Of a stretch of DNA of 64,000 nucleotides, positions 1-64,000 are shown in pieces (positions within the stretch are counted from its first letter, which is position 1; each line of letters opens with the position of its first letter). Under the pieces are notes generated by a model. That model saw nothing but the letters and a program-made list of their open reading frames with translations, had not been told where the DNA came from and searched no databases. The position numbers and the translations under genes are program-made. Source of the stretch: Cylindrotheca closterium (lineage: Eukaryota > Bacillariophyta > Bacillariophyceae > Bacillariales > Bacillariaceae); assembly GCA_933822405.4 (NCBI GenBank), contig CAKOGP040002147.1, positions 1-64,000 of the forward strand. Direction: 5' to 3'.

Positions 1-265
1 TTTGAAAAGACTGCTCTGTATTTGACAGAGTGAATTTGAAGTCTAGGAATAGATAGTTATTAAGATTACCCTAGTCCCACCTCACCCTTGGAGGAAACCA
101 GCGCTTGCGCTGGGGGATTGGGGGCCAGAGCAACTGACTCATATCCATCAGTGATACCGTGATAGCCGAGAGAGGCGTTTTGCAAATTCATCAACTTTTT
201 TCAAATCTCGCAACTTTTATTAAACGTTGTGTCAAATCACTTCTCAAGCAATCATTTCACCAGCA

Positions 266-3200
266 ATGTTATCCATAGCTATTTCACCGCTTAGAAGGCG
301 ACTAAGTAACGATGTTGACGAGTCGAAATATTTGACACCAACAGTTCCAGCGGAGGATTCAGATTCTTTCCAAGGAACTGGCCCAGCATCTAAAGAGCTG
401 GTGGTCGTTGTAGATAGCCCTGCCTTCCAGCGCAACGATTCCATCGTCTCAGACCTTGTTTGCGACTGTTCTTTTGCATCGTTTCAAGAAGATACATCTG
501 TTGATTTGGCCTTTAATGAGAAAGAACCAGCAATCCGGCATATATCCTTTGCCCATGAACCCTCGAGAAGCTCACTGTGTTCAACCAATTTCGCGGAGGT
601 TGACTTCCAAATATCAATCGGTGACCGTTCCTCCAGCTCCCCAAATCCGCAGGGAAGTCTAACAGACAGCCGACTGTGTATCAGTGAACGATCTTGTTCC
701 TTGTCGTCAAGACCACCCAGACCCTCCATGTTACAAATGGCTCAGAGGGACGATGAAAACGGTGAACACCCACTATCCTACAGTCAACGATCCTCCAAAT
801 CGCCAAGTCCACGAGGAAGAACACGAGGAATCAGTCGACATGCGTCTAATATCGATCCATCAGCCAACTCTTGTGGACTTGATGGTGAAGTGTCTCGAAA
901 TGAACCATCCTCTCCAGCGAACAAGTCGAGGACTAACAGATCCTCCAGATCACCACTGGCGATGAAGACAAAGAAACAAGATGATGATCTTTTGTCTCAA
1001 CGATCGTCAGCGAAGTCAACAAGTAAAAGATCGTCCAGATCACCGATGAGGACAACGAACGATGTACAAGACAACGATCTATTGTCTACTGATTGCGCTG
1101 AATCTTGTGACGATGTACGCTTTCACAGTAATAGATCTGAGGATGGCAGCGGCCATTTCGCACGCCGATCCGATGGAAGAAATGAAGTGGACGAGGCTTT
1201 GCAAGTTACTGCACAAATTATGGCAACCTCAGAACAAGAAGGCAAAGTACAATCGGTAATGGATGGTTTGACGATTAACAAGTTACAGTATGATGATGTT
1301 GGTTTCATTGGGCGAGAGCAGGAAACCAAGCTTCTTATGGAATGCTACGATAGGTTGACGAATACTACTGCAATGTCCAGTTTGCGAAAGGAACTGGTCT
1401 TTGTCAATGGATACGAGGGAGTGGGAAAATCCTCTCTTGTATCATCCATGCTGAAAGTGTGCGAAGAGGGCGGAACTGGATTCTGTGCTAGAGGAAAATT
1501 TTCCAGCGTGGATGGACCATACGCCGCAATTGCATCTGTTTTTGGTCAGATACTTGGAGACATTGAGAGAAAGGGCTGGTTGTCAGTGCGAACCCACTAC
1601 AATTCCGGGAAATTGCAAACCCTTGGGGAGGCACTTACTGCCAAACTTGGACCGGATATTCACTTGCTTGCAACGTTGATACCAAAACTGAAAGTAATAA
1701 CCAAGGGCTCGGTACTGCGAAAGCCCAGTTCTCGAAGAAGACGGGAAAGTAATGGGTTTGAAGCCGATCAGTATCGTTGGGAGTATGCTCTTCGCGTTCT
1801 AACAAGAGAACTGAACAAACTATACAGCCCGCTTGTGCTTTTCTTGGACAATGTCCACTGGGCAGATCAATTGTCTTTGAACTTGATTGATTCCCTTGTA
1901 TCAGACGTGCTTAATACGAATCAACTTATGGTCGTTGGTTGCTATCGATCCAATGCAGTGGTGGGGAAATATCATATTTTGCCTAAGAAGCTCGAGCAGT
2001 TGGCGAGCAAACCGGCGTACTATGGATTCAATCATTCGGACATTGAAATTGGCAACCTGGATCAGGATGGGGCCCATAGCATTATTATGACTCTCTTGTC
2101 CATGGACGATAAGGAAAAGACAGAAGCGCTTGCTGATATCTGCTTCAAAAGAACACACGGGAATCCTTTCTTCCTCATTGAGTTCATGACGATGCTTGTC
2201 GATGAGAGTTTGATTAAATTCAACCTTGGGTCGTTTACATGGTCTTGGGACGAAGCGGAAGTCGAAAGAGAGACGATGTCCACCGAGAATGTGGTCAACA
2301 TTGTCCATTCAAGGATGAAAAAGCTGTCCTACAGGGCCCAACAAGCACTGGAATATGCAGCTTGTCTGGGGTCTACAATCAGAGTCCAATGCCTGAAAAT
2401 TCTTATTTCGCAATTAGAAGCAGACCATGATGCCGAAACCTTGGCTGATTTGTTACAGCGACTGGAGAAAGGTGGCTTCATCGAACAAATCGAGCCTACT
2501 CAGTACCGCTGGGTTCACGAGAACGTCCGCGAATCGGCGCTGATGCTTGGCAATGCCGCCGATCGAATGTTTCAATTTGATGTTGGAAATGCTCTCTTCC
2601 ATCACTTAGAAGATTCTGAGCTCGATGAAATGTTATTTGAAGTGTGCGACTTGGTCAACATGGGACAACACGCAAGGAGAGTCGAATACGCAAAATTGAA
2701 TCTTCGGGCTGCTGAGAAGGCGAGAAGTATTTCGGCATTCCACAGTGCAAGTCTTTATGTCACCAAGGGTATCGCATATCTTCCAAATGACAAATGGACA
2801 GCGCAGCATGATCTAACATTGCAGCTCTTCACGCTCGGGATGGAGATGGAACTGGCTACTGGAAAGGTCGAGGAAATGGAGAAGTATTCGAAGGAAATTC
2901 TTGCACAACCAAACTGCACAGCTATTGAAAAGCTCCCAGTCTACATTGCCAAAAGCCACAAGATGACACACATGGACATTGACCACAAAGGATGCACGGG
3001 CTTGCTGCGCCGAATACTACTCGAGACCTTCCAGATTCGACTCTTCAGCACCAAAGCAGTACTGCCGTTCCAAGCGACCGCCAAACTAGTCAGCGTCGCT
3101 CGCACGGTAAAGAAATTGCCAAGAGGGGCACTTGCCAATCTCCAACCTGTGGACGATTCCAATCTCGAGGCTGCGATGGATCTGTTAGTTCGATTGGCGA

Positions 3201-4300
3201 TTTCTTCCTACGCTGGCAAGAACATGCTCCTTCACATCAGTTGCATTACCAAAATGGTGCAAATGACATTGAAACATGGTGTACACCCAATGTCTGGCTA
3301 CTCGTTCGTTGGTCTTGGAACCTGTCTCATGATTGTCAATGGGGATGTTGTGGAAGGCGCGACAATTGCCAATATGGCGAACGAGCTTCAAGAGGTCGTC
3401 CCAGATGACTACGCCGCGGCTAGCACAACTACCATTAGCAATTCGTTGGTACTTCCTTGGTCATCGGCCCTGCAAAGCTGTAGATCAGCATTGAGGGAAG
3501 GTCACATCAGCGGGATGCGATCCGGCAATACGGAATCTGCCATGCTTTCGCTCATGATGCACAGTGTTGTCTTTCCACTCATGATGGGAAAGCCACTAGC
3601 ACCCATCGAATCAATTTGTGGAACGATCGCCGCCCAGTGCGAGGAACTCAAGCTTGGCTTGTATTCGGTTTCCGTTCGACAACACTGGGAACTGATTCTA
3701 GAGCTGATGGGTCAGCCTGATAGTTCCGTCTTTTCCAATAGTGAGGTTCTTCAGAAGGAGGGATGGAAACCGGAGCAGTTGATGACCGAGTACATCGGAT
3801 TGCATGTCTCGATTTATTCCGGGGACTATGAGAGTGCATCGACGATTGCTCTGAACATGGGCGATGGATTCCAAAAAGCCAATCCTAGCAACGTGCAGAT
3901 CATGTCGGAGACGTTTCTACGGGCCATCGCATTGTATGCCACTGCATCATCAGGTAGTTCGAAATCCAAGCGAACGGCAAATAAACTGAAGCAAAAGATG
4001 GGAAACTGGGTGTCCAAAGGGAATCCCAATATTGGCCACTGTTATCATTTGCTGTGTGCTGAAAAGGCAAGGTTGGACGGAAAGTATGAGAAAGCGAATA
4101 CCCTATACAATGACGCCATTGTATTGGCAGCACGTACTGGTCATGTGCACCATGCTGCTTTGTCAAACGAGAGGTATGCAGATTTTTTGCTTCGTTGCAT
4201 GAAGGATAAAGAGGAGCATGATTATCGTATTCAAGAAGCAGTACGATTCTACAAAGATTGGGGTGCAGAACGAAGGGTTCAGCAACTCACCAAAGCATGA
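266..4300 (+). CDS. STAND-like AAA ATPase with disordered Ser-rich N-terminus
   Basis: Single open exon; the first ATG is at 266 (the frame opens slightly earlier without an ATG), giving 1344 aa. Residues 1 to about 340 are low-complexity and Ser/Arg-rich, with repeated RSSRSP/RSSKSP patches. An Orc1/AAA_16-type ATPase follows: FIGREQE entry motif, Walker A GYEGVGKSS (near residue 383) and Walker B LVLFLDNVHWAD (near residue 525). The C-terminal half is helical and TPR-like, as in the large predicted ATPases that often precede kinase or cyclase modules. No kinase, cyclase or PAS domain is visible, so this is the ATPase/TPR part alone, probably a signalling scaffold. The domain call rests on motifs; the cellular role is unknown. 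Confidence 0.75.
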   Translation: MLSIAISPLRRRLSNDVDESKYLTPTVPAEDSDSFQGTGPASKELVVVVDSPAFQRNDSIVSDLVCDCSFASFQEDTSVDLAFNEKEPAIRHISFAHEPSRSSLCSTNFAEVDFQISIGDRSSSSPNPQGSLTDSRLCISERSCSLSSRPPRPSMLQMAQRDDENGEHPLSYSQRSSKSPSPRGRTRGISRHASNIDPSANSCGLDGEVSRNEPSSPANKSRTNRSSRSPLAMKTKKQDDDLLSQRSSAKSTSKRSSRSPMRTTNDVQDNDLLSTDCAESCDDVRFHSNRSEDGSGHFARRSDGRNEVDEALQVTAQIMATSEQEGKVQSVMDGLTINKLQYDDVGFIGREQETKLLMECYDRLTNTTAMSSLRKELVFVNGYEGVGKSSLVSSMLKVCEEGGTGFCARGKFSSVDGPYAAIASVFGQILGDIERKGWLSVRTHYNSGKLQTLGEALTAKLGPDIHLLATLIPKLKVITKGSVLRKPSSRRRRESNGFEADQYRWEYALRVLTRELNKLYSPLVLFLDNVHWADQLSLNLIDSLVSDVLNTNQLMVVGCYRSNAVVGKYHILPKKLEQLASKPAYYGFNHSDIEIGNLDQDGAHSIIMTLLSMDDKEKTEALADICFKRTHGNPFFLIEFMTMLVDESLIKFNLGSFTWSWDEAEVERETMSTENVVNIVHSRMKKLSYRAQQALEYAACLGSTIRVQCLKILISQLEADHDAETLADLLQRLEKGGFIEQIEPTQYRWVHENVRESALMLGNAADRMFQFDVGNALFHHLEDSELDEMLFEVCDLVNMGQHARRVEYAKLNLRAAEKARSISAFHSASLYVTKGIAYLPNDKWTAQHDLTLQLFTLGMEMELATGKVEEMEKYSKEILAQPNCTAIEKLPVYIAKSHKMTHMDIDHKGCTGLLRRILLETFQIRLFSTKAVLPFQATAKLVSVARTVKKLPRGALANLQPVDDSNLEAAMDLLVRLAISSYAGKNMLLHISCITKMVQMTLKHGVHPMSGYSFVGLGTCLMIVNGDVVEGATIANMANELQEVVPDDYAAASTTTISNSLVLPWSSALQSCRSALREGHISGMRSGNTESAMLSLMMHSVVFPLMMGKPLAPIESICGTIAAQCEELKLGLYSVSVRQHWELILELMGQPDSSVFSNSEVLQKEGWKPEQLMTEYIGLHVSIYSGDYESASTIALNMGDGFQKANPSNVQIMSETFLRAIALYATASSGSSKSKRTANKLKQKMGNWVSKGNPNIGHCYHLLCAEKARLDGKYEKANTLYNDAIVLAARTGHVHHAALSNERYADFLLRCMKDKEEHDYRIQEAVRFYKDWGAERRVQQLTKA

Positions 4301-5032
4301 TGATACTACTTTTGATAGCTAACAATATAACATGAAACGCCTCGACTACTAAAAAATATGATTTATCCCATGAGGAAGAAGTGTATTCTTCTTTTGGCAG
4401 TATTGTTGTTCAGCTTTTCATTTTTGCGCCTTCTTCTTGGAACGATGAGAAATCAGCAGTCGTGATGTTTCGGTCTTGTCGAGATGATGACCATGACCGC
4501 AATCACTCTGTGCAAAAGAAGTGATACGGGATACGGTACCGTGGTAGACATTTTAATAAAGTCCCACGTGACAAGTCCAAGCGATTTGCACTTCTCTTGC
4601 ATCGGTCATTTGGTTGAGAACTGATTTTTGATACATTTATTGGTATCTGGCATGGAAACGAAGAATCACGTGCAGAACACGTGCCATTTGGAAGTTTCCT
4701 AACCAATATTTATCGCATAAACGCCTGAGTTTCAAATCGACCTATGCTCGTCAAGAACCCTCCTAAGTGCTTTTGGACTGAAATTTTGCAGCACGTGCCA
4801 CAGAAGACAGATCACGATCACCAAATTTGTTAGCCTCCCAAAATCTTCCAATCCATCTTCTCCCATTTTCAACAAAAATTGCTACCTGAACAAATGTAAG
4901 TATCTCTGAAGCTTCCTCATCTCATATGATGCTATTGTTTCACTCAATAGTCATCTCACACAACTCAACACAACACAACACAACACGACATATCTCACCA
5001 ATCTCTGACCTCCTTCTGCAGTAACAATCAGG
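4301..5032. other. Intergenic region with probable 5' UTR intron
   Basis: No credible ORF. The 3' part is probably the leader of the GDPH/VWD gene. It holds a good donor, GTAAGT at 4896, and an acceptor TTCTGCAG ending at 5021, which would make a 126-base 5' UTR intron 11 bases before the ATG. A (CAACA)n microsatellite lies inside that intron near 4960-4990. Confidence 0.5.
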
Positions 5033-6898
5033 ATGAAATTCTCTGTTGCCTTTCTATTTACCCTCCTTGTTGGTGGAACTTGCGCTCAAAACAATGGATC
5101 GACTGCCACTGGACAGTCTGATCTGCTAGAAAAGAGAGCAGTTTTCCAAAAGGAAGCCGATGAAGATGCCTACGCTGCATTTGATTCTTCTGAAGCCAAC
5201 AACTCCGACCGTCAACGCAAAAAGGTCTACTACCAACAATCGGCTCTTCAACAAACTCTTGACGAGAACGTGACCAAGCAACGTCGCCGCGCCAAGAAGT
5301 CCAAGTCCTCCAAGAAGTCCAGTTCCAAGTCGAGCCAAGTCTTCTTCTATGCTCCAGTCGGCGCAGCTCCAGTCAGACCCGTGTCTCAACCTGTTGCCGC
5401 CCCCGTTCGCGTTCCTTACGTGGTTCCTATTCGAGCACCCGATTCGCCACGAATCACCTCACCAGTGGCTGTCAACATTGGTACTACCAGAGGCATTCCC
5501 GGAGGCTCCTCTTCTAGCTCCTCCTTCAAGGGATTTGCCTACAGAGCCCAATTTGCGTCTGTTGCTCCAGTGGCTGGTCCAACTGGTTCCACTGGATCCA
5601 TCTACGTGGAAGCTACTGCCGAAGATTGTCAATCTATTAACAACGGAGGTTTGGTTGAAGGCCAAAAGTTCATGGGCAGCTCGACATTCACCTTTGGATT
5701 CAACCTTGCCATGCCCGAAGGTTCCACCAATATTGAGACCATTGCTGCCACTGCTCGCGCGGCCCTCCAAGCCTTGGTGGTCCAACGCGTCATCAACTGC
5801 AGCGGGTTCCGTAGACACTTACAAAAGCGTGCCAAGCGTCACCACCGCCGCAACAAGGAACAGAGACGCTTGAATAACGGCCTTCCATCCGGTATTGTCG
5901 GAAACGCTCAGATTGGAGATGTGGAATGTACACTTTCTGCCGATGGAACCTCTGCTGACTGTACCACCAGTGTGGACATCGCTCTGAAGGGACCTGCCGA
6001 GGAAGCACTTATCAAGGCAGAGATTATCGCCGCTCTCGATGAGGGTGATATTCTTTCTGACACTGAGTTGGGAACCATCGCTGAAGGCTTCACCCACACC
6101 GAAGTCACTCACGTTGAGACTACCGAACCTCAAATTGGAGGTGATCCACACATTGTTACCTGGAAGGGAGAACACTACGAATACCACGGACAGTGCGATA
6201 TGGTCATGGTCAACGATCCACTCTTTGCCGATAATGCTGGCTTGGACATTCACATTCGTACCAAGTTGGTTCGTTTCTGGTCTTACATCAAGAACGTTTC
6301 CATCCGCATTGGAAGCGATATCTTGGAAATCGTTGGTAACCCCGACATCAAGTCCAGAGAACCAATGTACTGGGTCAACTACGAATACATGGGCGACCTT
6401 GACACTATTGGTGGATTCCCCATTACCTATGTTGCCACCAGTGGCTCCAAGTCTGTCTACGAGATCGACTTGAGTTCCAAATACCCCAATGCCAAGATTA
6501 TCATCAAGATCTACAAGGAATTCCTTCGCATCAAGATGGAAGGCAAGGAGGAAGTCTGGGGCAACACTGTCGGACTCTTGGGTGACTACCACACTGGTGA
6601 GACCATCGGCCGCGATGGTGTCAGTGTCTTTGATGACTACTACAAGTTTGGTAGCGAATGGCAAGTCAACCCCACCGACCCTAAGTTGTTCCAAACTTTG
6701 GAGACTCCTCAATACCCTGAAAAGTGCATGCTTCCTGACAACCCAAGCGGAGATCGCCGTCGTCGTTTGGACGAAGAATCCGTCAGCATGGAAGAAGCCG
6801 AAAAGGCATGCTCTACTTTGAAGGATCCCAAGCAAGTCAAGGACTGTGTCTATGACATCTTGGCTACTCAAGACTTGGACATGGTTGGAGCCTTTTAA
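5033..6898 (+). CDS. Secreted GDPH/VWD-domain protein, adhesive-type
   Basis: 621 aa in one coding exon. Residues 1-18 form a signal peptide (cleavage about GGTCA|QN). Next come a Lys/Ser-rich cluster with overlapping KxxK spacing (about 82-101), a Pro/Val-rich stretch (about 105-145) and a Ser run. Residues 367-565 look like a von Willebrand type D domain: GGDPH at 369-373, then a VGLLGDY motif and FGSEW near the end. Basic sites followed by Leu (QRRL at 277-280, RRRRL at 575-579) resemble the RxL processing sites of diatom wall proteins. GDPH-containing secreted proteins are known from diatom adhesive trails. Adhesion or extracellular-matrix function is inferred; secretion is well supported. 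No transmembrane segment follows the signal peptide. Confidence 0.8.
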   Translation: MKFSVAFLFTLLVGGTCAQNNGSTATGQSDLLEKRAVFQKEADEDAYAAFDSSEANNSDRQRKKVYYQQSALQQTLDENVTKQRRRAKKSKSSKKSSSKSSQVFFYAPVGAAPVRPVSQPVAAPVRVPYVVPIRAPDSPRITSPVAVNIGTTRGIPGGSSSSSSFKGFAYRAQFASVAPVAGPTGSTGSIYVEATAEDCQSINNGGLVEGQKFMGSSTFTFGFNLAMPEGSTNIETIAATARAALQALVVQRVINCSGFRRHLQKRAKRHHRRNKEQRRLNNGLPSGIVGNAQIGDVECTLSADGTSADCTTSVDIALKGPAEEALIKAEIIAALDEGDILSDTELGTIAEGFTHTEVTHVETTEPQIGGDPHIVTWKGEHYEYHGQCDMVMVNDPLFADNAGLDIHIRTKLVRFWSYIKNVSIRIGSDILEIVGNPDIKSREPMYWVNYEYMGDLDTIGGFPITYVATSGSKSVYEIDLSSKYPNAKIIIKIYKEFLRIKMEGKEEVWGNTVGLLGDYHTGETIGRDGVSVFDDYYKFGSEWQVNPTDPKLFQTLETPQYPEKCMLPDNPSGDRRRRLDEESVSMEEAEKACSTLKDPKQVKDCVYDILATQDLDMVGAF

Positions 6899-7281
6899 AA
6901 ATTGAAACTATTTGCCTCCCTGCACATCCTCTCCGCATCGCAGCGTGTGATGCTGACCGCACTCGCTCTCTCTATTAGAATTCTACTCCTCGAAATGTAC
7001 AATAATACTTTAGCACATTCATTTTCTATGAACATATTTCAGCTACTGTACTTTAGTGTCATTTTTACCAAAGCAATAGAAGAAGCCTTCAGATCGGCTG
7101 AATTCTCTGATATTTTCTGTGATAGGCTTTCAGCTTCTCCTGACAATCGATGAGGCCATTGCCAAACGCTCGAAATAGTCGCTTCGTTTTCAAACCAGAA
7201 GGCCCAACAATCAATATTGTTCATGTATGTATAATACAAGATCACTCCCGTATTACGATGGTATGGATACATAACATTATT
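6899..7281. other. Convergent 3' intergenic region
   Basis: Lies between the 3' ends of the GDPH/VWD gene (+) and the PITH gene (-). It is AT-rich with no conserved ORF and should hold both 3' UTRs and polyadenylation sites. Confidence 0.5.
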
Positions 7282-7932
7282 TTAAAGCATTTGCTGGGCA
7301 CCAAATTCTCCCTTGACCTTGTGATCCTTCTTCATACCCCTCGTTTCGTAGACTGTCTCGACTGCCATGCGTTTTTGGCCACTGCCTCGGCCCTTGATTC
7401 CCACATAGGATAACAAGGTGGAGACATCAGCATTGTCAAATTCAAAGTTGTCTTGTACAAATATGGTCAAACTGGAAATATTCTGAAAGCGTCCACCCGG
7501 TCGAAGCTGATAATCGATCGTTCCTTCTACAAAATGTTCGGGTGGGACTAATTCCAAAGTGCCTTGGGCTTCCATGTCCCTTGCCGTGTCAAAATCCAAG
7601 TCATCTCGATTGGTAAACAACTTGAGAGTTCGAGGCGCTGCCCCTTCAATTCCATCAGGAACGTGGGTTCGTAAGGCAATCGTCTTTACCGTTACCGCTT
7701 CGGTAAACGGAATGTGCAACAAGAGTTCCGGATCGTCCTCGTTGGATTTCAAATAAGGTTCTGGGCTCAGTCGATCTTCGTGCAACTTCAAAACGGACTT
7801 TCCAGCATTCGGCAGTTCTTCATTGAGGCAAGTCACCAACGCAAAATCAATCTGAGGTCGAAGCGATTGTCCCAAATCATCATCTTCCGTGTCGTGGGTG
7901 TGGCCGTCACAGCTGTGTGGTAGTCCTTGCAT
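7282..7932 (-). CDS. PITH domain-containing protein
   Basis: 216 aa, single exon. The protein is essentially one PITH domain (the C-terminal proteasome-interacting module of thioredoxin-like 1; stand-alone in PITHD1). Visible hallmarks are the N-terminal CDGHTHD, the DPELLLHIPF strand, the TVKTIAL core, the LKLFTNRDDLDFD motif and the closing SYVGIKG. Length and layout match stand-alone PITHD1 proteins of other eukaryotes, which are cytosolic and may contact the proteasome. It is transcribed divergently from the RNA-binding protein gene, 366 bases apart. Confidence 0.88.
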   Translation of the reverse strand: MQGLPHSCDGHTHDTEDDDLGQSLRPQIDFALVTCLNEELPNAGKSVLKLHEDRLSPEPYLKSNEDDPELLLHIPFTEAVTVKTIALRTHVPDGIEGAAPRTLKLFTNRDDLDFDTARDMEAQGTLELVPPEHFVEGTIDYQLRPGGRFQNISSLTIFVQDNFEFDNADVSTLLSYVGIKGRGSGQKRMAVETVYETRGMKKDHKVKGEFGAQQML

Positions 7933-8298
7933 TGTTTATTTAGAATATTATTATTATTCTCTTTTGTGCGTGTGTGTGGAAGTATAATCCTAGTGTGGCA
8001 AATAGAAATTGAATTTATATTCAACAGACCAGACTGACTCTTTTTGTATCGTGAAAATGGATGATTGACACCGTCGTTTTGCGAAGTGTGTTACAATATA
8101 ATGGTTTGGTTTTGTGTTTCGAAAACAAACGATGCGAGATGCAGAGCATTCCTCAGACCATTGACCTCTTCGACCATCATGGTCCGTCCTTCTTCCTTTC
8201 CAACAAAGACCACCAATAATCGACAAATCACACGGACAAGATACCAAATCCAGTTTCAGGACAAGAAGCTGTGATTCCTGACAGAAACTACTGGTACC
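7933..8298. promoter_or_regulatory. Shared divergent promoter region
   Basis: 366 bases between the start codons of the PITH gene (-) and the RRM/CCCH gene (+), so both promoters must lie here or overlap. No ORF or recognised motif. Confidence 0.5.
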
Positions 8299-9510
8299 AT
8301 GGCTCCCTCTCACTATAATGACAAAGAAGAAGATAACAATGGAGGAGATCATCACCAAGAAGGAGAAGAAGAGCCAGGCTTCAAGATTCACATTTCCCGA
8401 GTGCCCACCAAATTTACCGAAGAAATTGTGGAACGGATTTTGTCCGAAAAGCTTGGAAGTGATGCTATTTCCAAGGTGGAACTAATTCTTCCACGCGAAG
8501 AAGATGAAGAAGAAAAAGGGGAAGGAGGAGATCACAAACTAGACGATAGTCCTTACAAAAAGGACGAAGGAAAGACTCATCGGGGATTTGGGTTCGTCAC
8601 CTTCAAAACGCAAGAAACTCAGGAAGCAGCCTTGAAACTAGAACAAATCAAGGGTGGTCGAAAGCCTACTTCCAAAAAGATGCACAAGATCTATCTAAGA
8701 CCATATGCACAAAACGACAAAGAGATGAATCTTTGCTACCTATGGTCTCAATATCGATGCCCCTATGGCGACGAATGCAAATTTGAACATGTGGGAGAAG
8801 GCGGGACATTGCCTTCTTCTTGTCACGTCATTGATGATGCCGCACGAGCCAAGAGAAAGAAGGGCAAATGTTTTGCCTTTAAAAAGGGCAAGTGCGACAA
8901 GGGTGACGCTTGTCCCTTTTCTCATGAAAATGTCGTTGTCAAGCCTACTGCTGTTATCGTAGACGATGAGACAGCAGGAAATGCTGCCGAAAGCAAAAAA
9001 GAAATTCCCAAATCAGAAAAGGATTGCATCAATTGGAAAACCAAGGGAAAATGTCGAAAGGGAGATAAGTGCCCCTACAAACATGATCCACAACTCCAAA
9101 AGAAGGCTCTTTTGAAACAGGCCAAAAAGAAAAAGATTGCTCTTGGTAGCGACGACAATAACAAAACCCAAAAGGAAAAGCAACCCTTGTCGGTACGAGT
9201 CTTTGGTTTGAATTACGAAACGACCGAACAAGACATTCGAAAATTCTTTGAAGGATGTGGTCAAATCCAAGATATCACCTTTCCAATCTTTGAAGATAGT
9301 GGACGATCCAAGGGATATTGTGGAGTTTGGTTTTCCTCTCCCAAAGCCGTGGCCAAGGCGATTGAACTGGACGGGCAAGAACTCCATGGACGGTGGCTGC
9401 GCATTCAAGCGGGCAAAATGTACCTCAAGCAATGGGAAGGGAACCATCCCCAACAACCGGCAGCCAAGCGAGCCAGGACGATACATCATGGTGGCAGCCA
9501 CCACCAGTAG
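8299..9510 (+). CDS. RNA-binding protein: RRM, three CCCH zinc fingers, RRM
   Basis: 403 aa, single exon, ATG in the context ACCATGG. An N-terminal RRM spans about residues 34-135 and is interrupted by a long acidic loop; its RNP1-like segment is RGFGFVTF. Three CCCH zinc fingers follow: two with spacing C-x7-C-x5-C-x3-H (CYLWSQYRC... and CFAFKKGKC...) and one C-x8-C-x5-C-x3-H (CINWKTKGKC...). A second RRM lies near residues 300-375, with RVFGLNY as RNP2 and KGYCGVWF as RNP1. The tail is basic and His-rich. Fusions of this type act in RNA processing or translational control. I see no closer orthology. Confidence 0.85.
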   Translation: MAPSHYNDKEEDNNGGDHHQEGEEEPGFKIHISRVPTKFTEEIVERILSEKLGSDAISKVELILPREEDEEEKGEGGDHKLDDSPYKKDEGKTHRGFGFVTFKTQETQEAALKLEQIKGGRKPTSKKMHKIYLRPYAQNDKEMNLCYLWSQYRCPYGDECKFEHVGEGGTLPSSCHVIDDAARAKRKKGKCFAFKKGKCDKGDACPFSHENVVVKPTAVIVDDETAGNAAESKKEIPKSEKDCINWKTKGKCRKGDKCPYKHDPQLQKKALLKQAKKKKIALGSDDNNKTQKEKQPLSVRVFGLNYETTEQDIRKFFEGCGQIQDITFPIFEDSGRSKGYCGVWFSSPKAVAKAIELDGQELHGRWLRIQAGKMYLKQWEGNHPQQPAAKRARTIHHGGSHHQ

Positions 9511-10303
9511 TACTACTACTAGTAACTATGATCATTATAGTACTCGTAGTAAATAATCAATAAAGCAATACTGCTAGTAGAATGGCTGACCACGAAGTAC
9601 TAACAAGACAAACGTGTTAACAGTCAAAGGAATGAAAGAATAAATTAATCATCTATCATCATCCAATCAATCGGCTTTTCAGTGCCGACCAAGCCATCTA
9701 CGGCATCAGAAGATTCTGATGAACGGCATCAGAAGATTCTGATGAACGGCATCAGAAGATTCTGATGAACGGCATCAAGATCTACTGCTACCAGGTACTG
9801 TAACAGTCCGAACCTCAAACTGCTCCCATCGTGCGTGCACTGTTTCTTCGAACAGAATATTCGCACACTTTGGCTTTTTATTTATGTCCCTTAATTCCCA
9901 TTTTAAAAGTCACGTTCAATGTCAACCTTAAGGAATTTAATTGGCACAATTCCGTCGGTGAGCTTTTTGTCTTTTCAATTGTTTTCGAATTGCATACTGT
10001 TTACTCCCCACCGAATTATCAAAGAACTGGCATTTCACTTGATTTAAAATAATTTAATTATGAGCAAGAATTAGGAAGTCTTTCCGCCCCCAATTTTCTC
10101 GCATTGATAAGTGAAAGTTCAACTGTCGTTCCGTCGACCTCTGTTCCACAGTCATTTTGACTACCGCGAAGCTTTTAAAAATACTGCTTGGCTGTGCTTT
10201 TTTCAACCCTCCATTTCTGCTCCCCAGTGTTTTTATTAGTCTCTCTTTCTTCCTTTGATTTGCGAGGAAGTTTGTAATCTCCTTTTGCCAGGTATCGAGA
10301 AGA
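9511..10303. other. Intergenic region upstream of the ammonium transporter
   Basis: No supported gene. It contains the 3' UTR of the RNA-binding protein gene, the 23-base tandem repeat at 9701-9778 and the promoter of the ammonium transporter. The middle (about 9880-10060) is AT-rich. Confidence 0.5.
9701..9778. repeat. 23-base tandem repeat with heat-shock-element-like core
   Basis: Three identical 23-base units (9701-9723, 9724-9746, 9747-9769) and a partial fourth. Each contains the inverted repeat ATCAGAA-GA-TTCTGAT, and so the core AGAAGATTCT, which matches nGAAnnTTCn. It lies about 530-600 bases upstream of the ammonium transporter start and 190 bases past the end of the RNA-binding protein gene. 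The repeat is certain; a heat-shock-factor binding role is inference. Confidence 0.8.
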
Positions 10304-11345
10304 ATGGATGGTCGAAGTCTTTTACGAACGACGAGCTTAGAGCTGTCAACCAACATCTTTGCCTACCGCAACATTACTACAAATACTCATCCCAGCGTAA
10401 TGGCATCGTCCTCACAGATCTACGAGGCGTGTGCTTCCGTCTCTCAGAGTGATGAAGAGATTCTCAAGTGCATTACCACACAACTGCTGATTCAAGACAG
10501 TTCTGATCGAGAGTTCTCAAGGACCATCTTTTTGGTCATCAGTGCTGCCCTCGTCTTTTACATGCAAGCTGGCTTTGCCATGCTCTGTGCAGGTGCGGTG
10601 CGGAAGAAGAATGTTCAGAATACCATGCTCAAGAATCTACTCGATGCGGTACGTTGTAAAACTTCAGACAGTCATTCTGGGTGGCTGCTGCTTCTGCCGT
10701 TGCTACTACTGCTTTTGTCATGGCATGACCTTCTCCTCTGTTACAAAATGAAAAGCAGCTCACAATTTCCTCGTTCTATTTTTATTCACTATACTATAGT
10801 GCGGAGCATCCATTGCCTTTTTTGCCTTTGGATATGCCTTTGCCTATGGCGACGGATCCAATCCAAATTCCTTCATCGGCACTACCAATTTTCTACTGCT
10901 GGATGTCGACGATTATGCCTTTTTCCTATTCCAGTATGCCTTTTCGGCGGCTTCGGCTACCATTGTGGCTGGTACTTTAGCCGAACGTTGTCAAATGGCT
11001 GCCTATCTCTGTTATTCCCTCATGTTGGCAGGTTTGGTCTACCCAGTAGTAGTCCATGCCATTTGGTCCGGTCATGGATTTCTCAGTGCCTTTTCGGCCG
11101 ATCCATTCTTGGGTACGGGGTGTCTCGATTTTGCCGGTGGTGGTGTGGTGCACTGCACCGGTGGTACTACCGCACTCTTTGCAACTATGATTTTGGGACC
11201 CCGACGAGGACGCTTTCATGATGAACAGGGACGCAAATTAGACAAGCCCAAGGAATTCCCAGGACACTCGATTGCTTTGCAGGTAAGCAAGAGAATTGGC
11301 TCTTTGTGGCAATATGTATACTGCATGATTTTCACAACATTTCTA

Positions 11346-11380
<35 letters not shown>

Positions 11381-12232
11381 AATCGTTTTCTTCACGTTTG
11401 TTAGATGCTGGGTACCATGACTCTGTGGTTCGGCTGGTACGGATTCAATGCCGGTTCGGCGTTGATCACCAACTCGCCTGAAATTCATAACTTGATGGCC
11501 GTTGCTGCCGTCAATACTACCCTTTCGGGTGGCATGGCGGGATTGATGTCCCTCTTTGCCAATTACTATGCTCTCGAACGTGCCACTGGTGAACCAGTTT
11601 TTGATTTGGTTGTGGCCATGAATGGATCACTTTCTGGACTCGTGGCCATTACCTCGGGATGTGGAATGGTCGAACCTTGGGCAGCGGTTATCATTGGAGC
11701 TCTGGCTGGGCTCTTGTACCTATTTGGTACCAATTGGCTCATCAAAATGCGCTTGGACGATGCCGTCGATGCGATCCCCGTCCACATGTTCAATGGTCTT
11801 TTTGGATTGGTTGCAGTCGGACTCTTTGCGTCTCCTCGCAAATTGAATTTGGCCTATGGCAAGGAAATGCCACATTATGGACTCTTTTATTCGTGGTACC
11901 ATGGCCATAGCGATGCTCATTTGTTGGCTGCCCAAATTGTCGGTGGTCTCTTTGTGGTTGGGTGGGTCTTGGTGACCATGTTGCCCTTCTTTATTTGGCT
12001 GGACTGGAGAGGATGGTTCCGTTCGGACCCTCTCGAAGAAATTGTTGGTTTGGATACTAGTTATCATGGTGGATTGATTCTTTCGAGTGAGGAAGACGTC
12101 AATCCTGAATACATTTCGCGATTCAAGGATCGACGAGACGAGGTGCGTAGGAGAAGGAATGGTGGGGAAGCACTCACCGAAGCCATGAAGTCGGAATACG
12201 ATCAAGAGGAAGAAGATCCTGCCACTGCATAA
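10304..12232 (+). CDS. AMT: Ammonium transporter (AMT/MEP/Rh family)
   Basis: Three exons, 10304-10648, 10800-11282 and 11405-12232, all joined in phase 0 with GTACGT and GTAAGC donors, giving 551 aa. An alternative in-frame ATG at 10400 would remove 32 residues and may be the real start. The protein is polytopic. The AMT signature [13 protein letters not shown] holds the first pore His and [10 protein letters not shown] holds the second, so the twin-His pore is intact. [11 protein letters not shown] after the first helix is also typical. The cytosolic tail is acidic and charged. It imports ammonium across the plasma membrane for nitrogen assimilation. Intron 2 carries a (TC)n(CA)n microsatellite. 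Confidence 0.93.
11345..11381. repeat. (TC)n(CA)n microsatellite in AMT intron 2
   Basis: A run of TC dinucleotides directly followed by CA dinucleotides, about 20 bases before the 3' splice site. It may act as the polypyrimidine tract. Confidence 0.85.
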
Positions 12233-12547
12233 GTTGCTTGCTTGTGGTATAACAAAGGAACAAACAGACAAACAAACAAGCCTACCCGACTGTACATATG
12301 GCATGAAGGAAACGACTTCCTGAATCGAGTAAAGACGATCTGTAACATTAGTAGTGATGACTAGATATTGAATGAGGGTCGTAGTGGCATTAATAATGTC
12401 ACTCTAGAGCAGTAAATCTTGTCTCGGCCATTATCCAAAATACTGAAAATGTCTACTCCAAACTACAGTACAATTTAGAAACCCTCAAGCCTCAGGTCAT
12501 ATAATAGCGGTGGCACAGATGAGAATCTAAAATCCAATATCTTTATT
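12233..12547. other. Convergent 3' intergenic region
   Basis: Separates the ends of the ammonium transporter (+) and divinyl reductase (-) genes. No ORF and no repeat recognised. Confidence 0.5.
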
Positions 12548-13961
12548 TTATACGCCGACGGTTTCTTTTTCCAAAATTGAGGTTGGTTGCAGGCTGTCAG
12601 ATGTTGACACTGCTCCATTGTTCTGTTCTTCGCCATCTTTGCCGATCAGACCTATAATTCCAGTCATGGTTGTGTAGGGGTCGTATTCTTGTCCCTCTTT
12701 GGCGATACGGTCAAAGTGCTCTTGGAGGGTAATGGTGCCGTACATTTCTGTAGGTTCGGTTGTCACCATATCCTCGACAGCATAATATTTGCCTATCCTT
12801 CCCAGTTCGGCAGCATTTTCAAGGCTTTCATTTTGGAAGACATCAGCCAGCCACTGGAGCGCATTGATGGATACATCAAATATCCCGACCGGTAATCGAC
12901 TATACTTTGGTTCCTTGGATACGGATCGGAACATCATCTGGCAACGGGAGACAGTAGTGTGAGCCTAATGGCAATTGATTCATTCATTCACCGCTCAATC
13001 CAGCATAGTACTTACTTCACCTTGTTCCAACTTTGTCATGGCCTTGTCTGGACCTCCAAGATTGAGAACTTTGTTGTGTCTACTCTCGTCAGCAATGCAA
13101 TCGATCAGATATGTCGCAAGGTCGGACTCGGCGATAGGATTCGCCCGAGTGGAGTCTTGGAACATCAAGAACGACTTGCCCTCTTGCAATCGTTCCAACT
13201 GCCCGGACACTGACTTGAAAAATGCCGTCGGCCGGACGATACTATATTTCAACTTATCTTGTGCTTGTAATGCGGCTTCGAACTTTAGTTTGGCCCGTTG
13301 AAAGTGTAGGAGTGGCTTGCGCACGCAAATGGCACTGAGGAGGACAAAATGTTTGGCATCGTTTTCCATACCGGCATTCAAACAATTCAGCGTGGCCTGA
13401 TAATCTATATTGTAAGCTTCTCGTTTGATTCCAGACCGTGATGCCAAGCAAGACACCACCGAATCGATTTCACCCTCGGTTTCCTTGATTTCCGAAATGA
13501 CCTGAACAGAGAGAAAAAAGATACGAAACAAGTCAGACTATGGAATTCTGATCCATAAGAAGATGAATGGATCCAATTCACATAATTCATTCTTTCATTT
13601 CACTCCACTTCCGCACCTGTAATAGCCTTTCTTCATCCGCAACATCGACCTCTACCACTTGGGCGCCGTCGAAGTAATCCCCGTATAATCGTTTTCCTTC
13701 CTTCGACTCGATCTTCTTTCGATCCCGTATCAAGGCAAAAGTTTTGTATCCTTGACGGACGCTTTCACGAACGGCACTCTTTCCAATGTAACCAGTCGCT
13801 CCAGCAATGACTGTGACACCCTTATTATTTGAACCCATCAATGACATGGACAACGCTTGGGTCTGGACCAAACATATCACCAAAACGACAGCAGATAGCA
13901 ATGATGATGCCTCCGCTCTTCGTCGCCGTGATGCTTCTTGTTCTGGCCTCCTCGCTCTCAT
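12548..13961 (-). CDS. DVR: Divinyl chlorophyllide a 8-vinyl-reductase
   Basis: Three exons on the minus strand, 13961-13617, 13501-13016 and 12937-12548, joined in phase 0 with GTGCGG and GTAAGT donors; 406 aa. It reduces the 8-vinyl group of divinyl (proto)chlorophyllide with NADPH, a late step of chlorophyll synthesis in the plastid. A basic start and hydrophobic segment (about residues 22-37, ending TQA|LS) look like the diatom bipartite plastid leader. The Rossmann motif [11 protein letters not shown] follows. [10 protein letters not shown], the IDYQAT segment and [16 protein letters not shown] (the last spanning the second splice) are family hallmarks. The intron boundaries restore these motifs exactly, which supports the model. 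Confidence 0.9.
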
Positions 13962-14398
13962 CCTTCTCTATTGCTTTTTAATTATTCTTTCTTGCTGGAG
14001 GAGGGATCTTAGTGAAAACGGAATGGTTGTCGTCTCACTTCACCACTTTTGTCAATGCAATCCTACTGTATCTGGACTTCAGCAAGAGTCTCAGTTGTGT
14101 TGCTTCTGATATCTCACGGGAGGCGGGTGGATTTTTGCACAGAATAATAATTGAGAGGAAAGGTTGAAGATATTTGATACGCCTTTCCGCGTGTTGACGT
14201 CATCATGGTGATTGGTCGTATTAGTCAACTATTAAAATGAATCACGAATACTGCAGTCGTGAGTTTCCGTTGGAGGATGAATAATAGGTGAAATGCGAGA
14301 AAGGCAGGAACGAACGATACTATGAGATACAAGAGAGTACAAGTAAAGGGAAGAAGAAAGCAAGTGAACACAAACCAATCGAGCTGGAAGAAGTTATT
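13962..14398. promoter_or_regulatory. Divergent promoter region
   Basis: Lies between the divinyl reductase (-) and the Cys-rich membrane protein (+). In-frame codons upstream of 14399 have no ATG, so they are treated as leader. No clear motif. Confidence 0.4.
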
Positions 14399-14887
14399 AT
14401 GAGAATTCTACAAACATTCATTCTATTGATAATGTGTTTGCTGCAATATGCATCTGCTTCCACTAAGAAGAACGCTCTGCCAATGCTGGATCATGCTGCT
14501 GAGGACAAGGAGCAAAATAAAAGAACCAACCTTAGAATAAGGAGTGGCAGCAAAATTCAAGAGACAGCAGAAAGCCCTGGTGTCCCAATCGTCTCAAGAA
14601 ATCTAAACGAGGGCGAGGGCGGATGGAACACGGACAATTTCAACACGGACAACATCAACATTGACGAATACACTCAACGGCCGCAAGAGTTGTTCAGCAC
14701 ACCAATCACGGAATGGACGACGGAGGATTGGATCCTAGCCGGCATCATTTTTTTGGTCCTCTCTTGCCTGCTAAGCTGTCTCGCGAAAATTGGGTGTGGT
14801 GCTTGCAACCTGCTGAACTGCTTATTCTGCTTGTGCTGCTGTCACCTGTGTTGTGGCGATCCAAGCGATTACGTTGCAGCGACATAG
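14399..14887 (+). CDS. Small secretory-pathway membrane protein with Cys-rich tail
   Basis: 162 aa from the ATG at 14399; the frame is open upstream to a GTG but has no earlier ATG. A signal peptide (residues 1 to about 20, ending YASAS) is followed by a polar, Asn/Asp-rich lumenal or extracellular region with NTDNFNTDNINID. One transmembrane helix (WILAGIIFLVLSCLLSCL) comes next, and a short tail in which Cys dominates (CGAC, CLFCLCCCHLCC). The cysteines next to the membrane could be palmitoylated or bind metal. The family is not recognised. The composition and topology are clear, the function unknown. Confidence 0.6.
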   Translation: MRILQTFILLIMCLLQYASASTKKNALPMLDHAAEDKEQNKRTNLRIRSGSKIQETAESPGVPIVSRNLNEGEGGWNTDNFNTDNINIDEYTQRPQELFSTPITEWTTEDWILAGIIFLVLSCLLSCLAKIGCGACNLLNCLFCLCCCHLCCGDPSDYVAAT

Positions 14888-14983
14888 CGCCTTTGCTAGC
14901 ATCCAGACCCACCAAGAACGAAATTGTTGTAAAAGTAATAACATATTATACATTAATGAAGCCATTTGTAAACTTATTGTCGT

Positions 14984-17408
14984 TTACTCATCCCCTTCAA
15001 ACTTCGTTTGGACGAACTTTGCTTGTGTCTTGTCAAACTTTTTCACCTTTGTGTTTGCCATGAAAGCTTGAATGGCAAAAAAGGCAAAACCAGCATACCC
15101 ACCATAGCTGGCTACAGCTCTAGTGGCAAAACCAGCAAAGTTCAAAGCCATGGTTGCCAAGAGAAGTTGCTCCGTTCGGGCTTGGGTGAGAGCCATTCGT
15201 TCCAGAGCCTTCTCGTTTTCCAAGGATCGGACTCGGATCTTGAGCCCACCAGCTTCCATGGAACGAAGTGTTTCTTCAATGTAAGCAATCTTTCTTGGAG
15301 ATGTAACTGCGGTCTCGATGTCTTCCTTATTCAGACCTGTTGCCTTGCGGAAAATGGACAAGTTCTTGTCGGCTTCACTCGAATAATTTTTTTGGGCGTC
15401 AGTGAACTTTTCAATGAAGGGCTGAGCTAGCTTTCCAATATCATAGTCGCTGTCCAAACCCTTTCCAATACCTTCGACACTGGCAAAGGCACGGAAGATA
15501 AAGGTGAATGTACTGGGGAAACGGAACACATCATTCTCGGTCAAGGTTTGAAGGTCCGTTCCCAAGGTTTCCTTAATGTTGGAACCCTTCTTTCCCAATT
15601 GGTTGTCCTTGAAGCTGCGCATGAAGAAACGAGCCAGCTTTTCCACGGCCAAGCGATCCGCACCACGGGCCAACACACCGGCCTGTTCCACTCCGTCAAC
15701 TAGCTTCTTGGCATTCTTGGCCAGCTCGGCATCACTGATCATGGGACCTCCCGCAAAGAGCGCCGAACAAAAAGTTCGGAATCCTTCGCGGACATTGGGC
15801 TTCAATTCATCCATCATGCCAAAATCATAGTATACCAAATTTCCCTTGTCATCGACACACAGGTTTCCCTATCCAACAAAAGTCAAGGAAGAGAGGCAAA
15901 CATTACATGAGTTTGCAATCGCGATTGATTCAATACACCTACTAGGAGGCACTTACCGGATGTGGGTCGCAATGAAAGTAAGAGGTTTCTACAATTTGGC
16001 GAAGAAAGGCATCTGCTGTGCGCTTGGCCAAAACCTTTCGGTCCAAACCAATGTTTTCAATACGGTCAATGTCAGTCAACTTGAAGGATTCCACAAACTC
16101 CATGGTCAAAACACGAGGTGTTGACAGTTCTCGATAAAAGCGAGGAACTCGGACATACGAAACGTCCCGAAAGTCCTTGGCAAAGCGTTCACCATTGTCT
16201 GCCTCATTGAGGTAATCAATTTCCAGATACAATAGACGCTCGGATTCTTCGTAAATGCTGACCCAGTCGCGATCGGCTCCGTCCGTCTTGGGGTCGAACT
16301 TATCCAATAGGACGGCAAGCTTTTTGAGATTCTTCAAATCGACATCAAAGAGTTCCTTCAATCCAGCTCGTTGCACCTTAATGGCAACCATTTGTCCCTT
16401 GTACTTGGCAGTGTGTACTTGACCGAGACTAGCAGCCTTTAGGGGTTCATCCGAAAAGTCGGTAAAGATTTCATCAAAGGGACGTCCAAGTTCGGCCGAA
16501 ACAATTTCCTTGGCCCGTTCACCGGCAAAGGCTGGAACATCATCTTGAAGGGTCTTTAGGACATCAATAAAGGTTTTTGGTAGCACATCACTTCTTGTGG
16601 AAATGACTTGACCAAGCTTGACAAAGGTGGGACCCAACTTGACCAATCCGTCACGGATGAAGGTGGCCGCATCAATTTGAGCTTGTTGGATCTCTTCCTC
16701 GGAGGCTCCCTTCTTGCGCATGGAACGTGGCTTGAGCACACGAAAGACACAGTTGAGGGCAAACTTCCAAACTTCGGCATTTCGGCGGAGGGCCGAGGAT
16801 CCTCCACGTTTGGACCATCCGGCCTCTAGAATATCGCCAGCGGCCAATTCTTCGACTTCCTCCTCTTCTTGTTCTGCTGGCATTCCACGGACCATCTGCA
16901 GCGTCTTGCCAATGGTCTTTTTCAACTTGGCACGGAATCCGCTCTTGGCTTCTTCATCGACACACAATTCGTCTACAATGATATTACCATTCTCGTCGAC
17001 GTCCACTTCACAAGAATCGTCCATAATCTCTTGACTAGCCTTTTCAGCTTCTTCTCCGACATCGATCATTAGTTGCACCATGAGATCCTCGTTGTCTTCC
17101 AAGTTGATTGCATCCGCGACCAAAACCTGCCCCAATCCATCGGCATCTTCCAAAATATTGCTGTCGTTGTCGTCATTTAGATTTCGTTCTGCAGCAGCAG
17201 AAGTATCATCTTGCGTTTCGGATGCCAAAAGAAGCGACGACGACGAAAAGGAGGAGGAAACGGGAATTGTTGGGGGTGCCGAAACCGATTGTCGTGAAAG
17301 AGGACTTGGTGTTGATGATTGGAAACCATAGCTTGTGGTCAATATTGAAGATACTCCCAAGAGCAGCAACAACGTCAGTGACGATTCATCCATAATCTGA
17401 AATCTCAT
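14984..17408 (-). CDS. ABC1/ADCK/UbiB-family atypical kinase, plastid type
   Basis: Two exons, 17408-15957 and 15868-14984, joined in phase 0 (donor GTAAGT); 778 aa from the ATG at 17408. In-frame ATGs at 17465 and 17393 are alternatives. The leader (LTLLLLLGVSS...TTSYG|FQSS) has Phe at +1, as in diatom plastid presequences. ABC1 hallmarks are present: KLGQ in FVKLGQVIS, the Ala-rich KAASLGQVH loop, catalytic Lys in VAIKVQRAG, HCDPHPGN split precisely by the intron (HP|GN), and the metal-binding DFG in YYDFGMMDE. Plant plastid ABC1K proteins regulate prenylquinone and lipid metabolism; that role here is inference. A hydrophobic stretch near the C-terminus may be a membrane anchor. Confidence 0.88.
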
Positions 17409-17935
17409 TGTCACAGTAGTTGGCTTCAAGAAGTTTTTGTCGTTTCGTTCGATAGATTGTTCCAACGTTTTAACGTTTTGTGCTGCAACTTTATGTATTT
17501 ATATATTTATATATGTGTATGCAAGATGCGATGGAGATTGCAACCTCTGCGTACCTACAGTACAACGTTTGTGTCGGTAGCAGATTGCCCCAGATGGCAG
17601 ATTATTGAAGATGGATATCCCTTCAACGTTGAACACCACGTCGAGTATTTGAGAAGTCGAATGGGTCCGTCGATTGATTCATTCATTCGTTCATTTTTAT
17701 TGCTTATTGCCTTCCGTCGTCGACGTCCATGCGCGCATATATATTATATTCAATATACCGGTATGTACATACATGGACACGCTTTGCGATGATTGACAGA
17801 CTTGCAGCTTCCGCAATTTGGAAAGAATTATTGATACTGATGAGCTACAGTAGCTGGTATCTGGCATGATGACTGCAAAAAGGCACATCAAATGCGATTG
17901 ACAGCAAAAGAAGCTACAAAATAAGACAAAGGAAG
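17409..17935. promoter_or_regulatory. Divergent promoter region, AT-rich
   Basis: Between the ABC1 kinase (-) and the unknown gene at 17936 (+). It contains TATTTATATATTTATATATG near 17495-17515 and TACCGGTA at 17756-17763. No gene seen. Confidence 0.45.
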
Positions 17936-18502
17936 ATGGCAGTTCCCAAAGGAAACGTGGTATTGCCTCGAAATGAAGGACCCAAAGCTGTCATGTTTGA
18001 CGGGAAGGTGTCCCCTCGAAGTGGACCCGCTAAGACGGTCATGTTTCATGGCAAGGTGGAACCAATTCACCGAAAAGACGAAGCAACCAAGGAAGACGTT
18101 CGGTGGTACACTGGGAATGAGTACTTCTTTATGCGACGCAGAGCTACCAACTTGGCCAAACGATTGGAGGAATGTGATGATGATGATGGCGAAGATTGCA
18201 GTCGTGGGTTGGAGATTGTGGAATCCACTGCCATTCAGGAACGGTATTTAAAGGTTCAGAGACTAGTGCATACAGTGGTTGCAAAGCATAAGCAGGCTGC
18301 TGATCCGGAGGCGATTGCGGAACTTTCAAGAAAGGCTTCGCAAGATTCCATTCAGGAATCGATTCGATTGGCAAAAAATGATGCGAAACATGCCAAAAAG
18401 ATTTTGTCGGAGACTCGAAAGGAATGGCATGGAAAAGAAAAGCTATCCACCATCAATCGAATCAAGCGTTTGTTCAAAAGGAGGAAGAAAAATAAGAAGT
18501 AA
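17936..18502 (+). CDS. Conserved diatom-type protein of unknown function
   Basis: 188 aa, single exon. Two copies of a short N-terminal motif (KAVMFDGKV at about 17-25 and KTVMFHGKV at about 33-41) precede RWYTGNEYFFMRRRA, an acidic DDDDGED patch and SRGLEIVES. The remainder is a charged helix-rich region ending in a very basic tail (KRLFKRRKKNKK) that could serve as a nuclear signal. From memory, proteins with the RWYT...SRGLE layout are frequent in diatom genomes but have no assigned role. No transmembrane segment or leader. Confidence 0.65.
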   Translation: MAVPKGNVVLPRNEGPKAVMFDGKVSPRSGPAKTVMFHGKVEPIHRKDEATKEDVRWYTGNEYFFMRRRATNLAKRLEECDDDDGEDCSRGLEIVESTAIQERYLKVQRLVHTVVAKHKQAADPEAIAELSRKASQDSIQESIRLAKNDAKHAKKILSETRKEWHGKEKLSTINRIKRLFKRRKKNKK

Positions 18503-20004
18503 GATGAAGGTGGAGGAATAATTCATTCAGTGACCACCACAACCATGCGAGTCACCGATCTTTGAAAGAATGAGAGAGACACGAGACACGAAGATCTCTC
18601 ACATCAGTCATCTGAGGATATCTGAAAACTGCCGTGATGAATCATCATGATGTGTGTTGGAGCGCATCATCAGTCACATCCAGATCTTTCATATCCGTCA
18701 CCTGAGGATTTCTGAAAACTATAATCATGGTGCATCATAATAATCATCACCATCATGCACGAATCATCAGCCGATGGTCAGTTATCCCTCGAATGAGTGC
18801 ATCAATAATAGGTTGCTTGCCGATTGTTGAAAAGCACTGAAGGAAGTTCACGATGATTTGCAAATGTACTGACAAAGACCTCTTTTAGAATGTGAAGAAA
18901 CGAACAAAGACTGTACTAGGTACCGTAGAAATCATACAAGTCTGGCCGGGCGGACATTGACCCAAATATCGACTGGCACAGAGGAGAAATCGATTTCTTT
19001 TAATTTTTTGTGATTCCTTTCTTGGCGAAGAAGGCAGATAGATGCCTTTGCCGTGTTTCGGGTACGAACCATCATCATCGCACGGCCGAGTTTTTGTACT
19101 GTGTTTACGCTTGCAACCACGGCGAATCAGGACGCGAGATTGTGAAGCAATTTTCTGGAAAACCTACAAAACAAAACAGGTGAGTGGAAAGAACAAGTTA
19201 GTAGAGGTTAGAACACTGGTGATAGCATCTAAAGATAGAGTAGGGGATACAGGAGGGGGTAAAAGCAGCCTATATGTTCGATCGCTCGTAATTTAAACAG
19301 TGAAACCTGTATAATACATACATTACTCGTACCGGTTCACGTGGACAATCGAAAGCAGTCCACCCCAAGACCCGATCGGCTACCCGTACCAGGGTACCAC
19401 TGTGCGCAGCGGATTTATAGAAAGTGCTGGAAAGCACGATAACGGTACTACTGTACAACACGATGATGGCAACGCTTTCTCATACACGTGTACTGTAGGG
19501 GTCCCAAACCGGGCCGGCAATACCTCCGCGAATTTCTTTTATCCATTTGTGGCTAAGTATTTTAATAAATGCATTTGCTCGATAATTGGCAAAACGAACG
19601 CTGGTGTTTGGCGGAATCAATCTTCTCGCGAACTTATTCGTGTAAAAGAGGTACGACCTGGTACGAAACGCTTATTAGGAGTGATGCAAATCTCAGAGCC
19701 GGCCCCTACCGGTACCTGGTACCAGGGTACCCCCGACTGGTAAAATGAGTGCAGGCAATGGTGATGCCAGAGAATGACTGCCCTTGTTTTACTTTGTAAG
19801 GTCAGAAACACCATTTCGGCTAAACTTTCGGATAGAGGAATAAAACAGTCACAAACTATTAAATGTTTTCGTAGTTTCCAGTCATTGAATAGTACCGCCC
19901 ACAATCCAGCAACCAATATGTCTCCCATTCGAAGAATTTGATTTTGACACCTTTTGATACGACCCGTCCTCTGAACCCTCACAAAACAATAATCTCTGCG
20001 TAAT
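18503..20004. other. Gene-poor region ahead of the receptor array
   Basis: Contains no intact gene. At 18600-18720 two diverged copies of a short unit (CACATCAGTCATCTGAGGAT and CATATCCGTCACCTGAGGAT) lie about 85 bases apart. At 18934-19175 lies a decayed fragment of the receptor family (separate entry). The stretch 19300-19740 has several GGTACC/TACCGG palindromes and two direct copies of TACCAGGGTACC (near 19387 and 19722). Confidence 0.5.
18934..19175 (+). pseudogene. Decayed 3' fragment of a cyclase-phosphodiesterase gene
   Basis: Reads as the end of the phosphodiesterase domain of the five intact downstream genes. TACAAGTCTGGCCGGGCGGA at 18935-18954 is identical to the D copy over 20 bases. 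It continues through recognisable versions of the DPSINWYKGEIGFFDFYVIPLAKK coding stretch to GTGAAGCAATTTTCTGGAAAA near 19143-19163, matching the last codons of copy B. It has an in-frame TAA where the others encode FFDF, plus small indels, so it is non-functional. Upstream exons are missing. It is about 830 bases before the first intact copy and in the same orientation. Confidence 0.8.
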
Positions 20005-23000
20005 ATGAAGGATCAGTACGCATCAGAAGACAACAGTAGAAGCGGCCAATCCCATGGCAACTCCACGTATGTTTCAGAATCAGGTTTCAATTCTTCTTCG
20101 GATGAGTTCAACCTCAAAAGAAAGGCCGATTCACCCACTAGGAACCTTGATTATGTTGCAATGCGAGAACACAAGGCTGTAAATCGATCAAAACTCTTGG
20201 TGGCATTGTTCCTGTTCCTTGCGGCCTGTGCAACCGCCGCTGCAACCTACCTGTTTGTCGAGCAGCAAGAGCGAAACGACTTTGAAGATCAGGTAAGTGA
20301 TTGATTCGTCAATCATTCGATTATCCCTTCTGCCATCTTTTCAAGCTCTCACTTTGCATGTTGTCTTTTCATTTTCAGTTCCGAAGTCAATCGCATGAAA
20401 TTGCGGCCGTGACAAAGCAGAAAACGGATCAACTTTTCAACGCCTTGAACTCATTCTCGATTAGCGTTGCGTCAGAAGCGAAAGCAACAGACCAAGCGTG
20501 GCCTTTTGTCACAATCAGTGATTGGTCGAGGAAGGCTCTGGCTTTGGGAGAGCTCATCGGTGTACCTGGAGCCACCATTGCCTTCTGTCCTGTAGTCAAG
20601 CCTGCTGACATTGGGCAATGGACATCCCATACTATGGAGGATGCTCCAAAGATTTACCAAGACGCTATTGACACTGAAGGCTTCAACATGACTATTGCTG
20701 AACTCATGACCAAGACTACTCCGTTGATTTTCCAATATGACATGGAAACCTATAGTCTCATCCCATCACAAGATACGGCCTTGCCTGTGTGGCAGAGCTA
20801 TCCATTCGCGATGGAACCAACGACACAACGCACCTACACAAATATTGATATGATGGCATTCAAACAATTCAGCGACATCTTCTTTCTGACGAATGCTACC
20901 TTAAATACTACCATCGGCTTTTCTGAGATGCTAATAGAGAAGGGTGGCGGATCATCTCTACCAATCGTTTCGAGTCAGATCATGCAACCCATATTTGACA
21001 CAACTGATACAAGAGCAGAAGACAGGGAAATGGTTGGAGGGGTCTGGTTGACGATGGAATGGACGAAGTACTTCGAGAGCTTCTTCACCGACGAAACTGA
21101 TTCAATTACACTTGTTCTCGTGAACAGTTGCCCAACTTACAATTTGAATAATGAAGAGACTTTCAGGGAAGAAGAGGTGACTGTTGTCAGCTACGAGATC
21201 AATGGACAAGAAGCTACTTATCTGGGCGAGTACGATGCACATGATCCCCAATATGACGCTCTTGAAGTGACATCCATTCTCGTGGACCTTGATATAGAAT
21301 CGTCAAGCATTCCCAGTGGTCAGTGCATCCCCAAACTTTCACTTCATCTCTACCCAACCGAACAATTCGAGGAAACTTTCCACACCGCGAAACGATTTCT
21401 ATACACTGGGGTGATCATTGCCATCTTTGTTTTCACAAGTTTTGTCTTTCTGCTGTACGACTACTTTGTTGGAAGAAGACAGGTAAGGAATTTCTTCTCA
21501 TGTACTTACTACTGTATGCTTTTGGATGCCTTTCTAATGCGAACTACTATATAAACAGAGAAAAGTCATGGATCGCATCATCATGCAAGACCAACTTGTG
21601 GCAAATGTTTTCCCCACAGCTATTCGGAATCGGCTATACGATGGCATGGGAAAATCGGGGCGACCTGGTGGAAATTTCGTTGACGGGTTTGACAACGACT
21701 GCGAGGCCGACAAAGTCACCAATGGAGCACCGATGGCAGACTTATTTCCCAACACAACCATTATTTTTGCTGACATTTCTGGTTTCACGGCGTGGTCATC
21801 TGCCCGAGAACCTCAGCAAGTCTTCACGTTGCTTGAGACTATCTATGCGACGTTTGACAGAGTGGCGTATCGACATAATGTGTTTAAAGTCGAGACGGTT
21901 GGCGACTCCTATGTTGCAGCAACTGGTGTACCAGAACCAATGAAAGAGCATGCCGGTGAGTGTAAATATTCAGTGTATCGGAAAAAAGGTCTGCTGGACG
22001 AGCTCTTGCTCCATATTTCACCACTCGCCTTTCAAACCAATTGGTAAACAATTTGTGCTCACAACTTATTTGCTGCTTTTCATGAAATATATAGTGACGG
22101 CGTGTAAATTCGCTCGCGACTGCTTGAAGAAGATGAAAGAGATTACATTGAAACTCGAAGTATCTCTTGGTCCAGATACATCGGACTTGAAACTAAGAGT
22201 TGGTATCCACAGGTAAGTCAAGAAGACTATGGGCCATTAAACAATCAAAGTGCCAAGACTTACAATACTCTTTGTACCAGTGGTCAAGTTACAGCTGGTG
22301 TATTGCGAGGTGAACGCAGCCGCTTCCAGCTATTTGGAGACACGATGAACACAGCGGCTCGTATGGAGAGTACCGGAAGGGCAAACTGCATTCAGATCAC
22401 AGCGGCCACTGCCGACTTGCTGAAGGAGGGTGGCTTTGAAAACATGATCATACCACGTGCAGAAAAGACATTCGTCAAAGGCAAGGGCGAAATGCAAACC
22501 TACTGGCTTCGTTCAACGAATTCGAAGCGCGTCAGAGCAATGGATACTGCTCATCGAATCGAATCGACGATTAGCGAAGAAGAAACGGCCGACTCCTCCT
22601 TCAGTGCTTCTGACAGGGCGGATGACCTTTTTGACATGAACGGCGTGGATAGTATGAACAAAACACAACGCCTCGTTGAATGGAATGTTGAAGTGCTCAT
22701 GTCATTGCTGCAGCAAATTGTGATCTCGAGAGGGGGATCTCGAAAGAGCATCAAACCTCTAGAGGTTGCCGAATCCAACATTCGTTCTGGACAAACCATA
22801 TTGGAGGAGTTCGTACCCATCATTCATTTGAAGAGACTAGACAATGATTCAGTTGACCCTCGGCAAAGCCCAATGAGTGAGATTGCTATTGGGGATGATG
22901 TGAAATCAGAGCTACGAAGCTTCCTCGCGAATATTGCTCAGATGTACACAGATAGCAATCCATTCCACAACTTTGAGCATGCTAGGTGAGTACGATTGGC

Positions 23001-23950
23001 ATTGGTTCGAATATGACTGTCAGCAATTTTACTTCATGACCTCACTGTATCTGCGCCTTTATATATTGTATCTTATCAGTCATGTTACGTCATCAGTGAA
23101 GAAACTACTCAAACGCATCGTGAACGTTGACCCTGAGAATGGACTCACCCAGCCGAATGCGAGCAGCGAAGTCAACATGGTCGACTTGGCCGGTCATTCC
23201 TACGGTATCACTTCCGATCCGCTGACCCAGTTTGCTGTCGTGTTTGCTGCCATCATTCATGACGTGGATCATCCAGGTGTACCAAACACCCAGTTGGTGA
23301 AGGAAGGCGCTCCGAATGCAGAGCTGTACAAGAACAAGTCTGTTGCGGAACAGAATAGCGTCGACATTGCATGGAAGATTCTGATGGAGAAAGAGTATGA
23401 ATTATTGCGAAGCTGCATCTATCAAACTGAAGGAGAGTTGTGCCGTTTCCGCCAACTGGTGGTGAATACAGTCATGGCGACTGATATTGTTGATATGGAA
23501 CTTCAGGAGCTACGCAAGGCGAGATGGGAAACGGCCTTCTCCTCGGACGTTTCCAATCTGCGAAGTGATGATGACAGCGAGGATCGAAAGGCCACTATTG
23601 TGATTGAGCACTTGATCCAAGCATCAGATGTTGTGCACACAATGCAGCATTGGCATATTTACAAAAGCTGGAACGAAAAGTTCTTTTGCGAATGCTACAA
23701 AGCCTACAAGTCTGGTCGAGCGGATGTTGATCCAAGCATCAACTGGTACAAGGGAGAAATTGGTTTCTTTGATTTCTATGTGATTCCTTTGGCGAAGAAG
23801 CTGGACGACTGTGGTGTGTTTGGGGTATCATCTCACGAGTATTTGAACTATGCTATGGCGAATCGGGACGAATGGGTGCGAGACGGTGAAGAGCTCGTGA
23901 ATCAGTTTCTGGAAAACTACAAGGCCAAGACGAGTGAGGGGGGAAAGTAA
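20005..23950 (+). CDS. Receptor nucleotide cyclase-phosphodiesterase fusion, copy A
   Basis: Six exons: 20005-20292, 20379-21482, 21559-21955, 22095-22212, 22281-22985 and 23080-23950; 1160 aa. Order of parts: polar cytosolic N-terminus, TM1 (about 63-86), sensor domain (87-435), TM2 (436-460), class III cyclase (about 525-720), helical linker, class I phosphodiesterase (about 855-1140). Cyclase metal Asps are D536 (FADISGF) and D579 (ETVGDSY); transition-state N659 and R663 are present. Purine-contact positions read E575, as in guanylyl cyclases, and Q652, where those have Cys. Phosphodiesterase metal ligands: HNFEH at 865-869, HDVDH at 931-935 and D1054 in ASDVVH. It should make and degrade a cyclic nucleotide under control of an outside signal. 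Splice sites were read directly and keep frame. Confidence 0.88.
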
Positions 23951-24197
23951 ACCATTGTATGCTATAACATTGCTTTTTAAAATATCTGAAGGGGTAGCAG
24001 AGGGAATGTATTTGATTTGTCATGAGATTCATCACAATGCTTTCGTGTTTGGCCCGCATCGTTCGCGCTGTCATATTAGCTGTAGTTCTGCATTGAACGA
24101 ATATTCAAACGAGAAAGTGCGATGGAGCAACTTTCGGTTTTAGGGAAGCTGGATATACGAGTACAGGAAGAAACATAGCTATATTCGTATTGCATAA

Positions 24198-24226
24198 TTT
24201 GATATTCCGCGAAGCGGAATATCAAA
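24198..24226. repeat. Perfect 13-bp inverted repeat, 3-base loop
   Basis: TTTGATATTCCGC, spacer GAA, then the exact reverse complement. It is one of three adjacent inverted repeats in this spacer. Confidence 0.85.
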
Positions 24227-24243
24227 GACTTGCTTGCCTACTA

Positions 24244-24280
24244 GGCCTTACAGAGACGTAGAATGCGTCGATGTAAGGCC
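24244..24280. repeat. Imperfect stem-loop: 9 bp, GA/GA, 4 bp
   Basis: GGCCTTACA...TGTAAGGCC pair perfectly. Opposed GA/GA and a further GACG/CGTC stem follow, closing a 7-base loop TAGAATG. As RNA the GA/GA step would stack as tandem sheared pairs. Confidence 0.7.
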
Positions 24281-24696
24281 CAACAGGGATGTGGAGGGAG
24301 GGAAAGAAAGAAATAAACCTTATTTCTTGACGTATACTCGCACACAAGTTCGATAAACTGATCGGACTTGGTGTTGCTGAGCAATGCTATTGTGACGGTC
24401 GTTCGACCGTCGTCAGTATGATGAAAGGAATCCAATGATTCGTTCTCGAGCTTTCGTCTACGTTAGAGTATGGCGAATGTGGAAAACGGAACACTTCGGT
24501 CCCTGCTCGGTTCTTTTATTTTAAATGTATGTAGTTTCGACTTCTGAGGAACGAGGGTCTAAAGTAAGTATTATGCAGCGCTACCAATATATGTTTGATC
24601 AGAAAGGCTTTGTTTTTGGCACTCTTTATGCCCCCATCCTCAGTCGATAAAAAAAAACGACCTCAAAATCTCTCACAAACGCAATCTCCTCGCACC

Positions 24697-27600
24697 ATGA
24701 AGCATCAGACCGCATCAGAAGATAACAGTAGAAGCGGCCAGTCCCATGGTAACATGTCGGCTACTTCAGAATCAGGTTTCAAATCCTCCTCGGATGAGTT
24801 CAACCACAAAAGAAAGGCCGATTCGCCCGCTAGGAACCTTGATCATGTTGCAATTCGAGAGCAGAAGGCTGTAAATCGATCAAAACTTTTGGTGGCATTG
24901 TTCCTGTTCCTTGCAGCCTGTGCAACTGCTGCTGTAACATATCTTTTTGTTGAGCAGCAAGAGCGAAATGACTTTGAAGATAAAGTAAGTGATTGATTCA
25001 TTCGTCAATGATTCGATTACCCCTTCTGCCAGCTGTTCAAGCTCTCACTTTGCATGTTGTCTTTTCATTTTCAGTTCCGAAGTCAATCTGATGAAATTGT
25101 GGCCGTGACAAAGCAGAAAACGGATCAACTTTTCAACGCCTTGAACTCATTCTCGATTAGCGTTGCGTCAGAAGCGAAAGCAACAGACCAAGCGTGGCCT
25201 TTTGTCACAATCAGTGATTGGTCGAGGAAGGCTCTGGCTTTGGGAGAGCTCATCGGCGTACCTGGAGCTACCATGGCCTTCTGTCCTGTAGTCAAGCCTG
25301 CTGACATTGGGCAATGGACATCCCATACTATGGAGGATGCTCCAAAGATTTACCAAGACGCTATTGACACGGAAGGCTTCAACATGACTATTGCTGAACT
25401 CATGAGCAAGACTACTCCGTTGATTTTCCAATATGACATGGAAACCTATAGTCTCGTCCCATCACAAGATACGGCCTTGCCTGTGTGGCAGAGCTATCCA
25501 TTCGCGATCGATCCAACAACACAACGCACCTACACAAATATTGATTTGATGGCATTCAAACAATTCAGCGACATCTTCTTTCTGACGAATGCTACCTTGA
25601 ATACTACAATCGGCTTTTCTGAGATACTGATAGAAGAGGGTGGCGGATCATCTCTACCAATCGTTTCGAGTCAGATCATGCAACCCATATTTGACACAAC
25701 TGATACAAGAGCAGAAGACAGGGAAATGGTTGGAGGGGTCTGGTTGACGATGGAATGGACGAAGTACTTCGAGAGCTTCTTCACCGACGAAACTGATTCA
25801 ATTACACTTGTTCTCGTGAACAGTTGCCCAACTTACAATTTGAATAATGAAGAGACTTTCAGGGAAGAAGAGGTGACTGTTGTCAGCTACGAGATCAATG
25901 GACAAGAAGCTACTTATCTGGGCGAGTACGATGCACATGATCCCCAATATGACGCTCTTGAAGTGACATCCATTCTCGTGGACCTTGATATAGAATCGTC
26001 AAGCATTCCCAGTGGTCAGTGCATCCCCAAACTTTCACTTCATCTCTACCCAACCGAACAATTCGAGGAAACTTTCCACACCGCGAAACGATTTCTATAC
26101 ACTGGGGTGATCATTGCCATCTTTGTTTTCACAAGTTTTGTCTTTCTGCTGTACGACTACTTTGTTGGAAGAAGACAGGTAAGGAATTTCTTCTCATGTA
26201 CTTACTACTGTATGCTTTTGGATGCCTTTCTAATGCGAACTACTATATAAACAGAGAAAAGTCATGGATCGCATCATCATGCAAGACCAACTTGTGGCAA
26301 ATGTTTTCCCCACAGCTATTCGGAATCGACTATACGATGGCATGGGAAAATCGGGGCGACCTGGTGGAAATTTCGTTGACGGGTTTGACAACGACTACGA
26401 GGCTGACAAAGTCACCAATGGAGCACCGATGGCAGACTTATTTCCCAACACAACCATTATTTTTACTGACATTTCTGGTTTCACGGCGTGGTCATCTGCC
26501 CGAGAACCTCAGCAAGTCTTCACGTTGCTTGAGACTATCTACGCAGCTTTTGATAGAGTGGCGTATCGACACAATGTGTTCAAAGTCGAGACGGTTGGCG
26601 ACTCCTATGTTGCAGCAACTGGTGTACCAGAACCAATGAAAGAGCATGCAGGTGAGTGTAAAAGAAAGGTCTGCTCGTCGAGCTCCTTGCTCTAGTATAC
26701 TTTAGCACTCGCCTTTCAAACCAATTGGTAAACAATTTGTGCTCACAACTTATTTGCTGCTTTTCATGGAATATAGTGACGGCATGTAAATTCGCTCGCG
26801 ACTGCTTGAAGAAGATGAAAGAGATTACATTGAAACTCGAAGTATCTCTTGGTCCAGATACATCGGACTTGGAACTAAGAATTGGTATTCATAGGTAAGT
26901 CAAGGCAAATGTACCTTCTCGCAGAACGATGATCAGACTGGCATCACTAAAAGTATCCTCTTTGTACCAGTGGTCAAGTGACGGCTGGTGTATTGCGAGG
27001 TGAACGCAGCCGCTTCCAGCTATTTGGAGACACGATGAACACAGCGGCTCGTATGGAGAGTACCGGAAGGGCAAACTGCATTCAGATCACAGCGGCCACT
27101 GCCGACTTGCTGAAGGAGGGTGGCTTTGAAAACATGATCATACCACGTGCAGAAAAGACATTCGTCAAAGGCAAGGGCGAAATGCAAACCTACTGGCTTC
27201 GTTCAACGAATTCGAAGCGCGTCAGAGCAATGGATACTGCTCATCGAATCGAATCGACGATTAGCGAAGAAGAAACGGCCGACTCCTCCTTCAGTGCTTC
27301 TGACAGGGCGGATGACCTTTTTGACATGAACGGCGTGGATAGTATGAACAAAACACAACGCCTCGTTGAATGGAATGTTGAAGTGCTCATGTCATTGCTG
27401 CAGCAAATTGTGATCTCGAGAGGGGGATCTCGAAAGAGCATCAAACCTCTAGAGGTTGCCGAATCCAACATTCGTTCTGGACAAACCATATTGGAGGAGT
27501 TCGTACCCATCATTCATTTGAAGAGACTAGACAATGATTCAGTTGACCCTCGGCAAAGCCCAAGTGCAATTCCTATTGGGGATGATGTGAAATCAGAGCT

Positions 27601-28632
27601 ACGAAGCTTCCTCACGAATATTGCTCAGATGTACACAGACGGCAATCCATTTCACAACTTTGAGCATGCTAGGTGAGTACGATTGGCATTGGTTCGAATA
27701 TGACTGTCAGCAATTTTACTTCATGACCTCACTGTTTCCCCCCCCGCTACATTGTACTGTATCTTATCAGTCACGTCACGGCATCAGTGAAGAAACTACT
27801 CAAACGGATCGTGCATGTTGAACCTGGAAATGGACTCACCCAGCCGAATGCGAGCAGCGAAGTCAACATGGTCGACTTGGCCGGTCATTCCTACGGTATC
27901 ACGTCCGATCCGCTGACCCAGTTTGCTGTCGTGTTTGCTGCCATCATTCATGACGTGGATCATCCAGGTGTACCAAACACTCAATTGGTCAGAGAAAATA
28001 CTAGGAACGCTTTGGTATACAAAAAGTCGGTTGCGGAACAGAACAGTGTAGAATTGGCTTGGGAAATGCTGATGCAAGATGAGTATCGAGAGCTGCGAGC
28101 TTGTATCTACCAGACAGAAGAGGGCTTGAAACGATTCCGCCAACTGGTGGTGAATACAGTCATGGCGACTGATATTGTTGACAAGGAACTTCAGGAGCTA
28201 CGCAAGGCGAGATGGGAAACTGCCTTCTCGGACGCTTCCAATCTGCGAAGTGATGAAGACAGCGAGGATCGAAAGGCCACCATTGTCATCGAGCACTTGA
28301 TCCAAGCATCAGATGTTGTGCACACAATGCAGCATTGGCATATTTACAAAAGCTGGAACGAGAAGTTCTTTCACGAATGCTACAAGGCCTACAAGTCTGG
28401 CCGGGCGGATGTTGACCCAAGTATCAACTGGTACACGGGAGAAATCGGTTTCTTTGACTTTTATGTGATTCCTTTGGCGAAGAAGCTGGACGACTGTGGT
28501 GTGTTTGGGGTATCATCGCACGAGTATTTGAACTATGCAACGGCGAATCGGGATGAATGGGTGCGAGACGGTGAAGAGCTCGTGAAGCAATTCCTGGAAA
28601 AGTATAAGGACAAGAGTGAGGGGGGAAAGTAA
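24697..28632 (+). CDS. Receptor nucleotide cyclase-phosphodiesterase fusion, copy B
   Basis: Six exons: 24697-24984, 25075-26178, 26255-26651, 26777-26894, 26971-27672 and 27771-28632; 1156 aa. Start chosen at the ATG matching copy A. Architecture and all intron positions equal copy A, and most of exons 2-5 and intron 2 (26179-26254) are nearly identical to it, so the duplication or conversion is recent. Cyclase Asps are kept (FTDISGF, GDSY), as are the phosphodiesterase HNFEH, HDVDH and ASDVVH motifs. One internal stretch of the phosphodiesterase (about 27986-28135) instead resembles copies D and E: RENTRNALVYKKS rather than KEGAPNAELYKNKS. The gene is therefore a mosaic. Likely an active sensor enzyme in a membrane. 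Confidence 0.87.
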
Positions 28633-29290
28633 GCCATCGAATGCTAAATATCCGAAGAGATGAAGTCCTAGAATACGAAATGTAGAGTATTATTTCTCAT
28701 AGATATATCACAATCCTTTCGTGGTATGGCACGCATCTCTTGCGTTGTCGAGTTCTATTGGAGGCGAAGATCCAACCGAGAAAATGTGCGGTAGAAGCAG
28801 AAAAGCTGGAAATCCAACAGTAATGGTTTTCCTTTATTTGGAACAGCATGGAGCATGGTAGTCTTGAACTCGAGATGGCTGAACGTCCGACAGAGATGCA
28901 CACAGTATTGTACCGGTACCTGCCTGTTGGCCTGATGGATCATGAATAGAAACAAAACTTGTCGCACATTTTTTTACGGAGGCGTTAAAGCTAGCTGTCA
29001 TAAATGTTGTTTTCATTTGATGTTTCTGTGGTCATTTTTTGAGATTGGCTGCGCAGAAATCCAACGGTGTGTAGCATCTTCAATATCAAGATGTCCTGCC
29101 CAGAAACATCAGAAGGAACTTTCCGATTTTTGACTCTTTCGTGCGAACTTTGAAATTGGCGGACTGATTGTGTGTTACATTGGACATGTATCATATATTA
29201 CCAGTTTTTTAAATCACGGCGGGACCTGTTTCGCAACCACTTTTATTACAAAAGTGCACTTTTTTTACCCGATTTGAGAAAAAAGCAACC
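28633..29290. other. Spacer between copies B and C
   Basis: The beginning is homologous to the spacer after copy A. Beyond about 28820 no similarity was noticed. It includes TACCGGTACC at 28911-28920. No gene. Confidence 0.5.
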
Positions 29291-32200
29291 ATGAACAACA
29301 ATCGGTATGCATCAGAAGATAACGGAAGCGTTGCTGAAATCAGTGCAAGCGGCCAAACCCATGGTAACATGTCGGCTACTTCAGAATCCGGCATCGAATC
29401 TACCACGGAAGAAGAAGATTACAACCAAAACAAGAAGGCTGAGGTATCCAATCAAAACCTTGATGTTGCACGGCGAGAACAAAAGGCTGTAAATCGATCC
29501 AAACTTTTGGTGGCTTTGTTCTTGTTCCTTGCAGCTTGTGCAACTGCCGCTGTAACATATCGTTTTGTTGAGCAGCAAGAGCGAAATGACTTTGAGGGTC
29601 AAGTAAGTCATTGGTAGGGAAAAGGATAAAATATTATGTCACTTCAATCTGCTAATTACATTTTCAGTTTCGAAGTCATGCAGATGAAATTGTCGTTGTG
29701 ACAAAGCAGAAAACAGATCAACTCTTTCGCGCCTTGAACTCGTTCTCGATTAGCGTTGCGTCAGAAGCGCAAGCAACAGATCAAGCGTGGCCTTTTGTTA
29801 CAATCAGTGATTGGTCGGCAAAGGCACAGTCGTTGGGAGAACTCATTGGTGTACCTGAAGCTACCATGGCTTTCTGTCCTGTAGTCAATCCTGCTAACAT
29901 TGGGCAATGGACATCCCATACTATGGAAAATGCTCCAAAGATTTATCAAGACGCAATTGACACGGAAGGTTTTAATATGACTGCAATTGAGCTCATGAGA
30001 AAGACTACCCCGTTGATTTTCCGATATGACTTGGAAACCTTGAGTATCTACCCATCAGAAGACACGGCCTTGCCAGTGTGGCAAAGCTATCCGTTTGCGA
30101 TCGAACCAACGACGCAACGCACCTTAACAAATATCGATTTGATGTCGTTCAAACAATTTAGCGACCTCTTCTTTCTGACGAATGCTACCTTAAACACTAC
30201 CATCAGCTTTTCTGAGACTTTGATAGAAGAGGGTGGTGGATCATCTCTACCTATCGTTTCGAGTCAGATCATGCAACCCATTTTCAAGAGTGCTAAATCA
30301 AAAGCAGAGGATAGGGAAATGGCCGGAGTGGTGTATTTGACGATGGAATGGACACGATACTTTGAAGACTTTTTTACCGAGGAAACCGATCCGATTACAC
30401 TTGTTCTCGTAAACAGTTGTCCAACATACAATCTGTATAATCAAGAGAGTTTCGCAGAAGAAGAAGTAAACGTTGTCAGCTACGAGATCAAAGGACCTGT
30501 GGCTACTTATCTGGGCGAGTACGATGCACATGATCCCCAATATGACGCCCTTGAAGTGACCTCCATTCTCGTGGACCTTGATATTAAATCATCAAGCATT
30601 CCCAGTGGTCAGTGCATCCCCAAACTTTCACTCCATCTCTATCCAACAGAACAATTCGAAGAAACGTTTTACACCGTCAGCCGATTCCTATACACAGGAG
30701 TGATCATTGCCATCTTTTTGTTTACTAGTTTTGTTTTTCTGCTGTATGACTACTTTGTTGGAAGAAGACAGGTAAGAAATTTCGCATTCACTACGAAATC
30801 TTCGACCAACTCTCTAATGCAAACCGATGGTTCTTCGCCTACGATGCCTACGATACAAACAGAGAAAAGTCATGGATCGCATCATAATGCAAGACCAACT
30901 TGTGGCAAATGTTTTCCCCACAGCCATTCGGAATCGGCTATATGATGGCATGGGAAAATCAGGGCGTCCCGGTGGAAATTTTGTTGACAGTTTTGATAAC
31001 GACTACGAGGCTGACAAAGTCACCGATGGAGCGCCAATGGCAGATTTATTCCCCAACACTTCGATTGTGTTTGCTGACATTGTGGGATTTACTGCTTGGT
31101 CGTCTGCTCGAGAACCACAGCAAGTCTTCGCATTGCTTGAGACCATCTATGCAGCTTTTGACAGAGTAGCTTATCGGCACAATGTTTTCAAAGTCGAGAC
31201 TGTAGGCGACTCGTATGTCGCAGCCGCGGGTTTGCCAGAACCGATGGAAGAGCATGCGGGTAAGCGTCAATGAATACTAGCATGAAGAGCTTATAGTTGT
31301 GCTCACAAAATGTCGCTTTTCATGGCACAGTGGCGGCATGCAAATTCGCTCGAGACTGCATGAGAAAGATGAAGGATATTACATTGAAACTCGAAGTATC
31401 TCTTGGTCCGGATACGTCGGACTTGGAACTAAGAGTTGGTATTCACAGGTAAGCCAAAGGCAAAGGTACCTTCTCGTTGAACGATGATTTGATTACATTG
31501 GCATCACAAAAAATAACCTAATTTTCTATCAGTGGTCAAGTGACGGCTGGTGTATTGCGAGGTGAACGCAGCCGCTTCCAGCTCTTTGGAGACACTGTGA
31601 ACACAGCGGCTCGCATGGAGAGTACCGGAAGGGCAAACTGTATACAGATCACAGAGACCACTGCTCATTTGCTGAGAGAAAGTGGTTTTGCAAACATGAT
31701 CATACCACGGGGAGAGAAGACCTTTGTCAAAGGCAAGGGGGAAATGCAAACCTACTGGCTTCGTTCAACGTTTTCGAAGAAGGCGAAAGTAAAGGGCAGT
31801 GCCTGTCAAGTCGAATCAACGATTAGCGAAGAAGAAACAACCGACGACTCCTTTAGTGTTTCCGACAGGGAGGATGACTTTCTTGACATGAACGGTGTGG
31901 AGACTATGAACAAAACCCAACGCCTCGTTGAGTGGAATGTTGAAGTGCTGAGCTCACTACTGCAGCAAATTGTGACCTCGAGAGGGGGATCTCGAAAGAG
32001 CATCAAACCTCTAGAGGTCGTCGAATCAAACATCCGTTCTGGTCAAACCATATTGGAAGAGTTCGTACCTATCATTCAACTGAAAAGGGCTGCCAATGAC
32101 TTGCAGGAGGACCGTCGCAAGAGCCCAAGTACGATTGATATTGGTAATGATGTCAAATCAGAACTACGAATTTTCCTTGCCAGAATTGCTGACCTGTATA

Positions 32201-33186
32201 CAGACAGCAATCCATTCCACAACTTTGAGCATGCTAGGTGAGTACTGTTGGCTTGACTCTAAACAAACATACTCTACATGAACTCACTTTACCTTTGCCT
32301 TCTTGTACTTTAATATACCAGTCATGTCACTGCATCAGTGAAGAAACTACTCAAACGCATCGTGAACGTTGACCCTGGAAATGGACTCACCCAGTCGAAT
32401 GCGAGCAGCGAAGTCAACATGGTCGACTTGGCCGGTCATTCCTACGGTATCACGTCCGATCCGCTGACCCAGTTTGCTGTCGTGTTTGCTGCCATCATTC
32501 ATGACGTGGATCATCCAGGTGTACCAAACACTCAGTTGGTGAAGGAAGGCGCTCCGAATGCAAAGCTGTACAAGAACAAGTCTGTTGCGGAGCAGAATAG
32601 CGTCGACATTGCTTGGAAAATTCTGATGCAGAAAGAGTATGAATCATTGCGAAGCTGCATCTATCAAACTGAAGGAGAGTTGCGACGTTTCCGCCAACTA
32701 GTGGTGAATACAGTCATGGCGACTGATATTGTCGATAAGGAACTTCAGGCGCTACGCAAGGCACGCTGGGAAACTGCCTTCTCCTCGGACGCTTCTAATC
32801 GACTAAGAGATGATGACAGCGAGAATCGAAAGGCCACCATTGTTATCGAGCACTTGATCCAAGCATCAGATGTTGTGCACACAATGCAGCATTGGCATAT
32901 TTACAAAAGCTGGAACGAAAAGTTCTTTTGCGAGTGTTACAAAGCCTACAAGTCTGGTCGGGCGGATGTTGACCCAAGCATCAACTGGTACAAAGGAGAA
33001 ATCGGTTTCTTTGATTTCTATGTGATTCCTTTGGCGAAGAAGCTGGACGACTGTGGTGTGTTTGGGGTATCATCGCACGAGTATTTGAACTATGCTATGG
33101 CAAATCGGGACGAATGGGTTCGAGACGGCGAAGAGCTTGTGAATCAGTTTTTGGAAAACAACAACCAACGTAAGGGGAAACAGTAG
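29291..33186 (+). CDS. Receptor nucleotide cyclase-phosphodiesterase fusion, copy C
   Basis: Six exons: 29291-29602, 29668-30771, 30863-31259, 31331-31448, 31533-32237 and 32322-33186; 1166 aa. Intron positions match A and B, with different intron sequences. The N-terminus is 8 residues longer than in A. The sensor domain is clearly related to A and B but carries scattered changes, for example KSAKSKAEDREMAGVVYL in place of DTTDTRAEDREMVGGVWL. The cyclase reads FADIVGF, ETVGDSY and FGDTVNTAARM, so catalytic residues are intact. The phosphodiesterase has HNFEH, HDVDH and ASDVVH, and follows copy A in the segment where B is divergent. The tail (NNNQRKGKQ) differs from A and B. Confidence 0.87.
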
Positions 33187-33587
33187 GAAGGTTGAAACTT
33201 GATTGTTTTTAATTCGTAAAGACCTGCAGCATTTGATTATTAAGATACAAGAAGAATGGCGCTAGCTATTTCATCTCTGCCAGTGCTCTAGAAAAGCAAA
33301 AATGGTTTACACAACAGATTGTACTGTAGGACTGGGCAGTCCCGCACCACTCTTTTAGTCTCACTGGCATTCATTCACGTATCAATCATTTTATGTCATT
33401 TATGGAATGTAACCAAGATGTAGCGGTTTTTCAACTTAAGGCTGATATGGTGCTTCTAAGTATTTTTCTGAAAATGCCTGCCACTGAGTTCCGAAACGGG
33501 AAAAAAGCTGCATACAGAGTACCGTACCGGTCCGGGGTAATATGCTCATCATAAACACTCGTTACCAATAGCAAGAATCAGGCAATC
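33187..33587. other. Spacer between copies C and D
   Basis: 401 bases without a gene. It contains ACCGTACCGGTCCGG near 33521-33535. No repeat of the A-B spacer was recognised. Confidence 0.45.
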
Positions 33588-36500
33588 ATGAAGGGTATGT
33601 GGGAACGCGCTGGAGATAAAGAAAGTGTTGACAGTGGAAATGGTCCATCAATGCATAGTAACGGTTCCGTTGGGAATGACAGTCATTTCATGTCAATGGA
33701 GGACGACTCAAAGGAAGCTACTTCCGCATCGTCACGCCGGTCCTTTTTGAAGAAGCAAACGTCGTCATCATCCAATTTTGGTACAAAGGAGAGTCGAGCT
33801 ATTTCGCTTTTGAAGGGTGCTGTTTTCGTTGTTGTATTGCTGGCTGTTTCCGCGGTTGCAGCGGCAACATACGTTAACATAACAATGGAAGAAAGAGACA
33901 ATTTTGAAGATGCGGTACGTGCTGTGTACTGTGGTCTTTGTATGTATTTGATTTCATATGATGTGTTCGTCTTACCACGAAAGCTCGATATTCTCCTCCT
34001 TGTCTTTTTCCAATAGTTTGGAGGGAATGCTGCACAAATCGTCAGTATTTCACGTCAGAAAGCCACACAAGTATTCAGCGCACTGGATGTTTTGTCCACG
34101 ATCATTTCCTCTGAAGCTGGTGCTTCAAATACGACTTGGCCCTTGATCTTCGTACCAGATTGGTCTATCCATGCAGAAAAACTGGGGCGTCTCATGGGAG
34201 AAAATATTGAGCTATCCTTTGCACCCATTATTCAGGAATCAGAGAGAGAATTATGGGCAAATTTCTCACAAGAAACCGCCCCAAGATGGTATCGGGAGTC
34301 GATCGAAAACGAAGTGAAAGATACAACAGTCAAAGATCTGATGACAAAGACACTACCCTACATCTTCTACTATGATTTTCGGAATGGATTTTCCCCTACC
34401 CGTGTTACTAGAAGTGGGGTTACGCTGCCGGTATGGCTTTCCTATCCCTTGATATCTGAGAACTCCATTCCTCTTATGGAGACGAATTTGGACCTACTTA
34501 CAACACCATTCGCAACCAATCTATTCAATGCCCTTAGCGCAACAAAGAGCCCGGTTGTTGGAGTGACTCAAGTACTCACAGATGCGAAGACTTCTGTCGC
34601 CGAAGGGTCCATCATGCAACCAGTGTTTGAAAGAGCTGGAGGCAAAACCGAGAATCAGACTTTGGTTGGCGTTGCATTGCTAAAGCTGAAATGGATTGAC
34701 TACTTCGAGAATTTACTGGTCGAAGGCAACAATGGTATCGTAATTGTACTTCGGAGTACCTGTCCCAATCTCGACAGCAACGGACAAGAAGAAGTGATTG
34801 GGCTGTTGTCGTATGAAGTGAACGGGCCGAACGTCACGTTTCTAGGAGAGTTTGACGCCCACGATTCCCAATATGATAATTTGGAGATATCGGAAAGACT
34901 AATTGATCTTCAAATCGACAGGACCAAACTGCCACCTGGAATATGTGTGCCGACGCTGAACCTTCAACTTTACCCGACCAAAAATCTCGAAAAGGCATTC
35001 CAAACAAACAAAGCAGCATATTTTACAACCGGAGCTGTGCTTGTCTTTGCCTTAACCAGCACTCTCTTTCTGGTATATGATTTCTTTGTGAGACGAAGGC
35101 AACGCAAAGTCATGAAAAGAATAGCAAGGCAAGAGCTCATCGTTTCAAATGTTTTCCCCACAGCCATTCGAGACCGTCTATACAACCAACAGCAAGAAAA
35201 TGGAAAGGAAGACAAAGACGACGACAGCCAGCATTCATTGGATCCATTGGGTGTTGATAAACCGGGTAGCAGGTCTGGAGCGCCAATTGCAGACCTATTT
35301 CCCAACACAACAATTGTCTTTGCTGACATTTCTGGTTTCACTGCGTGGTCATCTGCAAGAGAACCACAGCAAGTCTTCACCTTGCTCGAGACCATTTATG
35401 CAACGTTTGACAAAGTAGCCCATCGGCATGGAATTTTTAAACTTGAGACTGTAGGCGATTCGTATGTGGCAGTTGCAGGAATCCCCGAGCCCACTGACCA
35501 ACACGCGGGTGAGTAATACTGGGTTTTATTGGCATGAAAACTTTGCTTGCGAAATCCTTTTCTCAATCCTCGCACTAACAACAACTTTGAATGCTTTTGA
35601 AACGAAACAGTGATTGCAGCAAGATTTGCTCGAGATTGCATGAAGAAGATGCAAGAGACGGTGCTGAAGTTGGAAGTCACGCTGGGTCCTGACACAGCAG
35701 ACTTAGATTTGCGAGTAGGCATTCACAGGTGTGTATTGCATGTCAAATTTTATAAATTCTTCTCGAGAAACGACGACTCATTCTTCCTCTTTGTGTATTA
35801 GTGGTCAAGTCACTGCCGGTGTATTAAGAGGTGAACGAAGCCGCTTCCAGCTTTTCGGTGACACTATGAACACGGTAAGATCAAACAATGAAAATTTACT
35901 ATCCTTCCTCTACAACATACAGTATCCAACATTCTTTTCTTGCAGGCATCGCGAATGGAAAGTAGCGGACTGCCTGGTCGTATCCAGCTAACTAAGGAAA
36001 CCGCAGACTTGCTAAATGAAGGAGGACTATCCGCATGGGTAGTACCACGAAGCCAAAAGATCTTAGTAAAGGGAAAGGGGGAAATGCAAACCTATTGGAT
36101 CCGAAAGAGGAAGCTTCTGAAACTATTTCACAACAGCATGGACTTGGTGGCTCTCGACGAAACGGTGGAAACCGAAGTGGACAACGGTTATGATGATGAC
36201 GTTTTCGACCCTGATAATATCGCTGGGATGACCAAGACAGACCGTCTAGTCGAATGGAATGTGGAATTGCTTGCGTCGCTGCTGCAGCAAATCATTGCGT
36301 CAAGAGAAGGGTCTGTTGAAAAACAGCTATCGCAACGAAGTCTACTAAAGGCGGGCAACGTTGAGACTGGACGCACCGTGCTGGACGAGTTTGTGCCCAT
36401 CATTCCGTTGAAGCGATTCGATGCGGATGAGCTCAAGGCGCGACGGAGGCCCAGCTCGATTGACATAGGAGAAGAAGCGAAGTCACAGCTTCGGAGCTAT

Positions 36501-37521
36501 CTCTCCAGTATTGCTTCCATGTACAAAGATAATCCATTTCACAACTTTGAGGTGAGATTCTGCTCTGCACTTTGCTATCTCTAACGAGATGACGCTAACG
36601 TGTTTCTATTTTTACCAGCATGCTTCGCATGTTACAGCGTCTGTGAAAAAACTGCTGAAGCGCATTGTGTCAGTTGATGAAAACGGAGCATTTGGCAAAC
36701 ATGATCTACCGCCGGAAAAGAGGATGGATTTGGTCGATTTGGCGGGACACTCATATGGCATCACATCGGACCCATTGACTCAGTTTGCGGTCGTCTTCTC
36801 AGCGATTGTTCATGATGTAGACCATCCTGGTGTTCCGAATGCTCAGTTGGTGAAAGAAAGTACTAGAGATGCAAAATTCTACAAAAAGTCGGTGGCGGAA
36901 CAGAACAGCGTGGATTTGGCTTGGACAATGCTTATGCAAGAGGAGTATCATGAGCTACGCTCTTGCATCTATCAGACAGAAAACGACTTGAAACGATTCC
37001 GCCAACTGGTGGTGAATACGGTGCTGGCAACTGATATTGTTGACAAGGAACTTCAGGCGCTACGCAAGGCGAGATGGGAAACTGCCTTCTCGGGCACTTC
37101 AAACCTCGAACGGGATGTAGACAGCGAGGATCGCAAGGCCACTATTGTTATTGAGCATTTGATCCAGGCATCAGACGTAGTGCACACAATGCAGCATTGG
37201 CACATTTACAAAAGCTGGAACGAAAAGTTCTTTTGCGAGTGCTATAAAGCCTACAAGTCTGGCCGGGCGGATGTTGACCCAAGTATCAACTGGTACAAAG
37301 GAGAGATCGGCTTCTTTGACTTTTATGTGATTCCTTTGGCGAAGAAGTTGGATGACTGCGGCGTTTTTGGGGTATCATCGCACGAGTATTTGAACTATGC
37401 AACGGCGAACCGGGACGAGTGGATCCGAGACGGTGAAGAGCTTGTGCAGGATTTTGTGAGTCGTTATGAGGAAAAAGAAAACGGGACGGAAAAAGACATG
37501 AACTCATCAATGCATCGATGA
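33588..37521 (+). CDS. Receptor nucleotide cyclase-phosphodiesterase fusion, copy D
   Basis: Exons 33588-33914, 34017-35508, 35611-35728, 35802-35874, 35946-36551 and 36619-37521; 1172 aa. Same domain order as A-C, but the N-terminus (Ser-rich) and sensor domain are strongly diverged. The intron after TM2 is absent (RRRQRKVM is read through). An extra intron splits MNT|ASRM at 35875-35945. The intron ahead of the phosphodiesterase sits at FE|HASH, 8 bases upstream of its position in A-C. Cyclase residues FADISGF, ETVGDSY and FGDTMNTASRM are intact. The phosphodiesterase keeps HNFEH, HDVDH and ASDVVH, and its last 150 residues are almost the same as in A-C, which suggests conversion of that part. 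Confidence 0.86.
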
Positions 37522-38054
37522 TCCTGCAGTTGAGAGTCAAGATTGATGAACAAAGCGACCAAATGGCAACGAAGTTTGAAGTTGCACAGTTTCCACTGCT
37601 CCTAGAGAAAGTTACAGTAAAACATATTTGCCTATTTTAACCAGCAATACGCTACCAAATCCATCGTTTGCCACGACACATGTTTCGCTTTTTTTCGTCC
37701 CAGTCACCTGCAGTATCAACGTAGTATCGTTCACAGAATTAGCGCATACGTACGTGGTACACGTACACGTGGTACAAAGGAATTTTATTTGCCGGTAAGA
37801 ATTAGCGTATGTGTGACCCACAAAAGAATTTTTAACCACATGACGGAGAATGTTGAGCACTTTTTTACTATGTAGCTAGTCGTGAAGGTATATCCTCTAA
37901 TAACATATATAAAATACATATGTGACCAACAAACTCTTTTCATAGAGGCGTCGTCTGTCGTCGACCAACACTTTTCAACACCTTCATAAAAGTTTCTCCG
38001 CATGATGCATGTACCCGGCAACAACTGAAACTCAATCAAGTATCGTAATAAGAT
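37522..38054. other. Spacer between copies D and E
   Basis: No gene. At 37747-37778 the motif ACGTGGTAC occurs twice around ACGTAC, forming a nested GTAC/ACGT palindrome cluster that would sit in the promoter of copy E. The rest is AT-rich. Confidence 0.45.
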
Positions 38055-41000
38055 ATGTCCCCCCTGAGCGACGATGGCCGAAGCCTTTCAGAGTTAAGCG
38101 CTGGCGGCGCTTCACAGTTTACTTTCAGGTGGAAAAGTGAAGATGCTTCGTTGTATGACGATGCTTCAGCCGCTTTCAACGAAAGGAAGCGAGGTCAACT
38201 GCTTCCACCACAGATTGCGCACCGGGAACACAGAAATGTGATTATCTCGAGGATATTGGTTGCTCTCGTACTTATTAGTTCGATCATTGGGGCAGCATTA
38301 GGAACATTTCGATTTGTCAAGAAAGAGGAAGATGATGATTTTAGTGATGAGGTAAGTTTCATCTTCAGAATGACAATTCCTACTGTTGATCTCCAAGGAC
38401 AAGTCTGAAACAATACATTCGTACTTTTTGCTTCAGTTTTCTGTGTATTCCGAGGAAGTCTTGCTAGTCATTGCCCAAAAGATCGAACGATTATTTCTTG
38501 CATTGGATTCCTTTGCAGTCGGCATTGCTTTAGAAGCAGCCGCAACAAATAGTACCTGGCCATTTGTCACTGTCAATGATTGGCCGCTACGAGCCCAGAA
38601 AATCATGAAGCTCGTTGGTGACGACAATGCCCAATCATTTTTAGCTCCACGCGTTGAAGAGTTTGATGCACCGGATTGGGAACTGTATTCAATAGAAAAG
38701 TCGCCAATGTGGTATCAGCAGTCGGTGGACAGAGAAGCACTGTCATTTTCAGTTCAGGAATTGACGGAGAGAACCGTGAACCAAATACACTCCTACGAAG
38801 ACGACTCTACTCTCAACACCAATACAAGTGGGGCTACCTTGCCTGTTTGGCAGTACTACCCGCTTTCTCCAGATGTTGCCCAGCCAGTTCTGTCGTTGAA
38901 TACCGACAATGATGCACTGTACACAAACAACGACTTGACAACCGACCCACATATTCGCGATCTCTTCGAATTAACCAGGGCAACATCCAAGCCAAGCATT
39001 GGTGCATTCATGGTCTCCAGAGACTCTGAAATCGCAAAAAGCTTGATAGTACAGCCCATCGTAGATCCTTCCAATGAGAAAGAACTCCTTGGAGTGGTTG
39101 GCCTTTCAATGGATTGGGGCAACTACATCAAAGATATTTTACCGGAGGGAGTAAACGACCTCATACTGATCCTGCGCATAAATTGTATCAATGATGGTGT
39201 CAGCACTGAGGCTGGAGTACTGACATATAATCTGAATGGACCAAAGGCCCAATTTCTTGGTCCATACGACGGGCATGATGACGAATTTGACTACATTGAA
39301 GCGAGGAGCATTCTATTTGATCTTGATATTGCTTCATCGGCAGTGCCAGAAGCCCAATGCATTCCAGAGATTACGTTGCACTTCTTTCCAACACAAATGT
39401 ATGAAAATCGATTTCACCGTGGCAAATCTTCTGCTTACACAGGCGTGGTGGTTTCCGTCTTCATTTTCACAACTTTGGTCTTCCTGGTTTACGATTTCTT
39501 TGTTGGAAGACGACAAAAGAAAGTAATGAATCGAATCATGGCACAAGACAAGATTGTTGCTGATGTGTTTCCAACAGCCGTCCGCGATCGTTTGTATAAC
39601 GACAACGATGACCTCGAAGAGCCAGACGCAACACAAGACCTTCCCAGGTCGTCTTCACTTACAGCTCTTGACGATGAACTTGACGTTTTCGGTGCTCCTC
39701 CTTTGGCAGATTTGTTCCCAAACACGACCGTTATCTTTGCTGACATTGTAGGTTTTACCGCTTGGTCATCAGCTCGTGAGCCGCAACAAGTGTTCAGATT
39801 ACTCGAATCTCTGTACATGGCCTTTGACAAGATTGCATACCGTCATGGAGTGTTCAAGATTGAAACCGTTGGGGTAAGAAATCCAGCTGAGTCAGTACTT
39901 TGTAAAGATCCCAGCGAACTCATTACACTATGTTTGTACTCTTAAGGACTGCTATGTGGCCGTGGCCGGATTACCAGAACCGAATGAGAGACATGCTGGT
40001 AGGTATCCCAAAATGTGATGATCAACAATGTGCTCGTTGACCTACATGCTCCATCTTTGATCGATTACCTTGTATGAATCAAATTTGTACTTACGTGTTG
40101 TTGCTATTTTTTTGTCTTGAACAGTCTGCGTTGCTCGCTTCGCCCGTGACATAGTTTGGAAAATGAAAGAGATAACCCAACGATTGGAAGTGTTATTAGG
40201 ACCAGAAACATCAGAGCTGGACCTTCGAGTTGGAATTCACAGGTAAGACGTTGCAGGGCGACTTATGTTGACGACATCGAATGTCCGCTCAGCAATTTAC
40301 CGGTCGTGCCACAGCGGCCAAGTTACAGCAGGAGTACTTCGGGGAGACAGAAGCCGTTTTCAGCTCTTTGGTGACACAATGAATACTGCTGCAAGAATGG
40401 AACATACAGGAGAGGCGAATTGCATTCAAATATCCCAGGCCACTGCAGATCTACTAAAAGAGCATGGTTACAGTGCCTTGATCGAGCAGCGTGGAACTAC
40501 GATCTTTGCCAAAGGCAAGGGCGAGATGCAAACGTACTGGTTAAGTATCCGGAAAGGAAAGTCTCGAAAAGGGAATGATCGACTTCTCGCTTCTGTCTCG
40601 GAACTTGATGAACAGTCTGTTACTTCTGGTGCAAGTGATACTCCATCAGAGGATGGCTCGATTGCGGAATACATTCCACGCGGAATGTCGAAAATAGAGC
40701 GTCTCGTTGAATGGCATGTCGAAGTTTTAGCTTCTCTGTTGCAACAAATCATTGCATCCAGATTTGACGTGATTGAACCATCGGAGTCTTTACGGAACGC
40801 TGAAGCATCAATCTCCGCAGGTCATGATGTTCTAGACGAGGTTGCCACAATCATCAACTTCAAAAGGTTCGATGCAAAGCACTTGAGGCAGCGGCCAAGC
40901 CCAGCAGATATCGACGTTGGAGAAAAAGCAAAGAATGAACTTCGAAACTATGTCGCCCATATTGCCGAGATGTACAACGATAATCCATTCCACAATTTTG

Positions 41001-41962
41001 AGCATGCAAGTCACGTAACTGCGTCTGTAACTAAGCTGCTGCGACGAATTGTAAATGTTGACGAAGGGAAGGTATTTGGAGGCGTTAAGGATACATCTGC
41101 CGAGCAAATTGATCTCGTTGACTTGGCCGGACACTCTTATGGCATCACATCTGATCCATTGACACAATTTGCTGTTGTATTTTCTGCAATCATCCACGAC
41201 GTCGATCACCCTGGTGTGCCAAACTCGCAGCTCTTGGTGGAAAATACAAGGAACGCGAAGGTCTATAAGAAGTCTATCGCCGAGCAGAATAGTGTGGATC
41301 TAGCATGGAGTATGTTGATGCAGGATGAATTCAAGAATCTGCGATCTTGCATCTATCAGAATGAAGAGGGTCTCAAGCGATTCCGTCAATTAGTAGTCAA
41401 CTCTGTTATGGCAACAGATATTGTAGACAAAGAGCTCCAGGCGCTTCGCAGGGGTCGATGGGATACTGCCTTTTCCAATGATCCAATACCAGAGGATGAA
41501 ATCAAGGACGATCGAAAGGCGACAATTGTGATTGAGCATTTGATCCAAGCATCGGACGTAGCACATACGATGCAGCATTGGCACATCTACAAGGCATGGT
41601 GAGTAAAAGATCCTACCTATAGTTTCCGCTCGTGCTTTACTGCACGAAATCTCATATGACACCCTTCATTACTTCTTAGGAACGAAAAGTTCTTCATGGA
41701 GTGTTATGGGGCTTATAAGATGAATCGTGCGACTGTGGATCCAAGTGTGAATTGGTACCGCGGGGAAATCGGATTCTTTGACTTTTATGTTATTCCTTTG
41801 GCAATGAAGTTGCAAGAGTGCGGTGTCTTTGGTGTTGCTTCCCATGAGTACTTAAACTACGCCATGTCAAATCGAGAGGAATGGGTCCGTGAAGGGGAAG
41901 CAATTGTAAAGTCCTTCATTGTGAAATACGATAGAATGTATGGTGAAAGTGCTAGTGCTTAG
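38055..41962 (+). CDS. Receptor nucleotide cyclase-phosphodiesterase fusion, copy E
   Basis: Exons 38055-38351, 38437-39873, 39947-39998, 40125-40242, 40315-41598 and 41680-41962; 1156 aa. It is the most divergent copy. It lacks both the intron after TM2 and the one at HAS|HVT. It has private introns at TVG|DCY (39874-39946) and inside the Trp codon of KAW|NEK (41599-41679). The cyclase reads FADIVGF, ETVGDCY and FGDTMNTAARM, so metal Asps and transition-state residues remain. The phosphodiesterase keeps HNFEH, HDVDH and ASDVAH. The sensor domain shares only scattered residues with A-C, such as TWPFVTVNDW near its start. The stop codon is only 65 bases from that of the convergent channel gene. 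Confidence 0.86.
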
Positions 41963-42027
41963 CTTGGTCTGAACGCCTTATTGCACCTGTAAAATATAGT
42001 ACACAATATGTTGACATGCGTTCGTTT

Positions 42028-44280
42028 TTAGGGTAGGGTACCATACTCAGAAACCACTCGTCTATATGGCATCGGCTCTCTCTCGAACAAGCCGGCCTTC
42101 AAGCTTGGTTGCCAATATACCTTCTCTTGAATCGGCATATCGATTAGGGAAGCTCGGGGATCGGTTCCGTCAGCAGCATCAATGCCCGTACTCGCGAAGA
42201 CGAACGCTTGGTGAACCTTGTAGTGAAACAATAATGTTGCAGTCAGTGGAACGAACCCACAAGCTGCTTGACTTGGTGCCTCCTTGATCCCCATGTACGC
42301 AATGAAGACCATTTCACTCATGTAAAGACACGCCAAAAGGAATCCAAAGAATGACTGCCATGTTGTGCTCCCTTCACCTTCGGCTGGCTGGCAATATACG
42401 TGCATGCATTGGTGCTTCCACACAATGTAGGTGCCGCAAAAGTAAACCAAAGCAAATACATCCACCAAGGGAGCAATTGGCTGGTACATGATCATTACGA
42501 AAAAGACGAAAACATGTTGTGGTATCATCTTCCCCCATTGAACCTCAGGCGGCTTCTTTCCTTCATCGATCATACGTTGGGTTCGTTGAGCTTCTGGAAG
42601 TAGAAAATTCGTAAAAAGAGTCGTTCCATATTGAGGGAGCATGGATAGCTCGAGGCCAAAGCGTCCCACCCCATTCACCGATATCATGTTGACAAAGAAC
42701 CTCGACGCCCCTGGCAAAGCATAGGCGATGATGTCCACAATGGACCATGGGTCCTTTATTAGCGCACCGACTTGGTGGAATAAAGACCCCCCGATGAGAA
42801 TGAGCCACAGGTTGGCAAACTGAAATAGCATGTGCCAACGCATCGCATACGCGCCAACTTCAGGAGCTGACTTGAATCGAATATACTTTTTCGCCACTGT
42901 TAAAATGCCTTCATATACTGCAATCATCAATACGATCAATGCAACCACTGGAGCCAACCCAGAGGCAATCCCATAGATAGCTGTATCTTGATTGATTATT
43001 CGACTCAGACCAAATATTTTCAGTATGGCACCAAGGTTGGCAATTGCTGTCATTAGAGCGACCGGTACTGCCCACCACAAGACGCCAAATGTCCAAAGCA
43101 CAGCAGCAGCGATGGCTCTATATTTCTGTTTTCTCAACGGAACCGTGACGTTTTCCCATAGAATTGCTTCCGGGTCAGACGCTGGAACGATTGTCATTTG
43201 CGTGTCGTCTCGTTTCATGGCGGATTCTTTTGCCAGCAACGATTTAAATACGACAATACCGGTGCTCGAAGGGATGTAAGAGTTCCGGTCGGCAGCATCT
43301 TCACTATCCATGCTGCTACTGTTGCTGTTGTCTGCAAGATCTCGTTGGTGCAAGATCTTGGCCCGCATGTCATCTATATCCCTGTTGAGTCGATCCACTT
43401 CATGTGAAAAGTGTTCAATAGTGTCCACTGTTTCACCCTTGCATGGTAAATAGCTCTTAATTTTTGTCTGTGGGCGGGGTTCCAATGGCTTTGCCATGGT
43501 AAATGCAGTTGCCTTTTCCACCGCTTCGATGGCAATTTGACGTTCGGCAATGGCCTTTTCCAACGGTCCGACCTCCAAGAATATGTTGGCTTGACGTATT
43601 TGCGATGGAAACAATTCTTCAAATTTCTCTGCTAGTGCCTTATCACTTTTCATTATGGACAATGATGATGATGATGATGATCTATCCGAAAGCTCTACCC
43701 GGACGGCATACCTAGCTTCTCTCGTGCTATCTGGATCCCATTGAATCGTCCCACGAAACTTCAAGCCCTGAAACGTTTTCCATTCTCTCCACAATTGCAA
43801 TAGGATGTAACTGATAAAAAGCCACCAGAAAGCTACAGTCGCCCACAATTTATTACTCCCTTGCTCTACTCTTGCCAGAGTGAAGAGATTGAACTCGGTG
43901 GTCCAAGCGCCTCTGTTATTCCCCGTGGCATACAACGGGACCAACACCATGGAAAAGAAGACACCGATAGCAGCGACCCTTGTTCCCAAGAGTAAAAACC
44001 TCAAGTACATTAATGTATCCAGGCCTACAATACTCAGCAACTCCTCTTGTGACACATTCCAAGCATCCCTGATCCAGTTATCGCTGAATGGTGTACCATG
44101 TTTCTTGATATATTGCCGTGGTTCGTACAAGGAAAACTCATTCCTCTTTTTGTGTTGGGCACGTTGGTAGAGGAACAAGAGATAGAACACTGCTGATTGA
44201 AGAAAAGAAGCACTCAAGGTAGCTAGGATACCACCCCAGCCAACAGTTCCGGAATCGTCATTTTCATTGTCATCCGCCAT
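42028..44280 (-). CDS. OSCA/CSC1/TMEM63-type mechanosensitive cation channel
   Basis: Single exon. I take the ATG at 44280 (MADDNEND..., 750 aa). The frame also has an ATG at 44445 (805 aa), but that would leave only 115 bases to the divergent gene, and the extra residues look like leader. The order fits the family: an N-terminal helix, a short loop and a helix pair (YLRFLLLGTRVAAIGVFF), then a long cytosolic domain (about residues 190-380). A block of some eight helices follows, including YAMRWHMLFQFANLWLILIGG and MIPQHVFVFFVMIMYQPIAPLVDVF. Members are Ca2+-permeable channels opened by membrane tension or osmotic stress. Localisation (plasma or organelle membrane) is not evident. Confidence 0.83.
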   Translation of the reverse strand: MADDNENDDSGTVGWGGILATLSASFLQSAVFYLLFLYQRAQHKKRNEFSLYEPRQYIKKHGTPFSDNWIRDAWNVSQEELLSIVGLDTLMYLRFLLLGTRVAAIGVFFSMVLVPLYATGNNRGAWTTEFNLFTLARVEQGSNKLWATVAFWWLFISYILLQLWREWKTFQGLKFRGTIQWDPDSTREARYAVRVELSDRSSSSSSLSIMKSDKALAEKFEELFPSQIRQANIFLEVGPLEKAIAERQIAIEAVEKATAFTMAKPLEPRPQTKIKSYLPCKGETVDTIEHFSHEVDRLNRDIDDMRAKILHQRDLADNSNSSSMDSEDAADRNSYIPSSTGIVVFKSLLAKESAMKRDDTQMTIVPASDPEAILWENVTVPLRKQKYRAIAAAVLWTFGVLWWAVPVALMTAIANLGAILKIFGLSRIINQDTAIYGIASGLAPVVALIVLMIAVYEGILTVAKKYIRFKSAPEVGAYAMRWHMLFQFANLWLILIGGSLFHQVGALIKDPWSIVDIIAYALPGASRFFVNMISVNGVGRFGLELSMLPQYGTTLFTNFLLPEAQRTQRMIDEGKKPPEVQWGKMIPQHVFVFFVMIMYQPIAPLVDVFALVYFCGTYIVWKHQCMHVYCQPAEGEGSTTWQSFFGFLLACLYMSEMVFIAYMGIKEAPSQAACGFVPLTATLLFHYKVHQAFVFASTGIDAADGTDPRASLIDMPIQEKVYWQPSLKAGLFEREPMPYRRVVSEYGTLP

Positions 44281-44560
44281 TATTTTCTTGTTTTGTGTTT
44301 CGGATCGGAATAAATTTGAATCAATCGAAACTTTAGCATCTGCTCGAAGTGATCGAAAGTTCTGCCATGTTTTTATTCGGAGTATTCGATTGATAGTATG
44401 CATGTTGCGAGGTCGACCGGTCTCAAAAATAGCAAGGTCAGTCATCGTCGGCAGTTGAGAATCATCACAGTTCTGTGAGATTCATTTTTTATTCTCACAA
44501 AACAAATAAACGTGACACGGGCAGGAGAGCATAATAGCAAGCCACACACAAAGGAGCGTC
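44281..44560. promoter_or_regulatory. Short divergent promoter region
   Basis: 280 bases between the chosen start of the OSCA-type channel (-) and the serine acetyltransferase start at 44561 (+). Any regulatory elements must be shared or tightly packed. Confidence 0.4.
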
Positions 44561-46213
44561 ATGAGGCATCTAAATCTGAATCGAAGACAAGCATGGAAAG
44601 TGTTGCTTGTGGCATTCTTGTCGGCACTTCAGGTGGAAGGATGGAGTCCGTCGAATCAGAATCATGGCGTATCCTCCTTCAGTTCTTTTCTGGCGCCGTC
44701 AGTTCGCAAATCCATCCATCCTTATCTTCATTCACGACAAAGGACGAGGTCGCCATATGCAGTTCCACTGTTCTCTTCGGCGTCACCTGCTGTGAACTGG
44801 GAAGGAAATCAGACGATACAAATCAGCAACAGCAATAGCAATCTATCTCCTGCTGAAGACGACCAGTCAAAATCAGAAACCACTACGGGTGATCATGCCA
44901 ATACTCCCAAGACGAGCGGATATGATCTTGGTATAGGCAAAAATCTGCCGGTGGGATCGGATCAAGTCAATACGGAAGAGGATGCAGACGACAAACTTCA
45001 TTGGTATGCTCCAGAACCCATTCGAAAGCCTGGCATGATGATGAAGCAGAAGAATATGGAGAAGACGACAAATGAGGAACCCACAGTGAGTTCGTCTAAA
45101 ACTCCATCAGTCGACAGACGAAATCGCAAAGGTCGGACGACCCGAAAAATGGTAGCTCGAAGGGAGGAAGATCAAATACTGCGTGGTGCTCTATGGCACG
45201 AAGATCATTTCGACGACAATCCCCAAGCACCCAACGAACATTACGTGGTGGCTGGAGAGGTGAAACCCACTCAAGGTGGGGTCCAAGATGACACCACTAC
45301 AAATCATGAAGAGGATGAGAACAGTCCACGGCAACCGGCACTCTTTTATCCAGACATTGACTTGTCCATTCCAGAATCTGTCTATTCCAATTCCACAGAC
45401 GTCGTTTGGGATCTGATGCGGTGGGAAGCCTACCAAGAAGCCCAGCGAGAGCCATTGCTGGTCAGCTTTTTGTATTCGAGCATTCTGAACCACGATTCTT
45501 TGGAATCTAGTTTGGCCTTTTTACTAGCCAACAAGATTTCCAGTCCGGCCATGATTTCGACACAAGTCCAGTCGTTGGTCAAGGAAGCCTTGCAGCTGGA
45601 TCCGTCGGTTGGCCGTGTCATTCGTGCCGACATCATGGCGGTCCGTGATCGGGATCCTGCTTGCACCTGCTTACCCGATGTCTTTTTGTACTTTAAGGGC
45701 TTTCAAGCCTTGCAAACCTATCGAGTGGCCAACATTTTGTGGGCCAAAAAGGGCAAAACGGTATTGGCACATTACTTGCAATCGCAAATGTCCCAAACCT
45801 TTCAAATTGACATCCATCCGAATGCTACCTTGGGTTCCGGAATCATGCTGGATCATGGAACGGGTATTGTTATTGGAGAAACAGCTCGAGTGGGACATAA
45901 TTGCAGTATTCTACATCATGTGACACTTGGTGGATCTGGAAAGAAGGGTGTGGATCGACATCCAAAGATTGGACAAGGTGTCTTGTTGGGAGCCGGTGCG
46001 AGTGTGATTGGTAATATCAACATTGGTGATGGTTGTCAGGTTGGTGCTGGAACGCTAGTGATCAGTGACCTACCGCCCCATTCCGTGGCAGTCGGTGTGC
46101 CGGCCAAGATTATCGGTAGCTTTGTCGATGTCACAAAGCAGCCTTCCAATGTAATGAATCAAATGATGGACACTGGATTCACGATCAATCCATTTCAATC
46201 GGAAGGCATCTAG
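44561..46213 (+). CDS. SAT: Serine O-acetyltransferase, plastid type
   Basis: 550 aa, single exon. It catalyses L-serine + acetyl-CoA to O-acetylserine, the committing step of cysteine synthesis. The C-terminal about 290 residues are a full SAT: a helical N-domain (DLMRWEAYQEAQREPLL...) and a left-handed beta-helix with DIHPNA, the catalytic MLDHGTGIVIGET, HHVTLGGSGKKG, DRHPKIG and GVPAKIIGS. The N-terminus has a signal peptide with Trp at +1 (VEG|WSPS), fitting plastid import. A long polar extension of about 220 residues follows that bacterial and plant enzymes lack; it includes YDLGIGKN and a basic stretch RRNRKGRTTRKMVARR. Expected to pair with O-acetylserine (thiol)lyase. Confidence 0.92.
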   Translation: MRHLNLNRRQAWKVLLVAFLSALQVEGWSPSNQNHGVSSFSSFLAPSVRKSIHPYLHSRQRTRSPYAVPLFSSASPAVNWEGNQTIQISNSNSNLSPAEDDQSKSETTTGDHANTPKTSGYDLGIGKNLPVGSDQVNTEEDADDKLHWYAPEPIRKPGMMMKQKNMEKTTNEEPTVSSSKTPSVDRRNRKGRTTRKMVARREEDQILRGALWHEDHFDDNPQAPNEHYVVAGEVKPTQGGVQDDTTTNHEEDENSPRQPALFYPDIDLSIPESVYSNSTDVVWDLMRWEAYQEAQREPLLVSFLYSSILNHDSLESSLAFLLANKISSPAMISTQVQSLVKEALQLDPSVGRVIRADIMAVRDRDPACTCLPDVFLYFKGFQALQTYRVANILWAKKGKTVLAHYLQSQMSQTFQIDIHPNATLGSGIMLDHGTGIVIGETARVGHNCSILHHVTLGGSGKKGVDRHPKIGQGVLLGAGASVIGNINIGDGCQVGAGTLVISDLPPHSVAVGVPAKIIGSFVDVTKQPSNVMNQMMDTGFTINPFQSEGI

Positions 46214-46648
46214 TGCTACAATTTTATTATATTTCAAATATCACTCAAATCACAGTTACGAGTAGTGGCAAAAGATAGTATACCTCTTGCCACGGTTTGG
46301 TTCTTTTGTGCACCCCACTCTGACGTGTCATGATTCCAACAGTACTCGAACGCTAATTTCAGGTTCCCCGTCTAAATATTAAAATGTCCCTCCATGATAC
46401 TCGTCGTGACTTCTGCTAGCCATAGTAGTATTCCATATGGATTTGTTGTTGCTGTAGTAAGGAAACTTTTTTTTAAAAGGCGTTGCTATCATGTAAATAG
46501 TAGTCTAAAGTTTATAAATGACAGCAGTCTATTTGTTTTGGTTGGTTCCAATGTAAGAAATTCTCGGGATCTTAGCCAGAAGCAAATGCCGATCTGAATC
46601 TGAATCAGGGGGGAAAAATGTTTGTGCAGCTGTATGGGTTCCTTTCAT
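46214..46648. other. Convergent 3' intergenic region
   Basis: Between the serine acetyltransferase (+) and the unknown minus-strand gene. AT-rich; no gene or repeat recognised. Confidence 0.45.
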
Positions 46649-47200
46649 CTATTTGCCATCATCTACACCATCCTTTTGCAGCTCAAGTGATAATGACTGA
46701 ACATCGTCCAGTTGGTCAAAAGTTGCTACGCCAGCATACTCGGCAATTCGGAGCTTAATGGCAGAGGTTGTCTCGTGTCCGACATTCAAAGTGGAAAGTA
46801 AGCATTGTGATTCGTGTCCACTATTATTGTCAATGGCTCGTGACAGAGCATCAAATCCAAGGCTCAGGTCAATCGTTTGTTGGGCTTCGGATTGGAGTTC
46901 TTGACAGTTCGCAAGATATCGTTTTCCATATCCTTCCATGTGGCGTCGAATATTATTTGCTGTGGACTTTGTAACATCTCTCTGACTGGGATGCTGTTGC
47001 AAGTCATTATTATTGGTAAGGTTGGCGAGTTCTGATTGAAATACCAAACACGAATGGATAGCATCTTCGTAAATGGCTTTTTGCTTCCGAAACTGCTCAG
47101 TTCTAGGCCTCTTCCTTGTCTTTGTTGATTCTCTGGGATCTTCGAAGAAAGATAGGTCCTTGGTGGAAGGTGCGGATTGCAGTCGTCGTTTCATGGTCAT
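46649..47200 (-). CDS. Small protein of unknown function
   Basis: 183 aa from the ATG at 47200 (another at 47194). The frame extends upstream to 47305, but across a (GT)n microsatellite that would encode a THTHTHT run, so I treat that as leader. The N-terminus is basic (MTMKRRLQ..., KTRKRPRTEQFRKQK) and could be a nuclear signal. The rest is predicted helical and Gln/Asn-rich, ending acidic. No domain recognised and no transmembrane segment. Moderate doubt that it is a gene, though its length and codon pattern support it. Confidence 0.5.
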   Translation of the reverse strand: MTMKRRLQSAPSTKDLSFFEDPRESTKTRKRPRTEQFRKQKAIYEDAIHSCLVFQSELANLTNNNDLQQHPSQRDVTKSTANNIRRHMEGYGKRYLANCQELQSEAQQTIDLSLGFDALSRAIDNNSGHESQCLLSTLNVGHETTSAIKLRIAEYAGVATFDQLDDVQSLSLELQKDGVDDGK

Positions 47201-48727
47201 GAGTGTGTGTGTGTGTGTGTGTGCGTTGTGTTTTTGTGTGTGGAGGAATATGGCAAGGATGAGGCAGTGCCGATGATGCGGAAAGGCAAACAAAGTATCC
47301 CACAAGGGCTTTCTCCGGTGTTTTTGGTGCCGGATGATAAGTTTATTGTTGAATCTGTGCTTCCTTATATCCCTTGACTTTGTTCTCTATGATTAGAAGT
47401 GTTAAATACCATTGACGTCAGGAAAACGAAGTTGAATAACACCAGTTTGAAGTTGATAAGGAGAATTGTTCTTCCAATAGCGTAAATGACATTTCTGCTA
47501 TTTTGGCGATCCTTCGACTCTAGACGGTAGTAAATTGACTAGTTCGAGTTGATATTGGACAGGGCTACAGTAGTCCCGATACCTTCGTTTCCAATAAAAT
47601 CAATAATCGAGAGTTGGGGCGGCCATGGACTTGTCAATCGGGGGTGCTGGAGCTACGTCCCCCACAAGAAACACCGGCCTGCACACGCTCACCGTGTGCT
47701 GGCCTCAAGACCCGAGCAGGGATGATCTATACAAAAATGTTCGGGATAAGAAATTGTAGCTAAATATTTCACGCTCCTCGAGTCCGAGAACATTTCGTTA
47801 AGCGAATGTCGTTTTATTTAAAACAAAAGTGTGGCGTCGGTCAATATCGTTTCGTGGCAGTGAATTGATGGGTGAGAATCGTCGTCTTGGAGCGAGATCA
47901 ATTCGGAACGAAAGCTCATCGTTTTTGTTGGAGAAGAAAGGAAAGTGTTTGTTTGCGAAGATGGATGAATCAACATCAACGAAAAATGAAACGAAGATGT
48001 TACCTAAAGTGGAGGTTGGTATCATGTCGTTTTTGCGAGACTGCAGAATTTCGCTGCTCGTGGGTTGCGACAAAACGCAAAACATTTATTTAATGTGTTG
48101 TCTTTACTTAGGATCGACCGGATCGACCGGATCGATTTTTAAAAAGATATTTAGCTAGCTCCGACTGTGATGATGATGAGGAGTCTCAATCGTATCGTCA
48201 ACAGGCAGAGTTGTGGGAGTGAGCTGACTATGACTTTATCTTCAGTTCCAATTCTAGTTCCCAAATCTCGTTTTTCAGTAATTTGTAGCCATGCTTCATC
48301 CACTATTTTCGAGGAAGGAAATATGCTAAAGTCCCTTGTGACTTTTGCATGTTTCCCACAAGGAACGATGAGCAAAACAAGCTCCACCCCTTTACTATCC
48401 TTGTATAATTCTCCTCGTCCGAAGGGCCACTTATGGTGACAAATATTACGATCACGTTAATAGTTTCGCTATATAGTAATATCTTGTGTCTCTTGCTTTT
48501 TGAAGATTGTTGAAAGTCTAAGACTCCTTTTGTCGTCTGCCCGTCTGTACTCGTATGCGGCACTATCTCGTTGGTTCGTACCTGGCGCCTTTGGGATGCC
48601 ACGCTTTGGACCCGCCCCCTGTCAAAAATTATGGTGGACATGATACTTAAAGTCGAACCATACCAAGTCTTCCAACAACCTAAACAGTACCGGTATTCGC
48701 ATCCTTTCCATCAGTAGCATTACCATA
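47201..48727. other. Gene-poor region, 1.5 kb
   Basis: No ORF here has convincing features. It begins with a (GT)n microsatellite (47203-47223). A short tandem repeat, two copies of GATCGACCG plus a partial third, is at 48112-48136. TACCGGTA is at 48688-48695, 33 bases before the next gene. The stretch near 47640-47720 is locally GC-rich with inverted motifs but fits no tRNA or rRNA that I know. Confidence 0.5.
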
Positions 48728-49324
48728 ATGTACTCCAACAATCAAAATCTTAGTCGACCAGTTCCTGGCCGAAAGAAAAGGCGAGACACCTTCACAGCCA
48801 ACCCCAGTGATGTATCATCACAGCCAGGCGTCAGCCCAGGACGCAACAAATCTAGGGCTGGTGTGAGCCCTGGAAGAAAGAGTACGGCAAGCCCTGTCGG
48901 AAGAAGGAGTGTGGCGAGTCCTCCTGGAAGAAGCGGTGTGGCGAGCCCTGGAAGACGAAGTATGGCAAGGTCTCCTGTTTCTGCCAATTCTCCTCCTCCA
49001 AGGAGTTCCAGTGCGGGACGGCAGTCCGTGGCCAGTCCAGGGAGACGACGAAAGCCCAAAGCGAATAGTCCAACCACTTCCCGAGAATTCCGGTCCGAAG
49101 AATTCAAGCCAAGGGCGGCTCGAGTGCCTACTGCTTCTCCTCACAACAACAACAACAACAATGCTTTTAGTAGCTCACGGTCCGAAGAATTCAAGCCGAG
49201 TAGGGCTCCAGCACCAGCCGTTTCGAAACCGTCCGCCAGACCGCGGCCATCCAGACTGTCAGGCTTTTCACTGAAATGTCACGTGGAGGGTTGCGACGGA
49301 GGTGCGAGTTGCCTTCACATATAG
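48728..49324 (+). CDS. Basic disordered protein with SPGRR repeats
   Basis: 198 aa. Nearly all low-complexity: about ten spaced copies of a short unit around SPGRR/SVASPGR/SPGRKS (residues 36-105), then two copies of RSEEFKP (about 122-128 and 151-157), an Asn run and Pro/Ser/Arg sequence. It ends in LKCHVEGCDGGASCLHI with three Cys and a His. The SPxR/K repeats resemble histone-H1-like or kinase-target tails that bind nucleic acid or carry proline-directed phosphorylation. The coding DNA is itself repetitive. A donor-like GGTGCGAG near the end leaves open a spliced alternative C-terminus. Function unknown. Confidence 0.55.
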   Translation: MYSNNQNLSRPVPGRKKRRDTFTANPSDVSSQPGVSPGRNKSRAGVSPGRKSTASPVGRRSVASPPGRSGVASPGRRSMARSPVSANSPPPRSSSAGRQSVASPGRRRKPKANSPTTSREFRSEEFKPRAARVPTASPHNNNNNNAFSSSRSEEFKPSRAPAPAVSKPSARPRPSRLSGFSLKCHVEGCDGGASCLHI

Positions 49325-49654
49325 TTTGTTGGTATGTTCGCAAACGAACAAAAAGCCGTTTGACATACTGCTGGGAATGAAGACTGAGAGTGTGATGCAA
49401 GATTTCCTTCTTTTTTTATAAACGACAGGTATTAGCCTGATTCAGATTTTTTGGAAGACTCTAAAGGTTTGTACCTATTGTAAACACCACGCAAATGCTG
49501 CGACGATAGCAACTTGCTCGTCTCTGTTCTTGTGAGAAAGACGAACCCAGTTCTAACTGCTGTTTCAGACAGCCTATGAATATATGTGATATGTGTGACA
49601 ACCGTAAGCCCGACGCAATTGTAACATCTAAGAAGTATTGTAATGCCGTATTAG
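49325..49654. other. Convergent 3' intergenic region
   Basis: Separates the SPGRR protein (+) from choline-transporter-like gene 1 (-). No gene seen. Confidence 0.45.
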
Positions 49655-51944
49655 TTAGTTATTATTCATACCCGTGGAACCATACCTCCCCGAGTTTGTA
49701 GTTTCCGCTGAAATCGTGGTATCCGAAAGGGCACGGCCATTGTGGTCTTGAGTTCCTGGGAAGGCTGATGACCAAACTTCTGTCATTTTATCTGCCCAGT
49801 GCTTGTGATTCTCTGCAAAGGCATCTGGTGATTCTGCCCAACATACAATCAAAGTATTGACGGCACCATGAATAACCTTCATCATGATTCCTGACACGAC
49901 GCAACCAATAATGAAACCCAGTCTAATTAGTAGGTAGTAAATGTGAAAGGGCCGGTCAGAATTCAACAGATACAACTAGCTAGAAAGAGCACCTGAGTAA
50001 GAAAACTCACATGAAGCTGACCAATGGGATATTCATCAGAGGTCCAAAGACATAGGATGGAGGCAGATCAGAGTCACCGTTTTCAGAATGAAAACACCAA
50101 GTTACCAGTCGTTCGATTGCGATAGCCGCCAAACCAGTACCAACTCCGCCATTCAAGATTCCGACTCCAAGCACCAAGCCAACCACGCGATCTGTAATCA
50201 CTGCGGTCCAGCCCCTATCCTGGAACAGATTCATTACTGCCTTTCCACTTTCGAGATAAGAGGTGCCGTTGATACCCACAAAAACATATGCCCATTGAGA
50301 AAAGTAGTCGAGGACGTCTCCAAAGAGTTCAGATAAGCACTCGAGCACAAGACCACAGAGACCAAAGCAACAGCATCGACAATCGTCGCCAGAATCGTAT
50401 ACCAGCTGGCTGCTTCGATGTTGATTTCGGTGGGAATGGCTTAGTATTGATCGAAGCATCTTGGCCACACCTTGAAGCAAGCTACCGAATGCAATGGGGC
50501 CTGATGAGAAAGTCAGACTCCTGTAAATAGAACTTGTCACAGCGGTGGAACAGAACCCTCCAGCCGCATCCTTGTCAAAACACCAAGTCCCCATTACGCC
50601 TGCAACGTATACCTGGATTGTGGCCTACAAAAACGATAGATGGAAAAAAGTCAAGGTTAGCCTCAGTTTCTGATTTGGCACAGAATCAATCAATCGTTCA
50701 GTAAATGTGCTCACCGCTACACTAGATAGTGTCCAATAAAGGGATAAAAGTAGGGCCAACAAGACGACATTGGTAGCGCCACAACAGAAACAAAGGATAT
50801 CGTTGTCGTCGCTCCTAGGATCAAATTTCAGATGCGGACACTTTGTGGTTGTCACATACTGCATCAGACCAAGGAAGGTGTAACACCAAAATGCGATCCA
50901 GGCTATCGTCATTTTTGCCCAAGCCATGACCCAAGCATATGTTCCGAGATTCTTTCCGATCCCTGTCAAAGCGATTTCAAGGTTCAGAGCCGCGAAATGT
51001 ATCTTTGGCCATAGCTGTTTGCGGATGAATACTGCCAAGAATCCAATCAATACGGCAGAGATAACAAACCCCCAGAATCCCATTCCAGATGTCAATATCA
51101 TCAAAAAGAGGCCTAGAATGATGCCAAATATCACCAAACTGTAGGTGACAAAGCAAATAGTGCGAGATGGAATGATGTTCTTCACCAAGTTCAGAAAGAA
51201 AGAAACGACAGCAACCCCCCATGAGAACCAAGCTATTCGAGGAGGGTAGACACCCCACCAGGCTTGAAATTCGTCAAGAAAGTGTGTCAGCTCGTCCAAA
51301 TCTTGGGCAGTGAAGTCGTCGTCGTTGACGAATCTGTCTTGCATAAAGTCGTGGAGCTGCTGCAGGTCAAACTCGTCTTTTTCCATCATGAGATATCCTT
51401 GAGGCGCAAGTTGGGTACCAGCATACACAACTACCGCAATGTGTGTCCAGTAAAGAACAGCCCAAAAGAGGTTGTGACATTCGGGCCCTCCACCCACTGA
51501 TGTCTCGTCGTGGAAGGCACCCGATGCATAAGGATTGTTGGTAATCGGCGTGTTGGAATTGGCGGCCGCGATAACATGACCATGTGGTTGTTGTTCTTGC
51601 TGCAGTAATGGCGTTGACTCTTCCTGTTGACGTAGCGCATTATCGGTCACATCTCCCTCTGCGGGCTGTTCGTCAAAGGTGACGATTTGGATAGCAGTGG
51701 CAGGGCCGGCCGTCTCATCAGTGCTGGGTGATAGTGGTTCTTGTCCATGATGCAGCGGCTGTTGTTGTTGCTGCTGTGCTTGATACGGAATATCAGATTC
51801 AGCAGTATCTTCCACCTGAATCATTTCAGATGGAATTGGTTGTGCTTCTGAGACATCCTGCGGATCTTGGTTCGACGAAATTGTTGCATATACCACAGGC
51901 ACCATTTGAGGTTCGCCATTATCAAAACTCTTTTGAGAACTCAT
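49655..51944 (-). CDS. Choline transporter-like protein (SLC44/CTL), copy 1
   Basis: Exons on the minus strand 51944-50715, 50624-50011 and 49922-49655; 703 aa; phases 0 and 2. The first about 160 residues are disordered with a Gln run, the motif IVTFDEQPAEGDVT and ESTPLL, an acidic dileucine sorting signal. About ten transmembrane helices follow. The CTL hallmarks lie in exons 2 and 3: NQWAY/SQWAY...VGINGTSYLESGKA with a Cys-rich CRCCCF stretch before it, and GFIIGCVVSGIMM...HGAVNTLIVCWAESP near the end. CTL proteins move choline or related amines. Substrate and membrane are not determined here. It is the 3'-most of three tandem copies. Confidence 0.82.
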
Positions 51945-52491
51945 ACTGTATTGAAAGTAAATGCCAGCAGAAAGTCAAGGTTCCAGGATTCAGATCAGAA
52001 AAAAAGGAATAGGTATCGGCAGCAGAAGGCTTTTCATCACAAGCTAGTATGGTGGTGTGCAAGCTATGCGTGTGATATGTAAGAATGACAGGGATGGTAT
52101 CTCATCGATTGCGATTAACCGCATTCATTCATCGCAATCTTTACAGTATATTCTCTGGTCCCGATGCAACGGTACCGGTGTACGAATACGATGCGGGCGC
52201 ATATCATTCACAAAAGATTCCGGCTATGAAACCCGGATGTAGAGACGAAGTGAAAATTCGAAAATGATGATGGCGTTTACTATTTGTGAAGATCAAGCAC
52301 TTGGCTCATTCCAATAGTTTCCTTAGAACACAAACTTGTTGCATGGAATACTAGATGGAGAGATGATGTTTTTTTCAAGTTCATCCTCGCTCGTTTTTAA
52401 CTATTTCATGACGTGCAGGTTATTGGAAGAGATAGCCAGGTTCAAATGACTGCGACTACATACACTACAGTACGAATTTAACAAATGGGAT
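51945..52491. other. Spacer between CTL copies 1 and 2
   Basis: 547 bases holding the promoter of copy 1 and the 3' UTR of copy 2. Contains GGTACCGGTGTAC near 52170. No gene. Confidence 0.45.
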
Positions 52492-54760
52492 CTAAGATAT
52501 AGATGTTCCAATGGCACCATACCCCCGAAAGCTGCTCGTTTCTTCTGATGTCGTGTAATCGGAGAGGTCTGTTACACGGCCCCCGTCGCGATTTTGACTT
52601 CCAGGGAAGGCTGATGACCACACAGTTGTCATTCGATCTGCCCAATGCTTGTGGTTGTCCGTAAAGGTTTCTGGTGATTTTGCCCAACAAATAATCAAAG
52701 TATTGACGGCACCATGGATTACGTTCATCATGACACCTGAAACGATGCACCCAATGACGAAGCCGAATCTGATGATAGAGCAAGGAAGAAGCGACAATGA
52801 CGGCCAGAATGAGTCAAGACGAACAATAAGAACCAGCAGTAGCTCGCAACTTCAACTTACAGAAAAGTTGCCATGGGCACATTGCATAGGGGGCCAAGGA
52901 CATAAGATTCCGGGAGATCGGCGTGGTCATCTCGATACGTACTCCAGGTTACAAGTCGTTCCATGGCAATAGCCACCAGTCCGGTCACAACTCCGCCTTC
53001 AAGTATTCCGAACCCAAGTACCAGTGCTACCAGACGATCGGTTATCAATGCCGTCCAACCTCTCTGCTTGAACAGATTCGCTGCAGCCTTGCCACTTTCA
53101 AGATAAGACGTGCCGTTGATTCCAACAAAGCAATAGGCCCATTGATTGAAATATTCCAGCACATCCCCGAATAGCTCTGACAGACATTCCAATATGAGGT
53201 CGCAAATACAAAAGCAACAGCATCGGCAATCATCGTTGGCGTCTTGTAGGTTCCGATTCGAGTGGCCAAGAATCCACCGCAATACTTTGCAGGCGCCTTG
53301 GAATAAGCTACCGAATGCGATTGGACCCGAGGAAAATGAAATGCTTCGGTACATGGAGCTCGTTACGGCGCTGGAGCAGAATCCTTGTGCTGTTTCTTTG
53401 TCAAAGCACCAGGTAGCCATGACTCCCGAAACATACACTTGGACCGTGTTCTATACATAGGAAATGAATGTGAGCTGAACCCGTTTGATCGGTGGAAAGC
53501 CTGGACCTTGACAAATATGAAACTCACCCCGACGCATTTTAGGGTCCAAAAGAGCGAGAAAAGTAATGCCACCAACACAGCAGTTGAGGGACCGCAAGTG
53601 TCATTGTTATCGCTTTGTGGATCGAACTTGATATCGGGACATTGCGTTCGTTGGATGTATTGAATCATCCCAAGGACAGTATAGCACCAAAACACAATCC
53701 ACAAAACAGTGATCTCGACCATCGCAAATGTCCACACATAGGTCCCCATATTGCTTCCAATCCCCGTCAAAGCGATTTCAAGGTTCAGCGCCGCAAAATG
53801 TAGTTTTGGCCAAAGTAACTTGCGAATGTAAAGTGCAAGGAAGCCAAGCACGGTCACACAAAATAGAAACCCAAAGAGCCCCTGATCCGACATCATCAGT
53901 ATCAGGAGACAACCAAAGATGCCACCAGGAATGATCAAACTCGCAGCAACAAAAAATGGGGTATGAGCTCTGATTATGAAGTAAATCTTGAACATATTTA
54001 GCCCAAAAGACACTACTGCCACTGCTATTCCAAACCACAGTATACGTATAGGGTAGATACCCCACCAAACTTGCAGTTCGTATAGAAAATGGGTCAGCTG
54101 GTCCAAATCTTTAGCGGTAAAGTCGTCGGTGATGAAATTGTCTTGCATAAAGTCGTGGAGCTGCTGAAGATCAAAGTCATTCTTTTGCATCATACTATAT
54201 CCTTGTGGAGCCAGTTGAGTACCGGCATACACAACTGTGGCAATATGTGCCCAGAAAAGAACGGCCCAAGTGAGGTCATGGCATTTGGCACGTCCATCGG
54301 ACGTTATATCATCATCGAAGAAATCGTTTGCATAAGGATGATTCTCAGTTGTTAGTGCGTTGATATTCAAGTCCACGGCCCCTCCATTCTGATGTAGCAA
54401 TGGAGTTGACTCCTGTCGTACACTATTGTCGCCTAGTCCAGAAACGTCGTGCTCCATCCCACCTGTAACATCATCCCCATTCGTGGGTTGTTCATCAAAT
54501 GTGACAACCTGGATGGATGCTGGATGGATTGACGCATCCGTGTTGGGTGGTGACGACTGCCGTCCATGCGGCAGAGGCGCGTGCTGGCGGGGTTGTGGAT
54601 GCTGTAGAAGACCAGATGACGCTTCTTCAATGCCAACAACAATTGTTTGTGCCTCTGAGAATTCCTGTGGATCATGAGCCGAAGACACCGTTGCATATGT
54701 CACTGGTACCATTTGAGGCTCATCATTGTCGATATCCTTTTCGTTTGGATGACAACTCAT
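52492..54760 (-). CDS. Choline transporter-like protein (SLC44/CTL), copy 2
   Basis: Exons 54760-53528, 53450-52861 and 52768-52492 on the minus strand; 699 aa, same intron positions and phases as copy 1. The N-terminus shares EPQMVPVTYATVSS, VVTFDEQPTNGDDVT and ESTPLL with copy 1. The membrane part has LTWAVLFWAHIATVVYAGTQLAPQG as first helix, the SYLESGKA signature and GFVIGCIVSGVMM...VNTLIICWAKSP. The C-terminal tail is Ser/Thr-rich and ends GTSIS. The loop Cys cluster seen in copy 1 exon 1 (ILCFCCGATN) is replaced by CGPSTA here. Confidence 0.82.
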
Positions 54761-55290
54761 GTTGGAGAATAGCAGAGAAGGAAACCTTCGTATCCTGTCT
54801 AGCGGGATTCAGAGAAAGATATAGGAACACTCAAGAACAAGAGACAATCTCTCGACAGGTGCCACAAGATTCAGCCTTCGCAGCGTTATGCTGACATTGG
54901 TGACGATATGTCTTTGTTCCAAAGGTATCATCATTACAAAAGCGTTCACCAAAGGACCATCGGCATACCACTTCCTGCTATTGGATTCAAGGATGTCCAA
55001 ACGGTCAACACAAAACGATGATATAGCAACTGTTTTCGATTCGTGTGACTCAAAATGAAAGGACCGCAACCGAAACTTCATATTATCGATCGAAAACAGG
55101 ATGATGAAAGTGTATAATGAGAGCAATGCCATGTCTATATTGATATGTTTGTTATAGTGTTGTTGGACACATATTCGGAGTTTGGGAAAGGATAGTAAAG
55201 GAATCGAAATGAAGGAACTCCGTTCACCCGTTTTGAGGCGTGACATAATACTAGTACCAAAGCAGTTTTCACCAATACGGCACATGTCTT
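54761..55290. other. Spacer between CTL copies 2 and 3
   Basis: Contains the promoter of copy 2 and the 3' UTR of copy 3. A 197-codon minus-strand frame crosses it, but it overlaps the last exon of copy 3 out of frame and has no recognisable content, so no gene is called. Confidence 0.45.
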
Positions 55291-58200
55291 CTACGGCAGG
55301 ACGGTCACCGTTGTTGCTCCGTATCTTGCAGGGGCTGGGCTTGCTGGTAGTGAATTGCTCCTTTCTTCTTGGATTTGAGTTCCTGGGAAGGCTAATGACC
55401 AAACTTCTGCCATTTCATTCGCCCAATGCTTATGATTGTCCTTGAAGATTTCTGGCGACTCTGCCCAGCAAATGATTAAGGTATTGACGGCACCGTGAAT
55501 TACATTCATCATGATTCCCGACATGACACACCCAATAATGAATCCAAAGCTGATCAAAGATAGAGAACAAGAAAACACATTAGAAGTGACTCCAACAAGA
55601 CAGCAAGCAGCGACACGATTGAAACTTACATCATGCTCGCCCATCCAACACTGGTTGCAGGTCCAAAGACATAGGATGAAGGCAAATCACTGTGATCTGC
55701 TGGGTATGCAATCAAGGTCACTGCTCGTTCCATGGCAATGGTTGCCAACCCGGTGACAATGCCGCTTTCCAGAATTCCGATATGAAGCACCAAGGCGACT
55801 AGCCGATCAGTGATCAATGCAGTCCAACCTCGTGTCTTGAACAGATTCATCGCGGCCTTGCCACTCTCAAGATAAGAGGTGCCGTTGATTCCAACGAAGC
55901 AGTAGGCCCATTGATTGAAATAATCCAAGACTTCTCCAAATATCTCAGAGAGACACTCCAGGACGAGGCCACAAATGCCAAAGCAGCAGCATCGGCAATC
56001 GTCACCGGCGTCATAAACAACTTGGTTGCTTCGATGTTGATTTTGGTTTGAATGACTGAGTATTGATCGAAGCACCTTGGAGACACCTTGGAACAAGCTG
56101 CCGAATGCGATTGGTCCAGACGAGAAAGTCAGGCTTCGGTACATAGAACTTGTCACAGCACTAGAGCAGAATCCTTGGGCAGCATTCTTATCGTAACACC
56201 ACGTTGCCATTACTCCCGAAACATAGACTTGAACGGTATTCTATCAGATAGTAAGACAACAATGTGAGCTTGTCCGGTGGGATGACAGATTGATATGAAA
56301 CACAGTCTACTTACGCCAACGTAGGACAATGTCCAGTAGAGCGAGAACAAGAGTCCCAACAATACTCTTCCCGTTGGAACGCATTGTTCGTTGCTGTTCG
56401 GGTCAAAATGCTGTGCCATCTCAGGGCATCTTGTTGCTGTCACATATGGAATCATTCCAAAGAAGGTATAGAACCAAAATATGATCCACAACATTGTGAC
56501 TTCAGCACAAGTTTGTACCCACAAGTAAGTTCCAAGGTTGCCTCCAATTCCAGCGAGAGCAATTTCCAGGTTCAACGCAGCAAAATCTAGCTTTGGCCAA
56601 AGCCTTTTGCGAACATAGAGTGCAACGGCCACTGCTACGACTGCACAGAAAAGAAAGCCAAATAGTCCCAAATTCGATAAATTGAGCACCAGAATGATAC
56701 CAAACAGGACACCTGGCACGACCACGCTTGAAGTCACAAACAAGAGAGCTTTCTTCCGGATAATAAAGTGATTCTTGAATAAGTTCAGGCAGAAAGACAC
56801 CGAAACCATCAGTACTGCAAAGCATAAGATGCGTGGGGGGTATATGGCCCACCATTTTTGGAATTCATGCAAGAAGTCGGTCAACTTGTCCAAGTCTTGC
56901 TCGGTAAAGTCGTCATCGTTGACAAAATTTCGCTGCATAAAGTCGTGGAGCTGCTCCAAATCAAAATCATCGTTCTCAATCATGGCATATCCTTGGGGAG
57001 CAAGCTGCGTACCAGCATATACAACTGCGGCGATATGTGCCCAGAAGAGGATGGCCCAAGGCAGATTATAACATTGGGCACCGCCATCTTTGGACTCGTC
57101 ATAGTGGTCGTCATTTTCATCTCCAAAAGGGATATCGCTTGTCGTCCTTTCACTATGAGGTCCAATACTGCTAGTACTCTGGTGAAGTAATGGTGTGGAC
57201 TCCTGGCCTATTGTGTCTTGCTGCAGGAGCAGCCCATTCGTGACATCACCAGCCGTAGGCTGTTCATCAAAAGTAACCACATGAACTGTGGAGGGTTGGA
57301 TAACGACATCTGGTGATCCAGATGGCAATGGCTCTTGTCCTTGTTGAATCGGTAGCTGTTGACTTGCCAAAATGCCGTGTTGCTGTGGTTCCGCTCGTTG
57401 GATAAAATCCGGTTCATCAATACTTACCGCCTGTGCTGCGGAGTGGTGGAGATTTGCATCTGATGATGCAGAAGAAAATGGCTCTGGTTCATGTCCTTGT
57501 TGCACAGAAGGTTCTTGTTGACGTTGCGGGATGCCTTGTTGGTATTGGGCTGCCAGTTGAATGATATCAGAGTTATCAATAGTAGCAGCACGCACAGTGA
57601 ATGCTTGCGCTGACAATTGGCTTGGGTGCAAAGGCTGCTGTTGACTTCTTTGTTGTTCGATTGCCATCTGCTGAAAAAAGGCCGAGTTATCAATAGTAAC
57701 CCCACGGGCATGTCTCGGACGGCGAACTGCACCTGATGCTCGCATTGGCAAAGGCGGCTGCTGGCTTCGCGGAATGCATTGTGGTTGTGGTGGTTCTGGT
57801 TGCCGAAGAATATCCGATTCTTTCATACTAACCGCATGAGCTGCGGAGTGGTGGATTACTGCAGCCTGTGATCCAGATGGCAATGTTTCTTGTCCTCGCT
57901 GCAAAGGCGGCTGGTGACTTGGTGGGATGCCTTGTTGCTGTTGGGCTACTGCCTCCTGAATAATAACTGAGTTATCAACAGTAGCCGCACGGACAGGGGG
58001 TGCTCGCGGTGGCAAAGGCGGCTGGTGACTTTGCGGAATACCTTGTTGTTGTTGTTGCTGCTGCTGCTGCTGTTGTTGGGCTGCTATCTGCTGAAAAATG
58101 TCAGAGTTATCAATCGTAACCGCACGTGCAGTGGGTACTTGAGGTGCCAATTGTCCTGGTGGCAATAGCGGCTGAGGATGACTTGGCGTACTATCTTGGT

Positions 58201-59797
58201 GCTGATGGGGTGCTGTCTGCTGAATAATAGCGGAATTATCGGTAGCAACCAAATCTCCTGTGAAGGGGTGGAGGACCGCACCTGGTGGTTCTTGTCCTTG
58301 TTCCGAATCCGGCTGCTGACTTGATGGAATACCATGATGTAGTAGTTGTTGTTGTTGGGCTGCTGTCTGTTCAATCATAGCCATTTCATTCATTGAAAGC
58401 AAATCGCCCGTGGATGGATGAAGAACCGCGCCTGGTGGTTCTTGTCCTTGGTCCGAATCAGAATCTGTCTGTTGACTTGCTTGAATACCATATTGTTGTT
58501 GTTGTTGCTGAACACTAGCCGAGTCGACACTTGTGACAGCCTGGGCTGTGGAGGGGTGCTGGAGAACTGCATCTGATGCTTGGTGTAGCATGTGTTCTTG
58601 TCCTTGTTGCAGTGCCTGCGGTTGAGTCACCGCAATACCGTATTGTTGTTGAGTTGCTGGTTGCTGAACAATAACCGAATCAGCCATTGTTACGTCCTGG
58701 ACTGTGGTAGGGTGGAGAACTGCACCTGATGATTGAACTGACAATTGCTCTTGCCCTTGTTGCAAAGGCGGTTCTTGTTGTTGGTGCGCTGTCTGCTGAA
58801 TAATATCAGAGTAATCAATAGTAGCTGCACGGACTCTGGATGGTCGGAGGACTGGTGTTGCAGATGGCAATGGTTCTTGTACTTGTTGCAAAGGCGGTTG
58901 TAGCACAGCCGGCTGTTGACTCTGCGAAATACCTTGCTGTTCTTGGGGTGCTGCTATCTGCTGAACAGTTCCAGGGTTATTAATAGCCACCGCTTGGACT
59001 GCAGACTGGTGGATAACTCCACCTGGTGCTTCAGATGGCAATGGTTCTTGTACTTGCTGCAAAAGCGGTTGCTGCAAAGGCGGATGCTGAATTTGCAAAA
59101 CAACTTGCTGCTGCTGGGGTGATGCCTGCTGAATAATACCAGCATTATCAATAGCAACCAGATGGACCGTGGAGGGCTGGATAACTGCAGTTGATGCTTC
59201 AGCTGGTAATGTTACTTGCATTTGCTGCAGAGACGGTTGTGGACTTGCCGGAATACCTTGTTCTTGTTGCTGTAGTGCTGTCTGCTGAACAGTACCAGAA
59301 TTCTCAATAGTTACCGGACTCACTCTGGAGGGGTGGACAACCGGAACTGGTGATTCAGTTTGCACTGGCTCTTGAACTTGTTGCAAAAACGTTTGTGGCT
59401 GTTGATGAATTACAGGAATGACCTGTTGCTGCGGAACTACAAGGCCTGTGCTATTGATAGGAGCCGCCTGAACTGCGGAAGGGTGGATTACTCCACTTTG
59501 TACTTCCGATCGTAATGATTCTGGTATTTGTTGCAAGGGCGCCTGTTGACTTTGCAGAATCACTTGTTGTTGCTGCTGTTGCTGCTGTTGCTGCTGTAGC
59601 TGTTGTTGTTGGGGTGCTGCTGCCATCGTCTGCTGAATCACACCAGGATTCTGAATAGTGACTGCCTGAACCATTTGTGGCGCAATAGCTTGTGGTGCCG
59701 GAGAGACTTCTTCAGGCGATGCTGTTGCAAACGCCACGGGGATCGTTTGAGCCTCGTTATCGCCCATACCCTTTTCTCCATTCGAAAGATGACTCAT
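55291..59797 (-). CDS. Choline transporter-like protein with giant Gln-rich repeat N-terminus, copy 3
   Basis: Exons 59797-56315, 56240-55630 and 55549-55291; 1450 aa, about twice its sisters, with the same two intron positions. Residues about 40-860 are some 17 imperfect repeats of a unit with a QQ-rich part, a GQEPLPS-like part, a VIHPSAVQ-like part and a VTIDNSDIIQQ-like part. The last repeat (VVTFDEQPTAGDVT) aligns with the single unit in copies 1 and 2, and ESTPLL follows. The transporter part then matches the sisters: LPWAILFWAHIAAVVYAGTQLAPQG, the SYLESGKA signature, and GFIIGCVMSGIMM...VNTLIICWAESP. The repeat region should be cytosolic and disordered. The frame is open throughout, so it is probably translated. 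Confidence 0.82.
57230..59680 (-). repeat. Coding repeat array in CTL copy 3
   Basis: About 17 degenerate tandem units of roughly 45-60 codons, plus pure CAG/CAA Gln runs (for example 58045-58080 and 59565-59612 on the plus strand as CTG/TTG). All units keep one reading frame. Confidence 0.75.
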
Positions 59798-60825
59798 GTT
59801 GAATCAATTGGTCGACACTTGATGAGCAAGGAAGGCTGTCTGCTGAAGTTCCTTTCTCGTATTGAAGGTATTTGCGCTTGGGGATGCTGAAGCAATGCCC
59901 TTTGTCAACCTGTTGCTAAAATGCTTTTTGCTTCAGCTTTTTTATATAATGTATCTCTGTTTCGAGGTGGCAGATACTTGCAACGCTCTTCTGACAACTT
60001 ATTCTGGGTGGATGACGATAGCAGCGTTTGCGTTTGTTGGAGAGTTTGATTCAAACGACTGCTGTTCTTTTTAAATTTAAGGAACCCGGAAGTAACAGAT
60101 GTTGCCACATTATACCAGATACAACACCAAGCGAGGTCTATTCTATAATTTCGGCATTACACATTGCAATATGACCCCAAATCTTTAGATGATCGTGCAG
60201 CATATCGCATGCTGCTATGAAGTATTCATATCATACGATGGTGTCTTGATCGATGATGCCGTGCCCTTCTTCGCTTGGATGGTGGGGACTGGCTTCCTTT
60301 CTTAGTAAACTTTCTTGTACTCAAATGAGTACCGGTGATATTATTAGCTCTTATATATACATAGAATACCGTATCTCTGTTCCTTGGTTCCTTAATTTCC
60401 GGGATGGCAACGCCCTTCTGACAACGTTCTCTGTGAATGTGAAACGAAACGGAATTCAGAACAGCGGCGTTAAGTTTCCAAAATTTGATTCTAACGATCA
60501 CTATTTTTAATAAAAACGAAGACCCGGAAGTACGAGTACCAAATGGTCCGACCACCTACTAGAGGCAATGCACATTGCAATATTGCCCAATCTGTACTCT
60601 AGCCTATTATTTTACAGTCTTTGAAATGATGGATTGAACTTTCATAAGATCTTGTTTCGATCGATCCTGTTGGCTGCCGGCTACTAATAATATGTATAAG
60701 AGAAGCGACACCATGATTTCACAATCAAAAACACGAATCATGAACTGCACTCGGCCATGTCACCCCACTCATAACAGTTCACTGTAGTTTGGAGAATGAA
60801 TTGTAAAATAACATTCTATTTCACA
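59798..60825. other. Intergenic region with a diverged internal duplication
   Basis: No gene. Segments 59951-60185 and 60371-60595 share ordered matches (GTATCTCTGTT; CTTCTGACAAC; TTTGATTC.AACGA; ACCCGGAAGTA; ACATTGCAATAT), so they are old direct copies. The first lies in the promoter of CTL copy 3. Confidence 0.5.
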
Positions 60826-61884
60826 TCACATCTGAAAGAGTATTTTATCAGGTCCGTAACATGGCTTTGGCTCCAATCCCATCCCGTTTCGCCAGCTAGA
60901 CACAACAGCATCCACTGAAGATCTCGGGTTTCCCCAATGTGTCTGCGACTGGGCCATTAGCCACATCTCCACAAACATTGGGGCTGTTTCGTTGAATATT
61001 TGTGGAAAGGTTGAGTCTTTATCAGGCACCTGTCGGTCAGTGAACAAAATGACAGGCAAGTTCTTGGGATTGTCAACCATGCTGTACTCCATGTCACAAG
61101 CTTGAAGGCGTAGTTCCACAGAGCAGGCTTCATTGGGGTCCCTCTGCTCTACACATTTACGTCCTGTTCCCTTTCGCTCTTTTCGATTGAGCGGACACCT
61201 TGCCGATATATGACAAGTTCCCTCTAGATCTCGACGATGTACCGATATATAGTTTCTGCCATGAGGCCAGCTTTTTATGATCGCTTCGGCTGTGTCACGG
61301 TGTTCCGAACTTGGTGTAAGATGACGAATATAGGACAAGTCCCAGTCGTTGTCACCCAAAAAGAATGCGTCTTGTGCAATGTAGGCTTGTTCACAGTCTC
61401 CTCCATCGGGATAGTAATCAAAGAGGACATCCGGTCGCTCATCAAAATGTGATTTGTACCATTGCGTCCAGTGTTTGTCCAATCCAAGCTTTCGGTGTTT
61501 CCCTTCGTCATTCAGAATTCTTAACAATTTCCCAACCTCAATGACATTGTTGCTCGTACCGCCATAGAATGGGGCTTTCAAACAATATGGCTTTAGTTCC
61601 TCAGAACTAGCGTCTTCCGTTGCTGTATCCAATACAGTGTTTTGTTGGCTCGGGTTAATACCATTTCTCACTGCTGTCAAAGCTTCCGTTTCGGTTGTAG
61701 AACGATCAAACCCATGAAAGTGTTGGACGCTAAAGAAATTGGAGGACAGCAGTGCCGCTAGAAATAGTGCAAAGCAAGCGAGATCTCTGCATTTGCTACT
61801 ATTGCTAGTATTGTTATTATTAGCACTCAACCTTGCATCACTCTCGTATTTCTTTTCCAAACTTTCATTCGTGACGGCCACCAT
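60826..61884 (-). CDS. Putative type II Golgi glycosyltransferase, fucosyltransferase-like
   Basis: 352 aa from the ATG at 61884. The frame continues upstream to a TAG, with a possible splice acceptor there, so a short 5' exon cannot be excluded. A short cytosolic tail precedes one transmembrane segment (DLACFALFLAALLSSNFFSV), then a lumenal domain with several Cys, giving type II topology. Motifs that recall NodZ/POFUT-type fucosyltransferases are ISVHRRDLEGTC (His-x-Arg-Arg) and the C-terminal MWLMAQSQTHWGNPRSSVDAVVSSWR, which resembles the GNPxSS...WR acceptor loop. It may modify secreted glycoproteins. The assignment is from motifs only and other GT-B families are possible. Confidence 0.55.
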   Translation of the reverse strand: MVAVTNESLEKKYESDARLSANNNNTSNSSKCRDLACFALFLAALLSSNFFSVQHFHGFDRSTTETEALTAVRNGINPSQQNTVLDTATEDASSEELKPYCLKAPFYGGTSNNVIEVGKLLRILNDEGKHRKLGLDKHWTQWYKSHFDERPDVLFDYYPDGGDCEQAYIAQDAFFLGDNDWDLSYIRHLTPSSEHRDTAEAIIKSWPHGRNYISVHRRDLEGTCHISARCPLNRKERKGTGRKCVEQRDPNEACSVELRLQACDMEYSMVDNPKNLPVILFTDRQVPDKDSTFPQIFNETAPMFVEMWLMAQSQTHWGNPRSSVDAVVSSWRNGMGLEPKPCYGPDKILFQM

Positions 61885-62382
61885 CAACGTTTTGTTTGTG
61901 CCACGCACTTGAGTCGTCGTTGTGGTTGTTGACGATACCTAATGGTAATATTTTCAAAAATTCAAAATGGACCAATGCTGTGAGGTTATGTGCCCGCCTC
62001 CTCATTTCTCCATCTCGACAGATATCTCAAAGTTAATTGAGTCTGTACGTGTACCGTTACACTTCGCGGCTGATGCTGATGGTGATGGTGATGCTGGAAG
62101 TTTGGACTCAATCGACTACAATCCGGGGTAGGAATTCTGCACAAGCAGAATTTGGGATCGTCATGCTACCGGTACACGTGTACCGGTATGCCGTTCGATG
62201 ATCATCCAAGAACATTATCGACACAACCGAAACCAAAGCCACCAATCAGAGCACAAAACTGCAAAACTCGGAACGAAAAATCATACCACGCGATTGGGAA
62301 GATTCATCATCAGCACCCAAACATACTGCCGATCAATACACCCCATCATCGTATAGCTATCTATCTACCTACCTACTTCACA
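61885..62382. promoter_or_regulatory. Divergent promoter region with 22-bp palindrome
   Basis: Lies between the glycosyltransferase (-) and the plastid-type unknown (+). It contains a GATGGTGATG-type microsatellite near 62070-62100 and the 22-base palindrome at 62167-62188. Confidence 0.5.
62167..62188. promoter_or_regulatory. Perfect 22-bp palindrome with CACGTG core
   Basis: TACCGGTACAC followed directly by its reverse complement GTGTACCGGTA, 195 bases before the ATG at 62383. The CACGTG centre is a bZIP/bHLH-type site, and the flanking TACCGGTA octamers are themselves palindromes. Confidence 0.7.
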
Positions 62383-63075
62383 ATGACTTTCATTACAAGA
62401 ACAATCGCCGTTTCATCCCTTCTCTCAGTATCAACTGCATTTACGGCCTCGCCAAGCATAATTGACAGAAGATTCAAGAATACTCCTGAAGGACCAGAAG
62501 GAATGAGGACTACATCAACGAGATTCTTCGCCGATAATGTTGCATATTCGTATGACATGGGGATCGGCAAGAACGAACCACTTGATACGGATGATGCTAC
62601 CGATCATACCGTCCTTCCTGAAAGCATTGTTAGTGAGGATGACGACATTTATGGAGCAGCTCAGTTCATGGCCCAATACGAGTCGACCAACAAGTTTCCA
62701 TCACCATTGGACGATTCGTCCTCGCAGCGGCACCAACATCACCATCATCAAACAGCAGAACACATCAATACAGTCAAAGCAGCGCAAACCAAAACCAATA
62801 GCAACAAAAAGAAGTCGCTTCCGAAAGTACAATTCAAGAGACAGTTGGAAGACGTCTTGTACATTTTGACGGACGATTTGAGTGAACACGCGACAGCCAG
62901 TACAGCATCTGGCGAACTTGACCCCAGCACAAACAGAAATCATCGTCCAGTCATGATGATTCAAGAATCATCTAGTAATCGACAACTCGACATCAATTCC
63001 GTATGGGTTGAAATGTTGATTCATCATCAGCAAAATATTGGAGCAGCACCTGTGCACCAAAAACAAATGGCATAG
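62383..63075 (+). CDS. Predicted plastid-targeted protein of unknown function
   Basis: 230 aa from the ATG at 62383; the frame is open upstream with no good start. A signal peptide (MTFITRTIAVSSLLSVSTA) is followed by FTASPS, Phe at +1, a standard diatom plastid presequence. Soon after comes YSYDMGIGKNEPLDTDD, which shares YDxGIGKN with the serine acetyltransferase of this window. The middle is acidic and contains QRHQHHHHQ and a basic patch (KKKSLPKVQFKRQ). The C-terminus (INSVWVEMLIHHQQN) may be a helix. No domain recognised. Confidence 0.62.
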   Translation: MTFITRTIAVSSLLSVSTAFTASPSIIDRRFKNTPEGPEGMRTTSTRFFADNVAYSYDMGIGKNEPLDTDDATDHTVLPESIVSEDDDIYGAAQFMAQYESTNKFPSPLDDSSSQRHQHHHHQTAEHINTVKAAQTKTNSNKKKSLPKVQFKRQLEDVLYILTDDLSEHATASTASGELDPSTNRNHRPVMMIQESSSNRQLDINSVWVEMLIHHQQNIGAAPVHQKQMA

Positions 63076-63342
63076 AGTTTAAATAGAAATAAACCAGATA
63101 CTACTACAATCCAAGAAGAATTACCAGCACTAGGACGGCATCCTTTGTATCTAAAAAGCAATCATACAAGACTTTTCCTATCATCTAGCACCACTTTTTT
63201 GCTTCGCGTGATAAAACTTGATCTACATGTGCTATTCATCAAACTATCGTCGAAGCAAATTAAAATCAAGAAAGAATGCAATCACGTTTGGATTGATAAC
63301 TGAAGAACCACTTCGAATACGGTATGCTTCTCGGTCATCTTT

Positions 63343-63837
63343 CTATCTCGTTCTTGATGTATCATGTGCTGATGAATTTCCAGCCTTCATCTCCCTTTTA
63401 CACAAAGACAACTCTAACAAGATTGTTGCCTCTATCCTCTCGTACCCTGTCAGAGCCATCGATGCTTCTTGAAGCAAGGATAGTCTTTGTCCCACTTCGT
63501 TCTGAGTAACAACCGCGTTCACCCTACTCGACATTTCGGATTTCCACGCTTCCAATCCATTCCAACTCGATAAAGACCCCACCAACCATCCCTGAAGAGT
63601 TATTCGAAGCAAGTTTCGTGAGTCTTCTGCCAGATAATGACTCCGTTGACAATAGTATTCAATGGCAGTCTTTCCATTCACGTCTTTCCATCCAAGTACA
63701 TTTGATGGATAGGCATCTAGTAGAACTTTCAAAAGATCAAGCCTGCAATTCGCAGCCAACAGTAGAACGTGAAAGGGTGTCAAACCGAAAGGATCAATCA
63801 AATGATCATGAGTATTGCCTTGTTGGGAAGACTGCAT
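63343..63837 (-). CDS. Ankyrin-type repeat protein, C-terminal part
   Basis: 164 codons visible. DPFGLTPFHVLLLAANCRLDLLKVLLDAYP and GWKDVNGKTAIEYYC have the form of two ankyrin-like repeats, of a kind that is abundant in pennate diatoms as far as I remember. A helical tail with AWKSEMSSRVNAVV and a basic end follow. The frame has a TGA upstream near 63868, but genes of this type usually have more N-terminal sequence, so upstream exons probably lie beyond the gap. Treated as partial. Confidence 0.5.
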   Translation of the reverse strand: MQSSQQGNTHDHLIDPFGLTPFHVLLLAANCRLDLLKVLLDAYPSNVLGWKDVNGKTAIEYYCQRSHYLAEDSRNLLRITLQGWLVGSLSSWNGLEAWKSEMSSRVNAVVTQNEVGQRLSLLQEASMALTGYERIEATILLELSLCKREMKAGNSSAHDTSRTR

Positions 63838-63885
63838 TGATGACTCAATCTCACGAGCGAGCTCATCCGTTGTTGTAACAGAGGC

Positions 63886-63895
63886 NNNNNNNNNN
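63886..63895. other. Assembly gap (10 N)
   Basis: Ten undetermined bases. The 105 bases after it (63896-64000) are the same as 63759-63863 before it. Confidence 0.95.
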
Positions 63896-64000
63896 ACAGT
63901 AGAACGTGAAAGGGTGTCAAACCGAAAGGATCAATCAAATGATCATGAGTATTGCCTTGTTGGGAAGACTGCATTGATGACTCAATCTCACGAGCGAGCT

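Follow-up and report, generated by a model that had tools for sequence, protein, structure and literature searches.

A tandem array of five putative receptor-type guanylyl cyclase/phosphodiesterase genes in the diatom Cylindrotheca closterium, with sensors that resemble the CHASE fold

Five adjacent genes of the marine pennate diatom Cylindrotheca closterium encode what are probably, at odds of roughly two to one, members of the diatom family of receptor-type guanylyl cyclase/phosphodiesterases (GC/PDEs), working by the receptor mechanism set out below. Proteins of this kind are already known from the GC/PDEs of Seminavis robusta. The fold of the sensor and a glutamine-to-glutamate change in the PDE were not found in print, no description of either in diatom GC/PDEs being present in the titles, abstract openings and passages of the literature searched. 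The genes lie head to tail on one strand at 20005-41962 of the window, by which we mean the whole stretch of 64,000 nucleotides that was analysed. Exon joins were chosen at GT-AG sites that preserved the frame and the peptide common to the copies, giving the following features.

18932-19153, plus strand: remnant of a broken PDE C-terminus, interrupted by an in-frame stop and immediately preceding the array (tblastn E 4e-10, 40% identity)
20005-23950, plus strand: G1, putative receptor guanylyl cyclase/PDE of 1160 amino acids (gene model, Pfam); exons 20005-20292, 20379-21482, 21559-21955, 22095-22212, 22281-22985, 23080-23950
20379-21482, plus strand: G1 sensor exon, putative CHASE-like outer domain and second membrane helix (AlphaFold2 model)
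23080-23950, plus strand: G1 PDE exon, in which the metal ligands are intact and Glu stands at the position of the invariant Gln
24697-28632, plus strand: G2, 1156 amino acids, architecture as G1 (gene model, active-site residues); exons 24697-24984, 25075-26178, 26255-26651, 26777-26894, 26971-27672, 27771-28632
25075-26178, plus strand: G2 sensor exon, 97% identity to the G1 sensor
29291-33186, plus strand: G3, 1166 amino acids, architecture as G1 (gene model); exons 29291-29602, 29668-30771, 30863-31259, 31331-31448, 31533-32237, 32322-33186
29668-30771, plus strand: G3 sensor exon, 84% identity to the G1 sensor
33588-37521, plus strand: G4, 1172 amino acids, architecture as G1 (gene model, Pfam); exons 33588-33914, 34017-35508, 35611-35728, 35802-35874, 35946-36551, 36619-37521
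34017-35102, plus strand: G4 sensor region, 36% identity to the G1 sensor
38055-41962, plus strand: G5, 1156 amino acids, architecture as G1 (gene model, Pfam); exons 38055-38351, 38437-39873, 39947-39998, 40125-40242, 40315-41598, 41680-41962
38437-39516, plus strand: G5 sensor region, 38% identity to the G1 sensor

Each gene has six exons separated by GT-AG introns and encodes a complete protein of 1156-1172 amino acids with no internal stops. All five share one predicted architecture, which runs from an N-terminal tail through a membrane helix, an outer domain of ~340 amino acids and a second membrane helix to a class III cyclase, followed by a class I PDE. The sequence-only reading had described five complete same-strand cyclase-PDE genes, none of them dead and each with a sensor bounded by two helices. 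The gene models and intact frames confirm this, as does a hydropathy scan (threshold 1.6), in which two strong membrane segments flank the outer domain in every protein. G1 and G5 each have one more weak segment inside the outer domain, with a score of 1.65 that is near the threshold. In the three proteins scanned against Pfam (G1, G4 and G5), Guanylate_cyc matched with E 5e-48 to 5e-49 and PDEase_I with E 6e-26 to 4e-31. The intron between the second helix and the cyclase is present in G1-G3 and absent in G4 and G5; G4 has an extra intron within the cyclase, and in G5 one intron interrupts the cyclase and another lies late in the PDE. Letter for letter, G1 is the public C. closterium protein P0019 and G3 is P0040, in which both Pfam domains are present; over 1152 amino acids, G4 matches the C. 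closterium protein P0001 with 99.9% identity.

It is very hard to sustain the idea that the genes are assembly duplicates or dead copies. In its favour, the DNA of G1 and G2 is 97-99% identical in four domains, and the broken PDE remnant lies upstream of the array. However, the identity of the same pair falls to 94% in the PDE end and, in the N-terminus and the first half of the PDE, to 84-88%, and this uneven divergence excludes that one is an assembly copy of the other. The window has a single run of Ns, beginning at 63886, and hence no gap within the array. The frames are intact, and separate transcribed relatives of G1-G3 (P0022) and of G4 (P0003), labelled mmetsp, also speak against it. 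Assembly duplication, the objection that the sequence-only reading had raised against itself, is thus ruled against by the mosaic divergence and the gapless array.

The mosaic is clearest in G1. The synonymous divergence (dS) between G1 and G2 is 0.04 in the sensor and 0.49 in the first PDE half, and that between G1 and G3 is 0.48 and 0.12, respectively. We compared the 480 sites at which G1 matches only one of G2 and G3. Before residue 861, G1 sides with G2 at 348 sites and with G3 at 24; after it, the numbers are 36 and 72, a switch matched by none of 2000 shuffles. The PDE tree joined G1 and G3 at 100/99, and the G1 PDE exon is like G3 and unlike G2 at about residues 942-997. In windows that begin at residues 1034-1094, the DNA of G4 is 88-95% identical to that of G1-G3; the dS of G4 to these genes is 0.56-0.79 in the PDE end and from 1.2 to saturated in every other domain. 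In the domain-by-domain comparison, the sensors of G4 and G5 are 35-36% identical to those of G1-G3 and 34% identical to each other. To judge from these alignments, gene conversion appears to have mixed the PDE ends while the sensors stayed apart; duplication would supply new sensors, and gene conversion would keep the PDE ends alike. The set had been called diversifying. In the sense of positive selection this did not hold where it could be tested, since dN/dS is about 0.2 among the G1-G3 sensors, sensor pairs with G4 or G5 being saturated or nearly so in this comparison.

The array is a small part of a large family rather than a special five-gene locus. The 47.6 Mb genome contains 170 matches to the cyclase domain and 113 to the PDE domain. 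Pairing used the 150 listed of the 170 cyclase matches, with neighbours merged, and gave 95 PDE loci, at least 79 of them preceded within 4 kb by a cyclase on the same strand (78 pairs were counted and the cyclase exons of G5 lie outside the 150, hence at least 79); these are counts of domain matches rather than checked gene models, and some contain stops. Seven further pairs lie beyond the array on the contig that holds the window (C535), two on the minus strand at 76-84 kb and five on the plus strand at 134-158 kb, the final two of which are 98.1% identical over 3.9 kb. The proposal of a special locus for several related signals is weakened, as the array has only five of the genome's at least 79 cyclase-PDE loci. 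Of 7990 candidates scored in a protein search with G4, 1683 were relatives. The family is larger still in C. fusiformis than in C. closterium; 94 of the 120 G4 relatives among the matches listed carry the C. fusiformis label. P0022, a transcriptome record, is 75-76% identical to G1-G3, and G4 has relatives at 74% (P0003, a transcriptome record) and 80% (P0002). Because these relatives occur elsewhere, the G1-G3 and G4 lineages are old. For G5, none closer than about 52% was found among 277 retrieved proteins.

The outer domain of G1-G5 looks like a CHASE fold. The G1 sensor, the one sensor folded, gave an AlphaFold2 model with pLDDT 92.9, and the best structural matches of this model are the cytokinin receptors AHK4 and PcrK, at ~10% sequence identity. 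Judged by structure titles, some of its fold neighbours are chemoreceptors of small molecules such as amino acids and polyamines. In the three proteins scanned with Pfam (G1, G4 and G5), CHASE was not matched even at E up to 1, and a profile of six of the sensors, run against the PDB at E up to 10, retrieved no chain with CHASE. A precomputed CHASE label was carried by none of the 120 listed G4 relatives and none of the 41 proteins of a second listing. With no direct Pfam or profile match, CHASE membership rests on the fold and on intermediates. Three of five paralogous sensor pieces reached the curated Pfam cut-off for CHASE (PF03924), and automated Pfam labels give CHASE, cyclase and PDE together on seven of the 120 proteins of another listing, one of them from Seminavis and one from Epithemia. 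The sensor also aligned with the Seminavis protein P0152 (hhalign 99.9%, E 8.5e-38, 334 columns). The likeness to the CHASE receptors of plants (AHK4) and Xanthomonas (PcrK) is thus one of outer-domain fold between two membrane helices; their output is a histidine kinase, whereas that of the diatom proteins is a cyclase and a PDE, and Pfam found these two domains and no kinase in G1, G4 and G5. According to a 2020 review (PMC7700396), diatoms are among the organisms in which homologues of cytokinin receptors, with a variety of outputs, have been found. The word CHASE does not occur in PMC4726125 (main text), PMC7335047, PMC6688387 or PMC8027222, nor the word glutamine in the main text of PMC4726125. 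A CHASE-like fold would suggest small-molecule ligands and opens the way to ligand screening.

The PDE of G1-G5 has the catalytic (acid) His and the metal ligands His/His/Asp/Asp of class I PDEs. Residues were counted over 125 rows made up of G1-G5 and 120 listed relatives, among which G1 and G3 recur. No row departs from the catalytic His or from the metal His, His and Asp, and 121 rows have the last metal Asp (4 gaps). The best PDB match of the PDE by sequence is PDE4, on whose SQVGFIDY the diatom motif GEIGFFDF aligns, placing Glu on the purine-binding Gln. The Tyr of the diatom motif aligns with a PDE4 Tyr that we take to be the partner of the PDE4 Gln, a position at which PDE9 has another partner. 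The diatom PDEs thus share metal ligands and catalytic His with PDE4 and PDE9, but have Glu for the Gln that is invariant in class I PDEs: the site is Glu in G1-G5 and in 119 of the 125 rows, with a gap in 6. In a wider set of 277 proteins, 278 alignments at the site gave 264 Glu, 13 Gln and one Pro in a ragged stretch. Within the genome, Gln is found in standalone PDEs (C340, C4), in both PDEs of C330 and in the first PDE of three cyclase-PDE-PDE loci (C190, C556, C101), the second of which has Glu. All ten PDEs that cover the site at loci on C535 outside the window, C112 and C1 have Glu, as does Seminavis P0152. The C1 locus has no cyclase among the matches listed.

The same change has been made in human PDE9 (Q453E) by Hou and colleagues (PMC3069055), in whose reported values the KM for cGMP rises from 0.113 to 2.8 µM, a 25-fold weaker affinity, while the enzyme remains active with kcat halved and its preference for cGMP over cAMP falls from 337 to 29. 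The partner of the PDE9 residue is a Glu, which may repel the introduced Glu (PMC3069055). The surroundings of the mutated residue differ from those in the diatom PDE. Because the Gln that grips the purine is Glu, the diatom PDE may have low affinity, suggesting, by an unproven analogy, a built-in brake. Replacement of the Gln in 264 of 278 alignments could also mean that the PDE half is a non-hydrolytic, cGMP-binding regulatory domain. We consider this improbable, since almost every row retains the metal and acid residues and the corresponding PDE9 mutant is active. With a hydrolytic, low-affinity PDE, the Glu change would be a measurable reason why fusing opposed enzymes need not mean a futile cycle; in the parts of the literature covered, we found no reason for the fusion beyond tight regulation and no account of the GC/PDE sensor fold.

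Both metal Asp residues of class III cyclases, together with the Asn, Arg and Lys, are present in G1-G5, so that the earlier statement of intact metal ligands in five cyclases and five PDEs is borne out, yet with Glu at the PDE purine contact. Of the 125 rows, 124 have one metal Asp (1 gap) and 121 the other (3 gaps, 1 Asn); Asn is conserved in 124, Arg in 123 and Lys in every row. At the first base-selecting site, 122 rows share the Glu of natriuretic peptide receptor 1 (2 gaps, 1 His), and the second site is Gln in all 125, rather than the Cys of animal guanylyl cyclases, which makes the preference for GTP uncertain. The messenger is probably cGMP. We infer this from the one Glu and the name in the literature, as the overall score of the G1 cyclase slightly favours adenylyl cyclases 8 and 5, its best PDB matches, narrowly above natriuretic peptide receptor 1. 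That the messenger is instead cAMP, or both nucleotides, seems unlikely to us, though less so than a non-hydrolytic PDE. The Gln at the second selecting site of the cyclase, the loss of much cGMP preference in PDE9 Q453E, and the best matches to PDE4 and the two adenylyl cyclases point that way; against it, the first selecting residue is that of guanylyl cyclases, and overall similarity does not fix the substrate. The array proteins resemble animal receptor guanylyl cyclases such as natriuretic peptide receptor 1 in being probable membrane receptors with a class III cyclase and the first selecting Glu, but add a second helix, a PDE and the second-site Gln. The outer domain of natriuretic peptide receptor 1 differs from the diatom sensor.

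In the mechanism we favour, a dimeric receptor would bind an external small molecule in its CHASE-like domain, the membrane helices would pass on the ligand-induced change, the paired cyclase domains would produce cGMP, and the PDE on the same chain would hydrolyse it. Having low affinity, the PDE would act mainly at high local cGMP, capping and ending the pulse while the resting signal is not cancelled. A bolder and tentative generalization, which we hold well short of even odds, is that pennate diatoms possess a very large class of CHASE-type receptors, each a single-chain cGMP pulse generator whose PDE is detuned by a natural Gln-to-Glu change, leaving synthesis free at low cGMP and clipping it at high, with tandem arrays renewing the sensors and gene conversion keeping the PDE uniform. 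If true, this would be a chemosensory repertoire with a logic comparable to that of animal odorant receptor families. GC/PDE receptors are a leading candidate class for diatom perception of mates, bacteria and nutrients.

As to the cue, the sequence-only reading had pointed to a link between such fusions and pheromone response in pennate diatoms, and this link is in print. A two-helix GC/PDE of S. robusta is pheromone-induced, the combination of GC and PDE being found, to the authors' knowledge, only in diatoms (Moeys 2016, PMC4726125); of 17 differentially expressed S. robusta GC genes, 8 are GC/PDEs, all up (Bilcke 2020, PMC8027222). A GC/PDE homologue of P. multistriata is regulated 1.9-fold (PMC5485032). 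C. closterium itself mates by pheromones, its mt- cells releasing an attraction pheromone and two more (PMC8217010). It is nevertheless doubtful that G1-G5 are specifically sex-pheromone receptors. Known pheromones are far fewer than the members of the family, and induction differs from binding. In S. robusta, cyclases are among the tandem duplicates and the cGMP family is the most broadly responsive, to many conditions (PMC7335047). The terms cyclase, phosphodiesterase and cGMP are absent from the main text of a paper on conserved sex genes in four species (PMC12618581), which takes its C. closterium proteins from Audoor 2024 (10.1111/mec.17320). We give a better chance, though still under one half, to a cue other than mates, namely bacterial exudates, nutrients or stress. 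Maribacter exudate with pheromone, relative to pheromone alone, raised seven S. robusta GC genes, two of them with a PDE, a rise not seen with Roseovarius (PMC6688387), and the small-molecule chemoreceptors among the fold neighbours would fit. Since the S. robusta family answers many conditions, and some members bacterial exudates, pheromones are only one option for the array, by analogy, beside bacteria, nutrients and stress.

Published mating assays and mating RNA-seq make C. closterium a convenient species in which to test the CHASE-like fold and the Glu change. The nearest known system is the receptor GC/PDE of Seminavis robusta, which has the same two-helix topology with cyclase then PDE and is likewise multigene and tandem-enriched, P0152 sharing both the sensor and the PDE Glu; the array consists of other copies in another species, whereas the pheromone induction is reported for the Seminavis genes.

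A GC/PDE lineage (a class III cyclase followed by a class I phosphodiesterase, PDE, on one chain) separate from that of the array is represented elsewhere in the C. closterium genome by the following locus.
C112:499500-504000, L027/L036, grouped with the retrieved relatives P0121-P0161

By residue comparison, P0121-P0161 have often lost their cyclase active site (second metal Asp, 29/41; Asn, 12/41; Arg, 11/41), although some of the 41 retain an intact site, such as the Seminavis protein P0152. The PDE metal residues are retained in 40 or 41 of the 41. Judged from these sequences, L027/L036 and P0121-P0161 are probably receptors in which a dead cyclase is combined with a live PDE.

Four further loci, L023 (C190), L025 (C556), L026 (C101) and L024 (C330), encode a cyclase followed by two PDE domains, all on the same strand. 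At the purine-binding site, three of the four (C190, C556 and C101) pair Gln in the first PDE with Glu in the second, and C330 has Gln in both. Two PDE matches were also found in the relative P0165. The label of its source transcriptome starts with ‘Tiarin’, indicating a ciliate genus; P0165 is possibly a prey sequence or carry-over from a diatom.

The contig of the array, C535, carries two further copies.
C535:144001-164000, L017 and L018, GC/PDE copies

These are 98.1% identical across 3.9 kb and spaced 7.5 kb apart, and either duplicated recently or were copied in the assembly.

Two other features lie in the window.
5033-6895, + strand, open frame that matches von Willebrand type D below the threshold (E 6e-4)
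49737-59797, - strand, three tandem copies with weak choline-transporter matches

The von Willebrand type D domain is linked to diatom adhesion in PMC7335047. The choline-transporter-like copies are spaced ∼2.8 kb apart; one scores 35.3 bits, above the 26.9 cut-off, and the others fall just under it (26.8 and 20.0 bits). The third open frame (56210-59797, - strand) also carries short repeats at 58196-59374.
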